The position numbers and the translations under genes were made by a program. This document shows positions 1 to 64,000 of a stretch of 64,000 nucleotides of DNA, in pieces. Positions within the stretch are counted from its first letter, which is position 1. Each line of letters opens with the position of its first letter. The notes beneath the pieces are model-generated. The model did not search any database. It worked only from the letters and a program-made list of their open reading frames with translations, and was not told the origin of the DNA. The stretch is taken from positions 62,001 to 126,000 of the forward strand of contig NZ_ATYR01000006.1 of assembly GCF_000427785.1 (NCBI RefSeq), written 5' to 3'. Source of the stretch: Massilia alkalitolerans DSM 17462 (lineage in GTDB: Bacteria; Pseudomonadota; Gammaproteobacteria; Burkholderiales; Burkholderiaceae_D).

Positions 1-2
1 CT

Positions 3-518
3 TTCCACGTGCTGCTGTGCGCGGTGCTGCGCGCAGTGCTCAAGGTGGAGAACTTCCGCTACCGCCTGCTGGACGGCGAGGTATTCCGGATCGAGCGCCT
101 GCGGCCATCCTTCACCGTGATCAACCAGCACCAGGACCTGAATTTCGCCCTGTTCGACTGGAGCGACGACCTGCGCGAATTCGTGGCGCGCGGCATCGCG
201 GCGCGCGAACAAGCCTCGGCGATGACGGAGCTGAACGGCGCCTACCGCAGCCTCGGCCCGCGCGAAGCAAAGGAGCAGGTCTTCATCACCTGCATTCCCT
301 GGCTGGCCTTCACCTCCATCCAGCACCCCAGCGCCTCGCTGGCGCATCCGGACATTCCCTCGCTGGCCTGGGGCAGGTTCCGCGACGCGCCGGGCGGCCG
401 CCTGGAGCTGCCGTTCTCGGTGCAGGCGCACCATGGTTTTGTCGACGGCTTCCACATCCACCAGCTCGCGCAGCAGATTGCCGGCGAGCTGGAGGCGATC
501 ATTTCGCCAGCGGCTTGA
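3..518 (+). CDS. Chloramphenicol acetyltransferase-like protein, 5' end outside window
   Basis: This is the C-terminal part (about 171 residues) of a CatA-type acyltransferase. Such enzymes transfer acetyl from acetyl-CoA to a hydroxyl of a small substrate, classically chloramphenicol, and act as cytoplasmic trimers. The motif HHGFVDGFH near the C-terminus carries the catalytic His and the structural Asp of the family. The frame is open to the left edge, and family members are about 210-220 residues, so roughly 40 residues lie upstream. Whether it gives drug resistance cannot be told, because many chromosomal CatA-like proteins have other or unknown substrates. Its last 20 bases overlap the 3' end of the convergent hydrolase gene. 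Confidence 0.8.
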   Translation, partial: FHVLLCAVLRAVLKVENFRYRLLDGEVFRIERLRPSFTVINQHQDLNFALFDWSDDLREFVARGIAAREQASAMTELNGAYRSLGPREAKEQVFITCIPWLAFTSIQHPSASLAHPDIPSLAWGRFRDAPGGRLELPFSVQAHHGFVDGFHIHQLAQQIAGELEAIISPAA

Positions 519-1587
519 CTACCTCGAGCAGGCTGACGAGAAGCTTGCCCGGCTCTTCCCATGGCACCATATGGGCCGAACGCTCGAACCAGACGATGCG
601 CTTGTAGGGCGCGTCCACCGCGTCCATCCAGGCGACGGTCGGCGCGGCCGGTGTGGTGTAGTCGTGGCGGCCCAGGAACATCACGACCGGGATCGGGAAG
701 CGCTTCAGGTTCGAGAAATCTACCTCGAGGAATTCGGGCAGCACGCGGCCCAGGGTCAGCAGGCTGCCCTTGTCGATGTCCTTCACCTGGCTCGGGGTGT
801 ATTCGGGCGAGAGCAGGGGGCCGCGGAAGAAGTAACCGGATTCGCTGCGGAAGGCGGACAGGCCGCCGTAGTGCTGCGGCCACTTGCGCGCGATGACGAT
901 GCGTTCGCGCGTGATCGGCCGGTCGCCGGGGTAGGGCGCGATCGATGACATTTCCTTGACCGCTTCGGCATTGTTCTCGCGCCTGGCGCGCTCCCAGGCG
1001 TAGTCGAAGCTGATGCGCTCGTTCTCGCGCACGTTCAGCACCTGGCCGATGCCGACATAGGCGTGAAACAGGTCGGGGCGCTTGAGGGCCGCACGCATGC
1101 CGACGATGGTGCCCCAGCTGTGCCCCATCAGGATGAGCTTGCGCTTGCCGTATTTCGCCTTCAGGTGCGCGGCCACTTCGATGGCGTCGTCGACGTAGCG
1201 CTCGATGCGGATCGTTGCGCCGACCTTGTCCGGATCGGCCTCGCCATAGCTTTTTCCCGCGCCGCGCTGGTCCCAGTTCACCACCGTGAAGTATTCCTCG
1301 ACCGGGCGCTGGAACTGCCACATGGTCGGCGTGATGGGGGAGGCGGGGCCGCCGTGCACGAACAGGATCATCGGGTTGGCGCGGTCCTGGCCGCGCACGC
1401 TGAGCCATTGGTCGACGCCGCCGATGCGGACCTTGTACGATTCCTGCACGCCGGACGGGGCGCTGATGCGGTTCAGGTCCTCGATGATGGTGCGCGCTTT
1501 CGCGTAGGTGTCAGGGGTTTCCTGCGCCATCGCGCCGGAGCAAATCAGCGCAAGCAGCGCGCCGCAGAGTAGCCAGGTCTTGTTCAT
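499..1587 (-). CDS. Exported alpha/beta hydrolase (proline iminopeptidase-like)
   Basis: A 362-residue alpha/beta-hydrolase with an N-terminal signal peptide (cleavage likely after GAMA, residue ~21), so periplasmic or secreted. Visible motifs are the oxyanion-hole HGGP (78-81), DQRGAGKS (106-113), nucleophile elbow GHSWGT with Ser157, and candidate acid and base in GRHDY (Asp309) and SAHM (His339). The DQRGAGxS and GHSWG pattern is that of the prolyl aminopeptidase branch (peptidase S33), but substrate cannot be assigned. The start chosen has an AGGA ribosome site 6-9 bases upstream and is followed directly by the signal peptide; a longer in-frame start at 1782 would bury it. It stands alone, with the IS element inserted upstream of it. 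Confidence 0.85.
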   Translation of the reverse strand: MNKTWLLCGALLALICSGAMAQETPDTYAKARTIIEDLNRISAPSGVQESYKVRIGGVDQWLSVRGQDRANPMILFVHGGPASPITPTMWQFQRPVEEYFTVVNWDQRGAGKSYGEADPDKVGATIRIERYVDDAIEVAAHLKAKYGKRKLILMGHSWGTIVGMRAALKRPDLFHAYVGIGQVLNVRENERISFDYAWERARRENNAEAVKEMSSIAPYPGDRPITRERIVIARKWPQHYGGLSAFRSESGYFFRGPLLSPEYTPSQVKDIDKGSLLTLGRVLPEFLEVDFSNLKRFPIPVVMFLGRHDYTTPAAPTVAWMDAVDAPYKRIVWFERSAHMVPWEEPGKLLVSLLEVVKPLAK

Positions 1588-1686
1588 GCCAGTCCTTTCA
1601 CTATCGATGAAAGGAGTATGCCGACGCGTCTGCATGCCTGCATCCGTTGCGCGATGAACTGCACGAGCGGTGGCATGAAACGAAAA

Positions 1687-1710
1687 GGCGCTGTCATCAT
1701 TAACTATGGA
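1687..1710 (+). repeat. Left terminal inverted repeat of the IS1595-family element
   Basis: Begins GGCGCTGTCATCATTA and is repeated inverted at 2731-2754 with about four mismatches. The first ten bases are identical in both ends. Confidence 0.85.
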
Positions 1711-1772
1711 TGAGCGCGGAACTGCTGAGCTGCTCGATGGTCGAACGCCTGTCACCGCAGAAGGGAACGACC

Positions 1773-2741
1773 ATGCGCGCACTGTATTTCAAGAAGTGGT
1801 TTGCCAAGCTCCCCGCACTGAACCTGCCCCAGCGCCTGCAAACGCTGACCGCCCTGCATCCCGCTGCCGGGCTGGACCAGGTGATCGCCCTCATCGGCCA
1901 GATCGGCGGCACGCAGCGCCGCTGCCCCGACTGCGCCTGCGAACGTTACTACCGGCATGGGCAAGCGAACGGCTTGCAGCGCTACCGCTGCCGCGCCTGC
2001 AGCCGCACCTATAACGACCTGAGCGGTACGCCGCTGGCGCGGCTGCGGCTGCGTGAAAAATGGCTCGATTACCTGGGCTCCGTGCTCGACTCGACATCGG
2101 TGCGCGCCGCCGCCAGAGACGTCGGCGTGCATCGCAACACCGCCTTCCGCTGGCGCCACCGCTTCCTGGAGCGTCCCAGGCATGCCCAGCCGACGCGCCT
2201 GTCCGGCATTGCCGAGGCTGACGAAATGTTCATGTTGGAATCGCAGAAAGGCGCACGCACGCTGGACCGACCAGCACGCCGGCGTGGCGGCCGGGCCAGC
2301 AAGCGCGGCATCTCGCGCGAGCTCGACTGCATTCTGGTAGCGCGCGACCGCAGTGGCCAGACTGTCGATGCCGTGGTCGGCCGAGGCGCCTTGACGGCGG
2401 CGCAGCTGGAGCGCCTCCTGCTGCCCCGGCTCGACCGGCAGGTGCTCTTGGTCAGCGACGCCCATGCGGCGTATCGCAGTTTCGCCCGCAAGCATGGCAT
2501 CGCGCACGAAGCGGTAAACCTGCGTGCGGGCGTACGGGTACGCCGCGGCCTCACCGGTGTCATTCATGTGCAAAATGTGAACGCCTATCACCAGCGCTTC
2601 CGGCAATGGTTGAGCCGCTTCCGCGGAGTCGCTTCGCGCTACCTGCCGAACTACCTCGGCTGGCGTCGGGCGCTCGATGGCGGACGGATAACGACGGTAG
2701 AGCAATTACTACGAATCGCGATCGGGGTCATCCATATCTAA
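1773..2741 (+). CDS. IS1595-family transposase
   Basis: A 322-residue transposase catalysing cut-and-paste movement of the surrounding element. An N-terminal zinc ribbon is seen as CPDC (51-54) and CRAC (73-76), followed by an HTH-like segment (about 96-130) that probably binds the ends. The catalytic domain shows AEADE with Asp150 and LVSDAHAAY with Asp229, then HVQNVNAYH (about 265-273) and YLPNYLGW (about 300-307). This last part is typical of the ISXO2/IS1595 domain, where the third position is often Asn instead of Glu. The start is chosen because AAGGGA lies 7 bases upstream; the upstream in-frame start at 1710 falls at the inner edge of the inverted repeat. It appears intact. Confidence 0.9.
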   Translation: MRALYFKKWFAKLPALNLPQRLQTLTALHPAAGLDQVIALIGQIGGTQRRCPDCACERYYRHGQANGLQRYRCRACSRTYNDLSGTPLARLRLREKWLDYLGSVLDSTSVRAAARDVGVHRNTAFRWRHRFLERPRHAQPTRLSGIAEADEMFMLESQKGARTLDRPARRRGGRASKRGISRELDCILVARDRSGQTVDAVVGRGALTAAQLERLLLPRLDRQVLLVSDAHAAYRSFARKHGIAHEAVNLRAGVRVRRGLTGVIHVQNVNAYHQRFRQWLSRFRGVASRYLPNYLGWRRALDGGRITTVEQLLRIAIGVIHI

Positions 2742-2754
2742 CGGTGACAGCGCC
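2731..2754 (-). repeat. Right terminal inverted repeat of the IS1595-family element
   Basis: On the minus strand it reads GGCGCTGTCACCGTTA and so on, the partner of 1687-1710. It overlaps the last codons and stop of the transposase gene. Confidence 0.85.
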
Positions 2755-2794
2755 TATTTTTTTTGCCTGGTGGGGCTTGCAATACTCCCGTTAT

Positions 2795-2808
2795 ACTCCA
2801 TGTGGAGT
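2795..2808. promoter_or_regulatory. Palindrome ahead of the RHH regulator, candidate autoregulatory operator
   Basis: ACTCCA-TG-TGGAGT is a perfect 6+6 inverted repeat just upstream of the AAGGAG ribosome site (2811-2816) of the ribbon-helix-helix gene. A half-site copy, ATACTCC, also occurs at 2782-2788, 11 bases before the one at 2793-2799. RHH proteins usually bind short inverted or direct repeats next to their own start, so autoregulation is the natural inference. It has not been tested. Confidence 0.45.
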
Positions 2809-2822
2809 GCAAGGAGAAGATA

Positions 2823-3230
2823 ATGCACCCAACCGTACGTGTTCCAGACAGCGAAAAAGTCACCGTCAACGTCGGCCTGGTCGACCTGGCCCAGGTCGAC
2901 CTCCTGGTCAACGAAGGTTTTTATTCGAACCGGACCGACTTCGTCCGTACCGCCCTGCGCAACCAGTTGCTGGCCCATGCCGACGCGCTGCGCCAGATCG
3001 TGGTGCGCAAGCGCTACGTGCTCGGGCAGCACCGCTATAGCAGCAAGGAGCTGGAGGAGGTGGTCGCCGGCGGCCAGCGCCTCGAGGTCCATGTGCTGGG
3101 ACTGGCCGTGATCGAAGACGAGGTGACGCCGGAACTGGCCAGCGCCGCCATCGCCTCGGTCCAGGTCCTGGGCGCCTTCATCGCGTCGCCCGCCGTCAGG
3201 CAGGCGCTCGCCGACCGTATTCACACATAG
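2823..3230 (+). CDS. Ribbon-helix-helix (CopG/NikR-like) transcriptional regulator
   Basis: A 135-residue protein whose first 45 residues fit a ribbon-helix-helix DNA-binding fold: a beta-strand (KVTVNVGLVDLAQ) followed by helices with the conserved NRTDFVRTALRNQL segment (about residues 38-51). The C-terminal 80 residues have no motif I recognise; the NikR metal-site His/Cys pattern is not evident. The ATG has a strong AAGGAG site 6 bases upstream. The esterase gene starts 12 bases after the stop, so the two are almost surely co-transcribed and the protein may control the esterase. A palindrome directly upstream is a likely binding site. Confidence 0.8.
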   Translation: MHPTVRVPDSEKVTVNVGLVDLAQVDLLVNEGFYSNRTDFVRTALRNQLLAHADALRQIVVRKRYVLGQHRYSSKELEEVVAGGQRLEVHVLGLAVIEDEVTPELASAAIASVQVLGAFIASPAVRQALADRIHT

Positions 3231-3242
3231 AACAGGATTCCC

Positions 3243-4340
3243 ATGAAACCCATCGACGAATTCGTGCGCCAGATGATGGCCTCGGCCGAGCGCGTCCGCG
3301 CCGGCGACCCCGGCGCCGCCACCGACGTGATCCAGCGCGCACTGCAGCAGGCGGGGCTGATGAGCCCCGCGCCAGGCGCCGCGCCGCCAGATGCGCCCAC
3401 CGTCATCGACATCAATCCAGCGCCCGGCGCGGCGCGGGCGCGGCCCATGCCGAAGGCGCGCAGCAGCTGGAAGCGCCAGCCGCATGCCCCCGCCGACCTC
3501 GGTCCGGGCCGCTTTATCGACGGCAGCTTCGCCTGCCCGGAAGGCCGGCGCCGCTACAAGCTGTACGTGCCGGCCGGCGCCGCCGAGAGCCCGCGCCCGC
3601 TGGTGGTGATGCTGCACGGCTGTACCCAGAATGCCGGCGATTTCGCCGCGGGCACGGCAATGAACACGCTGGCCGAGGAACACGGCTGCCTGGTGCTGTA
3701 TCCGGAACAGGACCGCTCCGCCAACCATAACAGCTGCTGGAACTGGTTCGAGCCGGGCCAGCAGCGGCGCGGCCGCGGCGAGCCGGCGATCCTGGCGGCC
3801 ATGGCGCGCGAGATCGTCGCCGAGCATGGCGCCGATCCGCGCCGCGTGTATGCGGCGGGCCTGTCGGCCGGCGGGGCGATGGCGGCCATCCTCGGCGCCG
3901 AGTATCCGGAGCTGTTCGCGGCGATCGGCATCCATTCCGGCCTGGCTGCCGGCACCGGCAAGGACATGATCTCGGGCCTGCATGCGATGAAGCATCCGAA
4001 GGCCGCAGCGGCAGCGGGGCAAGGTGTGCCGGTCATCGTGTTCCATGGCGATGCGGACCACGTGGTCCATCCCGGGAACGGGGACGCGGTGCTGCAACAG
4101 TTCAGCGGTGCGCAGGCGGGCAGCCTGCAGCGCGAGCGCCAGGAGGGCAATGCCGGCGGGCGCCGCTTCACCCGCAGCTGCTGGCGCGATGCGCAGGGCC
4201 GGCGCCTGGCCGAGCACTGGCTGGTGCATGGGGTGGGCCACGCCTGGGTCGGCGGCAAGTCGGCCGGCTCGCACACCGACGCCAGCGGGCCGAACGCGTC
4301 AAGGGAGATGCTGGCTTTCTTCCTCGAGCACGGCCGCTAG
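3243..4340 (+). CDS. PHB depolymerase-family esterase (LpqC-like)
   Basis: A 365-residue alpha/beta-hydrolase of the Esterase_PHB family. Its domain starts near residue 90 (GRFIDGSFACPEGRRRY), with the oxyanion segment HGCTQN (125-130), nucleophile GLSAGG (Ser208) and a C-terminal HGVGHAWVGG carrying the probable catalytic His. The first 85 residues are a low-complexity, Pro/Ala-rich leader without a signal peptide, so export by the Sec path is not supported. Related enzymes hydrolyse polyhydroxyalkanoate oligomers or aromatic esters such as feruloyl esters; the substrate here is open. It is the second gene of a two-gene unit with the RHH regulator. Confidence 0.85.
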   Translation: MKPIDEFVRQMMASAERVRAGDPGAATDVIQRALQQAGLMSPAPGAAPPDAPTVIDINPAPGAARARPMPKARSSWKRQPHAPADLGPGRFIDGSFACPEGRRRYKLYVPAGAAESPRPLVVMLHGCTQNAGDFAAGTAMNTLAEEHGCLVLYPEQDRSANHNSCWNWFEPGQQRRGRGEPAILAAMAREIVAEHGADPRRVYAAGLSAGGAMAAILGAEYPELFAAIGIHSGLAAGTGKDMISGLHAMKHPKAAAAAGQGVPVIVFHGDADHVVHPGNGDAVLQQFSGAQAGSLQRERQEGNAGGRRFTRSCWRDAQGRRLAEHWLVHGVGHAWVGGKSAGSHTDASGPNASREMLAFFLEHGR

Positions 4341-4352
4341 GGCCGTTCGGCG

Positions 4353-5288
4353 TCAGCGCCGGATCGCGTGCAGCCACACCGCCGCGATCCGCTCCGTCTC
4401 CTCGTAGCCGGGTTCCCCCAGCTGGCCGCCGAAAATGTCCGGATCCAGCTCCTCATAGCTCCAGTGGTCGCACCGGGCTTCCAGCTCGGGCCGGATCGCT
4501 TCCAGGAATTCGTCCTGCGCGCCGGTGATCGCCACGCCCGTGTACAGCATCAGGTTACCGCCCCGGCGCAGCCGTCCCAGGCTTTCCTTGACGATGCGCA
4601 CCGACAGCTCGGCGCCGCGCATGCCGCCGCCGTGGCGGTAGGGCAGTTCGCTCGGGTCGAGCACGTAAGGCGGGTTCGACACGATCAGGTCGAAGTCGCC
4701 TTCCAGGCTGTCGAACAGATTGCTGTGGCAGGCGTGCAGGTTCGGCAGTTCCGCCAGCTGCGCATTCACCACCGTCAGCGCCAGCGCGCGGGTGTTGATG
4801 TCGGCGCCGATCACCTCGGCGTGCGGGAAGTGGCGCGCGATCGCCAGCGCCCCGGCCCCACCGCCGCAGCCGATGTCGAGCGCCCGCACCGGTCCGGAAC
4901 CAAGCCAGGGAAAGGCGCGTCCCATGGTGCCGACGAAGCGGTAGGTATCGGGACCGAAGAAGACGGCGTCGTCGTCGTCCGTGGGATAGGCCGAGTGGAA
5001 GACCAGCAGCTCACCGAGGCTCGAGGCGCGCAGCGTCGAGCGCAGCAGGGCGCCATCGGGCTCGACGATACCGGCCTCGCGCATCAAGTCCAGCAGTTCC
5101 GGCGCCACGTCCTCGGGGGCGAAGGGCCGGCTCCAGCCGAAGATGCCACGCAGATCCAGCGCCCGTTCGTTGCCCGGGCGGCGGTTGATGCGGCGGTGCG
5201 TGGACGGAGTCACCGTGATGAAACGGTAGTCGTGCTCGCGCAGGTAGCGGCCGAGGGCGACGAGGGCATTGGCGTGTGGACTTGTCAT
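4353..5288 (-). CDS. SAM-dependent methyltransferase (HemK/PrmC-type fold)
   Basis: A 311-residue class I methyltransferase. The SAM-binding loop is LDIGCGGGAG (137-146), the acidic residue of the next strand lies in GADIN (161-165), and the catalytic NPPY is at 205-208. NPPY is the signature of enzymes methylating an amide or ring nitrogen, such as PrmC (glutamine of release factors), RlmF/TrmN6 and others. The N-terminal 130 residues do not match the PrmC helical domain I know, so the substrate is unknown. The ATG is preferred over a much longer upstream frame that lacks homology-like sequence. The gene converges on the esterase gene with 12 bases between stops. Confidence 0.82.
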   Translation of the reverse strand: MTSPHANALVALGRYLREHDYRFITVTPSTHRRINRRPGNERALDLRGIFGWSRPFAPEDVAPELLDLMREAGIVEPDGALLRSTLRASSLGELLVFHSAYPTDDDDAVFFGPDTYRFVGTMGRAFPWLGSGPVRALDIGCGGGAGALAIARHFPHAEVIGADINTRALALTVVNAQLAELPNLHACHSNLFDSLEGDFDLIVSNPPYVLDPSELPYRHGGGMRGAELSVRIVKESLGRLRRGGNLMLYTGVAITGAQDEFLEAIRPELEARCDHWSYEELDPDIFGGQLGEPGYEETERIAAVWLHAIRR

Positions 5289-5450
5289 GCCTGCCAGCGT
5301 CGCATACCGTAGGCGGTGCTGCTGTGCGCCAGCTAACGCTGTTGGTGAGCTTGGTGAGGGGAAATTGCCGCTCATATGTGAACATGCGAACAGTCCGATA
5401 CGGCAGGGGTGTCCATACTCGATCACACGGTCGACAACAGGGAGGGGAAC

Positions 5451-5639
5451 ATGGCGAACAGGGACGAGATCGAAGGGCCGCTCGGCCGCGTGGAACGTGA
5501 AGTCGCCCGCGAACGTCACGAGCGCGCCTTGCACGACGAGGCGCGCAGCGGGCTGGCGCCGCTGGAAGAGGAATTCCGCCTGAAGGATGCGCGCGAACGC
5601 GCCGACAGCAGCAACTTGAAACGGCATCCGGGGCGCTGA
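5451..5639 (+). CDS. Small charged hypothetical protein
   Basis: A 62-residue, very hydrophilic protein, rich in Glu and Arg and probably one or two helices (GPLGRVEREVARERHERAL). It has no signal peptide and no recognised domain. The ATG is preceded by GGGAGGGG at 3-4 bases, a good ribosome site. The zinc metallopeptidase gene begins 33 bases after its stop, so the two may share a transcript. Its function is unknown, though coding potential is supported by the ribosome site and the spacing. Confidence 0.6.
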   Translation: MANRDEIEGPLGRVEREVARERHERALHDEARSGLAPLEEEFRLKDARERADSSNLKRHPGR

Positions 5640-5672
5640 TGGCGCCGCAATCGGCCATGAGGAGGACAGGTG

Positions 5673-6542
5673 ATGAAATGGGAAGGTGATCGACAGAGCG
5701 ACAACGTGGAGGACCGCCGCGGCGGCGGTGGCGGCGGTGGTTTCGGTTTCGGCGGCAAGACCGTCGGCATCGGCACCCTGGTCATCGCGCTGATCGGCAG
5801 CGTATTTTTCGGCATCGATCCGAGCGTGATCCTCGGCGGCGGAGGCGGTCCCGTGCAGGTGCAGCAGGCGCCCCAGGGACCCCGGGGCGCCCCGGCGAAC
5901 GACCGGGAGACCCAGTTCGTCAAGACCACGCTGGCCTACACCGAAGATGCCTGGGCCCAGATCTTTGCGGAGCAGGGCGCGCAATACCGCCCGGCAAGGC
6001 TGGTGTTGTTCGAAGGCGCGACCCCGACCGCCTGCGGCACCGGGCGCAGCGCCACCGGCCCCTTTTACTGCCCGGCCGACGGCCAGGTATATATCGACCT
6101 GAGCTTCTTCCGCCTGATGCAGCAGCGCTTCAACGTGGCCGGCGAGTTCGCCCAGGCCTACGTCATCGCGCACGAAGTCGGCCACCATGTGCAGAACCTG
6201 CTGGGCCTGTCCGACAAGGTGCATAACGCCCAGCAGCGCGTTTCGGAGCGGGAAGGCAATGCCCTGTCGGTGCGCCTCGAACTGCAGGCCGACTGCTTCG
6301 CCGGTGTCTGGGCCAACCGCACCAACAAGCGCGAGCAGATCCTCGAGGCGGGCGACGTCGAGACCGCCCTGGCCGCGGCCACCGCCATCGGCGACGACGC
6401 CCTGCAGCGCCAGTCGCAGGGCACGGTGGTGCCGGATTCGTTTACCCACGGCAGCTCGGCCCAGCGGGTGCGCTGGTTCACGCGCGGCCTGGAGACCGGC
6501 AGCGTCGAGCAGTGCAATACCTTCGAGGCGCGCCAGTTGTAG
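5673..6542 (+). CDS. ypfJ: Neutral zinc metallopeptidase, YpfJ family
   Basis: A 289-residue membrane-anchored metalloprotease. A Gly-rich cytoplasmic N-terminus (17-28) precedes one transmembrane segment (about 32-48), and the rest lies in the periplasm. The zinc-binding HEVGHH motif is at 167-172, and ELQADCFAGVW further on supplies the probable third ligand region, as in the YpfJ/zinc-metallopeptidase family (Pfam Zn_peptidase). The cysteines in TACGTG and FYCPAD (about 121 and 133) are also typical. The GGAGG site at 5661-5665 sits 7 bases before this ATG, favouring it over the GTG three bases earlier. Physiological substrates of the family are not established. Confidence 0.88.
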   Translation: MKWEGDRQSDNVEDRRGGGGGGGFGFGGKTVGIGTLVIALIGSVFFGIDPSVILGGGGGPVQVQQAPQGPRGAPANDRETQFVKTTLAYTEDAWAQIFAEQGAQYRPARLVLFEGATPTACGTGRSATGPFYCPADGQVYIDLSFFRLMQQRFNVAGEFAQAYVIAHEVGHHVQNLLGLSDKVHNAQQRVSEREGNALSVRLELQADCFAGVWANRTNKREQILEAGDVETALAAATAIGDDALQRQSQGTVVPDSFTHGSSAQRVRWFTRGLETGSVEQCNTFEARQL

Positions 6543-6665
6543 GTCGATCCTGTAGGACTAGCGCCCGTCGAGCTGCGTGCAGGCTCCAAAGCCCCTCAAA
6601 ACGCCCCGTTCGTTTCCGTGCGCGTATCGCAATCCTTGGTGTTTTGACATAACGTATTTGCACAA

Positions 6666-6689
6666 GCCCGCCGAGCCGGCGGGCGTTTT
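6666..6689 (+). terminator. Rho-independent terminator after the zinc metallopeptidase gene
   Basis: A GCCCGCC stem (6666-6672) and GGCGGGC (6678-6684) with a 5-base loop are followed by GTTTT. This lies 124 bases after the ypfJ stop and before the alcohol dehydrogenase ribosome site. A TTGACA-like box just before it (6644-6649) has no -10 at the right distance. Confidence 0.7.
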
Positions 6690-6723
6690 GTATCCCGTTG
6701 CGAACAACCATCGAGGAGGAGTT

Positions 6724-7908
6724 ATGCTGGCAATGAACTACCGCGGGCCCTACCGCGTCCGCGCCGATCACAAGCCCGACCCCGTCATCGAGCACCCGGG
6801 CGACGCCATCGTGCGCGTCACCCGGTCCTGCATCTGCGGCTCGGACCTGCACCTGTACCATGGCCTGGTGCCCGATACCCGCATCGGACACACCTTCGGC
6901 CACGAGTTCATCGGCGTGGTGGAAGAGGTCGGCTCCGGTGTGCAGCACCTGAAAGTCGGCGACAAGGTGCTGGTGCCCTTCAACGTGTTCTGCGGTTCCT
7001 GCTTCTTCTGCGACCGCGAACTGTACGGCAATTGCCACAACATGAATGCGGAATCCACCGCGGTCGGTTCCATCTACGGCTACTCGCACACGGCCGGCGG
7101 CTACGACGGCGGCCAGGCCGAGCTGGTGCGCGTGCCGATGGCCGACGTCGGCCCCATGGTCATCCCGGACGACATCCATGACGACGACGCCGTGCTGCTC
7201 ACCGACGCGGTGCCGACCGGCTACCAGGCGGCCGAGATGGGCGACATCCAGGAAGGCGACACGGTGGTCGTGTTCGGCGCCGGCCCGGTCGGCATCTTCG
7301 CCGCCAAGTCGGCCTGGCTGATGGGCGCCGGCCGCGTGATCGTGGTCGACCACGTCGAGTACCGGCTCGAATTCGTCAAGCGCTATGCCCAGTGCGAGGT
7401 GGTCAACTTCAAGGACGTGCGCGACATGGCCGAGCACATCAAGAAGATGACCGACTGGATGGGCGCCGACGTCTGCATCGACGCGGTCGGCTGCGAAGCC
7501 TCGGGCAATGCGATGCAGTCGCTCACCGGGCGCTACACGATGATGCAGGCCGGCTCGGCCACCGCGCTGCACTGGTGCATCAATTCGGTGCGCAAGGGCG
7601 GCAATGTGTCGATCGTCGGCGTGTATGGGCCGACCTTCAACTTCGTTCCGATCGGCAATGCTCTGAACAAGGGCCTGACCCTGCGCATGAACCAGGCCAG
7701 CGTCAAGCGCCACCTGCCGCGCCTGATCGAGCACATCCGCGCGGGGCGCCTGAATCCGAAGGAAATCATCACCCACCGCGTGCCGCTGGAAGAGGTGTCG
7801 GATGCCTATCACATCTTCTCGGGCAAGCTCGACAACTGCATCAAGACCATCCTGATCCCGCCGAACGCCAACCAGGTCAAGGCGGTCACGGCCAGCGCAA
7901 TGCATTGA
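6724..7908 (+). CDS. Zinc-dependent alcohol dehydrogenase family protein
   Basis: A 394-residue medium-chain dehydrogenase. The catalytic zinc site is visible as CICGSDLH (about 36-43) and GHEF (about 59-62). The structural zinc site is the four-Cys lobe CGSCFFCDRELYGNC (about 92-106). The NAD-binding Rossmann motif is VVFGAGPVGIF (about 181-191). The pattern resembles the glutathione-independent formaldehyde dehydrogenase/threonine dehydrogenase-like branch, so it oxidises an alcohol or aldehyde with NAD(P); the true substrate is unknown. The ATG has GAGGAGG upstream. The His-rich protein gene starts 9 bases after its stop, so they form an operon. Confidence 0.88.
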   Translation: MLAMNYRGPYRVRADHKPDPVIEHPGDAIVRVTRSCICGSDLHLYHGLVPDTRIGHTFGHEFIGVVEEVGSGVQHLKVGDKVLVPFNVFCGSCFFCDRELYGNCHNMNAESTAVGSIYGYSHTAGGYDGGQAELVRVPMADVGPMVIPDDIHDDDAVLLTDAVPTGYQAAEMGDIQEGDTVVVFGAGPVGIFAAKSAWLMGAGRVIVVDHVEYRLEFVKRYAQCEVVNFKDVRDMAEHIKKMTDWMGADVCIDAVGCEASGNAMQSLTGRYTMMQAGSATALHWCINSVRKGGNVSIVGVYGPTFNFVPIGNALNKGLTLRMNQASVKRHLPRLIEHIRAGRLNPKEIITHRVPLEEVSDAYHIFSGKLDNCIKTILIPPNANQVKAVTASAMH

Positions 7909-7917
7909 GGAGCGACC

Positions 7918-8574
7918 ATGGAACCACGTAGCGATATGAAAGAACACGAGCACCACGGCCACGCACACGGCCACGACCATGAACATGGCCACTTGCAGCA
8001 GCACCCGGGCCAGGGCCACATCGCCCCGCGCCGTCCCTCGCGCCAGGAACTGCAGCACATCCAGGGCTGGGGCGCCGACCTCGACCGCAAGAACCGGCCC
8101 GGCGTGCCGATGGAACGCACCCCGCCGCGCTTCATCAACCAGCCGGAAGGCGATCCGCCGCAGCAGCAGGAGAAGGTGGAAATTCTCGTATCGAGCGAGC
8201 GTCCGGGCATCACCCAGGTGTTCGGCACGGTGCAGCCGCCCTCGGGCCTGTCGGGCATGATCCGGCGCCTGGCCTTCAAGGCCAGCGAGAACGACATTCG
8301 CCACTGGCTGCTGTTGCTGCTGGCCGACCGCGTCAACATGGTCGAAGGCATTGCCGACGACCTGGCGCACGGGAAGGTCCCGAACGTGCTGGGCGAGATG
8401 GGCATCAAGGCTGAGATGAAGCACAACCCGGCCGGGCTGGCCAAGAAGGTGGCGATCACCGCCGCCGTGGTGGGCACGGCGGTCTACCTGATGAAGCGGC
8501 GCGACCGCGACGACGATCGCCACGAGCGCAGCCGCTACGAGGGCGACCGTTACGGCGAGCGTTATTACCGCTGA
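7918..8574 (+). CDS. His-rich N-terminus membrane-associated hypothetical protein
   Basis: A 218-residue protein I do not recognise. Residues 9-33 hold about eleven His residues in a HxH/HGH pattern (EHHGHAHGHDHEHGH), like metal-binding tails of metal transporters and chaperones. The middle is soluble, with IRHWLLLLLADRVNMVEGIADDL as an amphipathic helix. Near the C-terminus KKVAITAAVVGTAVYLM (about 179-195) is a single transmembrane segment, followed by a highly charged tail (RDRDDDRHER). It starts 9 bases after the alcohol dehydrogenase gene with GAGGAG ahead of the ATG. A role in handling zinc for that enzyme is possible but is only inference from the neighbour. Confidence 0.72.
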   Translation: MEPRSDMKEHEHHGHAHGHDHEHGHLQQHPGQGHIAPRRPSRQELQHIQGWGADLDRKNRPGVPMERTPPRFINQPEGDPPQQQEKVEILVSSERPGITQVFGTVQPPSGLSGMIRRLAFKASENDIRHWLLLLLADRVNMVEGIADDLAHGKVPNVLGEMGIKAEMKHNPAGLAKKVAITAAVVGTAVYLMKRRDRDDDRHERSRYEGDRYGERYYR

Positions 8575-8599
8575 GTCTTACGCGCTGCGATGAGCAGGG

Positions 8600-8625
8600 G
8601 CAGCAGGGCCGGGTGGGCCTGCTGC
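8600..8625. terminator. Hairpin between convergent genes
   Basis: An 8-bp stem GCAGCAGG/CCTGCTGC with a 10-base GC-rich loop lies 26 bases after the His-rich gene and 7 bases after the end of the PepSY gene on the other strand. There is no clear T-run, so it may act as a weak or Rho-assisted stop for either strand. Confidence 0.4.
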
Positions 8626-8631
8626 TTGCGC

Positions 8632-9882
8632 TCAACCGTAGCGTGGATCGTTCAGTACGGGCGACGCCTCGGTCTGCACCATCACCGGTGCGGGGCGGGG
8701 CGCTGTCACGTTGGCGGGCGCCTTGCGCTTGGCCGGCTTGCGGCGGAACTTGATCCAGACCACCAGACCGGTAATAAAGAACAGCAGGGGCGTGAGGCCC
8801 ACCACGGTGATCAGGATGCGCCCGGCCAGGCCAAACGCTTCGCCTGTGTGCAGCGGGAACAGGGTGCTGACGAACCAGTCGCCGCCGCGCGCGGTGAGCG
8901 GGTCGATGGCGCGGACTACCTCGCCGCTGCCGGCATCCACGCTCACGCGGGTGGCCCCTGCACCGTGGCGCAGTTCGCCCGGCTGGCGCACCCGCACTTC
9001 ATAGGGCTGCTCCGGCTTGGCCGGGATGCCGATGCGCGATACCCGGCCTTCAGGGTAGCGCGCCTGCGCCGCCGCCATCGCCGCGCCGGCGTCGATGCGC
9101 GGAACGTCCGTCAAGCTGGTATTCAGCGCCTTCTCGTTCTTGGTCAGCGGCGCGACCGCGCGGATGGCCGGCGTCACCCAGTCCGGCGCGTTGAAATACA
9201 CGCCCGAGAAGGCCAGCACCAGCAGCACCGGCGCCACGTAGAAGCCGGCGGCCCGGTGCAGCTGGAAGTTGAACTTGGGCCAGTTGCTGCCGCGCCGTAC
9301 CGAGATCGCATGCCAGAAGGCGGATAGCGTCATCTTCGGCCACCACACCACGATACCCGTCAGGGTCAGGAGCATCAGGGCCAGGCCCTGCACGGCAATG
9401 ACGATCTTGCCCGCTTCGCCCGCCATCAGGTAGCGGTGCAGGTGGAACAGGGTCGGCATCAGGAGCGGCCGCGACAGGCCGGCTTCGCCCCAGTTGCGCT
9501 CGCCCAGGATCGCCAGGTTGCTTGGGTCGACCATGACCTGGCGCGTCACGCCCTGCGTCCAGCTGGAATCCGGCTTCTGCGGCCGGTACCAGGCGACGTA
9601 CACGTCCCCATGCACTCCCGGCAGGAACAGGGTATCGGGCCGTCCATAGCCCGGCTCATCCTGCAAGCGCGCCATCACCGCCGCCACCTGGGCCGGGGCA
9701 GGGCGGGCTTCAAGGCCGGCGGTGGCGCCTGCGGGTGGGGCCACCCGCAGCAAACCGGGGTTGAGCCAGGCATCGAGTTCATGGCGCCAGCCGATGACGG
9801 TGCCGGTAAGCCCTTGCAGGACCAGGATGGTGCCGAAAATCAGGCCGGCCCAGAGGTGAACGGTGCGGATGAGCGGTTTCAT
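8632..9882 (-). CDS. PepSY-associated transmembrane protein (PiuB-type ferric reductase-like)
   Basis: A 416-residue inner-membrane protein of the PepSY_TM family. TM segments are near residues 9-30, 140-165, about 190-215 and 345-375, with two large periplasmic parts carrying PepSY-like sequence. Its start MKPLIRTVHLWAGL is the usual first helix with its conserved His. Members encoded beside siderophore receptors are thought to reduce or release iron at the inner membrane (FpvG/PiuB type). It diverges from a TonB-dependent receptor gene, with two Fur-like boxes in the shared 103-base gap, so both are probably repressed by Fur with iron. Confidence 0.87.
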   Translation of the reverse strand: MKPLIRTVHLWAGLIFGTILVLQGLTGTVIGWRHELDAWLNPGLLRVAPPAGATAGLEARPAPAQVAAVMARLQDEPGYGRPDTLFLPGVHGDVYVAWYRPQKPDSSWTQGVTRQVMVDPSNLAILGERNWGEAGLSRPLLMPTLFHLHRYLMAGEAGKIVIAVQGLALMLLTLTGIVVWWPKMTLSAFWHAISVRRGSNWPKFNFQLHRAAGFYVAPVLLVLAFSGVYFNAPDWVTPAIRAVAPLTKNEKALNTSLTDVPRIDAGAAMAAAQARYPEGRVSRIGIPAKPEQPYEVRVRQPGELRHGAGATRVSVDAGSGEVVRAIDPLTARGGDWFVSTLFPLHTGEAFGLAGRILITVVGLTPLLFFITGLVVWIKFRRKPAKRKAPANVTAPRPAPVMVQTEASPVLNDPRYG

Positions 9883-9903
9883 GTCGCGAATGATAACCTA
9901 AAT

Positions 9904-9916
9904 GAGAATGATTCTC
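9904..9916. promoter_or_regulatory. Fur box-like operator 1
   Basis: GAGAATGATTCTC is a perfect palindrome inside AAATGAGAATGATTCTCGAT, closely resembling the Fur consensus of GATAAT-type repeats. It is in the divergent gap 21 bases upstream of the PepSY-protein start. Confidence 0.75.
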
Positions 9917-9932
9917 GATCTTGCGTCAATAC

Positions 9933-9949
9933 ATGATAACGATTATCAT
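9933..9949. promoter_or_regulatory. Fur box-like operator 2
   Basis: ATGATAA-CGA-TTATCAT is a perfect inverted repeat of the Fur 7-1-7 type (TGATAAcgaTTATCA). It lies 36 bases before the receptor start codon, where it would cover its promoter. Confidence 0.8.
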
Positions 9950-9985
9950 TTAGGAATTCCTGCTGAGCAAGCGTATTTCGTATCC

Positions 9986-12139
9986 ATGAACAAGAACAAC
10001 TCACTTAAAACGATCCCCGCCGCCGTTGCCACCGCATGCATGTTGATGGCCCTACCCGACGCCATCGCACAAGAACAGAAGCCGCAGGAGAACAACGAGG
10101 AAAACCTCGCCTCGGTCGTGGTCACCGCCACCCGTACCGCCAAGGCCGTCGACAAGATCCCCGGCGCGGTCTCGGTGATCACCCAGCAGGAGCTGGCAAC
10201 CCAGTACCTGATCGCCGACGATCCGTCGCAGGCGCTCGCGACCTATGTGCCGGGCTATGCCCCGAGCCGCCAGAAGATGACCTCCACCGGCGAATCGCTG
10301 CGCGGCCGCCAGCCCTTGATCCTGTTCGACGGCATCCCGCAATCGAACCCGCTGCGCGCCGGCATGCGCGAAGGCTATTTTGCCGACAGCGCCATCATCG
10401 AACGCATCGAAGTCATCAACGGCGCCTCGGCCATGCAGGGCATGGGCGCGACCGGCGGCATCATCAACTACATCACCAAGACCCCGCGGGTCGAGGGCAC
10501 CACCTATACGGTGAACGCCCGCCTGGCCAGCCAGTTCGAATCCGACAACCTGGACTGGAAGACCGGCCTGACCGTCAGCCACAAGTCGGGCGACTTCGAC
10601 ATGCTGGCCTACGCCAGCGTGCAGCGCCGCGGCATGGGCTATGACGGCAGCGGCCGCCGCCTGGGCATCGACGCGGTCCAGGGCGACACCATGGATTCGC
10701 ACGGCAACGACCTGTTCGTCAAAATGGGCAGGAACTTCGGCGACCAGCGCCTGCAATTGACCCTGAACCGCTTCGACCTGGCCGGCGACGGCGACTATCG
10801 CAGCGTGCCGGGCAACCTGGCGCAAGGCCTGCCGACCAGCTCGGCGCCCGGCACGCCGATCGGCATGCCGCCGCGTAACAAGGTGCGCAGCGCCAGCCTC
10901 GACTATCGCCACAACGACCTGGCCGGCGGCACCCTCAGTGTGCAGCTGTTCGGCCACGAGTTCTCGGCACTGTACGGCGCCACCAATACCTCCACCTTCC
11001 AGGACCGCGCCATCGCCCCGGTCGGCAGCCTGTGGGACCAGTCGCAGGTGGTGACCGACAAGCGCGGTTCGCGCATCACCTGGGCGCGCCCGGACCTGCT
11101 GGTTGAAGGCCTGGAACTGACGGCCGGTGTCGACTGGCTGCAGGACAATCCCCAGCAGCGCCTGGCCGGCACCGGCCGCACTTGGGTGCCTGAGCTGAAA
11201 TTCCGCTCGCTGGCGCCCTTTACCCAGCTTGAATACGAGTTCGGCCCGGTGACCGTGCGCGGCGGCGTGCGCTTCGAGGACGCCAAGCTCGACGTCGACA
11301 CCTACACCACGCTGGCCGCCTACGGCAGCCGCCGGGTGGAGGGCGGTTCGGCCGAGTTCTCGAAAGCGGTCAAGAACATCGGCACCGTGTGGCGCTTCGC
11401 CCCGGGCTGGTCGGCCTTCGTCGGCAGCTCGGAAGGCTTCGGCCTGCCGGACGCCGGCCTGGTGCTGCGCGGCGTGGCCGTGCCGAACCAGTCGGTCTCG
11501 AGCCTGATCAGCCTGCAGCCCATCGTCACCCGCAACAACGAGGTCGGCATCAACTGGCGCGGACCCAGGGGCCAGTTCGGCCTGTCGCGCTACGATTCGC
11601 GCTCCAAACTCGGCAGCGTGATCCGCATTACCTCGGCCGGCATCGGCCTGGTCGAGCGCGTGCCGACCACGGTCAAGGGCTGGGAAGCGAACGCCGAATG
11701 GCGCCCGAGCAAGGAGTGGAGCGTGTTCGGCACCTGGGCCACCCTTGACGGCAAGACCGCCGCCGCCCAAGGCGCGCCGATGGACCTCGACCTGGGCGCC
11801 CGTTCGCAGGGTCCGGACAAGTCGGTCCTGGGCGCCAACTGGACATTCCGCCCGCAAGCCCAGCTGCGCCTGCAGGCCACCCACCTGCGCGACCGCGACA
11901 TCAACATCGGCCGCCGCGTCGGCACCAGCAACCTGGAAGAGCACTTCAAGGGCTACACCCTGGTCGATGCCGCCCTGACCTGGGACAGCGCCTACGGCCG
12001 CTTCGGCCTGAGCCTCGAGAACATGTTTGACAAGTACTACGTCGGCTACTACTCGCAGTCGGCGTCGAGCGTGGACGTGAACGCCACCTATGCCGGCCGT
12101 GGCCGCACCCTGGCCCTGAGCTGGAACCGCAGCTTCTAA
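9986..12139 (+). CDS. TonB-dependent siderophore/iron receptor
   Basis: A 717-residue outer-membrane receptor. The signal peptide (residues 1-28) ends in DAIAQ, and the plug begins at VVVTATRTAKAVDKIPGAV and contains INGASAMQGMGATGGIINYITK. The beta-barrel ends in the aromatic C-terminus LALSWNRSF, typical for BAM-dependent insertion. It takes up a ferric chelate using TonB energy; FecA/FhuE-like relatives suggest a siderophore, with specificity unknown. The ATG at 9986 gives a proper signal peptide, whereas the frame is open 84 bases further up through a Fur box. No strong Shine-Dalgarno is present. Iron control by Fur is inferred from the upstream boxes. Confidence 0.9.
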   Translation: MNKNNSLKTIPAAVATACMLMALPDAIAQEQKPQENNEENLASVVVTATRTAKAVDKIPGAVSVITQQELATQYLIADDPSQALATYVPGYAPSRQKMTSTGESLRGRQPLILFDGIPQSNPLRAGMREGYFADSAIIERIEVINGASAMQGMGATGGIINYITKTPRVEGTTYTVNARLASQFESDNLDWKTGLTVSHKSGDFDMLAYASVQRRGMGYDGSGRRLGIDAVQGDTMDSHGNDLFVKMGRNFGDQRLQLTLNRFDLAGDGDYRSVPGNLAQGLPTSSAPGTPIGMPPRNKVRSASLDYRHNDLAGGTLSVQLFGHEFSALYGATNTSTFQDRAIAPVGSLWDQSQVVTDKRGSRITWARPDLLVEGLELTAGVDWLQDNPQQRLAGTGRTWVPELKFRSLAPFTQLEYEFGPVTVRGGVRFEDAKLDVDTYTTLAAYGSRRVEGGSAEFSKAVKNIGTVWRFAPGWSAFVGSSEGFGLPDAGLVLRGVAVPNQSVSSLISLQPIVTRNNEVGINWRGPRGQFGLSRYDSRSKLGSVIRITSAGIGLVERVPTTVKGWEANAEWRPSKEWSVFGTWATLDGKTAAAQGAPMDLDLGARSQGPDKSVLGANWTFRPQAQLRLQATHLRDRDINIGRRVGTSNLEEHFKGYTLVDAALTWDSAYGRFGLSLENMFDKYYVGYYSQSASSVDVNATYAGRGRTLALSWNRSF

Positions 12140-12154
12140 GCACGCCAGGCCGCG

Positions 12155-12170
12155 GGCAGGCCGGCCTGCC
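12155..12170. terminator. GC-rich palindrome after the TonB receptor gene
   Basis: GGCAGGCC-GGCCTGCC is a perfect 16-base palindrome 16 bases after the receptor stop, in a region of further partial copies (GCCTGCC). No T-run follows. It is a possible weak terminator or a recombination-prone repeat. Confidence 0.35.
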
Positions 12171-12281
12171 GCCAGCCTGCCTGCATGAGCGTTGCGCTCA
12201 AGCAAATACTTTCTGCTGAGCTCGTCCAAACTGTCCGGTGGGCGGTCCATCCCAGGACCGCGTTTCCACGATGGGGACGAA

Positions 12282-14081
12282 ATGAGAACGCACACCACCT
12301 TCCCGGCAGCGCTGCTCGGCGCCGCCCTGCTGTTCCTGGCGCCGGCGCAGTCCCTCCATGCGGCTCCGATGATGAGCCCGCCCACGACGCTGAGCGCATC
12401 CGTCAAATCCGCGCTGCTGGCCCAGCTGGCGGCGCAGCGCCAGGCCAAGGGCCTGGACGCCGACCACCATTACCGCATCACGGCCCAGCATCCGGGCGCG
12501 GGCGGCACCCAGATCGTGCGCGCGACCCACACCTGGAAGGGCCTGCGCGTGTTCGGTTCGGAATCCGTGGTGGTGCTCGACAAGTCCCTGAAGATCCTGT
12601 CCGAGTCAAGCTCCGAGCGCCGCCAGCACCTCGGCACCGGCAGCGCCAACCGGCTCGGCGCGCTCACCGCGAGCTTCAGCGTCCAGCCGCAGATCAACAG
12701 CCGTGCGGCGATCGCGGCGGCGCTGGCCTCGCTGGCGCCCGCCTTCGGCCAGAATCCGGTGACCGTGGCCAAGCCGACCGCCGAACTGCTGATCTACCCG
12801 GTAATGCGGATGCAGCGTGTGGTCGGCGCCGGCGCCAAGGAAGAAGCGGAGCTGAACGCCCTCGACGTGCAGGACGTGGTCGAGCGCTACGAGCTGGCCT
12901 ACCTGGTGCGCACCCGCCTGCGCGTGGGCGACCAGCCGGTCTACCACGACAGCATCGTCAGCGCCAGGGACGGCGCCATCCTCGACCAGTGGAGCATGGT
13001 GCAGACCGTGGTCGGCGTGGGGAAGAGCCAGTACAACGGCGAGGTCCCGATCAGCACCACGCTGGCGAACGGCGTCTGCCAGATGCTCGACCCCGAGCGC
13101 GGCAAGGGCGGCACCTTCGGCGCGATGGCGATCACCAATGCCAACAACGGCAGCAGCGCCGGCAAGGTGTATACTAATGCCACCAACGTCTGGGGCGACG
13201 GCAAGCAGTTCGAGGGCGGCAGCACCACCGGGGCGAACGGCCAGACCGCGGCCGTGAACGCGCTGTGGGGCCTGATGAACACCTACGACGCCCACAAGAA
13301 CGTGCTGGGCTGGCTCTCGCTCGACGGCAAGAACACCGCGACCTACATCGCCGCCCACGTCAACCGCGGCTACGACAACGCCTACTACAGCGACACCTGC
13401 AAGTGCATGTTCATCGGCGACGGCACCTACTTCACCAGCCTGGGGGCGATCGACGTGGTCGGCCACGAGATGGGACACGGCATCACCGCCTCGACCTCGG
13501 ACCTGATCTACAGCGGCGAATCGGGCGGCCTGAACGAATCGAGCTCGGACATCTCGGGCGAGGTGGTGGAAGCCTATGCGCGCGCCGGCGGCAAGGGAGA
13601 CAAATTCCCGGAAGAGGGCAATGACTGGCAGCTGGGCACAGAGATCAGCCGCAACGCCACGCCGCTGCGCTGGATGTACCGCCCGAGCAAGGACGGTAGC
13701 AGCCCGGACGCCTGGAGCACCTCGCTGCGCCGCCTCGACGTGCACTACAGCAGCGGGCCGAACAACCGCATGTTCTACTTCCTGTCACGCGGCTCGAAGG
13801 CCGACACTGCCGGCGACTACTACAGCAAGTACCTGGTGAAGCAGCCGAGCGCGATGACCGGCATCGGCATGGACAAGGCCTTCCGCATCTGGTTCCATGC
13901 GAATACCACCAAGTTCACGTCCTCGACCAACTACGCCGATGCGCGCGCGAAGATGATCGAGGCGGCCGAGGAGCTGTACGGCAAGGCCAGCGTCGAATCG
14001 GTAGCGGTGCAGCGCGCCTACGCCGCCATCAACGTCGGCGCGGACGTCGACGAGCCGGGCGCCGTGGCCACGCCTTACTGA
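12282..14081 (+). CDS. M4 (thermolysin) family secreted metalloprotease
   Basis: A 599-residue zinc protease. The signal peptide (1-27, ending LHAAP) is followed by a long propeptide with FTP and PepSY-like regions (about 30-230), which acts as chaperone and inhibitor until cleaved. The catalytic domain has HEMGH with zinc ligands His395 and His399 and general base Glu396. NESSSD carries the third ligand Glu419, and DVHYSSGPNNRMFY holds the transition-state His. The length fits griselysin/elastase-like M4 enzymes. It lacks an obvious C-terminal PPC domain. The ATG is chosen because it opens the signal peptide and has GGGGA ahead. The gene converges with the M23 gene, the two ends overlapping by 7 bases. 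Confidence 0.92.
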   Translation: MRTHTTFPAALLGAALLFLAPAQSLHAAPMMSPPTTLSASVKSALLAQLAAQRQAKGLDADHHYRITAQHPGAGGTQIVRATHTWKGLRVFGSESVVVLDKSLKILSESSSERRQHLGTGSANRLGALTASFSVQPQINSRAAIAAALASLAPAFGQNPVTVAKPTAELLIYPVMRMQRVVGAGAKEEAELNALDVQDVVERYELAYLVRTRLRVGDQPVYHDSIVSARDGAILDQWSMVQTVVGVGKSQYNGEVPISTTLANGVCQMLDPERGKGGTFGAMAITNANNGSSAGKVYTNATNVWGDGKQFEGGSTTGANGQTAAVNALWGLMNTYDAHKNVLGWLSLDGKNTATYIAAHVNRGYDNAYYSDTCKCMFIGDGTYFTSLGAIDVVGHEMGHGITASTSDLIYSGESGGLNESSSDISGEVVEAYARAGGKGDKFPEEGNDWQLGTEISRNATPLRWMYRPSKDGSSPDAWSTSLRRLDVHYSSGPNNRMFYFLSRGSKADTAGDYYSKYLVKQPSAMTGIGMDKAFRIWFHANTTKFTSSTNYADARAKMIEAAEELYGKASVESVAVQRAYAAINVGADVDEPGAVATPY

Positions 14082-14797
14082 GCGGCGACGGTCTGCCCGT
14101 CCGTCATCAGGGGAAAGGGATTCAGTGGCGTCCCTGTCCACCACTGCTTTTCCGGCGTCAGCTCGAACACGGCGAAGTGCAGGTGCGGCGCGTTTGGATC
14201 GGAATTGCCGGTCACGCCGACATAGCCGATCACGTCGCCGCGCTTGACGTCCATGCCTTCCTTGATGCCGTCGGCGTAGCGCTCCAGGTGCGCGTAGTAA
14301 TAGGCGTACTTTTCGCTCGGGTCGAACTGGTACAGCGTGGTGCCGCCCGGCTTACTCGTGAACAGCTTGGCCACCTTGCCGTCGGCGGCGGCCAGCACCG
14401 GCGTGCCTTTCGGCGCCATGATGTCGAGCGCCTCATGGTGACGCTGGGTGCCGCGCGGCTGGTCGTAGGTGTCGCTGAGGTTGGCGAGCTTGATGCCCTG
14501 CACCGGCACCAGCAGCTTGCCATGGACGGCGGCGGCTACCGCATCGGCCGGCGACTGCGGGCCGGACGCGCCCACTGCAGGGGAGGGAGGACGCAGCGGC
14601 AGGTCGAATTCGCTCAGGTCGGCCTGGATGCTCGGCGGACCCGGCAGCTGTGGATCGATCTGTGCCGCCGGCACGCCGGCAGCCGGCGGCGCGGTGGCCA
14701 CACTTGGCGCCGGCTCGTCGGGCACGGCACGCAACATCACGAACAGGCCGCCGGCGCCGACCAGCACGCCGAGCAGGAAGGTCATTAACCATCTCAT
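14075..14797 (-). CDS. M23-family peptidase (LytM-type endopeptidase)
   Basis: A 240-residue envelope enzyme with an N-terminal hydrophobic anchor (residues 4-23), a Pro/Ala-rich linker (27-90) and a C-terminal LytM domain. Zinc ligands are visible as HxxxD (His121 and Asp125 in RHHEALD) and HLH (His205/His207). All motif residues are present, so it is probably active in cutting peptidoglycan cross-links in the periplasm, unlike degenerate EnvC/NlpD-type activators. The next gene upstream on the same strand is an L,D-transpeptidase, ending 27 bases before this start, so both cell-wall enzymes are likely co-transcribed. Confidence 0.88.
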   Translation of the reverse strand: MRWLMTFLLGVLVGAGGLFVMLRAVPDEPAPSVATAPPAAGVPAAQIDPQLPGPPSIQADLSEFDLPLRPPSPAVGASGPQSPADAVAAAVHGKLLVPVQGIKLANLSDTYDQPRGTQRHHEALDIMAPKGTPVLAAADGKVAKLFTSKPGGTTLYQFDPSEKYAYYYAHLERYADGIKEGMDVKRGDVIGYVGVTGNSDPNAPHLHFAVFELTPEKQWWTGTPLNPFPLMTDGQTVAAQ

Positions 14798-14824
14798 GTC
14801 ATCCTCCGTTGGGGGTTAATCCAA

Positions 14825-15859
14825 TCAGCTCTCCAGCACCACCTCCAGGCCCGCGCTGACCGCGCCCGCCACTTCGGCGGCGCTCCAGTTGGTCAGGCGG
14901 ATGCAGCCGTGCGACTCGGTCTTGCCGACGTGGCCGGGCACCGGCGTGCCATGGATGCCGTAGTGCTCCTTCGACAGGTCGATCCAGACCACGCCGACCG
15001 GGTTGTTCGGTCCCGGCGGCACCTTGGCCTTCTTGTCGCCCGGCTCGGCGTCCCAGAACAGCTTCGGGTTGTAATGGTAGGTCGGGTTGGCGTGCACGCC
15101 ATTGATCTTCCAGGTGCCGATCGGCAGCGGATCGTTGGAACTGCCGGTCGAGACCGGGTACTGCGCAATCAGGCCACCGGCCGCGTCGAACAACTGCAGC
15201 ACCTTCGGTCCTTCCTTGACCACCACTTTCGCGGCCTTCGGCAGCGGCTGCTTGCCGTGGACGTTGGGGACGACGATCTGCTCGCCGGCGCGGCCGAAGT
15301 CCTTGCCGGGGTTCAGGCGTTCCAGCATGGCCGGCTTGGCGTGGAATTTCTCGCCCAGGCCTTCGAGCACGTTGGCATAGCCCAGTTCGGGCATCTTGGC
15401 CTTTTCCATCATGTCGTTCGGCACGGGGCGGAACGGACCGGCCACGTCGGCGTCGACCAGGGTATAGGTGACCAGGTGCGGGCTGTTGTCGGCATTCAGC
15501 GCCTCCCAGGTGGCGGCATCGAGCTTGCCGGTGACCGGCAGCTTGCGCATCGCCTGGAAGGTGTTCAGGGCCTGGCGCATGTTGGAACCGTAGGCGCCGT
15601 CGATCTCGCCGGGCGACAGGTTGGCGCGGTCCAGCAGAACCTGGGCGCGCAGGTTGCGTTCGAATTCGGCCTTTTTTGCGGCGGCCGGATCCACCGGTGC
15701 GCCGGCCTGGACAGGCGCCTGTCCCTGCGGCGCCGGCGCTTGCTGCTGCTGTGCAGGCGCGGGAGCGGCGGGCGTCAGTGACGCTTGCTGTGCGTGGGCC
15801 AGGGAAAGGGTGCCCAGCAGGGCAGCCACGAGGAGGGGGAGGGCGTGCGATTTACTCAT
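14825..15859 (-). CDS. L,D-transpeptidase (YkuD) with peptidoglycan-binding domain
   Basis: A 344-residue exported protein. The signal peptide (1-22, ending AHAQ) is followed by a Gln/Pro/Ala-rich linker. A peptidoglycan-binding domain follows at about 65-110 (DRANLSPGEIDGAYGSNMRQ), then a YkuD catalytic domain (about 230-344). The catalytic signature HGTPVPGHVGKTESHGCIRL has the nucleophilic Cys and conserved His, Ser and Arg. Such enzymes form 3-3 cross-links or attach lipoproteins to peptidoglycan in the periplasm. The ATG of MSKSHALPL is preferred over one five codons upstream because it starts the signal peptide. It leads the unit with the M23 gene. Confidence 0.9.
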   Translation of the reverse strand: MSKSHALPLLVAALLGTLSLAHAQQASLTPAAPAPAQQQQAPAPQGQAPVQAGAPVDPAAAKKAEFERNLRAQVLLDRANLSPGEIDGAYGSNMRQALNTFQAMRKLPVTGKLDAATWEALNADNSPHLVTYTLVDADVAGPFRPVPNDMMEKAKMPELGYANVLEGLGEKFHAKPAMLERLNPGKDFGRAGEQIVVPNVHGKQPLPKAAKVVVKEGPKVLQLFDAAGGLIAQYPVSTGSSNDPLPIGTWKINGVHANPTYHYNPKLFWDAEPGDKKAKVPPGPNNPVGVVWIDLSKEHYGIHGTPVPGHVGKTESHGCIRLTNWSAAEVAGAVSAGLEVVLES

Positions 15860-15983
15860 TTTGGTTTCCTGCAATGCTTGCTTTTGGAAACCTCAGGGTA
15901 GGCCTGCGGCCGTACCGGGTCTGTGCGAGAACGAACTCAAGCGGCCGGGGTCGGTTACCACCGGGCCGCGCTACAATCCCTGC

Positions 15984-16283
15984 ATGCCAACTCACACCAT
16001 CGTGCTCGAGCCCAGCGGTTTTACCTGCGAGGCGGACGAGGACACCAGCATCCTCCACGCTTTCGAAGCGGCCGGCATCGAGCTGCCCAATTCCTGCCGC
16101 AACGGCACCTGCCGCACCTGCATTTGCCGGGTGCGCAGCGGCGAGGCCGCGCATCGGATCGAGTGGCCGGGGCTTTCCTTTGACGAGAAACGCGAGGGCT
16201 ACATCCTGGCCTGCGTAGCGGTGGCGCGCAGCGACCTGGTGATCGAGGCGCCGGTGGCGCGCCGCATCGTCTGGGGCGATTGA
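15984..16283 (+). CDS. Plant-type [2Fe-2S] ferredoxin
   Basis: A 99-residue electron carrier. The cluster ligands Cys38, Cys43, Cys46 (CRNGTCRTC) and Cys77 (ILACVAV) have the C-x4-C-x2-C-x~30-C spacing of plant-type ferredoxins. The strand EPSGFTCEADEDTSILHAF fits the beta-grasp fold. It stands alone, with no reductase or oxygenase next to it, so its redox partner is unknown. Similar orphan ferredoxins are common in Oxalobacteraceae. It runs toward the hydrolase gene, with 23 bases between stops. Confidence 0.88.
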   Translation: MPTHTIVLEPSGFTCEADEDTSILHAFEAAGIELPNSCRNGTCRTCICRVRSGEAAHRIEWPGLSFDEKREGYILACVAVARSDLVIEAPVARRIVWGD

Positions 16284-16306
16284 GAGCGAAAGCCTGTCAA
16301 TCCGCA

Positions 16307-17209
16307 TCACGGCTGCGGCCGGCCCAACGCCCGTTCGATCACGCCCAGCACCTGCGGCCAGGCAGGCGAATTCGCCGCCACTTCGTCGTAGTGGCTGGCG
16401 CCCGGCAGGATCACCACCTCGGCCGCATCACCCGCCTTGCGCGCCCGCGCCGCATAGTCGTGCGCCACCCGCGGCGGCGAGATCGTATCCAGTTCCCCCG
16501 TGACCAGCCAGGTACGACTGCCGTTCGGCATGAGGTCCGCCGCATTGGTATCCACGAAGACGTCCGGCCGCCCCGGACCAGGCACACCGGCCAACTCCGC
16601 GGTATCGCGCCCGCAGCTGGACTTGATCAGGGCAGCCTCACTCCGCAGGTCGGCCAGGCCGCCCAGGCTGACGACCGCCGGCACCTTCAAGGTCTGCGCA
16701 CGGTGCAGCGGGCTGCCGGCCGGGATGCGTCCGCGCCCGGCCATCCACTGCACCAGCTGGCCGCCGGCCGAATGGCCGACCGCGACCAGGCGCTGCAGGT
16801 CGAGCGGATAGCGTCCCGCCTGCTTTTCCAGGGTCTCGAGGGCCGCATGCATATCCTGGTAGGTGCCGGGATAGCCGCCGCCCGCTTCGTCGCTGCGCCG
16901 GTATTCGACGTTCCAGACCGCGATCCCGCGCGCCGCCAGCGCCCCGGCCATGTTGCGCAGCTGCGTGATGCCGCCGAACTTGCTGGTCCAGCAGCCGCCG
17001 TGCACCAGGACCGCGACCGGGAAGGGGCCGCTGCCCGGCGGCAGGAACAGTTCCGCGTACTGCGAGGGCGCCTCGCCGTAGGGAATGCGGGCGCTAGGCG
17101 CGGGGCCGTCCAGGGCCAGGTAATCGGCCAGCTTCATCGGGGTGGCGGCGGATGCGCCATGGATGCCGGCTGCAAACAGGGCTGCGAACAGGACGGGGCG
17201 AAGTTTCAT
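16307..17209 (-). CDS. Exported alpha/beta hydrolase (BD-FAE/carboxylesterase-like)
   Basis: A 300-residue protein with a signal peptide (1-21, ending GASA). The oxyanion motif HGGCW lies near residue 73, nucleophile GHSAGGQL near residue 150, and a late GASHYDE segment carries the probable catalytic His. HGGxW and GHSAGG are typical of the BD-FAE/Abhydrolase_3 esterases (kynurenine formamidase-like fold), so a periplasmic esterase is likely; the substrate is unknown. The ATG chosen starts the signal peptide; 38 codons of open frame upstream look non-coding. Confidence 0.85.
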   Translation of the reverse strand: MKLRPVLFAALFAAGIHGASAATPMKLADYLALDGPAPSARIPYGEAPSQYAELFLPPGSGPFPVAVLVHGGCWTSKFGGITQLRNMAGALAARGIAVWNVEYRRSDEAGGGYPGTYQDMHAALETLEKQAGRYPLDLQRLVAVGHSAGGQLVQWMAGRGRIPAGSPLHRAQTLKVPAVVSLGGLADLRSEAALIKSSCGRDTAELAGVPGPGRPDVFVDTNAADLMPNGSRTWLVTGELDTISPPRVAHDYAARARKAGDAAEVVILPGASHYDEVAANSPAWPQVLGVIERALGRPQP

Positions 17210-17355
17210 GGTCGGCAAGGAAATAGTCGAGTAAGCACTATAGCCGAGGAAGCCAGGCCGCGGCATTGCCTTCGGCGCCGCACGATTGAAAAACCCGGCT
17301 TCGGCATCCATGCTAGGCTGCATCCAAAGCCAACCACGTCAACAGGAGGAGTGCG

Positions 17356-17541
17356 ATGAGCCAATCGAAATCCGGCGGAAGCCAGACCAACAAGCAGTCG
17401 GACAACATGTCCGAGGAAGACATGGCCAAGCAGCGCGCGGGCCAGAACACGCAGAAGAGCAGCCACGACCACATGTCGGACGTCAAGGCCGGCAAGGGCG
17501 AGGGTGCCGGCGGCGGAGCCAAGCAGAAGCATCAACGCTGA
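17356..17541 (+). CDS. Small hydrophilic protein, stress-type composition
   Basis: A 61-residue protein made almost only of Ser, Lys, Gln, Gly, Asp and His, with no hydrophobic core, so likely disordered. AGGAGGAG lies 6 bases before the ATG, one of the best ribosome sites in the window. Sequence such as KSGGSQTNKQSDNMSEEDM recalls hydrophilin-like stress proteins, but this is resemblance by composition only. Its function is unknown. Confidence 0.65.
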   Translation: MSQSKSGGSQTNKQSDNMSEEDMAKQRAGQNTQKSSHDHMSDVKAGKGEGAGGGAKQKHQR

Positions 17542-17632
17542 TTGTCACCGGTGCCCGCCGCATGGCGCAGACAGCATGCGCCGTGCGGTGGCTTCATCCG
17601 CGGGCGCGCCCGCATCATCCGAGAGGCTGACC

Positions 17633-17827
17633 ATGACCATGCTTGCTCAAGAAAACAAGCTGCACGGATCAACCCCCGTGTACGCCCACAGTACCCCGGA
17701 ACCGGACGTTCCGGATCCGACGCCGGCGCCCGACCCGCGGCCACCGGTGCCGGACGATGTCCCCGACCCGGTCAATGCCCCGGTCGAGGAGCCGCGCTTC
17801 CCCGAGCCGCCGATCCGGGCCGCCTGA
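17633..17827 (+). CDS. Proline/aspartate-rich small protein
   Basis: A 64-residue acidic protein with a repetitive middle: PEPDVPDPTPAPDPRPPVP then DDVPDPVNAPVEEP. The repeated PDP/PxP units suggest an extended, disordered chain. GAGAGG lies 7 bases before the ATG. It has no signal peptide and no known domain. It follows the previous small gene after 91 bases and may share its transcript. Confidence 0.55.
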   Translation: MTMLAQENKLHGSTPVYAHSTPEPDVPDPTPAPDPRPPVPDDVPDPVNAPVEEPRFPEPPIRAA

Positions 17828-18070
17828 CCCCGGCGCTCAGGCTGGCCTGGGCGTGCAGCCCTGGTCGGCCGGCTGGGCCCTTGCCGCCAGCCGGATATCG
17901 GGTCGACACCGTATTCCAGAAGATTACGCGATGAACCGTGATTGCCATCCTGGCCGTCCGTGGACCTGCCACGTCGGGACAGACGGCGCCGGACTCCCGC
18001 AAGCGGGGCTGGCGTTCGCGGGATGGTCGGGCGGGGAGGGGACGCCGGCCGCGAAGGCCGGCAGGGAACT

Positions 18071-18268
18071 TCAGTTGCGGGGCTTGTCCTGGCTTCCGGA
18101 CGAGCCCTGTCCGGCCTGGCTGCCCGATGGCGGCAGCGGCGGAATCTGGCGGATCATTTCTTCGGTTTCCAGTTCTCCAGGGGATTTCTCACCGCTGCCG
18201 ATATCGGATTCGTGCAGCACGTTGGGGCCTTTTGCCGCGGGATCGACTTGGCGGGTTGCGTTGCTCAT
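18071..18268 (-). CDS. Small hypothetical protein
   Basis: A 65-residue polar protein (contains PNVLHESDIGSGEKSPGEL and IRQIPPLPPSGS) without a signal peptide, membrane span or known domain. The ATG is preceded on the minus strand by CTGGAG at 7 bases. About 240 bases between the previous small gene and this one hold no convincing gene. Composition resembles the neighbouring small proteins, so it is probably real but functionally unknown. Confidence 0.5.
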   Translation of the reverse strand: MSNATRQVDPAAKGPNVLHESDIGSGEKSPGELETEEMIRQIPPLPPSGSQAGQGSSGSQDKPRN

Positions 18269-18409
18269 GGTGCGCTCCAGGTGGTTGTTCGACAGGATGA
18301 TCCTAACAGGGCCGAACGGTCATCGGCGCGCGGGACGCCGCACTGCAGCATTCGGTCCGGCCGCAGCGGCGTGCCGATCCATGTCATATAGCCGACATCT
18401 AGGCCTGCC

Positions 18410-18415
18410 TATAAT
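18410..18415 (+). promoter_or_regulatory. TATAAT -10 box ahead of the 45-residue membrane protein
   Basis: A perfect -10 hexamer in otherwise GC-rich sequence. No good TTGACA-like box is at 17 bases, so recognition may rely on an extended -10 or an activator. Confidence 0.45.
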
Positions 18416-18454
18416 GGATCCCACAACAAGCACTGCCGGATGCCGGAGGAGACC

Positions 18455-18592
18455 ATGGGCCGTACCCTGCACAACACCATCTACCTGGGCCGCGGCCCGC
18501 TCTACTACTCGCGCCGGGCCCAGCTGGCGCTGGCGCTCGGCGTCGCGGCCAGTGCCGGCCTGGGCTGGCTGGCCTTCCGGGCGTTGCGTTGA
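18455..18592 (+). CDS. 45-residue single-span membrane protein
   Basis: MGRTLHNTIYLGRGPLYYSR then a hydrophobic helix (about residues 22-43, QLALALGVAASAGLGWLAF) and a short basic end. GGAGGAG lies 4-10 bases before the ATG, and a TATAAT box is at 18410-18415, 40 bases upstream. Its function is unknown. The next gene begins 60 bases after its stop. Confidence 0.6.
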   Translation: MGRTLHNTIYLGRGPLYYSRRAQLALALGVAASAGLGWLAFRALR

Positions 18593-18652
18593 TGCTTGCC
18601 CTCGGCCGGCGCGCCGGTTACCATGGCGCGCCCTGGCCGAATAGAAAACAGC

Positions 18653-19030
18653 ATGAAGAACGAACAACTGACGACGGACGAATACGACGCCCTGGAACTG
18701 GTACGCCGCGGCGTGAAGCGCGACACGGCGGGTGCCTGCGTGGGGCGCAATGCCAAGCGCCTGTCGGGATTGAAGATGCTCGAGTACACCCGCGACGGGC
18801 GTATCGTGCTCACGGAAAAGGGGCAGCAGGTGCTGTTCCTGCGCCGCTGCATCAAATCGCTGACTGCCCTGGCGGATGACCCGCAGGCCCCGCTCGACGG
18901 CGACGTGGTCCGCTTCCTGAGCATCAAGTCGCACATCGCCCCGCTCGAAGACGGGGGCTACGCCCTGACCGACAAGGGCCGCGAGACGCTGGACGACATC
19001 GTGCGCCAGCAACAGCAGCAGCGCCGCTAG
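18653..19030 (+). CDS. Hypothetical protein with two winged-helix-like wings
   Basis: A 125-residue soluble protein. Two similar segments, GRIVLTEKGQQ (about 43-53) and GGYALTDKGRE (about 99-109), each look like the beta-wing plus start of the last helix of a winged-helix domain (LTxKG is frequent there). The protein may therefore be a tandem winged-helix or a divergent transcription factor. This is fold inference by eye. The ATG at 18653 is preferred over an in-frame start 57 bases upstream, which adds a Pro/Arg-rich stretch of non-coding look. Confidence 0.65.
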   Translation: MKNEQLTTDEYDALELVRRGVKRDTAGACVGRNAKRLSGLKMLEYTRDGRIVLTEKGQQVLFLRRCIKSLTALADDPQAPLDGDVVRFLSIKSHIAPLEDGGYALTDKGRETLDDIVRQQQQQRR

Positions 19031-19034
19031 GTTC

Positions 19035-19265
19035 TTAGTTAATCCGGCGGCGGTTCGGGTAGACCAGCACCCGCACGGCCACCTCGGCCGGCACGTTCAT
19101 GGTCGCCAGGAACTCGGCGGCGCGCTGCAGTCCGAGCGTGGGGATCGATGCCACGGCCTGGTTGATCAGGTCGCGGGTGCGGATGTCGGTGCGCTGGCGG
19201 CGTACGCCACTGGCAGTGCCCGCTGCGGCGGCGACCGGAGTCAGCTCGCCGGTGTCATTCATCAT
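19035..19265 (-). CDS. Small hypothetical protein
   Basis: A 76-residue protein with a polar N-terminus and a helical C-terminal half (RDLINQAVASIPTLGLQRAA, FLATMNVPAEVAVRVL). It ends four bases from the end of the convergent winged-helix-like gene. No domain is recognised. Two adjacent ATGs (19265, 19262) are possible starts. The 130 bases upstream are AT-rich and probably hold its promoter. Confidence 0.6.
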   Translation of the reverse strand: MMNDTGELTPVAAAAGTASGVRRQRTDIRTRDLINQAVASIPTLGLQRAAEFLATMNVPAEVAVRVLVYPNRRRIN

Positions 19266-19397
19266 GATGGATATCCGTTATGTCTGAGGTTGCTAAAGAG
19301 ACACGGCTATTCTAAGGCTAACAATGTTGTTTAGGCTACAAATAAATAGCCTATAAGCAGCTTAGCGGATAAATGACGATGGGAAACTTGAGCCGGA

Positions 19398-22274
19398 TCA
19401 AGCCTCGGCGATTTCCGGCGCGGTTTCAGGCGCCGGTTCGGGCTCGGTTTGGCGCGGCGGCGGCAGCGCCTTGCGCTGGACCAGCAGCTGTTCGAACTCC
19501 TCGGCCGCCAGCGGCTTGCTGAAGAAATAGCCCTGCATTTCGTCGCAGCCATGGCTGCGCAGGTAGTCGAGCTGCTCGAGCGTCTCGACGCCCTCGGCGA
19601 TCACGGCCAGTTTCAGGTTATGCGCCAGCGCGATGATCGAGGTGACGATCGCGGCGTCGTTGGCGTCAACGGTGATGTCGGCAACAAAGGAACGGTCGAT
19701 CTTCAGCACGTCGATCGGGAAGCGCGACAGGTAGGACAGGCTCGAATAGCCGGTGCCGAAGTCGTCGATCGACAGGTTCACGCCCAGCGACTTCATGCGG
19801 TGCAGCAGGTCCACCGCCGGCGTCACGTCGCTCATGAACAGGCTTTCGGTCAGCTCGATCTCGAGGCAGTCCGGGTCCAGCATGGTGTCCGCCAGCACCG
19901 ACTCCAGGCTGGCGACCAGGTCGGCGGCGCCGAACTGGCGCGCCGACAGGTTGACCGCCACGCGCAGGCGTCCCAGTCCCGCATCCTGCCAGGCCTTGTT
20001 CTGGGCGCAGGCGGTGCGCATCACCCAGGCGCCGATCTGGACGATCAGCCCGGTCTCCTCGGCGATGCCGATGAAGCGGCCGGGCGGCACCATGCCCAGC
20101 TCCGGATGCTTCCAGCGGAGCAAGGCTTCCATGCCGACGATCTGGCCGGTCTTGAGGTCGACCTGCGGCTGGTAGTGCAGCACGAATTCGTTACGCTCGA
20201 GGGCGTTGCGCAGCGCGCTTTCGATGCGCACCCGCTCCAGCGACTCCTCGTTCATGGCCGGCGTATAGAACTGGAAGTTGTTGCGCCCCATCTTCTTGGC
20301 GCTGTACATCGCGATGTCGGCGTGTTCGATCAGGCTGTCGGCCGGCGTGCCCTCGCTCGGGTAGACCGCCACCCCGATCGAGCAGGTGACGAAGAATTCC
20401 TTGGTGCCCAGCATGACCGGCTGGGCCACCGAGTCCATCACGCGCTGCACGATCTCGGGCGAGAGCGGCTCGTCGTGGTGCTCGGACAGGATCACCACGA
20501 ATTCGTCGCCCGACAGGCGCGCCACGGTGTCGGTGTCGCGCAGCGAGGCGGTCAGGCGCGCCGCCACCGTCATCAGGAGCACGTCGCCGGCCTTGTGGCC
20601 CATCGAGTCGTTGACGAACTTGAAGCGGTCGAGGTCGATCAGCATCACCCACATCGGGCGGCCGCTGCGGTTGGCATAGGCGATCGCCTGGCCGAGGCGG
20701 TCCTGCAGCAGCGAGCGGTTGGGCAGGCCGGTCAGCACGTCGTGCTGGGCCACGTGGTGCACGCGCTGTTCGGTGAGCTTGCGTTCGGTGATGTCGCTGC
20801 CGGTGCCGCGATAGCCCAGCAGCTCGCCGTGTTCGTCGAACACCGGCTGGCCGTTGACGCAGAACCAGCGGGTGTCGCCCTGCGCGTCGACCACCTTGTA
20901 TTCGAGGTTGGCGAAGGGTTCGTGCGCCTTGACCTGGGCGATGTGGGCGCGCCCGGCCTCGGTCTCGAGCAGGGCGGGGGCGTGTTCCCAGCGCGTCTTG
21001 CCGAGCACCGCCTCGACGGCGACGCCGGCCTTTTCGGTGAAGCCGCCGGTGACCATGGTGAAGCGCAGGTCGCGGTCCTGTTCCCAGTACCAGTCCGAGG
21101 ACATCGACACCAGCTGGCGGAAGCGCTGTTCGCTCTGCTGCAGGGCGCGCTCGGCGCGCTCGCGCGCGGCCATGTCCTCGACCAGGCGGCGGTTGGTGCG
21201 GCGCAGGTCGGCGGTGCGCTGGCGCACCAGCTGCTGGACCTTGCGCGCGCGCTGGCCCGAGGCCTGCACGAAGGCAGTGCCGAGCAGGGTCATCAGGATG
21301 CCGCCCACCAGCAGGGCGGTCGAGGCCATGTGGTCGTGGAGGAAGGGGCGCGGCGCGCTGGCCACTTCGATGCGCCAGGGCTTGCCGGCGATGCGCAGCA
21401 GCTTGCTGGCATGGCCGGGCTGGCCCGGTGCGAGGAAGCCGGCCAGCCAGCCCTGTTCGGGCTTGCTGGTGTCGCCGGTGGAAAACAGCAGGTTCGCCGG
21501 GCTGGCCCCGTCGCCGGCATAGACCGACACGAAGATCTCGCTGGAACCCTCGCGCGGGTCGAGCAGTCCGGTGGCGGCCAGCGAGGCGCGCACCAGTTCC
21601 GGGCCGCGGATGACGATCGCAGTGTCGCCGGCCAGCATGCCGTCGCGGTCGAGCACCGGCATGACCAGGCTGAAGGCCGGCTGCTTGCGCTCGTCCTGGG
21701 CCAGCTGGAACAGGTCGGTGGCGGCGGCGCGGCCCTCGCCGCGCGCGATCGCCAGCGCGCTCATCACCTGCACGTTCTCGGTGATGTTCAGGCCGAAGGC
21801 ACGTTCGTTGCCGGCAATCGGTTCGATGAAATCGACGATGTGGTAACGCGCACGCGGCGGCGCCGCCACCAGGCCCTGGGCCTGCAGCTCGGTGAACACG
21901 GTGCCCGGACGGATCCTCTGCAGCTCGCGCTCCACGGCCGCGCGCTGGTCGCCCGGCACGGTACGGTGGACATTGAAGGCCTGGATGTAGCGGTGGCGCT
22001 GCAGCAGGGCAGCGGTGAAGTCGCGGAAATGCTCGCGGCTGACCGGCTCGCCGCGCGCGAACAGCTGGTTGGTCACGGTCAGCACTTCGACCGCCTGGTC
22101 GATGCCCTGGCGCACCGCGGCCACGCGCTCGTCGGCGCGCTGGGCGAAGGCGAGCGCCATGTTGTCGTACTCGAGGTGGCTCACTCCCAGGAACAGGGCG
22201 CCGGATGCGGCCAGGCCGCCCCCGAGCGTGAGGGCTGCCGCGAGCGTCAGCGACAGGGGCAGGCGAGGCGCCAT
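19398..22274 (-). CDS. CHASE-PAS-GGDEF-EAL c-di-GMP turnover protein
   Basis: A 958-residue inner-membrane signalling protein. TM1 (about 6-28) is followed by a periplasmic CHASE-type sensor (about 60-290, with VFTELQAQGLVAAPPRA) and TM2 (about 305-325). Then come a coiled coil, a PAS domain (about 375-490, ending GYRGTGSDITERK), GGDEF (about 510-670) and EAL (about 690-935). The GGDEF core reads ARLSGDEF with an intact I-site RDTD five residues before. The first Gly is Ser, a change often tolerated. The EAL site is intact (GMEALLRW, IDDFGTGYSSLSYLSRFP). It may both make and hydrolyse c-di-GMP. The ATG at 22274 is preferred over a GTG at 22310. Confidence 0.9.
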   Translation of the reverse strand: MAPRLPLSLTLAAALTLGGGLAASGALFLGVSHLEYDNMALAFAQRADERVAAVRQGIDQAVEVLTVTNQLFARGEPVSREHFRDFTAALLQRHRYIQAFNVHRTVPGDQRAAVERELQRIRPGTVFTELQAQGLVAAPPRARYHIVDFIEPIAGNERAFGLNITENVQVMSALAIARGEGRAAATDLFQLAQDERKQPAFSLVMPVLDRDGMLAGDTAIVIRGPELVRASLAATGLLDPREGSSEIFVSVYAGDGASPANLLFSTGDTSKPEQGWLAGFLAPGQPGHASKLLRIAGKPWRIEVASAPRPFLHDHMASTALLVGGILMTLLGTAFVQASGQRARKVQQLVRQRTADLRRTNRRLVEDMAARERAERALQQSEQRFRQLVSMSSDWYWEQDRDLRFTMVTGGFTEKAGVAVEAVLGKTRWEHAPALLETEAGRAHIAQVKAHEPFANLEYKVVDAQGDTRWFCVNGQPVFDEHGELLGYRGTGSDITERKLTEQRVHHVAQHDVLTGLPNRSLLQDRLGQAIAYANRSGRPMWVMLIDLDRFKFVNDSMGHKAGDVLLMTVAARLTASLRDTDTVARLSGDEFVVILSEHHDEPLSPEIVQRVMDSVAQPVMLGTKEFFVTCSIGVAVYPSEGTPADSLIEHADIAMYSAKKMGRNNFQFYTPAMNEESLERVRIESALRNALERNEFVLHYQPQVDLKTGQIVGMEALLRWKHPELGMVPPGRFIGIAEETGLIVQIGAWVMRTACAQNKAWQDAGLGRLRVAVNLSARQFGAADLVASLESVLADTMLDPDCLEIELTESLFMSDVTPAVDLLHRMKSLGVNLSIDDFGTGYSSLSYLSRFPIDVLKIDRSFVADITVDANDAAIVTSIIALAHNLKLAVIAEGVETLEQLDYLRSHGCDEMQGYFFSKPLAAEEFEQLLVQRKALPPPRQTEPEPAPETAPEIAEA

Positions 22275-22312
22275 GGATGTGTCCAGAAGGTCCGTGATAA
22301 CGACGTGCACAA

Positions 22313-22340
22313 GATGCCTAAAGGCTTGCCAGTAGGCATC
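22313..22340. promoter_or_regulatory. Inverted repeat upstream of the CHASE-GGDEF-EAL gene
   Basis: GATGCCTA ... TAGGCATC is a perfect 8+8 inverted repeat with a 12-base spacer, 38 bases before the ATG at 22274. It could be an operator or a hairpin in the 5' leader. Its position supports the ATG start over the GTG at 22310. Confidence 0.35.
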
Positions 22341-22422
22341 AATACGTGGAGTGTGTCACATCCGGGCAGTTTTCGGCAAACGAAATGTCGCAAGCGCGTG
22401 CCAGGCTATTGACCCGCGCGCT

Positions 22423-23220
22423 TCAACCCCGGTGCGGCCGCCATGCCAGCCAGGCAAGGACCAGGCGCGCCAGCAGGCGGTTGGCCAGTGCACTTCCAAG
22501 TCCACGATTACCCAGTGTGTCTCGCAGGAAGCGCAGGGAGCGCCCTGGCGCGGCACCGGGGAGGGAGGCGCGCTGGGCAAGCAGGATCTGGTTGTTGCCG
22601 GCGATGCCGGACAGCCAGCAGACCTGGCCATCGAAGGCCGCCTGCAGACGTTGCACTGCGGTCACATAACCGGGATCGTAGGTGAAGATATTTGCCACCA
22701 GCACGCCGCCGCGACGCAGGGCGCGCCGGCAATGCGCATAGAAACTGGCGCTGCTGAGTGCCGGCGGCAATCCGGCGGCGTCGAAGCCGTCCACCAGCAG
22801 CACGTCGACGTCGCCAGGCGCGTCGGGCTTGCCGGCGCCGGCCCGGGCCAGCCAGTCGGCCGCGTCGCAATGCAGCACGCGCAGCCGCGCATCGTCGGGC
22901 GGGACCTGGAACTGCGCGCGCAGCGCGATCACGTCTGCACGCACTTCGAGCACCGTGATGCGGGACTGGGGAAACTGGCGGCGACAGAACTTGACCAGCG
23001 AGCCGCCTCCCAGCCCCACCATGAGGATATGGCGCGGGCGCGGCGCCAGCAGGGCAAAGCACATCATCGCGCGCGCATACGGCAGCACCAGGGCGTCCGG
23101 ACGAGACAGCCGCATTTCGCTCTGGATGTCGCCCGGGGTGAATTCCAGCGTGCGGCGGTCGCCCCGGGTGGTGACGATCGGCGGGGGGAGGGAGGGCGGC
23201 TGGTCGGGTGATCCGGTCAT
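22423..23220 (-). CDS. Spermidine synthase-like methyltransferase-fold protein
   Basis: A 265-residue protein with the spermidine synthase fold. MVGLGGGSLVKF (about 68-79) is the nucleotide-binding loop, VLEVRADV (about 93-100) the acidic strand, and DVLLVDGFDAAGLPPAL (about 138-154) the catalytic-site region. Polyamine synthases usually have a D in the position before TYS/S-P, and here DGFDAAG departs from this, so it may not be a real aminopropyltransferase. Many such proteins in proteobacteria are annotated only as fused MFS/spermidine-synthase-like. It diverges from the 91-residue gene, with 95 bases between starts. Confidence 0.75.
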   Translation of the reverse strand: MTGSPDQPPSLPPPIVTTRGDRRTLEFTPGDIQSEMRLSRPDALVLPYARAMMCFALLAPRPRHILMVGLGGGSLVKFCRRQFPQSRITVLEVRADVIALRAQFQVPPDDARLRVLHCDAADWLARAGAGKPDAPGDVDVLLVDGFDAAGLPPALSSASFYAHCRRALRRGGVLVANIFTYDPGYVTAVQRLQAAFDGQVCWLSGIAGNNQILLAQRASLPGAAPGRSLRFLRDTLGNRGLGSALANRLLARLVLAWLAWRPHRG

Positions 23221-23315
23221 GGCGCCAGTATAGCGAGCGCTACCCCCCAAGGGACTAGCTTGTTCTGCGGCATCGCTTTCTGATAAGCTGACCACCCGAA
23301 CAAAGACCGACTCCC

Positions 23316-23591
23316 ATGTTCCTGGACCATCCCTCCATCACCGCCACCAACGCCCAGACCGAGCCCGACCGTCTCGAGCGCCTGCAGCGCGTGTACGGCT
23401 ATGCGATGGCCCTGGCCGACAGCGCCGGCAACACCGGTTTCGTCGACAAGCTGACCCAGTTGCACGACCACAAGGGTACCCTGATCGTGTTCTGGCACGC
23501 GCCCCCGAACCTCGAGGAGCAGGATTATTTCAGCCGCGCCTGGGTCAGCAAGGTGGGCGACGGCACCACCCTGGTCGAACACGAGTACTGA
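23316..23591 (+). CDS. Conserved-type small hypothetical protein
   Basis: A 91-residue soluble protein with balanced composition (DRLERLQRVYGYAMALADS, LTQLHDHKGTLIVFWHAPP). It looks like a globular alpha/beta protein, with no motif I recognise. It is followed after 15 bases by the degenerate GGDEF gene and likely shares its transcript. A TM region is absent. Confidence 0.7.
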   Translation: MFLDHPSITATNAQTEPDRLERLQRVYGYAMALADSAGNTGFVDKLTQLHDHKGTLIVFWHAPPNLEEQDYFSRAWVSKVGDGTTLVEHEY

Positions 23592-23606
23592 CGCTAGAAC
23601 CGACAC

Positions 23607-24779
23607 ATGACGAACCTGGACGCGACCACGATGGTGTTGGTGCTGGCCCTGGGCAACCTGGCCCTGTGCGCGCTGCTGACCTTCTTTGACCACGGCCCCG
23701 TGCGCCCTGCGGCCTTGAGCGCCTGGCCCCTGTCCAAGCAGGTGCAGGCGGGCGCCTGGACCCTGCTGGCGCTGGGCGGGGCCGGCGTGGTGCCCGAAGC
23801 GCTGGCGCTGCCGGGCGGCTATGCGCTGCTGTTCGCCGGCGTCGCCATCGAGGGCGGCGCGTCCTGGCAGGCGGCCGGCCGCGACGGCTGGCGCCGTCCG
23901 ATCCTGCTGGCGGGCGCTCTGGCGATCCTGGTCTTCCTGCTCTGCTACCTGGTCGACGAGCAGGGGCTGCGCAGTCTGGCCGCTTCGCTGCTGCTCGGCG
24001 CCCTCTACCTGAACTGCGCAGCGGCGCTGGCCGCCGGCTGGCGCCAGGCCAGCCTGCTGCAGCGCTTCCTGGCCCTGGTGACCGCCGTGCTGGCGCTGCT
24101 GGTGGCGGCGCGCGGCCTGTCTGTGCTGCTGCTGCCGGGCGGTTGGCGCTGGCTGTCGAGCGAACTGCTGCGCCAGTTCTCCAGCGCCGCGCTGTATCTC
24201 CTGATGCTGGCCAACGCCTTCGGCGTGCTGCTGCTGGGACGCGAACGCCTGGGGCGCGAACTGGCGCGCCTCGAGGTGGTGGACCCGCTCACCGACGTGC
24301 CGAACCGGCGCGGTTTCTTCAACGCCCTGGCGCCCTGGATGGCGCTGGCGCGCCGCCCCGGCCTGCCGACCGCGCTGGTGGTGCTCGATCTGGACGGGTT
24401 CAAGCGCGTCAACGACGGCTACGGCCACCCGGCCGGCGACGCCGTGCTGCGCCACGTGGTGGACCTGTGCAAGCGCCAGCTGCGCGATTCCGACCTGGTG
24501 GGGCGCCTGGTGGGTGTGGAGTTCGCGATCCTGCTGCCGCGCACCAACCTGGACGAGGCCCTGCTGGTGGCCGAGCGCATCCGCGCCGCGATCGCCAGTT
24601 CGCCGGTCAAGAGCGAGCGCGCGATGATCGCCATGACGGCCAGCTTCGGCGTGACCGTGATCCGCCCGGAAGACAGTACCGTGACCCTGTTCCAGCGCGC
24701 CGACGATGCTCTGCGCGCGGCCAAGGAGGCCGGGCGCAACCGGGTCAGCCAGGCAACGGCCGCGACTGTCGAGACCTAG
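23607..24779 (+). CDS. Membrane protein with degenerate GGDEF domain
   Basis: A 390-residue protein with six or seven hydrophobic helices in residues 7-215 and a C-terminal GGDEF domain (about 222-385). The active-site loop is VGVEF (302-306) instead of GG(D/E)EF, so the first Gly and the catalytic acidic residue are both lost. The inhibitory site RDSD (293-296) is intact at the standard five-residue spacing. The substrate-binding DLDGFKRVND region is preserved. A likely reading is an enzymatically dead domain that binds c-di-GMP and passes a signal. It sits 15 bases after a small gene and 132 bases before an active-looking GGDEF protein. Confidence 0.85.
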   Translation: MTNLDATTMVLVLALGNLALCALLTFFDHGPVRPAALSAWPLSKQVQAGAWTLLALGGAGVVPEALALPGGYALLFAGVAIEGGASWQAAGRDGWRRPILLAGALAILVFLLCYLVDEQGLRSLAASLLLGALYLNCAAALAAGWRQASLLQRFLALVTAVLALLVAARGLSVLLLPGGWRWLSSELLRQFSSAALYLLMLANAFGVLLLGRERLGRELARLEVVDPLTDVPNRRGFFNALAPWMALARRPGLPTALVVLDLDGFKRVNDGYGHPAGDAVLRHVVDLCKRQLRDSDLVGRLVGVEFAILLPRTNLDEALLVAERIRAAIASSPVKSERAMIAMTASFGVTVIRPEDSTVTLFQRADDALRAAKEAGRNRVSQATAATVET

Positions 24780-24790
24780 AGCGCCGCTGC

Positions 24791-24813
24791 CCCGGCCGGC
24801 TGAATCGGCCGGG
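24791..24813 (+). terminator. Hairpin after the degenerate GGDEF gene
   Basis: A perfect 8-bp stem CCCGGCCG/CGGCCGGG with a 7-base loop lies 12 bases after the stop. There is no T-run, so the stop would be factor-assisted. Confidence 0.4.
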
Positions 24814-24875
24814 AGAGGACGGGCGACAACAGGAGCATGTTTCTTCTGGACATCTTTGTCGGAGCCTGACAAGAT

Positions 24876-24890
24876 ATTGAAAGTTTCAAT
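24876..24890. promoter_or_regulatory. AT-rich palindrome ahead of the diguanylate cyclase gene
   Basis: ATTGAAA-G-TTTCAAT is a perfect 15-base palindrome 21 bases before the start codon, in a short AT-rich stretch. It is a candidate operator for an unknown regulator. Confidence 0.4.
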
Positions 24891-24911
24891 TCCGCAAATA
24901 ATGTTGACCTC

Positions 24912-26057
24912 GTGACCACCAACCAGCCAATGGGTGAATCCGACCTGGCGCTCGCGCGTGCGACAGGTTTTTCGGAATGTGCGATTGCGCTTCGTCGCGC
25001 ACTGACCACCACACCGGTCGGCTGGCTGCTTGCCGTGTGGTTTTGCCGGGACCACGTGCCGGTGCAGTCGATCGCATCGTGGCTGGGCAGCGCCGCCGCG
25101 ATATGGGCCGGCAGCCTGTGGGTCCTGCAGCGGATGATCGGCGCCGGCTCGACGCTGGCCATGCATGGCGTCCGGCTGCGCTGGATTGCCGCACTGGACG
25201 GCTTCGCATGGGGGCTGCTGACCTGGTTCCTGATCGGCTACGACCCGGCGCTCGACGCCATCCTGATGGCGCTGCTGTGCGGCGTCACCTCGATCAACGC
25301 CCAGGTGTACGGCACCTACGTGGTGGCCTATTACGGGCAAATCGGCATGCAGTGGGTGGTATCTGTGTCGGGATTGCTGTTGGCGGCCGGTACCCCGGGC
25401 GCGCTCGACTACGCTGCCGGCCTGAGCGTATTCATTGCCCTGACTGCCTACTATACGCGGGCGATCTCGCAGCGTTTGCTCGAAGGGATACGCCTGCAGC
25501 ATGCCAATGCTTCGCTGGCGGCGCAATTGCGCGCGGCGCTGCAGAAAGTCGAGCTCGATGCGGCGACCGATGCGCTGACCGGGCACTGGAACCGCCGCGC
25601 GCTCGATGATGTCCTCAAGCAGCAGGTGGCGCAGTTTGCTTCCTCGGGCCGGCCCTTCTCGATCCTGATGCTCGACATCGACTTCTTCAAGAACATCAAC
25701 GACGAATTCGGCCACATGGTAGGCGACGACGTCCTGCGTGCCTTCGCCCAGGCGCTGCGCGGCTTCCTGCGTTCCGCCGATTTCTGTGCCCGTTTCGGCG
25801 GCGAGGAGTTCGTCGTCGTGCTGCCGGAAACCTCGCTGGCGACCGCGATGGAGGTGGGAGAACGTATCCGTACCGGCATCGCCCAAACGCCCCTGTTGAA
25901 CAAGCCGAGCGTGCAGGCCACGGTCTCCATCGGCGTGGCGACCATGACGGAAGGCCAGGGCATCAAGGATCTGTTTGCCGCGGCCGATGCGGCGGTCTAC
26001 CTTGCCAAGAACGAAGGACGCAACCAGGTGCGTTCGCAGATCCTCCTGGCTGCCTGA
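24912..26057 (+). CDS. Membrane diguanylate cyclase
   Basis: A 381-residue protein with about five or six TM helices (residues 30-200) and a C-terminal GGDEF domain (about 215-378). GGEEF (296-300) is intact and preceded by an I-site RSAD (287-290), so it should convert two GTP to c-di-GMP with product inhibition. DIDFFKNINDEFGH is the substrate-binding helix region. The start is uncertain: the GTG at 24912 has no clear ribosome site, and an ATG at 24930 is equally possible. The membrane part resembles MASE-type sensors but I cannot assign a class. Confidence 0.87.
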   Translation: MTTNQPMGESDLALARATGFSECAIALRRALTTTPVGWLLAVWFCRDHVPVQSIASWLGSAAAIWAGSLWVLQRMIGAGSTLAMHGVRLRWIAALDGFAWGLLTWFLIGYDPALDAILMALLCGVTSINAQVYGTYVVAYYGQIGMQWVVSVSGLLLAAGTPGALDYAAGLSVFIALTAYYTRAISQRLLEGIRLQHANASLAAQLRAALQKVELDAATDALTGHWNRRALDDVLKQQVAQFASSGRPFSILMLDIDFFKNINDEFGHMVGDDVLRAFAQALRGFLRSADFCARFGGEEFVVVLPETSLATAMEVGERIRTGIAQTPLLNKPSVQATVSIGVATMTEGQGIKDLFAAADAAVYLAKNEGRNQVRSQILLAA

Positions 26058-26182
26058 TAACCAGGGCGACGCGTGACCGGCGCTGTCGTTTTCCATGCTG
26101 ACTAGTTGTTTTTACTGTTGTTTGGAAACTTCTGGTGGCATACTTCTGTTGTTCGTTCAACCATGCCTCTTGCCAGCTTTCC

Positions 26183-27001
26183 ATGCGCCGCTACCTGCTT
26201 CCCGCCCTGGCCGTCTGTTGCCTGCTTGCGCATGCCCGGGTGCAGGCCGCGCCGGGTGAACACCTCACCCTGTGTTTCGAGCGCCAGGAAGTGCGGCCCT
26301 GGCGCACCCTCGATGGCGGCGGGCTGAACTTCGAACTGCTGGCCGAGGTCGCGAGACGTACCGGCGTCACCTTCGATTACCAGAGCATGCCCTGGAAGCG
26401 CTGCCTCGAGCAGCTCAAGGCGAACCAGGTCGGCGGCGCCTTCGCGGTCAGCTTCAACCGCGAGCGCATGGCGCTCGGCGCCTACCCGGGCGTGGCCCCC
26501 GGCGCGCCCGATCCGCGCGTCGACGCCTCCAAGCGCATGCACCTCGATACCTACATGCTGGTGCGTCCGCGCGGCAGCCGCCTCGACTGGGACGGCAAGG
26601 CCATCCGCAACCTGGACGGCCGCATCGGCTTCCAGCTCGGCTATTCGGTGGGGGACTTCCTGCGCGCCCAGGGCGTGGCGACCGACGACGGCAGCCAGCG
26701 CTCGGACGAACTGATGCAGAAACTGGTCGCCGGACGCCTGGCGGGCGCCGCGATGGGCGGCGGCGATGCCGCGCGCCTGATGCGCGGCCCGCATGGCAAG
26801 CGGCTCGAAATGCTGCCGCTGCCGCTGATGGAAAAACCTTATTTCCTGGTGCTGTCGAACGCCCTGGTCACCAGCCAGCCGCAGCTGGCCGCGCGCCTGT
26901 GGAATGCGATCGAAGAAGTGCGCAACAGTCCCGCCTACCGCAAGCGCGAACAGCAGGAGCTCGGCGGCCGCCAGCTCGGCAGCCGCGGGGGAGATCATTA
27001 A
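26183..27001 (+). CDS. Periplasmic solute-binding protein (SBP_bac_3-like)
   Basis: A 272-residue exported protein. The signal peptide (1-22, ending VQAAP) is followed by a type II binding fold typical of polar amino-acid binding proteins. [22 protein letters not shown] and [13 protein letters not shown] mark the two lobes. No ABC permease lies nearby; instead the hybrid kinase gene follows immediately (stop to GTG, 16 bases). It may act as the ligand-sensing partner of that kinase. An ATG 16 codons upstream is out because the signal peptide starts here. Confidence 0.83.
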
Positions 27002-27017
27002 CGGCCGCCGCAGCCGG

Positions 27018-30097
<3,080 letters not shown>

Positions 30098-30101
<4 letters not shown>

Positions 30102-31255
30102 ATTCACTGAAGGACCGGGTGCCGCAGGACGCGCAGCATGACCGACCATACCGGCCGACGATCCTGATCGTCGACGATACGCCGGACAACATCATGCTGC
30201 TGTCGCGCCTGCTGAAGGACAAGTACCACACCAAGGTGGCCACCAACGGCAGCACCGCGCTGCAGGTCGCTTGCTCGACCCCGGACCTGGACCTGATCCT
30301 GCTCGACGTGATGATGCCGGGGATGGACGGCTACGAGACCTGCCGCCAGCTCAAGGCCAACCCGGCGACCAGCGACATCCCGGTGATCTTCCTGACCGCG
30401 AAGAACCAGATCGAGGATGAGGCGATGGGCCTGTCGGTGGGCGCGGTCGACTACCTCGGCAAGCCGATCAGTCCGCCGATCCTGTTCGCGCGCGTCTCGA
30501 CCCACCTGACCCTGCGCGCGGCGCGCAAGCTGTTGCAGGAGCATAACGAGAACCTCGAACGCATGGTCCAGCAGCGCACCGCGCAACTGCTCCTGATGCA
30601 GGAAGCCCTGATCCTGGCGATGGGGGCGATGGCCGAGACCCGCGACGGCAAGCTCGATGGCCTGAGCGGCAACCACATCCGCCGCACCCAGCGCTACATG
30701 CGCGCGCTGGCGATGAAGCTGCGCAGCCACCCGCGCTTCGCCGCCAGCCTGACCGACGAGAACATCGAGCTGATGACCAAGTCGGCGCCCTTGCACGACA
30801 TCGGCAAGGTCGCGATTCCCGACCGCATCCTGCAAAAGCAGGGCAAGCTCGACCCGGAGGAGTTCGAGGTGATGAAGCTGCATGCGGCCTACGGGCGAGA
30901 CACCATCATGCTGGCCGAGAAGCACCTGGGCGGCAGCAACAGCTTCCTGATGTTCGCGCGCGAGATCGCCCATTCGCACCAGGAGAAATGGGACGGCAGC
31001 GGTTACCCGGAACGCCTGAGCGGCGATGCGATACCGGTCTCGGCGCGCCTGATGGCGGTGGCCGACGTCTACGATGCGCTGATCTCGCGCCGCGTGTACA
31101 AGCCGCCGTTCTCCCACGCGCAGTCGCTCGAGATCATGCGGCAGGGCCGCGGCACGCATTTCGACCCGGACGTGCTGGATGCCTTCTTTGCGCTGGAGGC
31201 GGAGTTCGCCGGCATCGCGCAGGAGTTTGCCGATGAGGATGATCGGATTTTGTAG
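30098..31255 (+). CDS. Response regulator with HD-GYP phosphodiesterase domain
   Basis: A 385-residue RpfG-type regulator. The receiver (20-140) has acidic pocket DD (26-27), phospho-acceptor Asp70 and KPIS. A linker helix and an HD-GYP domain (about 170-370) follow, with HDIGK (His233-Asp234), [12 protein letters not shown] (GYP at 302-304) and DVYDAL. All metal-binding residues of the family are visible, so it should hydrolyse c-di-GMP (or pGpG). The start ATG overlaps the kinase stop (ATGA), so the kinase is its probable phosphodonor. It is the last gene of the unit. Confidence 0.92.
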
Positions 31256-31258
31256 GGT

Positions 31259-31275
31259 GGACGGCTTCGCCGTCC
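31259..31275 (+). terminator. Hairpin after the HD-GYP regulator gene
   Basis: A GGACGGC/GCCGTCC 7-bp stem with a TTC loop begins 4 bases after the stop. There is no T-run. Such TAGGGTGGACGGC hairpins recall dispersed intergenic hairpins of related genomes, which I cannot verify here. Confidence 0.45.
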
Positions 31276-31309
31276 GCGCGTTCAAATCACCTTCGAGTTG
31301 ATGCTCACG

Positions 31310-31339
31310 TTGGCACTCTAGTGGCAAATCGACTATATT
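31310..31339 (+). promoter_or_regulatory. Sigma-70-like promoter of the histone-like gene
   Basis: TTGGCA (31310-31315), an 18-base spacer and TATATT (31334-31339) are placed about 30 bases before the start at 31369. It is one of the best promoter matches in the window. Confidence 0.6.
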
Positions 31340-31368
31340 GTTTAGCTTGTTGAACGATGGAGTCAGTA

Positions 31369-31851
31369 ATGCCCAGGAAGTCCGCTGCCGTCACGGCGGC
31401 AGCCAAGGGAGCTGCGCGCGCGAAAGCCGCGCTCGCCAAAGCAGTGAAACCTGCCGCAAAGCCCGCCGCCAAGGCGCCAGCCGTGAAGGCGGCGCCGGCG
31501 AAAGCCACCAAACCCACCGTCAAGGCAGCCGCAAAGGCGGCCGCGAAGTCGCTGGCCGCCCCGGTGGCGAAACGCGCGCCGCGCAAGGCGGCGGCTCCGG
31601 CCGCGGTACGCGAGGCCGACACGGCGCGCCCGGTGCTGGTGCGCGACAGCTTCACCATGCCCGAGCAGGAATACGCCGTGCTTGCCGAGGTCAAGCAAGC
31701 CTGCCTGCGCGCCGGCATCGACGTCAAGAAGAGCGAGCTGCTGCGCATCGGTGTGGCCCTGCTGGGCCAGGTCGACATCGCGACCCTCAAGGCGGTGCTG
31801 GCGGCGCTCCCCCAGCTCAAGACGGGACGCCCGCCGGCCAGCCAGGACTGA
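31369..31851 (+). CDS. Histone H1-like Ala/Lys-rich protein with RHH-like C-terminus
   Basis: A 160-residue protein. Residues 1-75 are an Ala/Lys/Pro-rich tail of H1/AlgP type (PAAK, KAAPAK, KAAAKAAAK repeats) expected to bind DNA without sequence choice. Residues 85-150 form a compact domain (DSFTMPEQEYAVLAEVKQA, DVKKSELLRIGVALL) resembling ribbon-helix-helix or small helical DNA-binding proteins. GGAG lies 6 bases before the ATG at 31369, which decides it over the ATG at 31357. It faces a small HTH protein gene with 5 bases between stops. A nucleoid or chromatin role is inferred from composition. Confidence 0.75.
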   Translation: MPRKSAAVTAAAKGAARAKAALAKAVKPAAKPAAKAPAVKAAPAKATKPTVKAAAKAAAKSLAAPVAKRAPRKAAAPAAVREADTARPVLVRDSFTMPEQEYAVLAEVKQACLRAGIDVKKSELLRIGVALLGQVDIATLKAVLAALPQLKTGRPPASQD

Positions 31852-31856
31852 GCGTT

Positions 31857-32144
31857 CTAGTGTACCGAGGCGCTGGTGAGCTCCTTGAGTTCGCGGATCG
31901 GGATGTTCGATTTCTCGTGCATGCGCAGCAGGATCGTGGCGCCGACGTTGAGCTTGCGGTGGCGGATCTTGCTGATGATCGGCGGCTGCACCTCGAGTAC
32001 ACGGCACAGCTCGGCATCATTCTTCAGCTGCATGCGCTCGATCAGGGTGTCGAGCAGTTTGTTGGGCACGAAGCTCGACGGCTCCAGGGCCCGGGCCCGG
32101 TGCATCGCGGCGAGCATTTCCTGTTTTTTCTGTCGTACGCTCAT
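31857..32144 (-). CDS. Small helix-turn-helix-like protein
   Basis: A 95-residue protein whose middle (about 34-70: ERMQLKNDAELCRVLEV, PPIISKIRHRKLNVGAT) has the form of an XRE/Cro helix-turn-helix: helix, turn, recognition helix with SKIR. It probably binds DNA as a dimer. CGGAGAAG lies 3-4 bases upstream of the ATG. It converges with the histone-like gene. No partner or operator is recognised. Confidence 0.75.
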   Translation of the reverse strand: MSVRQKKQEMLAAMHRARALEPSSFVPNKLLDTLIERMQLKNDAELCRVLEVQPPIISKIRHRKLNVGATILLRMHEKSNIPIRELKELTSASVH

Positions 32145-32322
32145 GGTGCTTCTCCGAATATAAAAACGATAATTCGGGACAGATCGACTTGTTCTGGAAA
32201 TAGCCCCCTGTGTTTTGTCACGACTTATGTGGTGGGGTCGTTGTGATATTACTACGATTGCGCTGCACGCGATTTACGAATTGAACGTAACGGACCGCAA
32301 CATCGGTCTTTCTTCGCGGAAT

Positions 32323-32967
32323 TTACGCTAATTTCAATCCGGAACGTGTCAGGAGCAGCACCTGGTCGGCCATGGCGGCCGCGGCGTGGGAGTGGGTGAC
32401 CATGATGGCGCCGGCGCCACTTAGACGGGTTTCGCGGCGCAGCAGCTCGAGGATGCCCCCGGCGGTCTCGGGGTCGAGGTTGCCGGTCGGTTCATCCGCC
32501 AGCAGCAGGGCGGGGCGGTGCACCAGCGCGCGGGCGATCGCCACGCGCTGCAGTTCGCCGCCGGACAGCTGGCGCGGGAAGTCGTTGCCGCGCCCGGCCA
32601 GGCCGACCGCGGCCAGCATCTCGTCGGCGCGCCCGTCGGGTGTGCGGTTCAGCAGCAGCGGCAGCGCCACGTTCTGGCGCAGCGTCAGGTGCGGCAGCAC
32701 GTGGAAGGCCTGGAAGATGAAACCCATGCGGGTGCGGCGCAGGCGGGTCGCCGCGGCGTCGTCGAGCGCCGACATCGGCGTGCCGTCCACGATCACCTGG
32801 CCCGCGTCGGGCGCGTCCAGGCCCGCGATGATGTTCAGCAGGGTCGACTTGCCGACCCCCGATTCGCCCATGATGGCCACGAACTCGCCGGCGCGGAAGG
32901 CATGCGACAGCTGCGACAGCACCGTGCGGCCGCCATAGGACTTGTTCAGGTTGTCGAGGACGAGCAT
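32323..32967 (-). CDS. ABC transporter ATPase (LolD/MacB-like), end of selenate-type transport operon
   Basis: A 214-residue ATPase with Walker A GESGVGKST (34-42), signature LSGGE (about 138), Walker B LLLADEP (about 157) and the switch His in VTHSH. GNLDPETA after Walker B is typical of LolD/FtsE/MacB-class ATPases. It starts 19 bases after the second permease gene and so ends an operon that already has a PhnC-like ATPase. Two ATPases for two permeases may mean a heteromeric pump, or this one may serve another permease. Which is right cannot be told from sequence alone. Confidence 0.85.
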   Translation of the reverse strand: MLVLDNLNKSYGGRTVLSQLSHAFRAGEFVAIMGESGVGKSTLLNIIAGLDAPDAGQVIVDGTPMSALDDAAATRLRRTRMGFIFQAFHVLPHLTLRQNVALPLLLNRTPDGRADEMLAAVGLAGRGNDFPRQLSGGELQRVAIARALVHRPALLLADEPTGNLDPETAGGILELLRRETRLSGAGAIMVTHSHAAAAMADQVLLLTRSGLKLA

Positions 32968-32986
32968 GATATTCCTGACTGTAGGT

Positions 32987-33778
32987 TCAGCGGGTCAGCG
33001 TACGGCGCAGCGCGAAGCTGAGGGCATCCACGCTGGCCACCAGCAGCAGCATCGCGATCACGACGGTGGCGGCGCTCTGCATCTGGAACAGCGACAGGTG
33101 GTACTTCAGCATCTGGCCCAGCCCGCCGGCGCCGACCACGCCCAGCACGGCGGCCGCGCGGATGTTGTTCTCCCAGCGGTACAGGGTATAGGACAGCATC
33201 TGCGGCAGGGCCTGCGGCAGGGTAGCGTACAGGAAGGCGCTCAGGGGCGCGGCGCCGTTGGTGCGCAGGCTCGCTTCCGGCAGCGGCTCGACGTTCTCGA
33301 GGGCGTCGGCGAACAGGCGCCCCAGCACGCCGCTGGTGTGCGCCGCCAGCGCCAGGGTGCCGGCGAAGGGGCCGAGGCCGGCCGCGACCAGCAGCAGCGC
33401 GGCCCACACCAGTTCCGGGATCGAGCGCAGGATGTTCAGCAGCGCCCGGGTCAGGCCGCGCAGCACCCGGCCGAGGCGGCCGGCCGCGGGCAGGGCCAGC
33501 AGCATGCCGCCGATCACCGCCAGCAAGGTGCCGACCAGGGACATCGCCAGGGTCTCCCACAGGGCGCCGGCGGTCTTGGCGAGGAAGGCGCGGCCGGTCT
33601 CGGGCGGCGTGAAGCCGGCCAGGAATTCCGCGCCGGACGCCAGCGCCTCGGGCGTGAAGAAGGCCGACCATTGCAGCGGCAGCGAGGCAAAGCTCGCCGC
33701 CACCAGGGCGGCCAGCGCCAGCAGCAGCACCGGGGTGCCCCAGCTGCGCGGCGGCGGTGGCGGCAGCTGCGGCGTCAT
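32987..33778 (-). CDS. PhnE-like ABC permease, second of pair (putative selenate uptake)
   Basis: A 263-residue inner-membrane permease with about six TM helices. The EAA-loop region is seen as TLPQALPQMLSYTLYRWENNIRAA (about 188-211) and VVGAGGLGQML. The family signature RSIPELVWAALL (about 118-129) is that of PhnE-type permeases. Its start overlaps the end of the first permease gene by 4 bases (ATGA), showing translational coupling. With the first permease it would form the membrane channel for an oxyanion; selenate is inferred from the neighbourhood. Confidence 0.87.
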   Translation of the reverse strand: MTPQLPPPPPRSWGTPVLLLALAALVAASFASLPLQWSAFFTPEALASGAEFLAGFTPPETGRAFLAKTAGALWETLAMSLVGTLLAVIGGMLLALPAAGRLGRVLRGLTRALLNILRSIPELVWAALLLVAAGLGPFAGTLALAAHTSGVLGRLFADALENVEPLPEASLRTNGAAPLSAFLYATLPQALPQMLSYTLYRWENNIRAAAVLGVVGAGGLGQMLKYHLSLFQMQSAATVVIAMLLLVASVDALSFALRRTLTR

Positions 33779-34596
33779 CCCAGCCTCCGGCGCAGCAGCT
33801 TGGAGACCAGGTCGGCCAGCGCCACCAGCAGCACGAACATGATCAGCATGGTGGACACTTCGCCGCCCGCCATCATCTTGGTCGACTCTTCCATGCGCTG
33901 GCCCAGGCCGCCGGCGCCGACGAAGCCCATCACCGCCGAGCCGCGAATCGCGCATTCCCAGCGGTAGACGGTATAAGACACCAGTTCGGCGCTCGATTCC
34001 GGCAGGGCGCCGTACAGCAGGGCCGGGAGGCGTCCGCTGCCGTTGGCCAGCAGGATGTCGGTCGCATGGGCACTGGATGATTCCAGGATCTCGGCATAGA
34101 CTTTGGCCAGCATGCCCGAATAGGTCAGGGCGATGGCCAGCACCCCGGCGGTCGGCCCGAGGCCGACGATGCGCACGAACAGCAGCGCCCACACCAGTTC
34201 GGGAACGCTGCGCAGCAGCACCAGCACCCAGCGCAGCAGCTGGCGCACCAGCGAAGCCAGCGGGTGCATGCGTCCGGTGCCGAGGCGCGAAATCGACAGG
34301 CGCTCGCTGATGAGCATGGTGGCCGGAATCGCGCCCAGCAGGGCCAGCGAGAGGCCGGCGGTGGCGATCGCCACGGTCTGCCAGGTCTCGCGCAGCACCA
34401 TGGCCAGGAACTCGCCCTCGAGCGAGGGACGCAGGAAGTCGGACAGGAAGTGCCAGGCCGCCGCCAGGCTTTGCGGGTCGAACAGCAGCCAGGGCTTGAA
34501 CTCGCTCGCCGCCAGCATCGGCCACAGGAGCAGCAGGCAGACGAGCGTGGCGGTGACGCGGCCGCGCCAGGCCGGGTCCGGATGGGCGGCCTTCAT
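33775..34596 (-). CDS. PhnE-like ABC permease, first of pair (putative selenate uptake)
   Basis: A 273-residue permease with about six TM helices and the same landmarks as its partner: RSVPELVWALLFV (about 128-140), ALPESSAELVSYTVYRWECAI and FVGAGGLGQRM. The two permeases are paralogues, with perhaps a third of positions alike by eye. The start codon overlaps the stop of the upstream ATPase gene by one base (TGATG). Phosphonate, phosphite and selenate transporters share this fold, so substrate comes from context only. Confidence 0.87.
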   Translation of the reverse strand: MKAAHPDPAWRGRVTATLVCLLLLWPMLAASEFKPWLLFDPQSLAAAWHFLSDFLRPSLEGEFLAMVLRETWQTVAIATAGLSLALLGAIPATMLISERLSISRLGTGRMHPLASLVRQLLRWVLVLLRSVPELVWALLFVRIVGLGPTAGVLAIALTYSGMLAKVYAEILESSSAHATDILLANGSGRLPALLYGALPESSAELVSYTVYRWECAIRGSAVMGFVGAGGLGQRMEESTKMMAGGEVSTMLIMFVLLVALADLVSKLLRRRLG

Positions 34597-35423
34597 CAGA
34601 AGCAGGCGCCGACGGCGATCCGCTCGGGTGACTCGTGCGGAGGCTGCGGGTGCGCCTCGACCGCCTCGTTCTCGTACAGGGCGGCGATCATGGCGTCGCT
34701 CACCGTGCTGGTGGCGGCGTCGAACACGATGCGCCCGGCGCGCAGGCCGACCAGGCGCGGGAAGTGGGCGCGCGCCATCTCGACCTGGTGCAGGCTGCAC
34801 ACCAGGCTAGCCTTGCGCGCCGAGGCTTCCTGCTGCAGCGTGGCCAGGGTATGGCGGGCCAGGGCCGGGTCGAGCGCGGAGATCGGCTCGTCGACCAGGA
34901 AGGCTTCGGCGCTGGAGAGCAGCAGGCGCGCCAGGCCGCAGCGCTGGCGCTCGCCGCCCGACAGGCGGTCGACGCGCGCATACAGCTTGTCGCCCAGGCC
35001 GAAGCGCGCCAGGGCCGCGTGGGCGGCGTCCGGATCGCTCGGGCGCACCAGCGAGGCGAAGGCCTGCCACAGGCTCATGTGGGGCAGGCGCGCGGCCAGC
35101 ACCGCGGTGACCACGCGCTGGCGCGGCGGCAGCGGCGGGGTCTGCGGCGCCAGGAACAGGCGCGCGCGCAGGCGGTGGCGTGCCGATTGCGGCAAGGCCC
35201 ACGGGTCTTGTCCGAAGACGGAGAAGCCGCCCACGTCCGAGGACTGCGGGCGGTGGGCGCAGGCGAGGGTGGCGAGCAGGGTGGTCTTGCCGGCGCCGGA
35301 AGGGCCGATCAGGGCCAGCTGCTCGCCGGGCGCGACGTCCAGGTCGAGTTCATGGAGGGCGGCCGGCGCCTGCGCCGTTGCCGCCAGGTGGCGTACCGTG
35401 AGTTTCTCGAGCCGGAAAGTCAT
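34596..35423 (-). CDS. PhnC-like ABC ATPase (putative selenate uptake)
   Basis: A 275-residue ATPase with Walker A GPSGAGKTT (40-48), signature LSGGERQR (about 153-160), Walker B AFLVDEPISALD (about 172-183) and switch His in CSLHQVEMA. HQVE after the H-loop is typical of PhnC. It energises the two permeases encoded downstream. It begins 21 bases after the binding-protein gene and overlaps the next start by one base. Confidence 0.87.
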   Translation of the reverse strand: MTFRLEKLTVRHLAATAQAPAALHELDLDVAPGEQLALIGPSGAGKTTLLATLACAHRPQSSDVGGFSVFGQDPWALPQSARHRLRARLFLAPQTPPLPPRQRVVTAVLAARLPHMSLWQAFASLVRPSDPDAAHAALARFGLGDKLYARVDRLSGGERQRCGLARLLLSSAEAFLVDEPISALDPALARHTLATLQQEASARKASLVCSLHQVEMARAHFPRLVGLRAGRIVFDAATSTVSDAMIAALYENEAVEAHPQPPHESPERIAVGACF

Positions 35424-35444
35424 CGCGCAGCAGCCAGCTCCGGA

Positions 35445-36341
35445 TTACTTCAGCAGGCCGGCGTTGCGCGCCGCGGCCTCGATCGCGCCGTAGTTCGCGG
35501 TCCTGGTCGGGACGAACTTGGTGGCGCGCTGCAGGTCCAGGATCTGCTTGCCTTCCGGGGTCGAGGCATCCAGCGCCAGGAAGGCGTCGGTGATCTTCTT
35601 CTGCAGGGCCGGGCTCATGTCGCTGCGCACGGTCCAGTTGTAGTCGTAGTAGCCCGGGGTGGTGTAGAACACGCGCACCACTTTGGGGTCGACCTTCCTG
35701 GTTTCCACCAGCTTGTCCCACACCGAGATGTTCAGGGCGCCGGCGTCGACCTTGCCGCCCGCGACAGCGGCCACGGTGGCGTCATGCGCGCCCGAGAAGG
35801 CGACGCGCTTGAGGTCGGTGTCCGGGTTGATCTTCGCGCCCAGCAGGAAGGAACGCGGCATCAGGTGGCCCGAGGTCGACGACTCCGAACCGAAGGACAG
35901 GGTCTTGCCTTTCAGGTCTTCCAGCTTGTTGATGTCCGGCTTGGTGGTGATGAAGACCGAGCGGAACTTCTCGTCCTCGGCGCGCTGCACCAGCGGCACG
36001 ACCTGGCCCTTGCTGCGCACGTTCGCCTGCACGAAGGTGAAGCCGCCGAACCAGACCATGTCGATCTTGCGGTTGATCAGGCCTTCGACCGAGGCCGCGT
36101 AGTCGGTCACCGGAGTGAACTCGACCTTCAGGCCGGTTGCCTTGGACAGGTACTTGCCCAGCGGCTCGAACTTGCGCTGCAGCTCGGTCGGCGCTTCGTC
36201 GGGGATGGCCGAGACGCGCAGCACACCCGGCGTGTTCTGGGCATAGGCGCCGCCGGCGGCGGCAAAGCTCAAGCTCACCGTAGCGGCGGCGAACATGGTT
36301 TTCAGGACACGCGAAGACGAGAACGAAGTCATGGTTGGCAT
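35445..36341 (-). CDS. PhnD-like binding protein, putative selenate ABC transporter
   Basis: A 298-residue periplasmic binding protein. The signal peptide (1-34, ending GAYA) is followed by a PhnD fold with VSAIPDEAPTELQRKFEPLG (44-63), FTPVTDYAASVEGL (75-88), DMVWFGGFTFVQA (94-106), and SSTSGHLMPRSFLL with the anion-binding Ser/Thr cluster. I recall this PhnD branch as the one annotated putative selenate ABC transporter binding protein, found beside selD genes; here selD and senA/senB lie within 6 kb. This is the main reason to propose selenate. The ATG at 36341 could instead be 36332. The gene diverges from egtD. Confidence 0.85.
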   Translation of the reverse strand: MPTMTSFSSSRVLKTMFAAATVSLSFAAAGGAYAQNTPGVLRVSAIPDEAPTELQRKFEPLGKYLSKATGLKVEFTPVTDYAASVEGLINRKIDMVWFGGFTFVQANVRSKGQVVPLVQRAEDEKFRSVFITTKPDINKLEDLKGKTLSFGSESSTSGHLMPRSFLLGAKINPDTDLKRVAFSGAHDATVAAVAGGKVDAGALNISVWDKLVETRKVDPKVVRVFYTTPGYYDYNWTVRSDMSPALQKKITDAFLALDASTPEGKQILDLQRATKFVPTRTANYGAIEAAARNAGLLK

Positions 36342-36422
36342 TCTTATTAAGTAATGGAAAGTGGTGAACCGGGGACGTCACGGCAGCACGGCTGCGGGAA
36401 GCGGCAAAAATCCGGAATCCGC

Positions 36423-36428
36423 TATTAT
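36423..36428 (+). promoter_or_regulatory. -10-like box in the gap between transporter and egtD
   Basis: TATTAT in the 132-base divergent region between the binding-protein start (36341) and egtD (36474). No strong -35 is seen. The gap is a likely site for selenium- or oxidative-stress-responsive control of both operons, but no known operator is recognised. Confidence 0.3.
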
Positions 36429-36473
36429 GGCAAAAACAGCAACTGAACCCTATGCCATGGCGCATCCGGCGGT

Positions 36474-37469
36474 ATGGCGGCACGAATGATAACGCTTATG
36501 CACATCTCCTGCACGCAAGACCGCCCGCGCGCCGCCAATGCCCATGTGGCGGACGAGCTGCACGCCGGCCTCCAGGCCCCTGGCGCCTGGATCTCGCCCA
36601 AGTTCCTGTACGACGCGCTCGGCTCGAAGCTGTTCGAGGCCATCTGCGAACTGCCCGAGTATTACCCGACCCGCACCGAGGCCGCCATTTTCGCCCGCCA
36701 CGGGGCCGAGATCGCGCGCGTGGCCGGCCCTGGGGCGACGCTGGTCGACCTGGGCGCCGGCAACTGCGCCAAGGCGGCGGCGCTGTTCCCGCTCTTGAAC
36801 CCCGCCCAGTACGTGGCGGTCGACATCTCGACCGGCTTCCTGTGCGAGGCCCTCGAGCGCCTGCGCCAGCGCTTCCCGCACATCGACATGGAAGCGCTGG
36901 GCATGGACTTTTCCAGCCGCTTCGAGCTGCCCGCGCAGGTACGCGCCGCGCGCCGCCTGTTCTTCTACCCCGGCTCCTCGATCGGCAACTTCACCCCGGA
37001 CGAGGCCCTGGGTTTCCTGCGCCGCCTGCGCGCCCAGTGCGGCGACGATGGCGGCGTGCTGATCGGCATCGACCTGGCCAAGGACAAGGCCACCCTCGAC
37101 GCCGCCTATGACGACGCCCTCGGGGTCACCGCGGCCTTCAACCTGAACGTGCTGCGCCACGTGAACCACCTGGTCGGGGCCGACTTCGACATCCGCGCCT
37201 GGCGCCACCACGGCTTCTACCAGGCCGAGCGCGGCCGCGTCGAGATGCACCTGGAGGCGGTGCGCCGCCAAGAGGTGCACTGGAACTGCGGCGGCAAGGC
37301 CTGCTCGCGCGTGTTCGAGCCGGGCGAGCGCATCCACACCGAGAACAGCTACAAGTACCAGCAGGCCGATGCGATCGCCTTGCTGGAGCGTTCCGGGTTC
37401 GAGGCCACCCGCGTGTGGACCGATCCGCAGCGCTGGTTCGCGGTGATCCACGCACAGGCGATTCACTGA
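36474..37469 (+). CDS. egtD: EgtD, histidine N-alpha-trimethyltransferase (hercynine synthase)
   Basis: A 331-residue SAM-dependent methyltransferase that adds three methyls to the amino group of L-histidine, giving hercynine. YDALGSKLFEAICELPEYYP (44-63, a hallmark of EgtD) opens the domain, followed by VDLGAGNCAKAAALF as SAM loop, FFYPGSSIGNFTPDEA and DLAKDKATLDAAYDD, all conserved in EgtD. Three in-frame ATGs (36474, 36486, 36498) exist and none has a clear ribosome site, so the first residues are uncertain. Its stop shares a base with the senA start (TGATG), so the two proteins are made together; hercynine is the substrate of the next enzyme. Confidence 0.92.
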   Translation: MAARMITLMHISCTQDRPRAANAHVADELHAGLQAPGAWISPKFLYDALGSKLFEAICELPEYYPTRTEAAIFARHGAEIARVAGPGATLVDLGAGNCAKAAALFPLLNPAQYVAVDISTGFLCEALERLRQRFPHIDMEALGMDFSSRFELPAQVRAARRLFFYPGSSIGNFTPDEALGFLRRLRAQCGDDGGVLIGIDLAKDKATLDAAYDDALGVTAAFNLNVLRHVNHLVGADFDIRAWRHHGFYQAERGRVEMHLEAVRRQEVHWNCGGKACSRVFEPGERIHTENSYKYQQADAIALLERSGFEATRVWTDPQRWFAVIHAQAIH

Positions 37470-38695
37470 TGGGCATCGGGCAGCGCGAAGACCTCCTGCA
37501 CGCCTTCGACCGGGTGCGCCGCCGCTCGCTCGAGATCGCCGCGCCCTTATCTAGCGAGGACTGCTGCGCACAGTCGATGCCGGACGCCAGCCCCGTCAAG
37601 TGGCACCTGGCGCATACCACCTGGTTCTTCGAGACCTTCATCCTCGAAGCGTACGAGCCCGGCTTTGCGCCTTTCCACCCGGCCTTCCGGGTGCTGTTCA
37701 ACTCCTATTACAACGGCATCGGCGCCAAGCATCCGCGCCCCTGGCGCGGCCTGCTCACCCGGCCCGCGCTGGACGAGGTGCGCGCCTACCGCCAGGACGT
37801 CGACGGCCGCATCGCCAGGCTGCTGGCGGCAGGCACCGGGCCTGAGGTCGCCAGGCTGCTCGAACTCGGGCTGCAGCACGAGCAGCAGCACCAGGAACTG
37901 ATGCTTACCGATCTCAAGCACCTGCTGGCCCAGAACCCGCTGTACCCGGCCTATTCGCCGCAGGAGATGGAGGCCGGCATGGCGCCGGAACCGACTGCCT
38001 GGATCGAGTACGACGGCGGCCTGGCCGAAATCGGCTACGGCGGCAGCGGCTTCTGCTTCGACAACGAGCTGCCGCGTCACCGCACCTACGTCGCACCCTT
38101 CGAGCTGGCTTCGCGCCTGGTCACCAATGGCGAGTACCTGGAGTTCATCCGGGCCGGCGGCTACCGCGATCCCTCCCTGTGGCTGGCCGAAGGCTGGGAC
38201 CGGGTATGCAGCGGCGAAATCCTGCACCCTCTCTACTGGCTAGCATCCGACGACGGCGCCTGGAGCGAGTTCACCCTGCACGGGGTGCAGGCGCTCGACC
38301 CGGCGCGCCCGGTCACCCATATCTCGCTGTACGAGGCCGACGCCTATGCGCGCTGGCGCGGCGCGCGCCTGCCGACCGAGGCCGAGTGGGAATTCGCCGC
38401 GCGCCAGGCCTCGCTCGCCGGCGGCGCCCTGCATCCGGAAGCGGCGGAAGGCGACGGCCTGCTGCAGATGTTCGGGGCCTGCTGGCAGTGGACCAGCAGC
38501 AGCTACGCGCCTTACCCCGGCTATGCGCCGGCCGCCGGCGCCATCGGCGAATACAACGGCAAGTTCATGGTCAACCAGTACGTACTGCGCGGTTCCTCCT
38601 GCGCCACGCCCGGTGGCCATGCGCGCGCCAGCTACCGCAACTTCTTCCCGGCCGGGGCGCGCTGGCAGTTCACCGGGATCAGGCTGGCCCGATGA
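37469..38695 (+). CDS. senA: EgtB-like sulfoxide/selenoxide synthase, probably selenoneine synthase SenA
   Basis: A 408-residue iron enzyme of the EgtB family with a DinB-like N-terminal domain and a C-terminal FGE-sulfatase domain (about 190-408). The iron-site His residues are in KWHLAH (46/49) and QHEQQH (His137, His141), the EgtB pattern. The C-terminus shows NGKFMVNQYVLRGSSC and the SYRNFFPAGARWQFTGIRLA end. EgtB joins sulfur to hercynine; SenA uses a selenosugar instead. The SenA call rests on context: senB and selD homologues lie 3-6 kb away, a selenate-type transporter is divergent, and no egtA, egtC or egtE is seen. From sequence alone, plain EgtB remains possible. It overlaps the yihY start by 4 bases. 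Confidence 0.78.
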   Translation: MGIGQREDLLHAFDRVRRRSLEIAAPLSSEDCCAQSMPDASPVKWHLAHTTWFFETFILEAYEPGFAPFHPAFRVLFNSYYNGIGAKHPRPWRGLLTRPALDEVRAYRQDVDGRIARLLAAGTGPEVARLLELGLQHEQQHQELMLTDLKHLLAQNPLYPAYSPQEMEAGMAPEPTAWIEYDGGLAEIGYGGSGFCFDNELPRHRTYVAPFELASRLVTNGEYLEFIRAGGYRDPSLWLAEGWDRVCSGEILHPLYWLASDDGAWSEFTLHGVQALDPARPVTHISLYEADAYARWRGARLPTEAEWEFAARQASLAGGALHPEAAEGDGLLQMFGACWQWTSSSYAPYPGYAPAAGAIGEYNGKFMVNQYVLRGSSCATPGGHARASYRNFFPAGARWQFTGIRLAR

Positions 38696-39627
38696 CGCGG
38701 CGCAGGAGCTGGCGCGAGCGCCTGCTGGACCAGCGCGCCAATGCCTGGATCCTGGCGCACCCGCTCAACTTCAGCCTGCAGGTGATCCGGGGCTTTCGCG
38801 CCAACCAGGGCCTGCTGCTGGCCGGCGCTGTCGCCTATTATGCGCTGCTGTCGATCGTGCCCTTCCTGATGCTGGCGGTGGTGGCGCTGTCGCACTTCAT
38901 CGAGCAGGCCGAGCTGCTCGAGACCCTGCAGCGCTACCTGGGCATGCTGGTGCCGGGACAGTCGCAGCCGATCGTGGACGAGGTGGCGCACTTCCTCGAA
39001 AACCGCGAGCTGATCACCTGGGTGCTGGGCGGCACCATGCTGTTCTTCAGTTCGCTCGCCTTCACGGTGCTGGAGAACGCGATGAGCGTGATCTTCATCC
39101 ACCGGGTATCGGTCCGGCGCCGCCACTTCCTGGTCTCAGCCGTGCTCCCGTACTGCTACATCCTGGCACTGGGAGTCGGCGTCATGATCGTGACCCTGGT
39201 GGCCGGCGCGCTCGAAGTGCTGGGCAAGGAGAGCATCTGGCTGTTCGGCGTCCAGTGGTCGCTGGGCGGCGTCTCGGGCGCCTTGCTCTACCTGCTCGGG
39301 CTGTTCGGCGAAATCCTGGTACTGACCTCGATCTACCTGGTGATGCCGGTAGGCCGCCTGTCGCTGTGGCATGCGCTGATCGGCGGCGTCAGCGCGGCGC
39401 TGCTGTGGGAGCTCGCACGGCGTGTGCTGGTCTGGTATTTCTCGACCCTGTCGCAGGTGAACCTGGTGTACGGCTCGATGACGACGGCGATCGTGGTCAT
39501 GTTCAGCCTCGAGATCGCGGCCACGCTGCTGCTGCTCGGCGCCCAGGTGATCGCTGAATACGAACGCGTCGGGCACGGACTGGTCGACCGGCCGCCGGAG
39601 CCGATGCATACCGAGCCGCCTGCCTGA
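38692..39627 (+). CDS. yihY: YihY/BrkB-family inner-membrane protein
   Basis: A 311-residue membrane protein with about six TM helices, of the family once misnamed RNase BN. The motif GLLLAGAVAYYALLSIVPFLM (about 42-62) is the conserved first span with its Tyr/Ser/Pro residues. SQVNLVYGSMTTAIVVMFSLEI near the C-terminus is the other conserved block. Function of the family is unclear; transport or lipid roles have been proposed. Its start overlaps the senA stop (ATGA), so it is the third gene of the egtD-senA unit, a link that may be functional or accidental. Confidence 0.88.
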   Translation: MTRRRSWRERLLDQRANAWILAHPLNFSLQVIRGFRANQGLLLAGAVAYYALLSIVPFLMLAVVALSHFIEQAELLETLQRYLGMLVPGQSQPIVDEVAHFLENRELITWVLGGTMLFFSSLAFTVLENAMSVIFIHRVSVRRRHFLVSAVLPYCYILALGVGVMIVTLVAGALEVLGKESIWLFGVQWSLGGVSGALLYLLGLFGEILVLTSIYLVMPVGRLSLWHALIGGVSAALLWELARRVLVWYFSTLSQVNLVYGSMTTAIVVMFSLEIAATLLLLGAQVIAEYERVGHGLVDRPPEPMHTEPPA

Positions 39628-39759
39628 GGCGCCTACGCTGCGCGGGTTGCTCTTGCGCCCGGTCAATTTCTTTATTGAAGGCAATGGCACAGTATGGGCT
39701 TGCGCGATCCGCTTGGCTTGGCTCAAGCGCGCGCAAGTTCCATTGAATCGGGAGATGCC

Positions 39760-39960
39760 ATGAGCCAAACAGTCGCAATCGTCCTTCCGCTACCGGTCCT
39801 GCTTGCGCTGGTGGTGCTGCTGTTCGTGTTGCTGGTGCTGAGCGCAGTCGTGCTGTCGCTGAATGCTTCGGCGCCGCTCCAGTTCCCGTCGCCGCCAGGC
39901 GAGAAGAGCGGCCTCCCTGGCGTCGATGATGCCGACGGGCTCCCGGCCGCGCAGTCCTGA
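39760..39960 (+). CDS. Small single-span membrane protein
   Basis: A 66-residue protein with one strong TM helix (residues 5-35, VAIVLPLPVLLALVVLLFVL and onward) and a short polar tail rich in Pro and Asp. GGGAGAT lies 3-4 bases before the ATG. It sits between yihY and the glycosyltransferase on the same strand and may be co-transcribed. No domain is recognised. Confidence 0.6.
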   Translation: MSQTVAIVLPLPVLLALVVLLFVLLVLSAVVLSLNASAPLQFPSPPGEKSGLPGVDDADGLPAAQS

Positions 39961-40011
39961 CCCCATCCCGCGGCTGTCGGCCGCAGCCAGGCTTCGGCTA
40001 CACTGCCGGGC

Positions 40012-41229
40012 ATGGCTCACTTCTACCTTTGCTGGGAACTCGGCGGCGGCCTCGGCCACGCCGGCCGCCTCAAGTCGATCGCGCTGCCGCTGCGCGCGCG
40101 CGGCCACCGGGTCAGCTTCGTGCTGCGCGACCTGGTGCTCACGCGGCGCCTGCTGCTCGACCCCCGGCTCGACGGCATTGCGCGCCTGCAGGCGCCGGTC
40201 TGGCTGCACCGCACCGCCGGCCTGCCGCCGGAGGAAGCCAGCCTGGCCGAGATCCTGCTCGCCTGCGGCTACCTCGATGCGGACGCGCTGGCCGGCCTGT
40301 GCGAGGGCTGGCGCGGACTGTTCCGGCAAGGCAGCCCCGACCTGGTGATCGCGGATTACGCGCCCACCGCCATCCTGGCGGCGCGCAGCCTGGGCTTGCC
40401 CAGCGCGGCGCTCGGGCCGGGCTTCACGATGCCGCCCGCCGGCCAGCCCCTGCCGCCGCTGCGCAGCTGGGAACCGCCGCAGCCGGCGCGGCTGCGCGCT
40501 GGCGAGGCGCGCCTGCTGGACAGCGCCAACCGGGTGCTGGCCGCGCTCGGCGCCGCGCCGCTGGCGCGCGGCGCCGAACTGCTGCTGGGGGACCATCCGC
40601 TGCTGTGCACCTGGCCCGAACTCGACCACTTCGCGCGCGGCGGTAGCGGCCCCTGGCTGGGCCCGAACCTGCCGCAGCCGGCCGGATGCGCACCCGCATG
40701 GCCGGCCGGCGAGGGCAGGCGGGTGTTCGCCTACCTGCGCCGCGGGGTGCCAGAAACTGCCGAGGTGCTGGGGGCGTTGCTGCGGCAGGGCTGCCGGGTG
40801 CTGTGCTACATGCCCGAGCTGGCTGGCGGCGCGCCGGCGCCGCTCGCGCATCCGCATCTGGCCTGGGCGCCGGGACCGGTCTCCTTGCCGGAGGCGCTGG
40901 CCGGCTGCGAGCTGGTGGTCAGTCACGCGGGCGAAGCCTTGAGCGCGCAGGCCCTGCTGGCCGGGCGGCCGCTCCTGATGCTGCCGCATACGACGGAAGG
41001 CTTCCTGATGGCGCGCCGCGTCGCGCAGCTGGGGGCGGGGATCAATGCGATGGAGCAGGCGCGTGCGCGCGACTGGGAGGCATTGGTGGAAAGCCTCCTG
41101 GGGCGGCCGGGCTACCGCGACGCCGCCGCGGCCTTTGCGCGGCGCTACGCGGGCTTCGATCCGCAGCGCCAGGCCGAGGCGCTGGCGGACCGGTTCGAGG
41201 CGCTGGCGGCCGCCAGGGGGAGAGTTTAA
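40012..41229 (+). CDS. MGT-like glycosyltransferase (UGT fold)
   Basis: A 405-residue protein of the two-domain GT-B fold. WELGGGLGHAGRLKSIALPL (9-28) is the acceptor-side Gly-rich loop with the catalytic-type His of UGT/MGT enzymes. DLVIADYAPTAILAARSLGL is the middle. The C-terminal donor region has CELVVSHAGEALSAQALLAG (the SHxG motif) then PLLMLPHTTEGFLMARR. It would transfer a sugar from a nucleotide donor to a small acceptor. The acceptor is unknown, but its place between senA and selD and the 4-base overlap of its end with the selD end invite a selenium-metabolite link. It is not the SenB homologue, which is the GT4-type protein encoded at 42283-43278. Confidence 0.8.
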   Translation: MAHFYLCWELGGGLGHAGRLKSIALPLRARGHRVSFVLRDLVLTRRLLLDPRLDGIARLQAPVWLHRTAGLPPEEASLAEILLACGYLDADALAGLCEGWRGLFRQGSPDLVIADYAPTAILAARSLGLPSAALGPGFTMPPAGQPLPPLRSWEPPQPARLRAGEARLLDSANRVLAALGAAPLARGAELLLGDHPLLCTWPELDHFARGGSGPWLGPNLPQPAGCAPAWPAGEGRRVFAYLRRGVPETAEVLGALLRQGCRVLCYMPELAGGAPAPLAHPHLAWAPGPVSLPEALAGCELVVSHAGEALSAQALLAGRPLLMLPHTTEGFLMARRVAQLGAGINAMEQARARDWEALVESLLGRPGYRDAAAAFARRYAGFDPQRQAEALADRFEALAAARGRV

Positions 41230-42281
41230 GCGACGCTGACGCGTGCAGCGCCTTCGCCCATGCGGCCGATCACGGCCGCATGCTCGAAACCTTCGCGGGC
41301 GAACAGCGCCAGTACCTCGTCCACGCTGGCCGGGTCGCAGGATACCAGGAGGCCGCCCGAGGTCTGCGGGTCGGTCAGCAGCGCGCGCTGGGCCGGCGTG
41401 ACGGCGGCGCCGAGGTCGACGTCCTTGCCGTAGGCATCCCAGTTGCGGCCTGAAGCGCCGGTGAAGAAACCGTCCTGGGCCAGCTGCAGCACGCCGGGCA
41501 GCAGCGGCACCTTGTCCATCTCGAGCGTGGCGGACAGCCTGGCGCCGCGCGCCAGTTCCAGCAGGTGGCCCAGCAGGCCGAAGCCGGTGACGTCGGTCAG
41601 GGCATGCACGCCCGGCATCTCGGCCAGCAGGCGGCCGGGCTTGTTCAGCTTGGTGGTATTGGCGATCATGGCTGCGTAGCCTTCTTCGCCCAGCGCATCC
41701 TTCTTCAGCGCGGCCGACAGCACGCCCACGCCGAGCGGCTTGCCGAGAACGAGCACGTCGCCGGCCCTGGCGTCGGCATTGCGCTTGATTTTGGACGGAT
41801 GCACCAGGCCCATCACCACCAGGCCGTAGATCGGCTCGACCGAGTCGATGGTATGGCCGCCGGCGATCGGGATGCCCGCGTCGGCGCAGGCCGACTCTCC
41901 GCCGCGGATGATCTGGCCGATGGTCTCGAGCGGCAGCTTGTTGACCGGCATGCCGACCAGGGCCAGGGCCATGATCGGGGTGCCGCCCATCGCGTACACG
42001 TCCGAGATCGCATTGGTCGCGGCGATGCGGCCGAAGTCGAAGGGATCGTCGACGATCGGCATGAAGAAGTCGGTGGTGGCGATCAGGGCCTGCTCGTCGT
42101 TGAGCTTGTAGACGGCGGCATCGTCGGCCGTCTCGATGCCGACCATCAGCTCCTTCGGCACCGGGAAACCGGCGGATTTGCTCAGGATTTCAGACAGCAC
42201 GCCGGGAGCGATCTTGCAGCCGCAGCCGCCGCCGTGCGAGAACGAAGTCAGTTTGATTGGTTGGTCAGTCGTCGTGCTCAT
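41226..42281 (-). CDS. selD: Selenophosphate synthetase (selenide, water dikinase)
   Basis: A 351-residue enzyme making selenophosphate from selenide and ATP. The flexible catalytic loop GGGCGCK (17-23) has Cys20 in the Cys/Sec position and Lys23 matching E. coli Cys17 and Lys20. TTDFFMPIVDDPFDFGRIAA and GGTPIMALALVGMP mark the PurM-like nucleotide site, and GFGLLGHLLELA and TDPQTSGGLL the C-terminal domain. It is a Cys form, not a selenoprotein. It starts one base after the senB stop (TAG-G-ATG), so the pair is translated together; in the selenoneine pathway this role is called SenC. No mnmH/selU or selAB is in the window. Confidence 0.94.
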   Translation of the reverse strand: MSTTTDQPIKLTSFSHGGGCGCKIAPGVLSEILSKSAGFPVPKELMVGIETADDAAVYKLNDEQALIATTDFFMPIVDDPFDFGRIAATNAISDVYAMGGTPIMALALVGMPVNKLPLETIGQIIRGGESACADAGIPIAGGHTIDSVEPIYGLVVMGLVHPSKIKRNADARAGDVLVLGKPLGVGVLSAALKKDALGEEGYAAMIANTTKLNKPGRLLAEMPGVHALTDVTGFGLLGHLLELARGARLSATLEMDKVPLLPGVLQLAQDGFFTGASGRNWDAYGKDVDLGAAVTPAQRALLTDPQTSGGLLVSCDPASVDEVLALFAREGFEHAAVIGRMGEGAARVSVA

Positions 42282-42282
42282 C

Positions 42283-43278
42283 CTAGTCTTTCGTGTTGGT
42301 GGTCGCGCCGGGCGCGTGAAGGAGCAGATTATCCACCAAGTCGCGCACCGCCGCTTGCTCGGCGCCAGGCAGGAACAGGGCGGCGCGGGCCGCGCACTGG
42401 CGCCGCAACAGGGCGTCGAATCCGCTGTCGCCGATGATCCGGTCGACCAGCCGGGCCAGCGCGGCCGCATCGCCCGGCGCGAAATAGCCGGCATAGTCCT
42501 CGCCCAGCATGCCGCGGTTGCCGTTGATGTCGGACGCCAGCACCGGCACGCCGCTGGTCACGGCTTCGATGATCACGTTGGCGCCGCCTTCCATGCGCGA
42601 GGTAATGGCCATCGCGTGGCAGCGTTTCAGGCGCTGGCGCGCGCTCCCGTGGGGCAGGGCGCCGAGCCAGCGGTAGCGCGGGTTGGCTGCCTGCGCCTCG
42701 AGGGCGGCCTGGCCCAGCTCGGGATCGAGCGCGCCACCGATGTGCAGCAGGCGCGCGGCGGGGTGGGTCACCATGCCGGCGGCGCGGATGAAGGTCAATG
42801 GATCCTTTTCCTCGCGCAGGTGGCCGACCATGCAGATGTCGGCGAAGCGCGCCTGCCCGCGGCGCGGGTACGGGCGCAGGCTCGGCGCCGACTGGTAGAT
42901 GACGCGCGCCCTGGCGCGCAGCGCCTCCGGCAGCAGGGCCAGGCCGGCCGGCTGCAGCAGGACCAGGGCGTGGGCGCGCTCGAGCGAGGCGCGGGCCGCG
43001 GCGTCCAGGGCGATGTCGCGGTACAGGTCGGTCCCTGTCAGCACCAGGATCGCCGGACGGCCGGGGTAGGAGTCGGCAAACGCGGCCAGGGAGGCGGCGG
43101 AACGGCGCGCATGCAGGGCGATCATCAGGTCGGGCGCCGGGTCGGACCCCGGCCAGGCGCCGGCGATGTCGACGCGGTGGACGGCGCGCAGGAAGCGCGC
43201 CCAACGGCTGGCGGTTTGCCAGTTGCCATTGTTCTCGCGCGCACTGGCGGGACTGACGATGAGGATGTGCTTGCGCAC
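42283..43278 (-). CDS. senB: Selenosugar synthase SenB (GT4-type glycosyltransferase)
   Basis: A 331-residue GT-B fold protein. HILIVSPASARENNGNWQTA (4-23) is the N-terminal acceptor loop, and TSRMEGGANVIIEAV (226-240) holds the E-x7-E motif (Glu230, Glu238) that binds the donor nucleotide-sugar. I recall this as the family formerly known only as a glycosyltransferase next to selD and now assigned as SenB, which makes a seleno-sugar from selenophosphate and a UDP-sugar. Adjacency with selD (1-base gap) and senA on the other side supports this. The GTG at 43278 has AGGAAG 5 bases upstream; a GTG two codons earlier lies too close to it. Confidence 0.82.
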   Translation of the reverse strand: MRKHILIVSPASARENNGNWQTASRWARFLRAVHRVDIAGAWPGSDPAPDLMIALHARRSAASLAAFADSYPGRPAILVLTGTDLYRDIALDAAARASLERAHALVLLQPAGLALLPEALRARARVIYQSAPSLRPYPRRGQARFADICMVGHLREEKDPLTFIRAAGMVTHPAARLLHIGGALDPELGQAALEAQAANPRYRWLGALPHGSARQRLKRCHAMAITSRMEGGANVIIEAVTSGVPVLASDINGNRGMLGEDYAGYFAPGDAAALARLVDRIIGDSGFDALLRRQCAARAALFLPGAEQAAVRDLVDNLLLHAPGATTNTKD

Positions 43279-43451
43279 GGCCACTTCCTGGAGTTGGGGA
43301 GGCCGATTATACGATGCCGCCGGGACAGGCATCCGGCCGCGCGTCCGGATCTTGAACACCGAAAAAGCTGTCGTATTTGCGCATCGACAAGCCCGGCCGC
43401 GGGCCGCCTGTGGCATGATCGCCCGCTCATCGGTTTCAGTGCTACTTCATC

Positions 43452-45827
43452 ATGCTATTTCGCCAACTCCTGCTTGCCTTCGCCGCAGCCATCGCCCTCG
43501 TTGCCTGCGGCGGCAGCGCCGAAGATCCCGTACAGTCCGCCGGCATGGCGTCCACGCGCGCCAGCCTCGTCTCGGGGCAGCATGCGTTCCCTGGCATGCG
43601 CTGGGAGTACACGGTCGTGCGCACCGCCACGGGCTGGAACGTGGTCGACCTGGTCCGCGGTGGGGCGGTCACCGCGGTTCCCGCCAATGCGCGCCTGCGC
43701 TTCGCCGACAGTTCGCTGGCGCTCGACGTAGAAGGCATCGCCGGCCAGGTCTACCGCCTCTACCAGGCAGCGTTCGCGCGCATCCCGGACCAGGCCGGTG
43801 TGGGTTTCTGGATCGACGCCCTCGAGCGCGGTAGCTCGCTCGACGCGATCGCCGAGGGCTTCGTGGCCTCCGCCGAGTACCGCGGCATCTATGGCAGCAA
43901 TCCGTCCAACGCCCAGATCGTCGAGCGCTATTACCAGAACGTGCTCGGCCGTCCTGGCGAAGTGGCCGGCATCGCCTTTTGGCGCGGTGTGCTCGACCGT
44001 GGTGCGGCCACGCCGGCCTCGGTGCTGAAAGGCTTCAGCGAAAGCGCCGAGAACCAGGCGATGGTGCTGGTGGCGATCCAGAACGGCATCGCCTACCAGG
44101 AGCCAGGCATGGCCTATGTGCCGGTGGCGCGGCCCGGCGTCGACCGCAACGTCCCCCCCGGCAAGGTCGTGACCCTGGACGGCGGCGCGAGCAGCGTGGC
44201 GCCCGGTCGCAGCATCGCCTATGCATGGACCCTGCTGTCGAAGCCGGCCGGCAGCGCCGCCGTGCTGGCCATGTCCACCACCGCCACCCCGGCCTTCCTG
44301 GCCGACGTCGAGGGCAGCTATGAACTCGGCCTGACAGTCAGCGACGGCAGTGCAGCCAGTGCAATGGCGCGGGTGACCGTAAATGCCGCCTTGTGGCGCC
44401 CGGCCGAGGGACGGATGCCGGCCGGCGGCAATGCCGTGTACCTGGAAAGCGAGGCGGGCGACTACATCGGCGCCGGCAAGGCCTACCTGTACACCGGCGC
44501 CGACACGCTGTTCTCGGTCACCCCGATCGGCGCCGGCCTGCGCATCAACCTTACCGGCGACGAGAACTGGTCCGGCGAATTCGTGCCGCCCAACAGCCTG
44601 ACCCGGCTCCAGCCGGGCTACCACGGCAACCTGACCCGCTACCCCTTCCACAATCCGGTCCATGGCGGCCTGGCGTGGACCGGCGAAGGGCGCGGCTGCA
44701 ATACCCTGGCCGGCTGGTTCATCGTCGACAGCGTCACCTATGAAGGCAGCGTACTGAGCGCGATCGACCTGCGCTTCGAGCAGCGCTGCGAGGGCGGACA
44801 GACCGCCCTGCATGGCCGCGTTCGCTGGAGCGCGAACGGCAGCACGGCCGCTCCCAAGCCGGCGCCCGTGCCGGCCGGCCTGTGGACCCCGAGCGCATCG
44901 GCGCTGCCGGCCAGCGGCAACTACGTCTACCTGCAGAGCACCCAGGGCGACTACATCGGCGGCGGACGCACCTACACCTACACCGGCAGCAATGCCATGC
45001 TGAACATCGGCAGCAACAGTGCCCATCTGAAGGTAGGGGTGACCGGTGACGAGCAATGGAGCGGCGACTTCGCCGGCATGACCGGCATGACCCAGCTAGA
45101 GCCGGGCTACTACGGCGACCTGCAGCGCTACCCCTTCCACAACCCGGTGCGCGGCGGCCTGTCCTGGAGCGGCGAGGGCCGCGGCTGCAACCGGCTGCTG
45201 GGCTGGTTCGTGGTCGACAGCGTGAGCTACGTCGGCGGCAGCATGACGGCGCTGGAGATGCGCTTCGAGCAGCGCTGCGAGGGCGGCAGCAGCGCCTTGC
45301 GCGGCAAGATCAAGTGGCGCGCGGACGACAACACGGCGCCGCCGGGCCCGCTCAATCCGCCGCCGACCGGGCTGTGGACGCCCGCGGCGGGCGCGACGCC
45401 GGCGAGCGGCAACTTCGTTTACCTGAGCAGCATGCCGGGCGACTACATCGGCGGCGGCCTGACCCGCAGCTTTACCGATGCGAACGCGGTGCTGAAGGTG
45501 ACGGCGACCGGCGCGCGCCTGCAGGTCAGCGTGAACGGCGACAGCTGGTGGTCGGGCGACTTCGCGGGCATGAACACCCTGAGCCAGCTGCAGCCTGGCT
45601 ATTACGGCAACCTGCAGCGCTACCCCTTCCACAACCCGATCCGTGGGGGGCTGTCCTGGAGCGGCGACGGCCGCGGCTGCAATACCCTGAGCGGCTGGTT
45701 CGTGGTGGACAAGGTGAGCTACGTGCAGGACCAGCTGTCCGAGATCGACCTGCGCTTCCAGCAGAACTGCGAAGGCGGCAGCGCCGCGCTGCGCGGCAGG
45801 ATCCGCTGGAGCGCGGCGGCGCGCTGA
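43452..45827 (+). CDS. Lipoprotein with DUF4214 and three tandem unrecognised domains
   Basis: A 791-residue lipoprotein. The lipobox LVAC puts the lipid on Cys19. A DUF4214-type segment (about 95-210, VYRLYQAAFARIPDQAG and YYQNVLGRPGEVAG) is followed by a PKD/Ig-like domain (about 225-310). Three copies of a domain of about 150-160 residues start near residues 314, 477 and 641. Each copy has GDYIG, YPFHNP, GGL(A/S)W and GRGCN, then GWF and the end EGG-ALxGrixW, with two conserved Cys that could pair. I do not recognise this domain. Cell-surface or envelope binding is a guess. Confidence 0.82.
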   Translation: MLFRQLLLAFAAAIALVACGGSAEDPVQSAGMASTRASLVSGQHAFPGMRWEYTVVRTATGWNVVDLVRGGAVTAVPANARLRFADSSLALDVEGIAGQVYRLYQAAFARIPDQAGVGFWIDALERGSSLDAIAEGFVASAEYRGIYGSNPSNAQIVERYYQNVLGRPGEVAGIAFWRGVLDRGAATPASVLKGFSESAENQAMVLVAIQNGIAYQEPGMAYVPVARPGVDRNVPPGKVVTLDGGASSVAPGRSIAYAWTLLSKPAGSAAVLAMSTTATPAFLADVEGSYELGLTVSDGSAASAMARVTVNAALWRPAEGRMPAGGNAVYLESEAGDYIGAGKAYLYTGADTLFSVTPIGAGLRINLTGDENWSGEFVPPNSLTRLQPGYHGNLTRYPFHNPVHGGLAWTGEGRGCNTLAGWFIVDSVTYEGSVLSAIDLRFEQRCEGGQTALHGRVRWSANGSTAAPKPAPVPAGLWTPSASALPASGNYVYLQSTQGDYIGGGRTYTYTGSNAMLNIGSNSAHLKVGVTGDEQWSGDFAGMTGMTQLEPGYYGDLQRYPFHNPVRGGLSWSGEGRGCNRLLGWFVVDSVSYVGGSMTALEMRFEQRCEGGSSALRGKIKWRADDNTAPPGPLNPPPTGLWTPAAGATPASGNFVYLSSMPGDYIGGGLTRSFTDANAVLKVTATGARLQVSVNGDSWWSGDFAGMNTLSQLQPGYYGNLQRYPFHNPIRGGLSWSGDGRGCNTLSGWFVVDKVSYVQDQLSEIDLRFQQNCEGGSAALRGRIRWSAAAR
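44391..45827 (+). repeat. Three tandem coding repeats (about 490 bp each)
   Basis: The repeat units start at 44391, 44880 and 45372. At DNA level the blocks around TACCCCTTCCACAA and GGCTGCAA are nearly identical, suggesting duplication within the gene and possible copy-number variation between strains. Confidence 0.8.
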
Positions 45828-45859
45828 CAAGAGAAGCGGCGCCGGATGGCGCCGGGACG

Positions 45860-45888
45860 AAAAAAATGGCTGCCCGAGGGCAGCCATT
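45860..45888 (-). terminator. Rho-independent terminator of the RNA helicase gene
   Basis: On the minus strand a 10-bp stem AATGGCTGCC/GGCAGCCATT with a CTCG loop is followed by TTTTT. It lies 21 bases after the helicase stop. It may also stop transcription of the lipoprotein gene from the other side, though with a weak T-run. Confidence 0.85.
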
Positions 45889-45908
45889 CTTCATGGGGCA
45901 TTCAGCGA

Positions 45909-47549
45909 TCAGTAGTCGCCGAAAGTGCGGCGGGTGCCGTCAGCCGAACGCGGGTGCGCCGGCTTGTTGTAGCCACCTTCGCGGCGAGCGCCTTCCGGGC
46001 GGGTGCCACGGTAGCCGCCTTCGCGCGGTGCGCCGGCTGGCGCGCCTTCGCGCGGGGCCGCGTCACGGCGGTAGCCGCCTTCACGCTGCGGACGGTCGCC
46101 GTAGTCGCCGGTGCGCGGTGCGCCGTAGCCTTCACGCGGACCGCGATCGGCAAAACGGCTCTCGGCAGGGCGGCTGTCCGCCGGACGGGCGTAGCCGCCT
46201 TCACGCGGGGCACGGTCACCGAAGCCGCCTTCGCGCGGCGCGCCATAGCCCGGCTTGGAGAAGCTGCGCTGGCCCGGCTTGTGGGCATTGCGGCCGTCGC
46301 CCGGCTTCCAGCCCGGACGGCTGGCCGAACGGGTCGGCGCCGAACGCTTCGGCTCGAAGCCTTCCACCACGTCGACCGGGATGGTCTGCTTGGTGAAACG
46401 CTCGATGCGGCGCACGTTCATGTTCTCGGCGTGGTTCACCAGCGAGATCGCGAGACCATTGCGGCCGGCACGGCCGGTACGGCCGATACGGTGCACGTAG
46501 TCCTCAGGGAACTTCGGCAGGTCGTAGTTCACCACGTGGGTGATGGTGGGCACGTCGATGCCGCGGGCGGCAACGTCGGTCGCCACCAGCACGCGCACCT
46601 GGCCGCGGCGCATGCTGTCCAGGGTGCGGTTGCGCGCGCCCTGGTGCATGTCGCCGTGCAGGGCGGCGGCTGCGAAGCCGGCGATGTTCAGGCGGTCGGC
46701 GATCATGTCGGCGTCGCGCTTGGTCGCGGTGAACACCACGGCCTGGTCCATCGACTCGTCACGCAGCAGGTGGTCGAGCAGGCGGTTCTTGTGCGACAGG
46801 TCGTCGACAAAGTGCACCTTCTGCACGATGTTCTCGTGGCGGTTGGCCGCGCTCATGATCTGGATCGTCTGCGGATCCTTGGTGATGCGGCGCGCCATAT
46901 TGCCCACTACGCCGTCCAGCGTAGCCGAGAACAGCATGGTCTGGCGGGTAGCCGGGGTCGCAGCGACGATCTTCTCGATGTCCTCGATGAAGCCCATGTC
47001 GAGCATGCGGTCGGCTTCGTCCAGCACCAGGATCTCGAGCTGGGAGAAGTCGATCTTGCCCGATTCCATGTGGTCGATCAGGCGGCCCGGGGTTGCCACC
47101 AGGATTTCCGGATTCTTCGACAGCAGTTGCATCTGCTTCGGATACGGCATGCCGCCCAGGATCGACACGGCGCGGATGCGGCGCATGTCGCTAGTATATT
47201 GTTCGGTCGCGGTGGTCACCTGCAGTGCCAGTTCGCGGGTCGGGGTCAGGACCAGCATCTTCGGTTGGGCCGGAGTAAAGCGGACGCGTTCGCCACGGGC
47301 GCGCGCCGACTGCGCGCTCTGCGCCGGGGTGCGGACCGGAGCCGACGGCTCCATGTTGGCCAGCTTGTGCAGGGCCGGCAGCATGAATGCCGCGGTCTTG
47401 CCCGAGCCGGTCTGCGAGGAGACCAGCAGGTCGCGGCCGGCGATGCCGGCAGGGATGGCCTGTTCCTGGACCGGGGTCGGCTTGGTGTAGCCGGCGGCAG
47501 CAACTGCCTTGACGAGCGACGCGTGTAAACCTAGTGCTTCAAAACTCAT
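45909..47549 (-). CDS. rhlE: DEAD-box RNA helicase, RhlE-type
   Basis: A 546-residue helicase. The motifs are Q (PTPVQEQAIP, 24-33), I SQTGSGKT (44-51), Ia PTRELALQ, II VLDEADRMLD, III SATLD, IV/V VLVATDVAARGIDVP and VI HRIGRTGRAG, all intact. The C-terminal 150 residues are Arg/Gly-rich with a repeated REGGY/PREGG pattern, typical of RhlE-group tails that bind RNA. It unwinds short RNA duplexes, with roles in ribosome assembly and cold growth. A 386-base gene-free AT-rich region upstream may be a regulated leader. It ends before a strong terminator. Confidence 0.93.
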   Translation of the reverse strand: MSFEALGLHASLVKAVAAAGYTKPTPVQEQAIPAGIAGRDLLVSSQTGSGKTAAFMLPALHKLANMEPSAPVRTPAQSAQSARARGERVRFTPAQPKMLVLTPTRELALQVTTATEQYTSDMRRIRAVSILGGMPYPKQMQLLSKNPEILVATPGRLIDHMESGKIDFSQLEILVLDEADRMLDMGFIEDIEKIVAATPATRQTMLFSATLDGVVGNMARRITKDPQTIQIMSAANRHENIVQKVHFVDDLSHKNRLLDHLLRDESMDQAVVFTATKRDADMIADRLNIAGFAAAALHGDMHQGARNRTLDSMRRGQVRVLVATDVAARGIDVPTITHVVNYDLPKFPEDYVHRIGRTGRAGRNGLAISLVNHAENMNVRRIERFTKQTIPVDVVEGFEPKRSAPTRSASRPGWKPGDGRNAHKPGQRSFSKPGYGAPREGGFGDRAPREGGYARPADSRPAESRFADRGPREGYGAPRTGDYGDRPQREGGYRRDAAPREGAPAGAPREGGYRGTRPEGARREGGYNKPAHPRSADGTRRTFGDY

Positions 47550-47935
47550 GTGTACTTTTACTTTCGGAATTCAATCATGATCGCGCGTGTCGTGTCGAAA
47601 CGACGAGCGCAGAATAGCAACGCGAACCAACACTACGAAATGACTCAGAAATGAAAGAAATTTCGGCACAAAAGCTTTGCGCCGGGACGGTGTCTGGATG
47701 CTGACACGCAGGGCGGGAGGGCTTTTAAGAAGGGCGATCGTTTGTCGCCAAGGCTTGCGATGCTGCTTGTTGTACTGCTGTGGTGAACTGCTGGATCCTG
47801 TCTGTTCGGACCTGCTATTGCAGCGCACAAACGACATCATACATCAGATTAAAAAAGTCTGCACGCGGCCGTCCACTTGGACGGCCGTTGCTGGGAGGGG
47901 CTTAAGGCCGGTCTAAGCGCCGGCCTTGATGTGGA
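47550..47935. other. 386-base region without a convincing gene
   Basis: It lies between the start of the helicase gene and the end of the lytic transglycosylase gene and is clearly more AT-rich than its surroundings. An 89-codon minus-strand frame (47571-47840) has a low-complexity, Ser/Arg-rich sequence and no ribosome site, so it is not called. The region likely contains the helicase promoter and a long leader, as in cold-regulated helicase genes, and the terminator of the downstream neighbour. Confidence 0.6.
47866..47887 (-). terminator. Probable terminator of the lytic transglycosylase gene
   Basis: A 9-bp stem CGGCCGTCC/GGACGGCCG with a 4-base loop lies 48 bases after the stop. On the minus strand a TTTTTT tract follows after about nine bases. 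The longer-than-usual spacing makes this a moderate call. Confidence 0.5.
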
Positions 47936-49267
47936 TCAGCGCTGCTTGCGCTTGGACGAGGTGTTGCGTGCGATGCGCTTGCCGGACGAGGCAGTCGCCT
48001 TGACTTTGTAACGCGAGGTCTTGGCCTTCACGCGCGGGCTGCGCTCGGCTTCGAAGGCCACCACCGCGTTCTCGATGATGTTCTCGGCGATGTCGCCGGC
48101 CTGCGAGGCCGAGGCCTTCGGCACCAGGATGGTCGAGCCGGCCTTGATGGTCGACTTGGCCGGGATGTTGTTGGCTTGGCGGATGACTTCCGGGGTGGTG
48201 CCGAACTTCGATGCCAGCGCGCTGATGCTGGTGCGGGCGTTGGTGATCTTGTGGGTGGTCCAGGTCGACAGCTCGCGGCCCCAACCGGCCAGGTTCAGGT
48301 GGAACTTCTCGGCGTTTTCTTTCGGTAACAGGATCTTGGTTTTTTCGCCGCCGGTGATGACCGGTTTCTTGAACTGCGGATTCAGCGCGCGGAACTCGTC
48401 GAGCGACATCTCGGCCAGCTGGGCCGCGACGGCGACGTCGATGTCGCTGGTCTTGTCGATCGCGGTGAAGTAGGGCTGGTTGTCGATGACCGGCAGCGCC
48501 ACGTTGTATTGCGACGGGTTGGCGACGATGTTCTTGACCGCCTGCAGCTTGGGCACGTAATTACGGGTTTCCGCCGGCATCAGCTCGGCCAGGCTCTCGA
48601 AGTCGGTGCCCTTGCCGAGCGCCTGGTTCTTCTTGATGACGCGCTGGATATTGCCTTCGCCCCAGTTGTAGGCCGCCAGGGCCAGCTGCCAGTCGCCGAA
48701 CATGGTGTACAGGCGCTGCAGGTAGCTCAGGGCCGCATCGGTCGAGGCCAGCACGCCGCGGCGCTCGTCCTTGAACATGTTCTGCTTCAGGTTGAAGTCC
48801 TTGCCGGTACCCGGCACGAACTGCCACAGGCCGGCCGCGTCGGCGGTGGACAGGGCTTGCGGGTTGAAGGCGGATTCGATCACCGGCAGCAGGGCCAGTT
48901 CGGTCGGCATGCCGCGCTTTTCCAGTTCCTGGACGATGTGGTAGAGGTAGGGCGAGGCGCGGCCGGAGATGCGCTTGAGGCTGTCGGGACGGGCGCTGTA
49001 GGCCTGGGTGTGGCGCGCCACCAGGCTGTTGTCGACGTCGGGGATGGCATAGCCGCTGCGGATGCGGCCCCAGACGTCGGTTTCCTTGTAGTCGTCGACC
49101 TTCAGCAGGCCGGGCGCCAGGGGCGCGGCAGGGCGGGCGTTCAGCGCGTTCGCAGCCGAATTCGATACGGCGGCCACGGGGGCGTTGTCCATCGCGTAAG
49201 TCAGCGGGGAAGTGGCCAGCAGTGCCAGCGCGGCAGTCGCTACGGTCTTGCGGATCATGTCGTGCAT
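47936..49267 (-). CDS. mltD: Membrane-bound lytic murein transglycosylase, MltD-type
   Basis: A 443-residue periplasmic enzyme cutting the glycan chain of peptidoglycan with formation of 1,6-anhydro-MurNAc. The signal peptide (about 1-25, ending TYAM) has no lipobox. The SLT domain (about 100-230) has the catalytic Glu in PVIESAFNP, plus AAGLWQFVPGTG and AYNWGEGN. LysM-like segments follow (about 280-390, ending IKAGSTILVPK), then a basic tail rich in Lys/Arg. In E. coli MltD is a lipoprotein; here the Cys is absent. Two ATGs (49267, 49258) are possible starts. Confidence 0.9.
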   Translation of the reverse strand: MHDMIRKTVATAALALLATSPLTYAMDNAPVAAVSNSAANALNARPAAPLAPGLLKVDDYKETDVWGRIRSGYAIPDVDNSLVARHTQAYSARPDSLKRISGRASPYLYHIVQELEKRGMPTELALLPVIESAFNPQALSTADAAGLWQFVPGTGKDFNLKQNMFKDERRGVLASTDAALSYLQRLYTMFGDWQLALAAYNWGEGNIQRVIKKNQALGKGTDFESLAELMPAETRNYVPKLQAVKNIVANPSQYNVALPVIDNQPYFTAIDKTSDIDVAVAAQLAEMSLDEFRALNPQFKKPVITGGEKTKILLPKENAEKFHLNLAGWGRELSTWTTHKITNARTSISALASKFGTTPEVIRQANNIPAKSTIKAGSTILVPKASASQAGDIAENIIENAVVAFEAERSPRVKAKTSRYKVKATASSGKRIARNTSSKRKQR

Positions 49268-49594
49268 CGCTTTCCAATGTTGCGTCCGAGAACGGACGTA
49301 CTGGTCAAGGGGGCAGTGTACGTAGTCATGCTCGCGTCAGTCAAGGCATGCGGGCTCATCGTTACAAATTAATTTCCGGAGTTCATTTATGTAAATTGAC
49401 ATCATGAAAACGGAAATTGCAGTGAGATGCACGCCAGATCGCGGCAGGAAGTTGCCGATCCTGGCCGGTCGGAGGGGCCGGGCTTTCCTCATCTGTTCTG
49501 CCTCTAGCCTAGCCGCCGGAAGGTGTCAATCTATGAGGGGACGCAAAGAGTGCGTACAATCCGGCTTCTGCTACCGCCTTATAATTTGTCATCC
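49268..49594. other. 327-base intergenic region with divergent promoters
   Basis: It lies between the mltD start and the DUF1415 gene. An AT-rich part (about 49370-49415) contains TTGACA-like sequence, and a perfect TATAAT lies at its right end. A 91-codon frame at 49404-49679 overlaps the DUF1415 gene and has a Cys/Arg-rich non-coding look, so it is not called. Nothing else is seen. Confidence 0.6.
49580..49585 (+). promoter_or_regulatory. TATAAT box directly ahead of the DUF1415 start
   Basis: A perfect -10 hexamer ending 9 bases before the ATG at 49595. Transcription starting 6-7 bases downstream would give a leaderless or nearly leaderless mRNA. No Shine-Dalgarno is seen before the ATG, which fits this. 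Confidence 0.5.
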
Positions 49595-50164
49595 ATGCGT
49601 ACCGCAAACCCGAATGCCGACGACGACGCGATCGTCGCCGCTACCCGCCGCTGGCTGGAACGGGCCGTCATCGGCCTGAATCTCTGCCCATTCGCCAAGT
49701 CCGTCTATACGAAGGAGCAGGTGCGCTACGTCGTGTCCAGCGCGACCACGCCGGAAGCCTTGCTCGAGCAGCTCATGGACGAGCTGCAGCACCTGTCCGA
49801 CACCCCGGCCGAGGAGGTCGACACGACCCTCCTGATCCATCCCTTCGTGCTGACCGACTTCGAAGACTACAACGAATTCCTGGACGTGGCCGATGCCGCG
49901 GTCGAGGACATGCAGCTCGACGGTGAATTGCAGGTGGCAAGCTTCCACCCGGACTACCAGTTCGCGGACACCGACCCGAACGACATCGCGAACTACACCA
50001 ACCGGGCGCCGTACCCGATCCTGCACCTGCTGCGCGAGGACAGCATCGACCGCGCGGTCGAGGCCTTCCCGGAAGCTTCCGAGATCTTCGAGAAGAATAT
50101 CGATACCATGGAAAAGCTCGGCCACGAAGGCTGGGACAAGCTCGATGTCGGACCAGCACGCTGA
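49595..50164 (+). CDS. DUF1415 family protein
   Basis: A 189-residue soluble protein of unknown function. RRWLERAVIGLNLCPFAKSV (18-37) with its Cys, then LLIHPFVLTDFEDYNEFLDV and FHPDYQFADTDPNDIANYTN, and YPILHLLREDSIDRAV are the conserved blocks I associate with DUF1415. The conserved Cys-Pro-Phe and His residues hint at a redox or metal role, but none is established. A TATAAT box ends 9 bases before the ATG. Its end overlaps the DUF1289 gene by 20 bases. Confidence 0.85.
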   Translation: MRTANPNADDDAIVAATRRWLERAVIGLNLCPFAKSVYTKEQVRYVVSSATTPEALLEQLMDELQHLSDTPAEEVDTTLLIHPFVLTDFEDYNEFLDVADAAVEDMQLDGELQVASFHPDYQFADTDPNDIANYTNRAPYPILHLLREDSIDRAVEAFPEASEIFEKNIDTMEKLGHEGWDKLDVGPAR

Positions 50165-50354
50165 TCCGACGGGCGCGCCCCAGCGCCCCGACACCCCATG
50201 CGTGGCCGTGTGTTCGACCACTTTCGACGAAGTCTGCCGCGGCTGCGGCCGCACCTATGTCGAGGTGGCGCAGTGGGTGGCGATGAGCGCCGAGGAGAAG
50301 GAGCGGGTGTGGGTGCGCATCCTGGCGCAGGGCTACCCGCGCCGGAATACCTGA
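50145..50354 (+). CDS. DUF1289 family small zinc-finger-like protein
   Basis: A 69-residue protein with four cysteines, in PCVAVCSTTFDEVCRGCGRT (19-38), spaced C-x3-C-x7-C-x2-C, a likely zinc or iron-sulfur site. EVAQWVAMSAEEKERVW follows, as usual in DUF1289 (WxxMs-eeKr-vw). Function of the family is not known. It overlaps the preceding DUF1415 gene by 20 bases and is surely co-expressed with it. Confidence 0.85.
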   Translation: MSDQHADPTGAPQRPDTPCVAVCSTTFDEVCRGCGRTYVEVAQWVAMSAEEKERVWVRILAQGYPRRNT

Positions 50355-50369
50355 ACACCCCTCTCTATA

Positions 50370-50876
50370 TTAGAGACCCAGGAAGTCGCGCTTCCCGATC
50401 GGCACCCCGTTGTGGCGCAGGATCGCGTAGGCGGTCGTCACGTGGAAGAAGAAATTCGGCAGCACGAAGCCGGTGAGGTAGTCGTCGCCGCGCTCGAAAT
50501 GGCGCGCGCGCTCGCCTGCGCCGTGGGTGACGGCGCGTTCGCCGGCCGCGTCAAACGCTGCGCGCGGCAGCGACTCGATGTAGCCCAGGGTCTTGGTGAT
50601 GCGCTGCTGCAGTTCGGCGAAACTCTGTTCCGTGTCGTCATAGCGCGGCACGTCCACGCCTGCCAGGCGGGCACTCGCGCCCTTGGCGAAATCGGTCGCG
50701 ATCAGGACCTGGCCCACCAGCGGGAACATGTCCGGGAACAGGCGCGCCTGCAGCAGGGCGGCCGGCTCGATCTTGTGCTGCTGGGCGTGGGCTTCGGCTT
50801 TTTCCAGCACGCCGGCCAAGGCGCGCAGCATCTTCTGGAATACGGGGACCGAAGCGGAATACATGGACAGGCTCAT
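50370..50876 (-). CDS. DUF1993 family protein
   Basis: A 168-residue helical protein of the DinB-like DUF1993 family. MSLSMYSASVPVFQKMLRAL opens it; ARLFPDMFPLVGQVLIATDF and LPNFFFHVTTAYAILRHNGV are typical blocks, with His and Asp residues that might bind metal. The function is unknown. The ATG at 50876 has GGAGGAG 5-6 bases upstream on the minus strand, which decides it over frames starting further out. It converges with the DUF1289 gene, 15 bases between stops. Confidence 0.85.
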   Translation of the reverse strand: MSLSMYSASVPVFQKMLRALAGVLEKAEAHAQQHKIEPAALLQARLFPDMFPLVGQVLIATDFAKGASARLAGVDVPRYDDTEQSFAELQQRITKTLGYIESLPRAAFDAAGERAVTHGAGERARHFERGDDYLTGFVLPNFFFHVTTAYAILRHNGVPIGKRDFLGL

Positions 50877-51055
50877 AATTTCTCCTCCGAAAGATTCAAT
50901 CATAACAAGTCTTGTCGCGTCCTGCCGACAGCCGGACACGCGTGCCTATCTGTAAATAAGCAATTTGATGACGCTTCGGCATCCGGCATGCATAATCGAA
51001 CAATTCCATTGCCTTAAGTAAATTCCTGCCGGATGGCCGGAGCAGGCCGACACCG

Positions 51056-54000
51056 ATGTTCCAGCTACGTTCTTCATTCCGCGACCTGCCCTCCAGGCTC
51101 CGCAAGCTGTATGGCCGTTCGATCCACGGCGCGCTGCTGCTGGTGGCCTTCGGCGGCCTTGCCGTGCCCGCCATGGTCGGCGGCTACTTCATGATCGGCG
51201 TCAAGGAGCACGAGGCGACCGTCCACGTGCTGAACGATGCACTGCAGCGCAATGCCGACATCCTGGCGCTCGGCGTCCAGGAATCATTATGGGACATGAA
51301 TACCGAGGCGGCGCGCGCGCTGGTTGATTCCTTCGTACGCGACCCCACCATCGTGCGCGTCGAAGTGCACGACCTGGCACAGGCCAAATTCATCAAGCGC
51401 GACAGTCCAGTACCTTCAGGTGCGCACTTGTACCGCACCGAGCGCGAAGTGGTAGTGCGCGGCCAGAAGATCGGTCACGTGGTGATCGAGATGAGCGACC
51501 ATCATTTTCAGGACGAGCTGCGCGCCAAGCAACGCAACTATGCGCTGGTGCTGGCGATCCAGCTGGGCGTGTCGCTGCTCCTGATCGCGCTCCTGATCCG
51601 GCGCCGCCTGCTGTCGCCGCTGCGCACCCTCACCGGTTTCTCCGACCGGCTGGCCCGCGGCGATTTCGATACCCCGCTGGCGCTGCCGGTCGACGACGAG
51701 CTGGGGCGCCTGGGCGGCCAGATGGAGCGCATGCGCACGGCGATCGGCCAGCTGTTCGCCGACATCGGCCGGCGCGAGGAGCAGTTCCGGACCATCGTCG
51801 CCCAGGTGCCGGGCGCCGTGTTCCGTGCGCGCCCGGGCGGGCACATCGACTTCGTCAGCGAGGCCATCGAGGAGATATCGGGCTACCCGGCCGAGCGCTT
51901 CATGCTGGCCACCACCGACGACTGGGCCAACATCATCCATCCCGAGGACCGCCGCATGCAGCGCCATGCGGCGAAGGACGCGCTGGCGGCCGGCAGTGCT
52001 TACGAGATCGAATACCGCATCATCGACGCCGGCGGCATCGAGCGCTGGGTGCTCGAGAGCGGCCAGCCGCAGGGCGAGTGGGGCAGCGAGGAATTCCGGG
52101 TCGACGGCATCATCTACGACATCAGCGAGCGCAAGCATGACGAAATGCGCATCGAGGCCCTGCTCACCGAGCAGGGTGCGATCCTGGACAACGTCATGTT
52201 CGGCGTGCTGTTCGTGCGCGAGCGCCGCATCGTCTCGGCCAACCGGCGCGCCGAGGCGCTGTTCGGCTACGGCGAGGCCGAGCTGGCGGGCCGGTCGACC
52301 GAGCTCCTGTTCCCGGGGCGCGCCGAATACGAGCGCCTGTGGCTGGAACAGTATCCGAAGATCGCGGGCGGTCTGGATGCCGGCGAGGAGATCCAGTTCC
52401 GGCGCCGCGACGGTAGCAGCTTCTGGCTCCTGGTGAGCGGCTGCGCGCTGGACAGCGCGCGCCCGAACGAGGGCAGCATCTGGGTGTTCGCCGACATCAC
52501 CGAGCGCAAGCAGGCCGAGGAAAAGCTGCGCCTGTCAGCCACGGTGCTCGAGCACATCGCCGATGCCGTCACGGTGCTCGACGTGCACGGCCGCATCCGC
52601 GCCATCAATCCCGCCTTCACCCAGATCACCGGCTACACGGAAATGGAAGCGCTCGGCCAGCAATCGAGCCTGACGCGCCCCGGCGGCGACGACGAGCCGT
52701 TCTACCGGCAGATGTGGCAGGACCTGCTGGAGGCCGGCTTCTGGCGCGGCGAGCGCTGGGAGAAGCGCAAGAACGGCGAGGCCTACCTGGAGTGGCTGAC
52801 GGTATCGAGCGTGCGCGACGACGATGACCAGGTCACGCACTACGTCTGCGTGTTCAGCGACATCACCGAGGTCAAGGAGTCGCAGGACAAGCTCGACCAC
52901 CTGGCCCACCACGATCCGCTCACCGCGCTGCCGAACCGGCTGCTGTTCCACGACCGCCTGCAGCATGCGATGGTCCGCTGCGCGCGCGCAGGCCAGCAGC
53001 TGGCGGTGCTGTTCATCGACCTGGACCGCTTCAAGAACGTCAACGACACCCTCGGCCACCACGTGGGCGACCTGCTCCTCAAGCAGGTCGCCGGGCAGCT
53101 GACCGCCTGCCTGCGCGAGGGCGATACGCTGGCGCGCCTGGGCGGCGACGAATTCATCGTGCTGCTGGAAGACGTCGGCGGTCCAGGCGCCGCCCACGTG
53201 GCCGAGAAGCTGATGGCCCTGTTCGAGCAGCCGCTCACCGTGTCGGGCTACGAACTGTTCGTCACCGGCAGCGTCGGCATCAGCCTGTTCCCGCAGGATG
53301 CGACCGACCTGAACATGTTGATCCGCAACGCCGATGTCGCCATGTACCAGGCCAAGGCGCGCGGCCGCAACGGCTACCAGTTCTACGCGCCCTCGATGAG
53401 CGGCGAGGGCGCCATGCGCCTGCGCCTGGAGTCGCTGCTGCGCCGCGCGATCGAGAAGGGCGAGATCTTCCTCGAGTACCAGCCCCAGGTCGAGATCGAC
53501 ACCGGGCGCCTGGTCGGCGTCGAAGCCCTGGTGCGCTGGGACAGCCCGGAACTGGGCAGGGTGGCGCCGGTGCGCTTCATCCCGGTGGCCGAGGACACCG
53601 GCTTCATCAGCCAGCTGGGCCAGTGGGTGCTGGCCGAGGCCTGTTCCCAGATGCGGCGCTGGGACCGGGCCGGCCTGTCGGTGCCGAAGATGGCGGTCAA
53701 CCTGTCGGTGCGCCAGTTCGAGCGCGGCAGCATCGCGCCGGTGGTGGCCGCGGTGCTGCAGGAAACCGGCCTGGCAGCGGCACGGCTGCAGCTGGAGGTG
53801 ACCGAGTCGGTCATCATGAACACGTCCGACGCGCTGCAGCACATCAACGACCTGCGTGCGGTCGGCGTCGGGCTGGCGATCGACGATTTCGGCACCGGCT
53901 ATTCCTCGCTGGCCTACCTGAGCCAGCTGCCGGTGCAGACCCTGAAGATCGACCGCAGCTTCATCCAGGACATCCTGGTCGACGCCAACGACGAGGCGAT

Positions 54001-54238
54001 CGCGGTGGCCGTCATCCAGCTCGGCAAGAGCCTGAACCTGTCGGTAGTGGCCGAGGGCGTGGAAAACGAAGAACAGGCCGCCTTCCTGCTGCGGCACGGC
54101 TGCCGCCAGGCCCAGGGCTACCTCTACAGCCGGCCGGTCGCGGCTGGCGATATACTGTCGCGCTGGGGGCGGACACAAGCACATGGACACGATCGATCGA
54201 ACCAAGAAGCCGGCGCAGCCGAAGGAAGCGACGCCTGA
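51056..54238 (+). CDS. Membrane PAS-PAS-PAS-GGDEF-EAL c-di-GMP turnover protein
   Basis: A 1060-residue signalling protein. TM1 (about 25-47), a periplasmic sensor (about 50-160) and TM2 (about 163-181) lead into HAMP (about 182-235). Three PAS domains (about 245-360, 370-485, 490-615) with ERK-type joins follow, then GGDEF (about 620-780) and EAL (about 800-1045). GGDEF is intact (GGDEF at 696-700) and its I-site is REGD. The EAL core (VEALVRW, Glu823; LAIDDFGTGYSSLAYLSQ) is intact too, so both activities are possible. Its last 56 bases overlap the start of the molybdenum hydroxylase gene, so the two are likely linked in expression. Confidence 0.92.
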   Translation: MFQLRSSFRDLPSRLRKLYGRSIHGALLLVAFGGLAVPAMVGGYFMIGVKEHEATVHVLNDALQRNADILALGVQESLWDMNTEAARALVDSFVRDPTIVRVEVHDLAQAKFIKRDSPVPSGAHLYRTEREVVVRGQKIGHVVIEMSDHHFQDELRAKQRNYALVLAIQLGVSLLLIALLIRRRLLSPLRTLTGFSDRLARGDFDTPLALPVDDELGRLGGQMERMRTAIGQLFADIGRREEQFRTIVAQVPGAVFRARPGGHIDFVSEAIEEISGYPAERFMLATTDDWANIIHPEDRRMQRHAAKDALAAGSAYEIEYRIIDAGGIERWVLESGQPQGEWGSEEFRVDGIIYDISERKHDEMRIEALLTEQGAILDNVMFGVLFVRERRIVSANRRAEALFGYGEAELAGRSTELLFPGRAEYERLWLEQYPKIAGGLDAGEEIQFRRRDGSSFWLLVSGCALDSARPNEGSIWVFADITERKQAEEKLRLSATVLEHIADAVTVLDVHGRIRAINPAFTQITGYTEMEALGQQSSLTRPGGDDEPFYRQMWQDLLEAGFWRGERWEKRKNGEAYLEWLTVSSVRDDDDQVTHYVCVFSDITEVKESQDKLDHLAHHDPLTALPNRLLFHDRLQHAMVRCARAGQQLAVLFIDLDRFKNVNDTLGHHVGDLLLKQVAGQLTACLREGDTLARLGGDEFIVLLEDVGGPGAAHVAEKLMALFEQPLTVSGYELFVTGSVGISLFPQDATDLNMLIRNADVAMYQAKARGRNGYQFYAPSMSGEGAMRLRLESLLRRAIEKGEIFLEYQPQVEIDTGRLVGVEALVRWDSPELGRVAPVRFIPVAEDTGFISQLGQWVLAEACSQMRRWDRAGLSVPKMAVNLSVRQFERGSIAPVVAAVLQETGLAAARLQLEVTESVIMNTSDALQHINDLRAVGVGLAIDDFGTGYSSLAYLSQLPVQTLKIDRSFIQDILVDANDEAIAVAVIQLGKSLNLSVVAEGVENEEQAAFLLRHGCRQAQGYLYSRPVAAGDILSRWGRTQAHGHDRSNQEAGAAEGSDA

Positions 54239-56525
54239 GAAAGGCCGCAAGCCCACACGCGGGCGCCGCCGTTTCCTGCTGGGCGGCCTGCTCGCCGGCG
54301 GCGCCATGCTGGTCGGCTGGGGCGTGCAGCCGCCGCGCCAGCGCCTGCATGCATCGCGCCCGCTGGCGCTGGGCGGCGACACGGTCGGCCTGAACGGCTG
54401 GATCGCCATCGCGCCCGACGGCGCGGTCTCGGTGGTGGTGCCGCGCAGCGAGATGGGGCAGGGCGTGCATACCGCGCTGCCGATGCTGGTGGCCGAGGAG
54501 CTCGACCTGCCCTTGTCCAGCGTGCGCATCGCACAGGCCCCGATCGACAAGATCTTCGCCAACCTCACGGTGCTGCGCGAGAACCTGCCTTTCCACCCCG
54601 ACGACAGCGGCAGCACGCGCCAGGGCGCGCAGTGGCTGATGGCCAAGCTCGGACGCGAGCTGGGCATCATGTTCACCGGCGGCTCGACCAGCGTCAAGGA
54701 TGCCTGGCTGCCGATGCGCGAGGCCGGCGCGGTGGCGCGCGCCATGCTGCTCAAGGCGGCGGCAGAACAGTGGAAGGCGCCGGTCGCACGCCTGCGTACC
54801 GAGGACGGTTTCGTCCTGCATCCCGACGGGCGCCGCGCCGGCTACGGCGCGCTGGCGCCTCATGCGGCGCGGGTCGGCGCCGGCATCGGGGCCGGCGACG
54901 TGCGCCTGAAGGAGCCGCGCGACTTCCGCCTGATCGGCCAGCCCGCGGGGCGCCTGGACAGCCGCGCCAAGGCCGACGGCAGCGCGCGCTTCGGCATCGA
55001 TGCGCGCGTGCCCGGCATGGTGTACGCGGCCGTGAAGATGGCGCCGGTGATCGGCGCCACCCTCACCAAGCACGAAGGCAAGGCGGTGGAGTCCATGCCC
55101 GGCGTGCTGCAGGTGGTGCCGATGCCGGGCCTGATGGACGAACGCAGCGGCCTCGGCGTGGGCGTGGCCGTGGTGGCCACCAGCTGGTGGCAGGCGCACC
55201 AGGCCGTGCAGGCGCTCCCGGTCACGTGGCAGGTCGGCGACAGCAGCAGGCTCTCCAGCGAATCCGTGTTCGAGGACTTCGAGCGCGCCCTCGAGGACGA
55301 AAGCGGCTACGTCTACCATGAGGCGGGCAGCCAGGACGTGGACGGGGTGGCGCTCACGGTGACGGCCGAGTACCGTGCGCCTTATCTCGCGCATGCGGCC
55401 ATGGAGCCGGTCAACTGCACCGCCCAGGTCGAGTACGTCCAGGGGCGCGCCAGGGTGCGCCTGTGGGCCTCGACCCAGGTGCCGAGCATCGCGGTGGACG
55501 TGGCGGCGCGCGTGGCCGGCGTCGAGCGCGAGGACGTGAGCATCGAGGTGCTGCTGCTGGGCGGCGGCTTCGGACGCCGGCTGGAAGCCGACATGGTGGC
55601 GCAGGCGGTGACGGTCGCCATCGCCATGCACGGGAAACCGGTCCAGCTCATCTGGAGCCGGGAGGACGACACCACCCACGACGTCTACCGCCCGGCAGCG
55701 CTGGCGCGCTTCCGCGCCCACCTCGACGCCAGGGGGGAGATCCTGGCCTGGGACAATAAATCCGCCAGCGGCGCCATCGGCCACCAGTACTTCCCGCGCA
55801 ACCTCGGGCTGCCGGGCGTGGGGCCGGACAAGACCACGGCCGAAGGCGAATACGACATGCAGTATGCGATCGCCAACCAGCGCATCGCCCACGTGATCGT
55901 CGACAGTCCTGTGCCGCTCGGCTACTGGCGCTCGGTCGGGCATTCGCACAATGCCTTCTTCAAGGAGGCTTTTCTGGACGAGGTGGGGCATGCCGCGGGG
56001 CGCGACCCGGTCGCATTGCGGCGCGCGCTCCTGCGTGGGCACCCGGGCGCGCTCGCGACCCTGGACGCCGCGGTGGCCAAGGCGGGCCAGCCGGCGGCAG
56101 GGCGCGCGCATGGCGTGGCGCTGCACCGGTCCTTCGGCAGCACGGTGGCCCAGGTGGCCGAGGTCTCGGTCGAAGGCAAGCAGATCCGCGTGCATCGCGT
56201 GGTGTGCGCGATCGACTGCGGCCTGGCGGTGAACCCGAATATCATCGCCCAGCAGGTGGAGTCCGGCGTGCTGTTCGGGCTGTCGGCCGCGCTGCACGGG
56301 GAGATCACGATCAAGGATGGGCGGGTGGAGCAGTCGAATTTCGGCGACTATCCGGTCGTGCGCATGAGCGAGGCGCCGGTGGTGGAAGCCATCGTGATGC
56401 CCAGCATGGCGCATCCGGAAGGCGTGGGCGAGCCGGCGGTGCCGCCGGTCGCGCCGGCGGTGGCGGCGGCTGTGTTCAAGCTGACCGGGCAGCGGCTGCG
56501 CAGCCTGCCGCTGCGTTTATCTTAA
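54183..56525 (+). CDS. Tat-exported molybdopterin hydroxylase large subunit (IorB-like)
   Basis: A 780-residue protein of the xanthine oxidase family, beta-subunit type of isoquinoline 1-oxidoreductase. A Tat signal (RGRRRFLLGGLLAGGAML, about 27-44) shows export as a folded, cofactor-loaded protein. Blocks such as VVPRSEMGQGVHTALPMLVA, AHAAMEPVNCTAQVE, LLGGGFGRRLEADMV and HPEGVGEPAVPPVAPAV (the GxGEP glutamate region) show the Mo-cofactor fold. The small [2Fe-2S] subunit and XdhC-like factor usually beside it are not in the window. The start lies inside the EAL gene; it begins the Tat signal. The substrate is probably an aldehyde or N-heterocycle. Confidence 0.88.
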   Translation: MDTIDRTKKPAQPKEATPEKGRKPTRGRRRFLLGGLLAGGAMLVGWGVQPPRQRLHASRPLALGGDTVGLNGWIAIAPDGAVSVVVPRSEMGQGVHTALPMLVAEELDLPLSSVRIAQAPIDKIFANLTVLRENLPFHPDDSGSTRQGAQWLMAKLGRELGIMFTGGSTSVKDAWLPMREAGAVARAMLLKAAAEQWKAPVARLRTEDGFVLHPDGRRAGYGALAPHAARVGAGIGAGDVRLKEPRDFRLIGQPAGRLDSRAKADGSARFGIDARVPGMVYAAVKMAPVIGATLTKHEGKAVESMPGVLQVVPMPGLMDERSGLGVGVAVVATSWWQAHQAVQALPVTWQVGDSSRLSSESVFEDFERALEDESGYVYHEAGSQDVDGVALTVTAEYRAPYLAHAAMEPVNCTAQVEYVQGRARVRLWASTQVPSIAVDVAARVAGVEREDVSIEVLLLGGGFGRRLEADMVAQAVTVAIAMHGKPVQLIWSREDDTTHDVYRPAALARFRAHLDARGEILAWDNKSASGAIGHQYFPRNLGLPGVGPDKTTAEGEYDMQYAIANQRIAHVIVDSPVPLGYWRSVGHSHNAFFKEAFLDEVGHAAGRDPVALRRALLRGHPGALATLDAAVAKAGQPAAGRAHGVALHRSFGSTVAQVAEVSVEGKQIRVHRVVCAIDCGLAVNPNIIAQQVESGVLFGLSAALHGEITIKDGRVEQSNFGDYPVVRMSEAPVVEAIVMPSMAHPEGVGEPAVPPVAPAVAAAVFKLTGQRLRSLPLRLS

Positions 56526-56945
56526 TTAAGTACCGAGCAGGACCCGCAGGTTGCAGTCGCGCTGCCAGGTGCGGCGTTCCTCGCTGGACGCGGCCAGGCG
56601 CGCCAGTTCTTCCGGCGTGGTCTCGGCCTGGGCCTGCACCAGGCGGTCGGCCACGGCGCCGTCGGGCAGCATGGTGCCGAAGAACGCGACCGTGTCGCCG
56701 CGCTGCACCAGCAGGGTCGGGAAGTTTTCCACGTCGAGGTCGCCCACGATGTCGGCCTGGTCCTCGATGTCGATCCAGACGAAGGTCTTGTCGAGGTGGC
56801 GCAGGGCCAGTTCCTCGAAGGTGGCGCGGTAGGACGAGCAGGTGCCGCACCAGGCGGCGCACAGGCAGGCGACCGTCAGGGCGTCGCCCGCTATCGCGGC
56901 GGCGATGTGCTCGCGGTTGTCGGAATCCAGGGTCAGGCTTTGCAT
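56526..56945 (-). CDS. Thioredoxin-like protein
   Basis: A 139-residue thioredoxin-fold protein with active site WCGTC (Cys33, Cys36) and cis-Pro in NFPTLL. The rest is shorter and less conserved than E. coli thioredoxin; the first 20 residues differ. No signal peptide is seen, so it is cytoplasmic. Thioredoxin reductase is not nearby. Its end meets the end of the molybdenum hydroxylase gene. It probably acts as a disulfide reductase or a redox sensor, target unknown. Confidence 0.85.
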   Translation of the reverse strand: MQSLTLDSDNREHIAAAIAGDALTVACLCAAWCGTCSSYRATFEELALRHLDKTFVWIDIEDQADIVGDLDVENFPTLLVQRGDTVAFFGTMLPDGAVADRLVQAQAETTPEELARLAASSEERRTWQRDCNLRVLLGT

Positions 56946-57036
56946 GAGCCGGATTGTACCGTGTGTTCACGGGGGAATGTGCGCTCCAGGCCCCCGGCCG
57001 TGGCCAGGCCCCCGGCCGAGCAGGTAAAATACCGGC

Positions 57037-57753
57037 ATGTCCACGATTCTCGCCATTGAAACCTCGTCCGAGCTCGCCTCCTGCGCGCTATTGAACGGGG
57101 ACCACGTCATCGCCCGTTCCACCGCCGGCGTGCGCACCCATTCGCAATCGGTCCTGCCGATGGTGCAGGAATTGCTGCGCGAAGCCGGCTTGGGCCTGTC
57201 CGACTGCGACGCGATCGCCTTCGGCGCCGGCCCCGGCTCCTTCACCGGCGTACGCACCGCCTGCGGCGTGGCCCAGGGCCTGGCCTTCGGCGCGAATCTC
57301 CTGGTGTTGCCGCTGGTGACGCTGGAGGCGATGGCCGAAGCCTGCCGCGCCCGTACCGGGGCGAACGAGGTGCTGGCGGTGCTGGACGCGCGCATGGGCG
57401 AAGTCTACTGGGCACAGTACCGGCACGATGCCGCGCGCGGCGCCTGGATCGAGGTCGCCGCGCCGGCGCTGTGCGCCCCGCAAGATCTGGCGCCGCTGCC
57501 GGCCGCGGGCCTGGCCGCCTGCGGCAACGGGTTCTCGGCTTACCCGGAAGCGTTTGCCGGCAAGGCCTTCGCGGAGGGCGCGCTGGACGACATCCTGCCG
57601 CACGCGCGCGAACTGGCGCTGCTGGGCGCACCGGCCCTGGCCGCCGGCCTGGGCGTGCCGCCGGCCCAGGCCCAGCCGCTCTACCTGCGCAACAAGGTGG
57701 CCTACACCAGCGCCGAGCGCCAGGCCATCAATGCCGCGAAGGCCGGGGCATGA
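57037..57753 (+). CDS. tsaB: tRNA threonylcarbamoyladenosine biosynthesis protein TsaB
   Basis: A 238-residue ASKHA-fold protein. It opens with ILAIETSSELASCALL, and has RTHSQSVLPMVQELLREAG and AFGAGPGSFTGVRTA, the classical TsaB motifs. It forms the TsaBDE complex that puts the threonylcarbamoyl group on A37 of ANN-reading tRNAs. It is the first of a coupled run tsaB-rimI-UDG-DUF1853, each start overlapping the previous stop, an order common in Oxalobacteraceae. Confidence 0.95.
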   Translation: MSTILAIETSSELASCALLNGDHVIARSTAGVRTHSQSVLPMVQELLREAGLGLSDCDAIAFGAGPGSFTGVRTACGVAQGLAFGANLLVLPLVTLEAMAEACRARTGANEVLAVLDARMGEVYWAQYRHDAARGAWIEVAAPALCAPQDLAPLPAAGLAACGNGFSAYPEAFAGKAFAEGALDDILPHARELALLGAPALAAGLGVPPAQAQPLYLRNKVAYTSAERQAINAAKAGA

Positions 57754-58220
57754 CGGTCGTGCAAGAGCTCTCCAGCTTGACGTTCGCGCCGATGCTGGCT
57801 GCCGACGTGGACGAGGTGCATGCGCTCGAATGCAGCGTGTTCCCGCATCCCTGGAGCCGCGCCAACTTCAGCGAGTCGCTCGCCAGCGGCTATGACGCCT
57901 GGACCGCGCGCGACGCGCAAGGCCAGCTGGCCGGCTACTACCTGCTCATGTATGCGGTCGACGAGGCCCACCTGCTCGACGTGGCGGTGGCTGCCGGACG
58001 CCAGGGCCGGGGGCTGGGGCGCCACCTGCTGGAGCGGATCGGCGCGCGCGCCCGCGAGCAGGGCATGGCGTCCATCTTGCTCGAGGTGCGCCCGTCCAAC
58101 GAGCGCGCGCTCGCCGTCTACCGCCGCTACGGCTACCGCGAGATCGGCCGCCGCAAGGGCTACTATCCGGCGCACGGCGGGCAGCGCGAGGATGCCATCG
58201 TGATGAGGATCGATTTGTGA
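57750..58220 (+). CDS. rimI: Ribosomal protein bS18-alanine N-acetyltransferase
   Basis: A 156-residue GNAT acetyltransferase. The CoA-binding motif is GRQGRGLGRHLLERI (about 85-99), and LLEVRPSNERALAVYRRYGY near the C-terminus is the RimI signature. It acetylates the N-terminal Ala of S18, and possibly other proteins. The start overlaps the tsaB stop by 4 bases (ATGA). Confidence 0.93.
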   Translation: MTVVQELSSLTFAPMLAADVDEVHALECSVFPHPWSRANFSESLASGYDAWTARDAQGQLAGYYLLMYAVDEAHLLDVAVAAGRQGRGLGRHLLERIGARAREQGMASILLEVRPSNERALAVYRRYGYREIGRRKGYYPAHGGQREDAIVMRIDL

Positions 58221-59107
58221 ACCGCGCAGTGAAGCACATCGGTGACCGCGACGCGGCCTTCCTGGCCGAGATGGGCATCGGCCCGCTCTGGAGTTTGCGC
58301 GCCGCGCCGGAGGCGCCGGTAGAAGCGGCGCCGCAAGCCGAGCCGGAACCCGCGCCGGCCGTGCTGGCGCAAGCTGCGCCGTCGGCGCCGGCGCCGGCCC
58401 AGCCCTTGGCGCCGCCCCCGATGCCGCGCCAGGTCGCCGAACCGGCGGCCCGCCAGGCATGGACGCCGCCGCCGCGTGAGGACAGCGCCTGGGGCGTCGA
58501 GCCCGAACCGGAACGCCTTGACGTCTCCAGCATGGACTGGACCGCCCTGCGCCAGGCCGTCGCCAGTTGCCGCCATTGCAGCGCCTGCAGCGAAGGCCGC
58601 AAGCCGGTGTTTGGCGCCGGCGCGCGCCAGGCGCGCTGGCTGGTCGCCGCCGGCACCGCCAGCGCGGCGGACGAAAAGGCCGGCCAGCCGCTGACCGGCG
58701 AGCCGGGCAAGCTGCTCGACAACATGCTGGCGGCGGTCGGCATGTCGCGCGAGGCCGATGTCTATGTGACTCCGCTGGTGAAATGCCGTCCCGCCAACGC
58801 CAAGGGCGGCGACCGCGCCCCGACCCCGGAAGAAGTGGCGGCCTGCCGCCCCTTCCTGGAGCGCGAGCGCGAACTGACGGGGGCCGGCCTGGTGCTGACC
58901 CTGGGCCAGGTGGCCATCGACGGCCTGCTCGGCAAGCCGCTTTCCGAACCGCTGGCCGGTTCGCGCGGCAAGGTCCACCGGCTCGGCGAGGTGCCTCTGG
59001 TGGCGACCCTGCATCCGGGCGAACTGCTGCGGCGCGGGGCCGACAAGGCGCTGGCCTGGGCGGACCTGTGCCGGGCCAGGGCGGCAGCAGATGGACGCGC
59101 CGGCTGA
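58217..59107 (+). CDS. Family 4-like uracil-DNA glycosylase with altered motif A
   Basis: A 296-residue protein with a long Pro/Ala-rich N-terminus (30-100) and a UDG fold (about 105-290). Fe-S cysteines are at 118, 121 (CRHC), 190 (VKCRP) and 210 (ACRPF), and HPGELLRR is the C-terminal motif. However, motif A, usually GEAPG-xx-E, reads GTASAADE (146-153), losing the catalytic Glu and the Pro. Removal of uracil may therefore be weak or lost. The GTG start overlaps the rimI stop (GTGA). It is part of the conserved run. Confidence 0.82.
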   Translation: MNRAVKHIGDRDAAFLAEMGIGPLWSLRAAPEAPVEAAPQAEPEPAPAVLAQAAPSAPAPAQPLAPPPMPRQVAEPAARQAWTPPPREDSAWGVEPEPERLDVSSMDWTALRQAVASCRHCSACSEGRKPVFGAGARQARWLVAAGTASAADEKAGQPLTGEPGKLLDNMLAAVGMSREADVYVTPLVKCRPANAKGGDRAPTPEEVAACRPFLERERELTGAGLVLTLGQVAIDGLLGKPLSEPLAGSRGKVHRLGEVPLVATLHPGELLRRGADKALAWADLCRARAAADGRAG

Positions 59108-60044
59108 CACCTACCAGCAAGGCTTCCACCGCCGCTGGGGCCACCTGCGGCGCGCCCGGGTGCGGGCGCTGGCCTGGCTGCTCGACGCGCCCGACCTGCT
59201 CGATGCGAACGATCCGCAGTGGGCCGGCCGCATCGCCACCGTCGGACCGGTAGGGCCGGATGTCGCCGACTGGCTCAAACGCCTCGACTACGATCCCACC
59301 TTGCTCGACGAAGCGCTGGGCGCGAAGATGCATACGCGCCTCGGCCTGTATGCCGAAAAGCTGATGGCCTTCTATTTCGAGCAGCATGGACGCCTGGTCG
59401 CCCACGGCCTGCAGGTGCGCGCCAGCCGCAACGACACCATCGGCGAATTCGACTTCCTGCTGGAAGACGGGCCGGATGCGGTCGAGCACATCGAGTTCGC
59501 GACGAAATTTTATCTATTGGATGGGGAAGGGGGGCAGCAATTCGATGCCCTGGTCGGCCCCAACCTGGCCGACAGCCTGGGCCTCAAGATGCGCAAGGTC
59601 TTCGAGCGCCAGCTCAGCCTGGGCGGGCATCCGGCTGCGCAGGCCCTGCTGCCGCGGCCGGTGTCGCGGGCGCGTGCGCTGGTCAAGGGCTGGCTGTTCT
59701 ATCCGTCCGGTTCCTGGCCCGCGATGCGCGGGATCGCCGCCGGCCACTGCCGCGGCTTCTGGTGCGCGCTGGACGAGATCGAGGGCCTGGCCGGGGAGGA
59801 ATTCCTGATGCTGCCGCGCCTGCAGTGGCTGGCGCCGTTTCGCGCCGCCTCGGCCACCTGGATGCTGAACCGCGCCCAACTGCATGCCGAGCTGTCGGCC
59901 CAGTTCGAGACCTCGTCCACGCCGGTGCTGGTCGCGGCGGTGCGCCATACGCCGGGGCAGATCGAGGAGATCGAGCGCGGCTTCATCGTGCCGAACGACT
60001 GGCGCGAACGCGCCGCGGCGCGCAGGATGGTGAAGACGGTTTAG
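59091..60044 (+). CDS. DUF1853 family protein
   Basis: A 317-residue protein of unknown function. GLYAEKLMAFYFEQH, LQVRASRNDTIGEFDFLLED and HIEFATKFYLLD recall a PD-(D/E)xK nuclease-like core (E...D-x-E-x-K), which is why the family is sometimes suspected to be nuclease-like. There is no TM segment and no signal peptide. The start overlaps the glycosylase gene by 17 bases, so a DNA-repair link is possible but inferred. The start ATG has GGGCGG upstream and no better alternative. Confidence 0.82.
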   Translation: MDAPADTYQQGFHRRWGHLRRARVRALAWLLDAPDLLDANDPQWAGRIATVGPVGPDVADWLKRLDYDPTLLDEALGAKMHTRLGLYAEKLMAFYFEQHGRLVAHGLQVRASRNDTIGEFDFLLEDGPDAVEHIEFATKFYLLDGEGGQQFDALVGPNLADSLGLKMRKVFERQLSLGGHPAAQALLPRPVSRARALVKGWLFYPSGSWPAMRGIAAGHCRGFWCALDEIEGLAGEEFLMLPRLQWLAPFRAASATWMLNRAQLHAELSAQFETSSTPVLVAAVRHTPGQIEEIERGFIVPNDWRERAAARRMVKTV

Positions 60045-60094
60045 CGGTGATACGTATCACATATGCTTTAGTGCTCTGTGATACGTAGGATGAA

Positions 60095-61345
60095 TCAGTG
60101 TTTTTCCTCGCCGATCAGCGCCAGCGAATCGTGCTCGCGCTGGTTGGCCGCATGGCGGCGTCCGATGAAGTACATGATGCCTGCCACCGACAGGCCGAAC
60201 ATGACGATGATGATGTCCAGGTCCAGGTTCAGCGTGATCATGATGGCGTACAGGGCCAGCATGGTCAGGATCGACAGGTTCTCGTTGAAGTTCTGCACCG
60301 CGATCGAGTGGCCGGCGCTCATCAATACGTGGCCGCGGTGCTGCAGCAGCGCATTCATCGGCACCACGAAGAAGCCCGACAGGAAGCCGATCAGGGCCAG
60401 CAGCGGGTAGGCCAGGTTCACCGTGGTCACGAAGACCATGCTGCACACGACCAGGCCCATGATGATCCCGAGCGGGATCACGGTGAGCGATTTGCGCAGC
60501 GGGATCATGCGCGCCGCCATCGCCGCGCCCAGCGCGACGCCGATCGCGACCACGCCGATCAGGTTGGTGGCCTTGTCCAGCGGCATGTGCAGCGAGCGCT
60601 CGGCCCATTTCAGCACGATGAACTGCAGGGTCGCGCCGGCGCCCCAGAACAGGGTGGTGACGGCCAGCGAGATCTGGCCCAGCTTGTCGCGCCACAGGGT
60701 GGCCGAGCAGTTGGCGAAGTCGGCGATCAGCTTGGCCGGGTTGCGCTCCTGGTGCTCGTAGCGGGCGCCGGTATCGGGAATGCGCAGGTTGAACAGGGCC
60801 GCCAGGATGTAGACGCCGACCACCACCGCCATCGCCGCTTCGGCGCCGGTGCTCACGCCCGGCAGGTCCAGGCCAAGGAGGAAGTTGGAGCCGCGCTCGC
60901 TCACCAGGGTGCCGCCGGCCACGGTGCCGAGGATGATCGACATGACGGTTAGGCCTTCGATCCAGCCGTTGGCGGGAACGAGCTTCTCGGGCGGCAGCAG
61001 TTCGGTCAGGATGCCGTACTTGGCGGGCGAGTAGACCGCCGCGCCGAAGCCGACCACGGCATAGGCGAGCAGGGGGTGCACGCTCAGGAACATCAGCGCG
61101 CAGCCGGAAATCTTGATCAGGTTCGCGATGAACATCACGCGCCCCTTGGGCAGCGAATCGGCGAAGGCGCCGACGAAAGCGGCCAGCAGCACGTAGAACA
61201 GGACGAATGACAGCTTCAGCAGTGGTGTCAGCGAAGCCGGGGCGTTCATCGACGTCAGCAGACTGATTGCGACAAAGAGGAGCGCATTGTCTGCCAGCGA
61301 CGAGAAGAACTGCGCCGCCATGATGGTATAAAAGCCACGATTCAT
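60095..61345 (-). CDS. lplT: Lysophospholipid transporter LplT
   Basis: A 416-residue major-facilitator-type membrane protein with about twelve TM helices that carries lysophospholipids from the periplasm to the inner face. MNRGFYTIMAAQFFSSLADN (1-20) is the typical LplT start; AAVYSPAKYGILTELLPPEKL (about 104-124) and SGFFVVPMNALLQHRG (about 340-355) are conserved. The ATG at 61345 is chosen because it starts this block; an open frame runs 86 codons further out. It converges with the DUF1853 gene and diverges from alr. Confidence 0.92.
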   Translation of the reverse strand: MNRGFYTIMAAQFFSSLADNALLFVAISLLTSMNAPASLTPLLKLSFVLFYVLLAAFVGAFADSLPKGRVMFIANLIKISGCALMFLSVHPLLAYAVVGFGAAVYSPAKYGILTELLPPEKLVPANGWIEGLTVMSIILGTVAGGTLVSERGSNFLLGLDLPGVSTGAEAAMAVVVGVYILAALFNLRIPDTGARYEHQERNPAKLIADFANCSATLWRDKLGQISLAVTTLFWGAGATLQFIVLKWAERSLHMPLDKATNLIGVVAIGVALGAAMAARMIPLRKSLTVIPLGIIMGLVVCSMVFVTTVNLAYPLLALIGFLSGFFVVPMNALLQHRGHVLMSAGHSIAVQNFNENLSILTMLALYAIMITLNLDLDIIIVMFGLSVAGIMYFIGRRHAANQREHDSLALIGEEKH

Positions 61346-61493
61346 TCGAAAAGAGTAAAAACTGGTTCGAGTTGCTTTATACCATGAATGCCCCTTGCGC
61401 CAAAAGAAAACCCGGCATGTCAAAAGCGCTGCCGCGCCCGGTCCGGTAAAATAGACCCTTTCCCGCACCGCGGCCAATTCGCCGGTTTTCGCC

Positions 61494-62600
61494 ATGCCAC
61501 GCCCGCTTTCCGCCACCATCCACCTCGACTCGATGCAGCACAACCTGCAGCGCGCGCGCATGGAAGCGCCGCATGCGAAGATCTGGGCGGTCGTCAAGGC
61601 CAACGCCTACGGACACGGGCTGGAGCGCGGCATGCGCGGCTTCGCCCAGGCCGACGGCCTGGCCCTGGTCGAGACCGAAGGCGCCCTGTGGCTGCGGCAG
61701 AATGGCTGGACCAAGCCGATCCTGCTGCTCGAGGGGATCTTCGACGCCTCGGATGTGCCGATGCTGGCCGAGCACAACATCAATAGCGCGGTGCATAACA
61801 TCGAGCAGATCAAGATGCTGGAATACACCCGGCATTTCCGCCCGATCGACGTGCACCTGAAGATGAATACGGGGATGAACCGCCTGGGCTTCACGCCAGG
61901 CGAGTACGAGGCGGCCTACCGGCGCCTGCGCGCCATCCCCGACGTGCGCCACATCACCCACATGACCCACTTCGCCAATGCCGACGAGCTGGAACACCCG
62001 CACCTGACCATCGCCGAGCAGGTGCGCCGCTTCCAGTATGGCGCGGGCGAGCTGCCGGGCGAGCGCAGCCTGTCGAATTCCGGCGGGGTGCTGCACCAGG
62101 GCGAGCTCGGCGAGGCCCTGAAGAACGACTGGGTCCGCCCCGGCATCATGCTGTACGGCGGCACCCCGGGCGGCCGCTCGGCCCTCGATTATGGCCTGCT
62201 GCCGACCATGACCCTGCGCTCCGAGGTCATCGGCATCCAGCACATCGAGGCCGGGGACACGGTCGGCTACGGCAGCCGCTTCGAGGCGACCGGCCCGATG
62301 ACGATCGGCGTGGTGGCCTGCGGCTATGCCGACGGCTACCCGCGCCATGCGCCGCACGGCACGCAGGTCGTCGTGGACGGCGTGCGCACCACGCTGGTGG
62401 GCCGGGTCTCGATGGACATGATGACGGTCGATCTGACCCCGGTCGCCAATGCCAGGGTCGGCAGCAAGGTGACGCTCTGGGGCGACGGCCTGCCGATCGA
62501 CGAGGTGGCTCACGCCGCCGGCACGATCGGCTATGAACTGATGTGCGCACTCGCCCCGCGGGTGCGCGTCCTGGAAGGAAGAATGGGAACCGATGGCTAA
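61494..62600 (+). CDS. alr: Alanine racemase
   Basis: A 368-residue PLP enzyme interconverting L- and D-alanine for peptidoglycan. WAVVKANAYGHG (31-42) holds the PLP-binding Lys35. VHLKMNTGMNRLGF (about 119-132) and VGYGSRF (about 255, with the catalytic Tyr) are the other hallmarks; VGRVSMDMMTVDLT closes the C-terminal domain. Length is normal. Its end overlaps the radA start by 8 bases. Confidence 0.96.
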   Translation: MPRPLSATIHLDSMQHNLQRARMEAPHAKIWAVVKANAYGHGLERGMRGFAQADGLALVETEGALWLRQNGWTKPILLLEGIFDASDVPMLAEHNINSAVHNIEQIKMLEYTRHFRPIDVHLKMNTGMNRLGFTPGEYEAAYRRLRAIPDVRHITHMTHFANADELEHPHLTIAEQVRRFQYGAGELPGERSLSNSGGVLHQGELGEALKNDWVRPGIMLYGGTPGGRSALDYGLLPTMTLRSEVIGIQHIEAGDTVGYGSRFEATGPMTIGVVACGYADGYPRHAPHGTQVVVDGVRTTLVGRVSMDMMTVDLTPVANARVGSKVTLWGDGLPIDEVAHAAGTIGYELMCALAPRVRVLEGRMGTDG

Positions 62601-63969
62601 GACACGCACCTCTTATGTTTGCAGCGAGTGCGGCGCGACCTCCGCCCGCTGGTCCGGTCAGTGTCCGGACTGCAAGGCATGGAACACGATGGTCGAAACC
62701 GTCGCCGAGCCGCAGGGCGTGAACCGCATGTCGCAGACCGCGCACAAGGCGCTGGCGCAGACCGCGCCGGTGCTGTCCCTGAAGGACATCGATGCCCTGG
62801 ACGTGCCGCGCTTCGGCACCGGCATCGAGGAATTCGACCGCGTGCTGGGCGGCGGCCTCGTGGCCGGCGGCGTGGTGCTGATCGGCGGCGACCCCGGCAT
62901 CGGCAAGTCGACCCTGCTGCTGCAGGCGCTGGCCAACCTGGCGGCGACCCGCAACACTTTATATGTGAGCGGCGAGGAATCGGGCGCCCAGATCGCGCTG
63001 CGCGCGCGCCGCCTGTCGGTGGATTCGGCCGAGCTCAAGCTGCAGGCCGAGATCCAGCTGGAAAAGATCCTCGGCACGCTGGCCGACCTGAAACCCGAAG
63101 TGGCGGTGATCGACTCGATCCAGACCCTGTATTCGGACGCGCTCACCTCGGCCCCGGGCTCGGTTGCCCAGGTGCGCGAATGCGCGGCCCAGCTCACCCG
63201 GGTGGCCAAGCAGACCGGCGTGACCATCATCCTGGTCGGCCACGTGACCAAGGAGGGCGCGCTGGCCGGTCCGCGCGTGCTCGAGCACATCGTCGATACC
63301 GTGCTCTATTTTGAAGGCGACACCCAGAGCAGCTTCCGCCTGGTGCGCGCCATCAAGAACCGCTTCGGCGCGGTGAACGAGCTGGGTGTGTTCGCCATGA
63401 CGGAAAAGGGGTTGAAGGGCGTCTCGAACCCCTCGGCGCTGTTCCTGTCGCAGCACGACAGCCAGGTGCCGGGTTCCTGCGTGATGGTGACCCAGGAGGG
63501 CACGCGCCCGCTGCTGGTCGAGATCCAGGCCCTGGTCGACGCCAGCCACTTGCCGAATGCACGTCGACTGTCGGTCGGCCTGGAGCAGAATCGCCTGGCA
63601 ATGCTGCTCGCGGTGCTGCACCGCCATGCCGGTATCGCGGCTTTCGACCAGGACGTGTTCATCAATGCGGTGGGCGGGGTGAAGATCACCGAGCCGGCGG
63701 CCGACCTGGCCGTGCTCCTGGCGATCAATTCGTCGATGCGCAACAAACCGCTGCCGCGCGGGCTGGTGGTGTTCGGCGAAGTCGGCCTGGCCGGCGAAAT
63801 CCGGCCGGCGCCGCGCGGGCAGGAGCGCCTGCGCGAAGCGGCCAAGCTGGGCTTCTCGATCGCGGTGATCCCGAAAGGGAACGTGCCCAAGCAGAAGATC
63901 GAGGGCATGACCATCATCGCTGTCGAGCGCATCGACCAGGCCTTCACCAAGCTGCGGGAGCTCGACTGA
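62593..63969 (+). CDS. radA: DNA repair protein RadA
   Basis: A 458-residue DnaB-type helicase-like ATPase. The N-terminal zinc finger is CSECGATSARWSGQCPDC (10-27), the Walker A is GGDPGIGKST (about 97-106), the RadA motif KNRFGAVNE is at about 256-264, and the Lon-protease-like C-terminal domain begins near 290. It drives branch migration in recombination repair. It is translationally coupled to alr by an 8-base overlap. The stop is 31 bases before the window end. Confidence 0.96.
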   Translation: MAKTRTSYVCSECGATSARWSGQCPDCKAWNTMVETVAEPQGVNRMSQTAHKALAQTAPVLSLKDIDALDVPRFGTGIEEFDRVLGGGLVAGGVVLIGGDPGIGKSTLLLQALANLAATRNTLYVSGEESGAQIALRARRLSVDSAELKLQAEIQLEKILGTLADLKPEVAVIDSIQTLYSDALTSAPGSVAQVRECAAQLTRVAKQTGVTIILVGHVTKEGALAGPRVLEHIVDTVLYFEGDTQSSFRLVRAIKNRFGAVNELGVFAMTEKGLKGVSNPSALFLSQHDSQVPGSCVMVTQEGTRPLLVEIQALVDASHLPNARRLSVGLEQNRLAMLLAVLHRHAGIAAFDQDVFINAVGGVKITEPAADLAVLLAINSSMRNKPLPRGLVVFGEVGLAGEIRPAPRGQERLREAAKLGFSIAVIPKGNVPKQKIEGMTIIAVERIDQAFTKLRELD

Positions 63970-64000
63970 GTACTTATAATACTGCCTGGCTCATCCTTAA

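Follow-up and report, generated by a model that had tools for sequence, protein, structure and literature searches.

Retention of senB and selD without senA in a bacterial sen locus

The genes at positions 32323-43278 of the window (the whole 64,000-nucleotide stretch of DNA analyzed here) include a sen locus from which senA is missing, as the computed gene identities and the absence of SenA from the genome show. We lean, by a little, toward a reading in which the selenosugar synthase SenB has been kept and its selenosugar is used independently of SenA. In this scheme, EgtD and a type II EgtB would produce ergothioneine, while SelD would produce selenophosphate, which SenB would combine with a UDP-sugar to form a selenosugar. 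The adjacent ABC system would import a small oxyanion, with selenite or selenate the likeliest. Selenoneine would be out of reach by the published route when SenA is missing, and the selenosugar could serve as a store or donor of reduced selenium or as the precursor of another selenometabolite. The genes are as follows.

32323..32967, minus strand: second ABC ATPase and last gene of the transporter locus; LolD-like by its best model, with no model above cut-off
32987..33778, minus strand: PhnE-like permease (TIGR01097, 241.9 bits, cut-off 216.7); overlaps the neighboring permease gene
33775..34596, minus strand: second PhnE-like permease (180.8 bits, below the PhnE cut-off of 216.7)
34596..35423, minus strand: PhnC-like ABC ATPase (173.7 bits, below the PhnC cut-off of 266.1)
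35445..36341, minus strand: periplasmic binding protein (TIGR04553, 405 bits, cut-off 250)
36474..37469, plus strand: egtD, histidine N-alpha-methyltransferase, predicted to form hercynine (TIGR03438, 375.5 bits, cut-off 290.9)
37469..38695, plus strand: egtB rather than senA by profile scores, solved relatives and tree; type II ergothioneine sulfoxide synthase
38692..39627, plus strand: yihY/BrkB-family membrane protein gene; overlaps egtB
40012..41229, plus strand: glycosyltransferase with EryCIII-like C-terminal domain
41226..42281, minus strand: selD (senC), selenophosphate synthetase (NF002098, 548 bits, cut-off 299)
42283..43278, minus strand: senB, selenosugar synthase (TIGR04348, 409 bits, cut-off 300); one base from selD

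Gene identities and the absence of SenA

All genes lay where the first-pass annotation had placed them, and its SenB, SelD and EgtD calls were each borne out by a score above the model cut-off; the name senA for 37469-38695 had to be abandoned. The product of this gene, which has one base (37469) in common with egtD, scored 563 bits against the EgtB model TIGR03440 (cut-off 360) and 394 bits against the SenA model NF041186, below the cut-off of 420. Its best solved relatives were type II EgtB enzymes (8qf6, 6qki, 6o6l), matched at 455 bits in alignments that cover almost the entire protein, and the solved SenA gave only 108 bits. In the tree, it stood with the solved type II EgtB at 100/100, apart from all 24 SenA rows and the solved SenA. 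Model scores, solved relatives and tree thus ruled out SenA identity; a place inside the sulfur-using EgtB clades had been named beforehand as a result that would count against the selenoneine reading. Type II EgtB uses cysteine, and the production of ergothioneine by egtD and this egtB is well supported, with the use of cysteine and hercynine predicted from family membership. Unlike the solved type II enzymes, egtB of this genus lies beside selenium genes.

The genome itself gave no match above the cut-off of the SenA model. Among 62 congeners, scores against that model were 464-530 in 37 genomes and at most 409 in the others. An FGE-sulfatase search of the window strain's genome returned only 37469-38695 and a 769-residue frame of unrelated length. 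In the nearest relative (L146), the interval from 4804 to 6167 spans 1,362 bp with senA inside, whereas the same site in the window strain (L171, 4483 to 4684) spans 200 bp and lies within a 452-kb contig; the absence of SenA is therefore not an assembly gap. The sen cluster (senA, senB, senC) in the genome is incomplete, with senB and selD present and senA absent, and the selenate-to-selenoneine pathway as drawn in the first-pass annotation, whose supposed SenA is EgtB, is thus left without its last enzyme.

The former senA place beside senB was compared in loci with enough flank (L013, L014, L015, L018 and L037) and in loci with shorter flanks (L097, L100, L110, L111, L113 and L115), and no common new enzyme gene that could be a replacement was found across them. 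The senB neighbor in these SenA-less loci was mostly a DEAD-box helicase gene, from which senB of the window is separated by the gene at 43452-45827. Between egtB and selD stand yihY, which adjoins egtB in most relatives fetched, and the glycosyltransferase gene, which occupies the same place in some relatives both with and without senA. The host belongs to the Massilia/Telluria group and is a soil bacterium.

SenB without SenA among relatives

The residues N20, T23, K158 and E231 reported for SenB are kept at the aligned places of the window protein, and homology to the solved and assayed SenB predicts that it makes a selenosugar from selenophosphate and a UDP-sugar. Its motif is EGGANV where EGGAHV was expected. 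EGGANV occurs in 44 of the 48 SenB proteins of the genus (the other four fall outside the pattern, and at least three of them are partial), with and without SenA, which rules it out as a sign of the SenA-less state. The genome carries its own copy of SelU elsewhere and no SelA, and selenophosphate made by SelD would also serve SelU.

Among the 62 congeners, senB was present in all 37 genomes with SenA (full length in 34, truncated by the end of a contig in 3), SenA was lacking in 11 of the 48 genomes with senB (10 of these 11 with full-length senB), and 14 had neither gene. On a tree of 57 genomes, SenB without SenA required nine changes, eight of them forced by starred branches. We then compared SenB dN/dS by NG86, a simple method applied to pairs that are not independent: the median was 0.379 for 45 SenA-less pairs, 0.401 for 496 SenA pairs and 0.404 for 320 mixed pairs. 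The window branch had 0.25 and its SenA-bearing sister 0.28, and values within the SenA-less trio G010, G045 and G050 (a 100/100 clade) were 0.20-0.31. Relaxation of SenB after SenA loss was seen neither across pairs nor on SenA-less branches nor within the trio. SenB is equally constrained with or without SenA, under normal purifying selection. Since this constraint persists despite the lack of SenA, the selenosugar is probably used independently of SenA.

It is conceivable, though we rate it well below an even chance, that SenA is an accessory often lost and regained, that it comes back in time, before SenB has decayed, and so preserves SenB and SelD, and that the window strain stands between states, with no special use for the selenosugar. 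On the same tree, SenA presence took 10 changes and senB presence 3. Solo senA genes away from senB, in 15 of the 37 SenA genomes, fell in two separate clades and in different contexts. They bear marks of transfer or of rapid change, and between G060 and G041 dS was 0.76 for SenA, compared with 0.37 for EgtB and 0.38 for SenB. With such fast turnover, the coming and going of SenA might be the sole reason for the survival of SenB, and the broken senB of G037 and the loss of both genes in 14 congeners fit that picture. However, the lack of SenB relaxation and the presence of senB in every SenA genome (three partial) argue against it.

Assembly quality also bears on the counts. Of the 26 genus genomes with both transporter and senB, six were in 10 or fewer contigs; five of these had SenA, and the sixth was G037. 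The other 20 were divided equally, 10 with SenA and 10 without. Some SenA absences could thus be assembly gaps, the window's own excepted. In a second genus, the complete genome G129 has selD-senB with no match to the SenA model at 1e-50, and in its congener G173 senA adjoins senB. Of nine SenA-less TIGR04348 loci read across the order, seven lacked selD in the 11-12 kb examined and most had another motif, so TIGR04348 may cover non-selenium enzymes too.

That EgtB does double duty, joining the selenosugar to hercynine so that selenoneine is still made, appears improbable. EgtB and SenA are members of a single superfamily, and almost every relative fetched has egtD and egtB in one locus with senB and selD; this conserved neighborhood, whose absence the first-pass annotation had named as a result that would refute it, does exist. 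But EgtB was found in every one of the 62 congeners, even the 14 that lack senB, and the window protein falls at 100/100 with a cysteine-using class. No column of the EgtB alignment set the 11 genomes with senB but no SenA apart from the other 46 (the largest frequency difference was 0.61), and no clear EgtB change was thus linked to SenA loss; G129 lacks an EgtB-grade match at 1e-50 as well. A complete selenate-to-selenoneine system, as first annotated, is very unlikely without a SenA in the genome, although all its other named parts are present in the window and transporter, egtD, senA, senB and selD do lie in one stretch elsewhere (e.g., L056, L063, L082, L189 of G064 and L188 of G110).

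Relation to known selenium pathways

The preferred reading, a sen locus minus senA with SenA-independent use of the selenosugar, was set against described systems. The senA-senB-senC cluster of Variovorax paradoxus makes selenoneine (PMC9814287, a commentary on Kayrouz 2022). The window shares with it the adjacent senB and selD (senC) and the conserved SenB residues, but its genome lacks SenA and has egtD-egtB and an ABC importer nearby. The ovoselenol pathway (OvsA; 8ux5, 8u41) is a second selenometabolite route, and it also uses a selenosugar; the FGE-sulfatase search found no OvsA-like gene in the genome. In its available portions, a 2026 review lists no new bacterial selenometabolites other than selenoneine and ovoselenol (PMC13188914).

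The retention of senB-selD without SenA points to a new use of selenosugars. More tentatively, and with odds we consider rather against it, SenB and SelD may constitute a selenosugar pathway of their own, with an end product other than selenoneine, a third selenium small-molecule route selected in several lineages and fed by a dedicated importer of selenium oxyanions of the PhnD1 type. If so, selenium oxyanions may also be carried by the puzzling PhnD1 of marine picocyanobacteria, which passes TIGR04553 as well. A literature search in a library with few subscription papers found no account of SenB without SenA and none of this transporter family binding selenium.

The neighboring ABC importer

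The five-gene ABC locus occupies 32323-36341 on the minus strand. The first-pass annotation had linked it to selenate; the transporter itself was confirmed, but the selenate label is no more than the name of an NCBI model, TIGR04553, which is marked "hypothetical" and is not specific. The closest solved binding proteins are those of the PhnD1/PhnCDE systems of marine picocyanobacteria (7S6G, 5LQ5, 5LQ8). The window protein is 43% identical to Synechococcus PhnD1 (7S6G) over 256 aligned residues, and all 11 residues read in the phosphate pocket are the same. Because 7S6G, solved with phosphate, itself passes TIGR04553 (338 bits) and has the same pocket, the selenate label is weak, a warning about a name given to a protein whose solved relative binds phosphate. 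In contrast to the picocyanobacterial systems, the window system has selenium-gene neighbors, two permeases and two ATPases.

The cargo is predicted to be a small trigonal or tetrahedral oxyanion, and the gene neighbors make selenite or selenate the likeliest. According to the available portions of the same review, a specific transport system with high affinity for selenium is yet to be identified in any prokaryote (PMC13188914); the importer is, from its neighbors, a testable candidate for this missing bacterial selenium transporter. There is nevertheless a substantial chance, short of even, that it carries phosphate or phosphite, has no selenium role and owes its place to historical accident, as the 7S6G match and the absence of the transporter from all 22 genus genomes with senA beside senB would suggest. 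Against this, the transporter adjoins sen or selD genes in other genera in several orders: senA then transporter (L080, L083), senB-selD-transporter (L185, L186) and senA-selD-transporter (L187). In the order-wide set, TIGR04348 was found in 31 of 51 genomes with the transporter compared with 39 of 169 without it.

SenA and EgtB in the sen locus

The first-pass annotation had taken the gene at 37469-38695 for senA and had joined it with a transporter, egtD and senB-selD into one selenoneine system. The genes in question are arranged as follows.

32323 onwards (region 32323-43278), minus strand: ABC locus of five genes
Inside 32323-43278, plus strand: egtD-egtB-yihY, with overlapping ends
40012-41229, plus strand: glycosyltransferase gene between yihY and selD, with an EryCIII-like C-terminal domain
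Up to 43278, the end of the region, minus strand: senB-selD, one base between the two genes

The glycosyltransferase gene is retained in some of the genus, both with and without senA. The second ATPase gene (32323-32967) also lies near egtD in several relatives (L026, L028 and L031-L033) that are otherwise without the transporter.

The product of 37469-38695 (408 amino acids) scored 563 bits with the EgtB model (cut-off, 360) and 394 bits with the SenA model, under the cut-off of 420. Its solved relatives matched at 455 bits for type II EgtB versus 108 bits for SenA. In a 45-row tree, the protein joined type II EgtB 8qf6 at 100/100, and 24 SenA rows and the solved SenA fell in the opposite half, which also contains long-branched type I EgtB and OvsA of unsure placement. 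Model scores, solved relatives and tree thus ruled out SenA, and the supposed SenA is, as judged by them, EgtB. Together, egtD and egtB make up an ergothioneine operon of the ordinary kind, next to a sen locus without senA.

We then searched the 62 genus genomes with the SenA model. Full matches formed two separate groups, an upper one of 464 to 530 bits in 37 genomes and a lower one of 409 bits or less, representing EgtB, in all 62 (the G048 match in the EgtB group being a fragment). The window genome had matches in the EgtB group only and none at 464 to 530 bits, and an FGE-sulfatase search of this genome found only egtB (two pieces) and one 769-amino-acid frame, with no SenA. By these searches, the window genome is without SenA.

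In the closest relative, G060 (EgtB 95% identical), senA is flanked by a kinase gene on one side and an ABC gene on the other (locus L146). Both flanks were found on one contig of the window genome (89 and 92% match), with 200 bp between them versus 1,362 bp with senA in G060. Because senA of genome G053 adjoins the same ABC gene, loss in the window lineage is favored over gain in G060. SenA itself, however, looks older than the G060/G053 split: between these two genomes, its dS (0.81) is above that of EgtB (0.37) and SenB (0.49), so that senA could have been transferred. We conclude that the sen locus of the window has probably lost senA.

Retention of senB-selD without senA

The senB assignment held up: the protein scored 409 bits with TIGR04348 (NCBI "selenoneine biosynthesis selenosugar synthase SenB"; cut-off, 300), its top solved matches were assayed SenB enzymes (8k5u, 287 bits; 8jjn, 8jjq and 8fbx, about 274 bits), and it retains N20, T23, K158 and E231, the residues reported in PMC10891094. 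Its motif is EGGANV, not EGGAHV. In model searches of the 62 genus genomes, SelU was above cut-off in 60, including the window genome, and SelA in 20, the window genome not among them. Since SelU gives SelD another use than SenB, the presence of SelD is no proof of selenoneine.

Across the genus, senB was above cut-off in 44 of 62 genomes and in pieces in 4 more (broken within the gene in G037; at contig ends in G042, G048 and G055). All 37 SenA genomes fall within these 48 (34 with full and 3 with cut senB), leaving 11 without SenA: the window genome (G000), G010, G013, G018, G029, G032, G037, G044, G045, G049 and G050. Neither gene was found in 14 of the 62. senA adjoins senB in 22 of the 37 SenA genomes and is solitary elsewhere in 15, the solitary genes forming two separate clades, one with 12 members and the other with 3. 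A tree with 57 of the 62 genomes required 10 changes for SenA presence, 3 for senB and 3 for the transporter.

Transporter and senB occur together in 26 genus genomes. Six of these are in 10 contigs or fewer, five with SenA and the sixth, G037, with broken senB; the 20 drafts divide into 10 with and 10 without SenA. Assembly loss could explain some SenA absences, but not the empty site of the window genome. G037 is the only SenA-less genome that consists of one contig, and its senB is split into two frames (8227-9205 of L103, G037:C1:2855000-2865500), by either decay or sequencing error.

Among pairs limited to SelD dS below 1, the median SenB dN/dS was 0.379 (45 SenA-less pairs), 0.404 (320 mixed) and 0.401 (496 SenA pairs), with SenB/EgtB dN ratios of 1.54, 1.51 and 1.50, respectively. 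Single-branch values were 0.25 for the window versus 0.28 for G060, 0.17 for G044 versus 0.23 and 0.38 for G032 versus 0.35; the SenA-less trio G010/G045/G050 gave 0.20 to 0.31. No relaxation of SenB without SenA was visible in these pairwise and single-branch comparisons within the genus. The pairs have branches in common and the method is a simple one, so the values indicate only that relaxation was not seen, which is consistent with SenB still being under selection. What stands out most as new is the persistence of senB-selD after senA in several lineages, with no decay visible. This suggests that selenosugars have a use other than selenoneine.

Candidate cargo of the ABC importer

The binding protein (35445-36341, minus strand) scored 405 bits with TIGR04553 ("putative selenate"; type "hypothetical equivalog"; cut-off, 250). 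Synechococcus PhnD1 (7S6G), solved with phosphate according to PMC10284923, also passes (338 bits); PtxB (5o2j) fails (162 bits). All 11 phosphate-site and cap residues of PhnD1 described there are identical in the window protein, and neither PMC10284923 nor PMC5700983 contains a word starting with "selen". Y44, S123-S126 and H156 are invariant across 61 rows, which include the window and, for some genomes, both a named and an unnamed locus. Because TIGR04553 takes in a phosphate-solved protein, either its name is unsafe or PhnD1 has a putative selenium role; the proposed link of the transporter to selenate thus keeps its model match but loses specificity. Selenite is pyramidal, as is phosphite, and selenate has the shape of phosphate, so the pocket could suit either ion type.

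The binding protein was present in 21 of 80 named senB loci (flanks of at most 10 kb, often less). It directly adjoins senA in Ramlibacter (L080, L083); in L185, L186 and L187, it follows selD downstream, both genes having the same orientation. In the 220-genome order set, TIGR04348 occurred in 31 of 51 transporter genomes versus 39 of 169 others, uncorrected for kinship. These neighbors speak for selenium as candidate cargo. On the other hand, the distribution within the genus speaks against it: the transporter is in none of the 22 genomes whose senA adjoins senB, and 10 genomes have it without senB.

TIGR04348 beyond the genus

TIGR04348 matched at 1e-50 or better in 70 of 220 order genomes, 63 above cut-off. 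Sixteen of the 70 had no SenA- or EgtB-grade match at 1e-50, a bar below which OvsA-like enzymes could score. Nine of these 16 loci were examined (L175-L177, L179-L184). The complete genome G129 carries selD-senB, its senB showing the SenB motif, but lacks SenA; in its congener G173, senA adjoins senB. In G104, selD adjoins a TIGR04348 gene with a different motif. For the remaining seven, the 11 to 12 kb examined contained no selD, and only G247 among them had the typical NNGNWQT motif. Since selD is mostly missing or the motif differs, TIGR04348 may extend to enzymes with no part in selenium metabolism.

A second subfamily has NGNAHTA in place of NNGNWQT (L175 of G104, L184 of G148, L049, L053), beside selD in G104 and beside an efflux-pump operon in L049 and L053. 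SenB relatives of 41 to 46% identity occur in Amycolatopsis (L089, L091, L092) and a MAG labelled Phycisphaerae (L084), with no SenA or SelD match in the surrounding stretch. In Limnohabitans and relatives (L056, L057, L063, L077 and others), the selD by senB makes up the end portion of a long fusion protein, of 768 to 785 amino acids in L057 and L077, with an oxidoreductase-like start.
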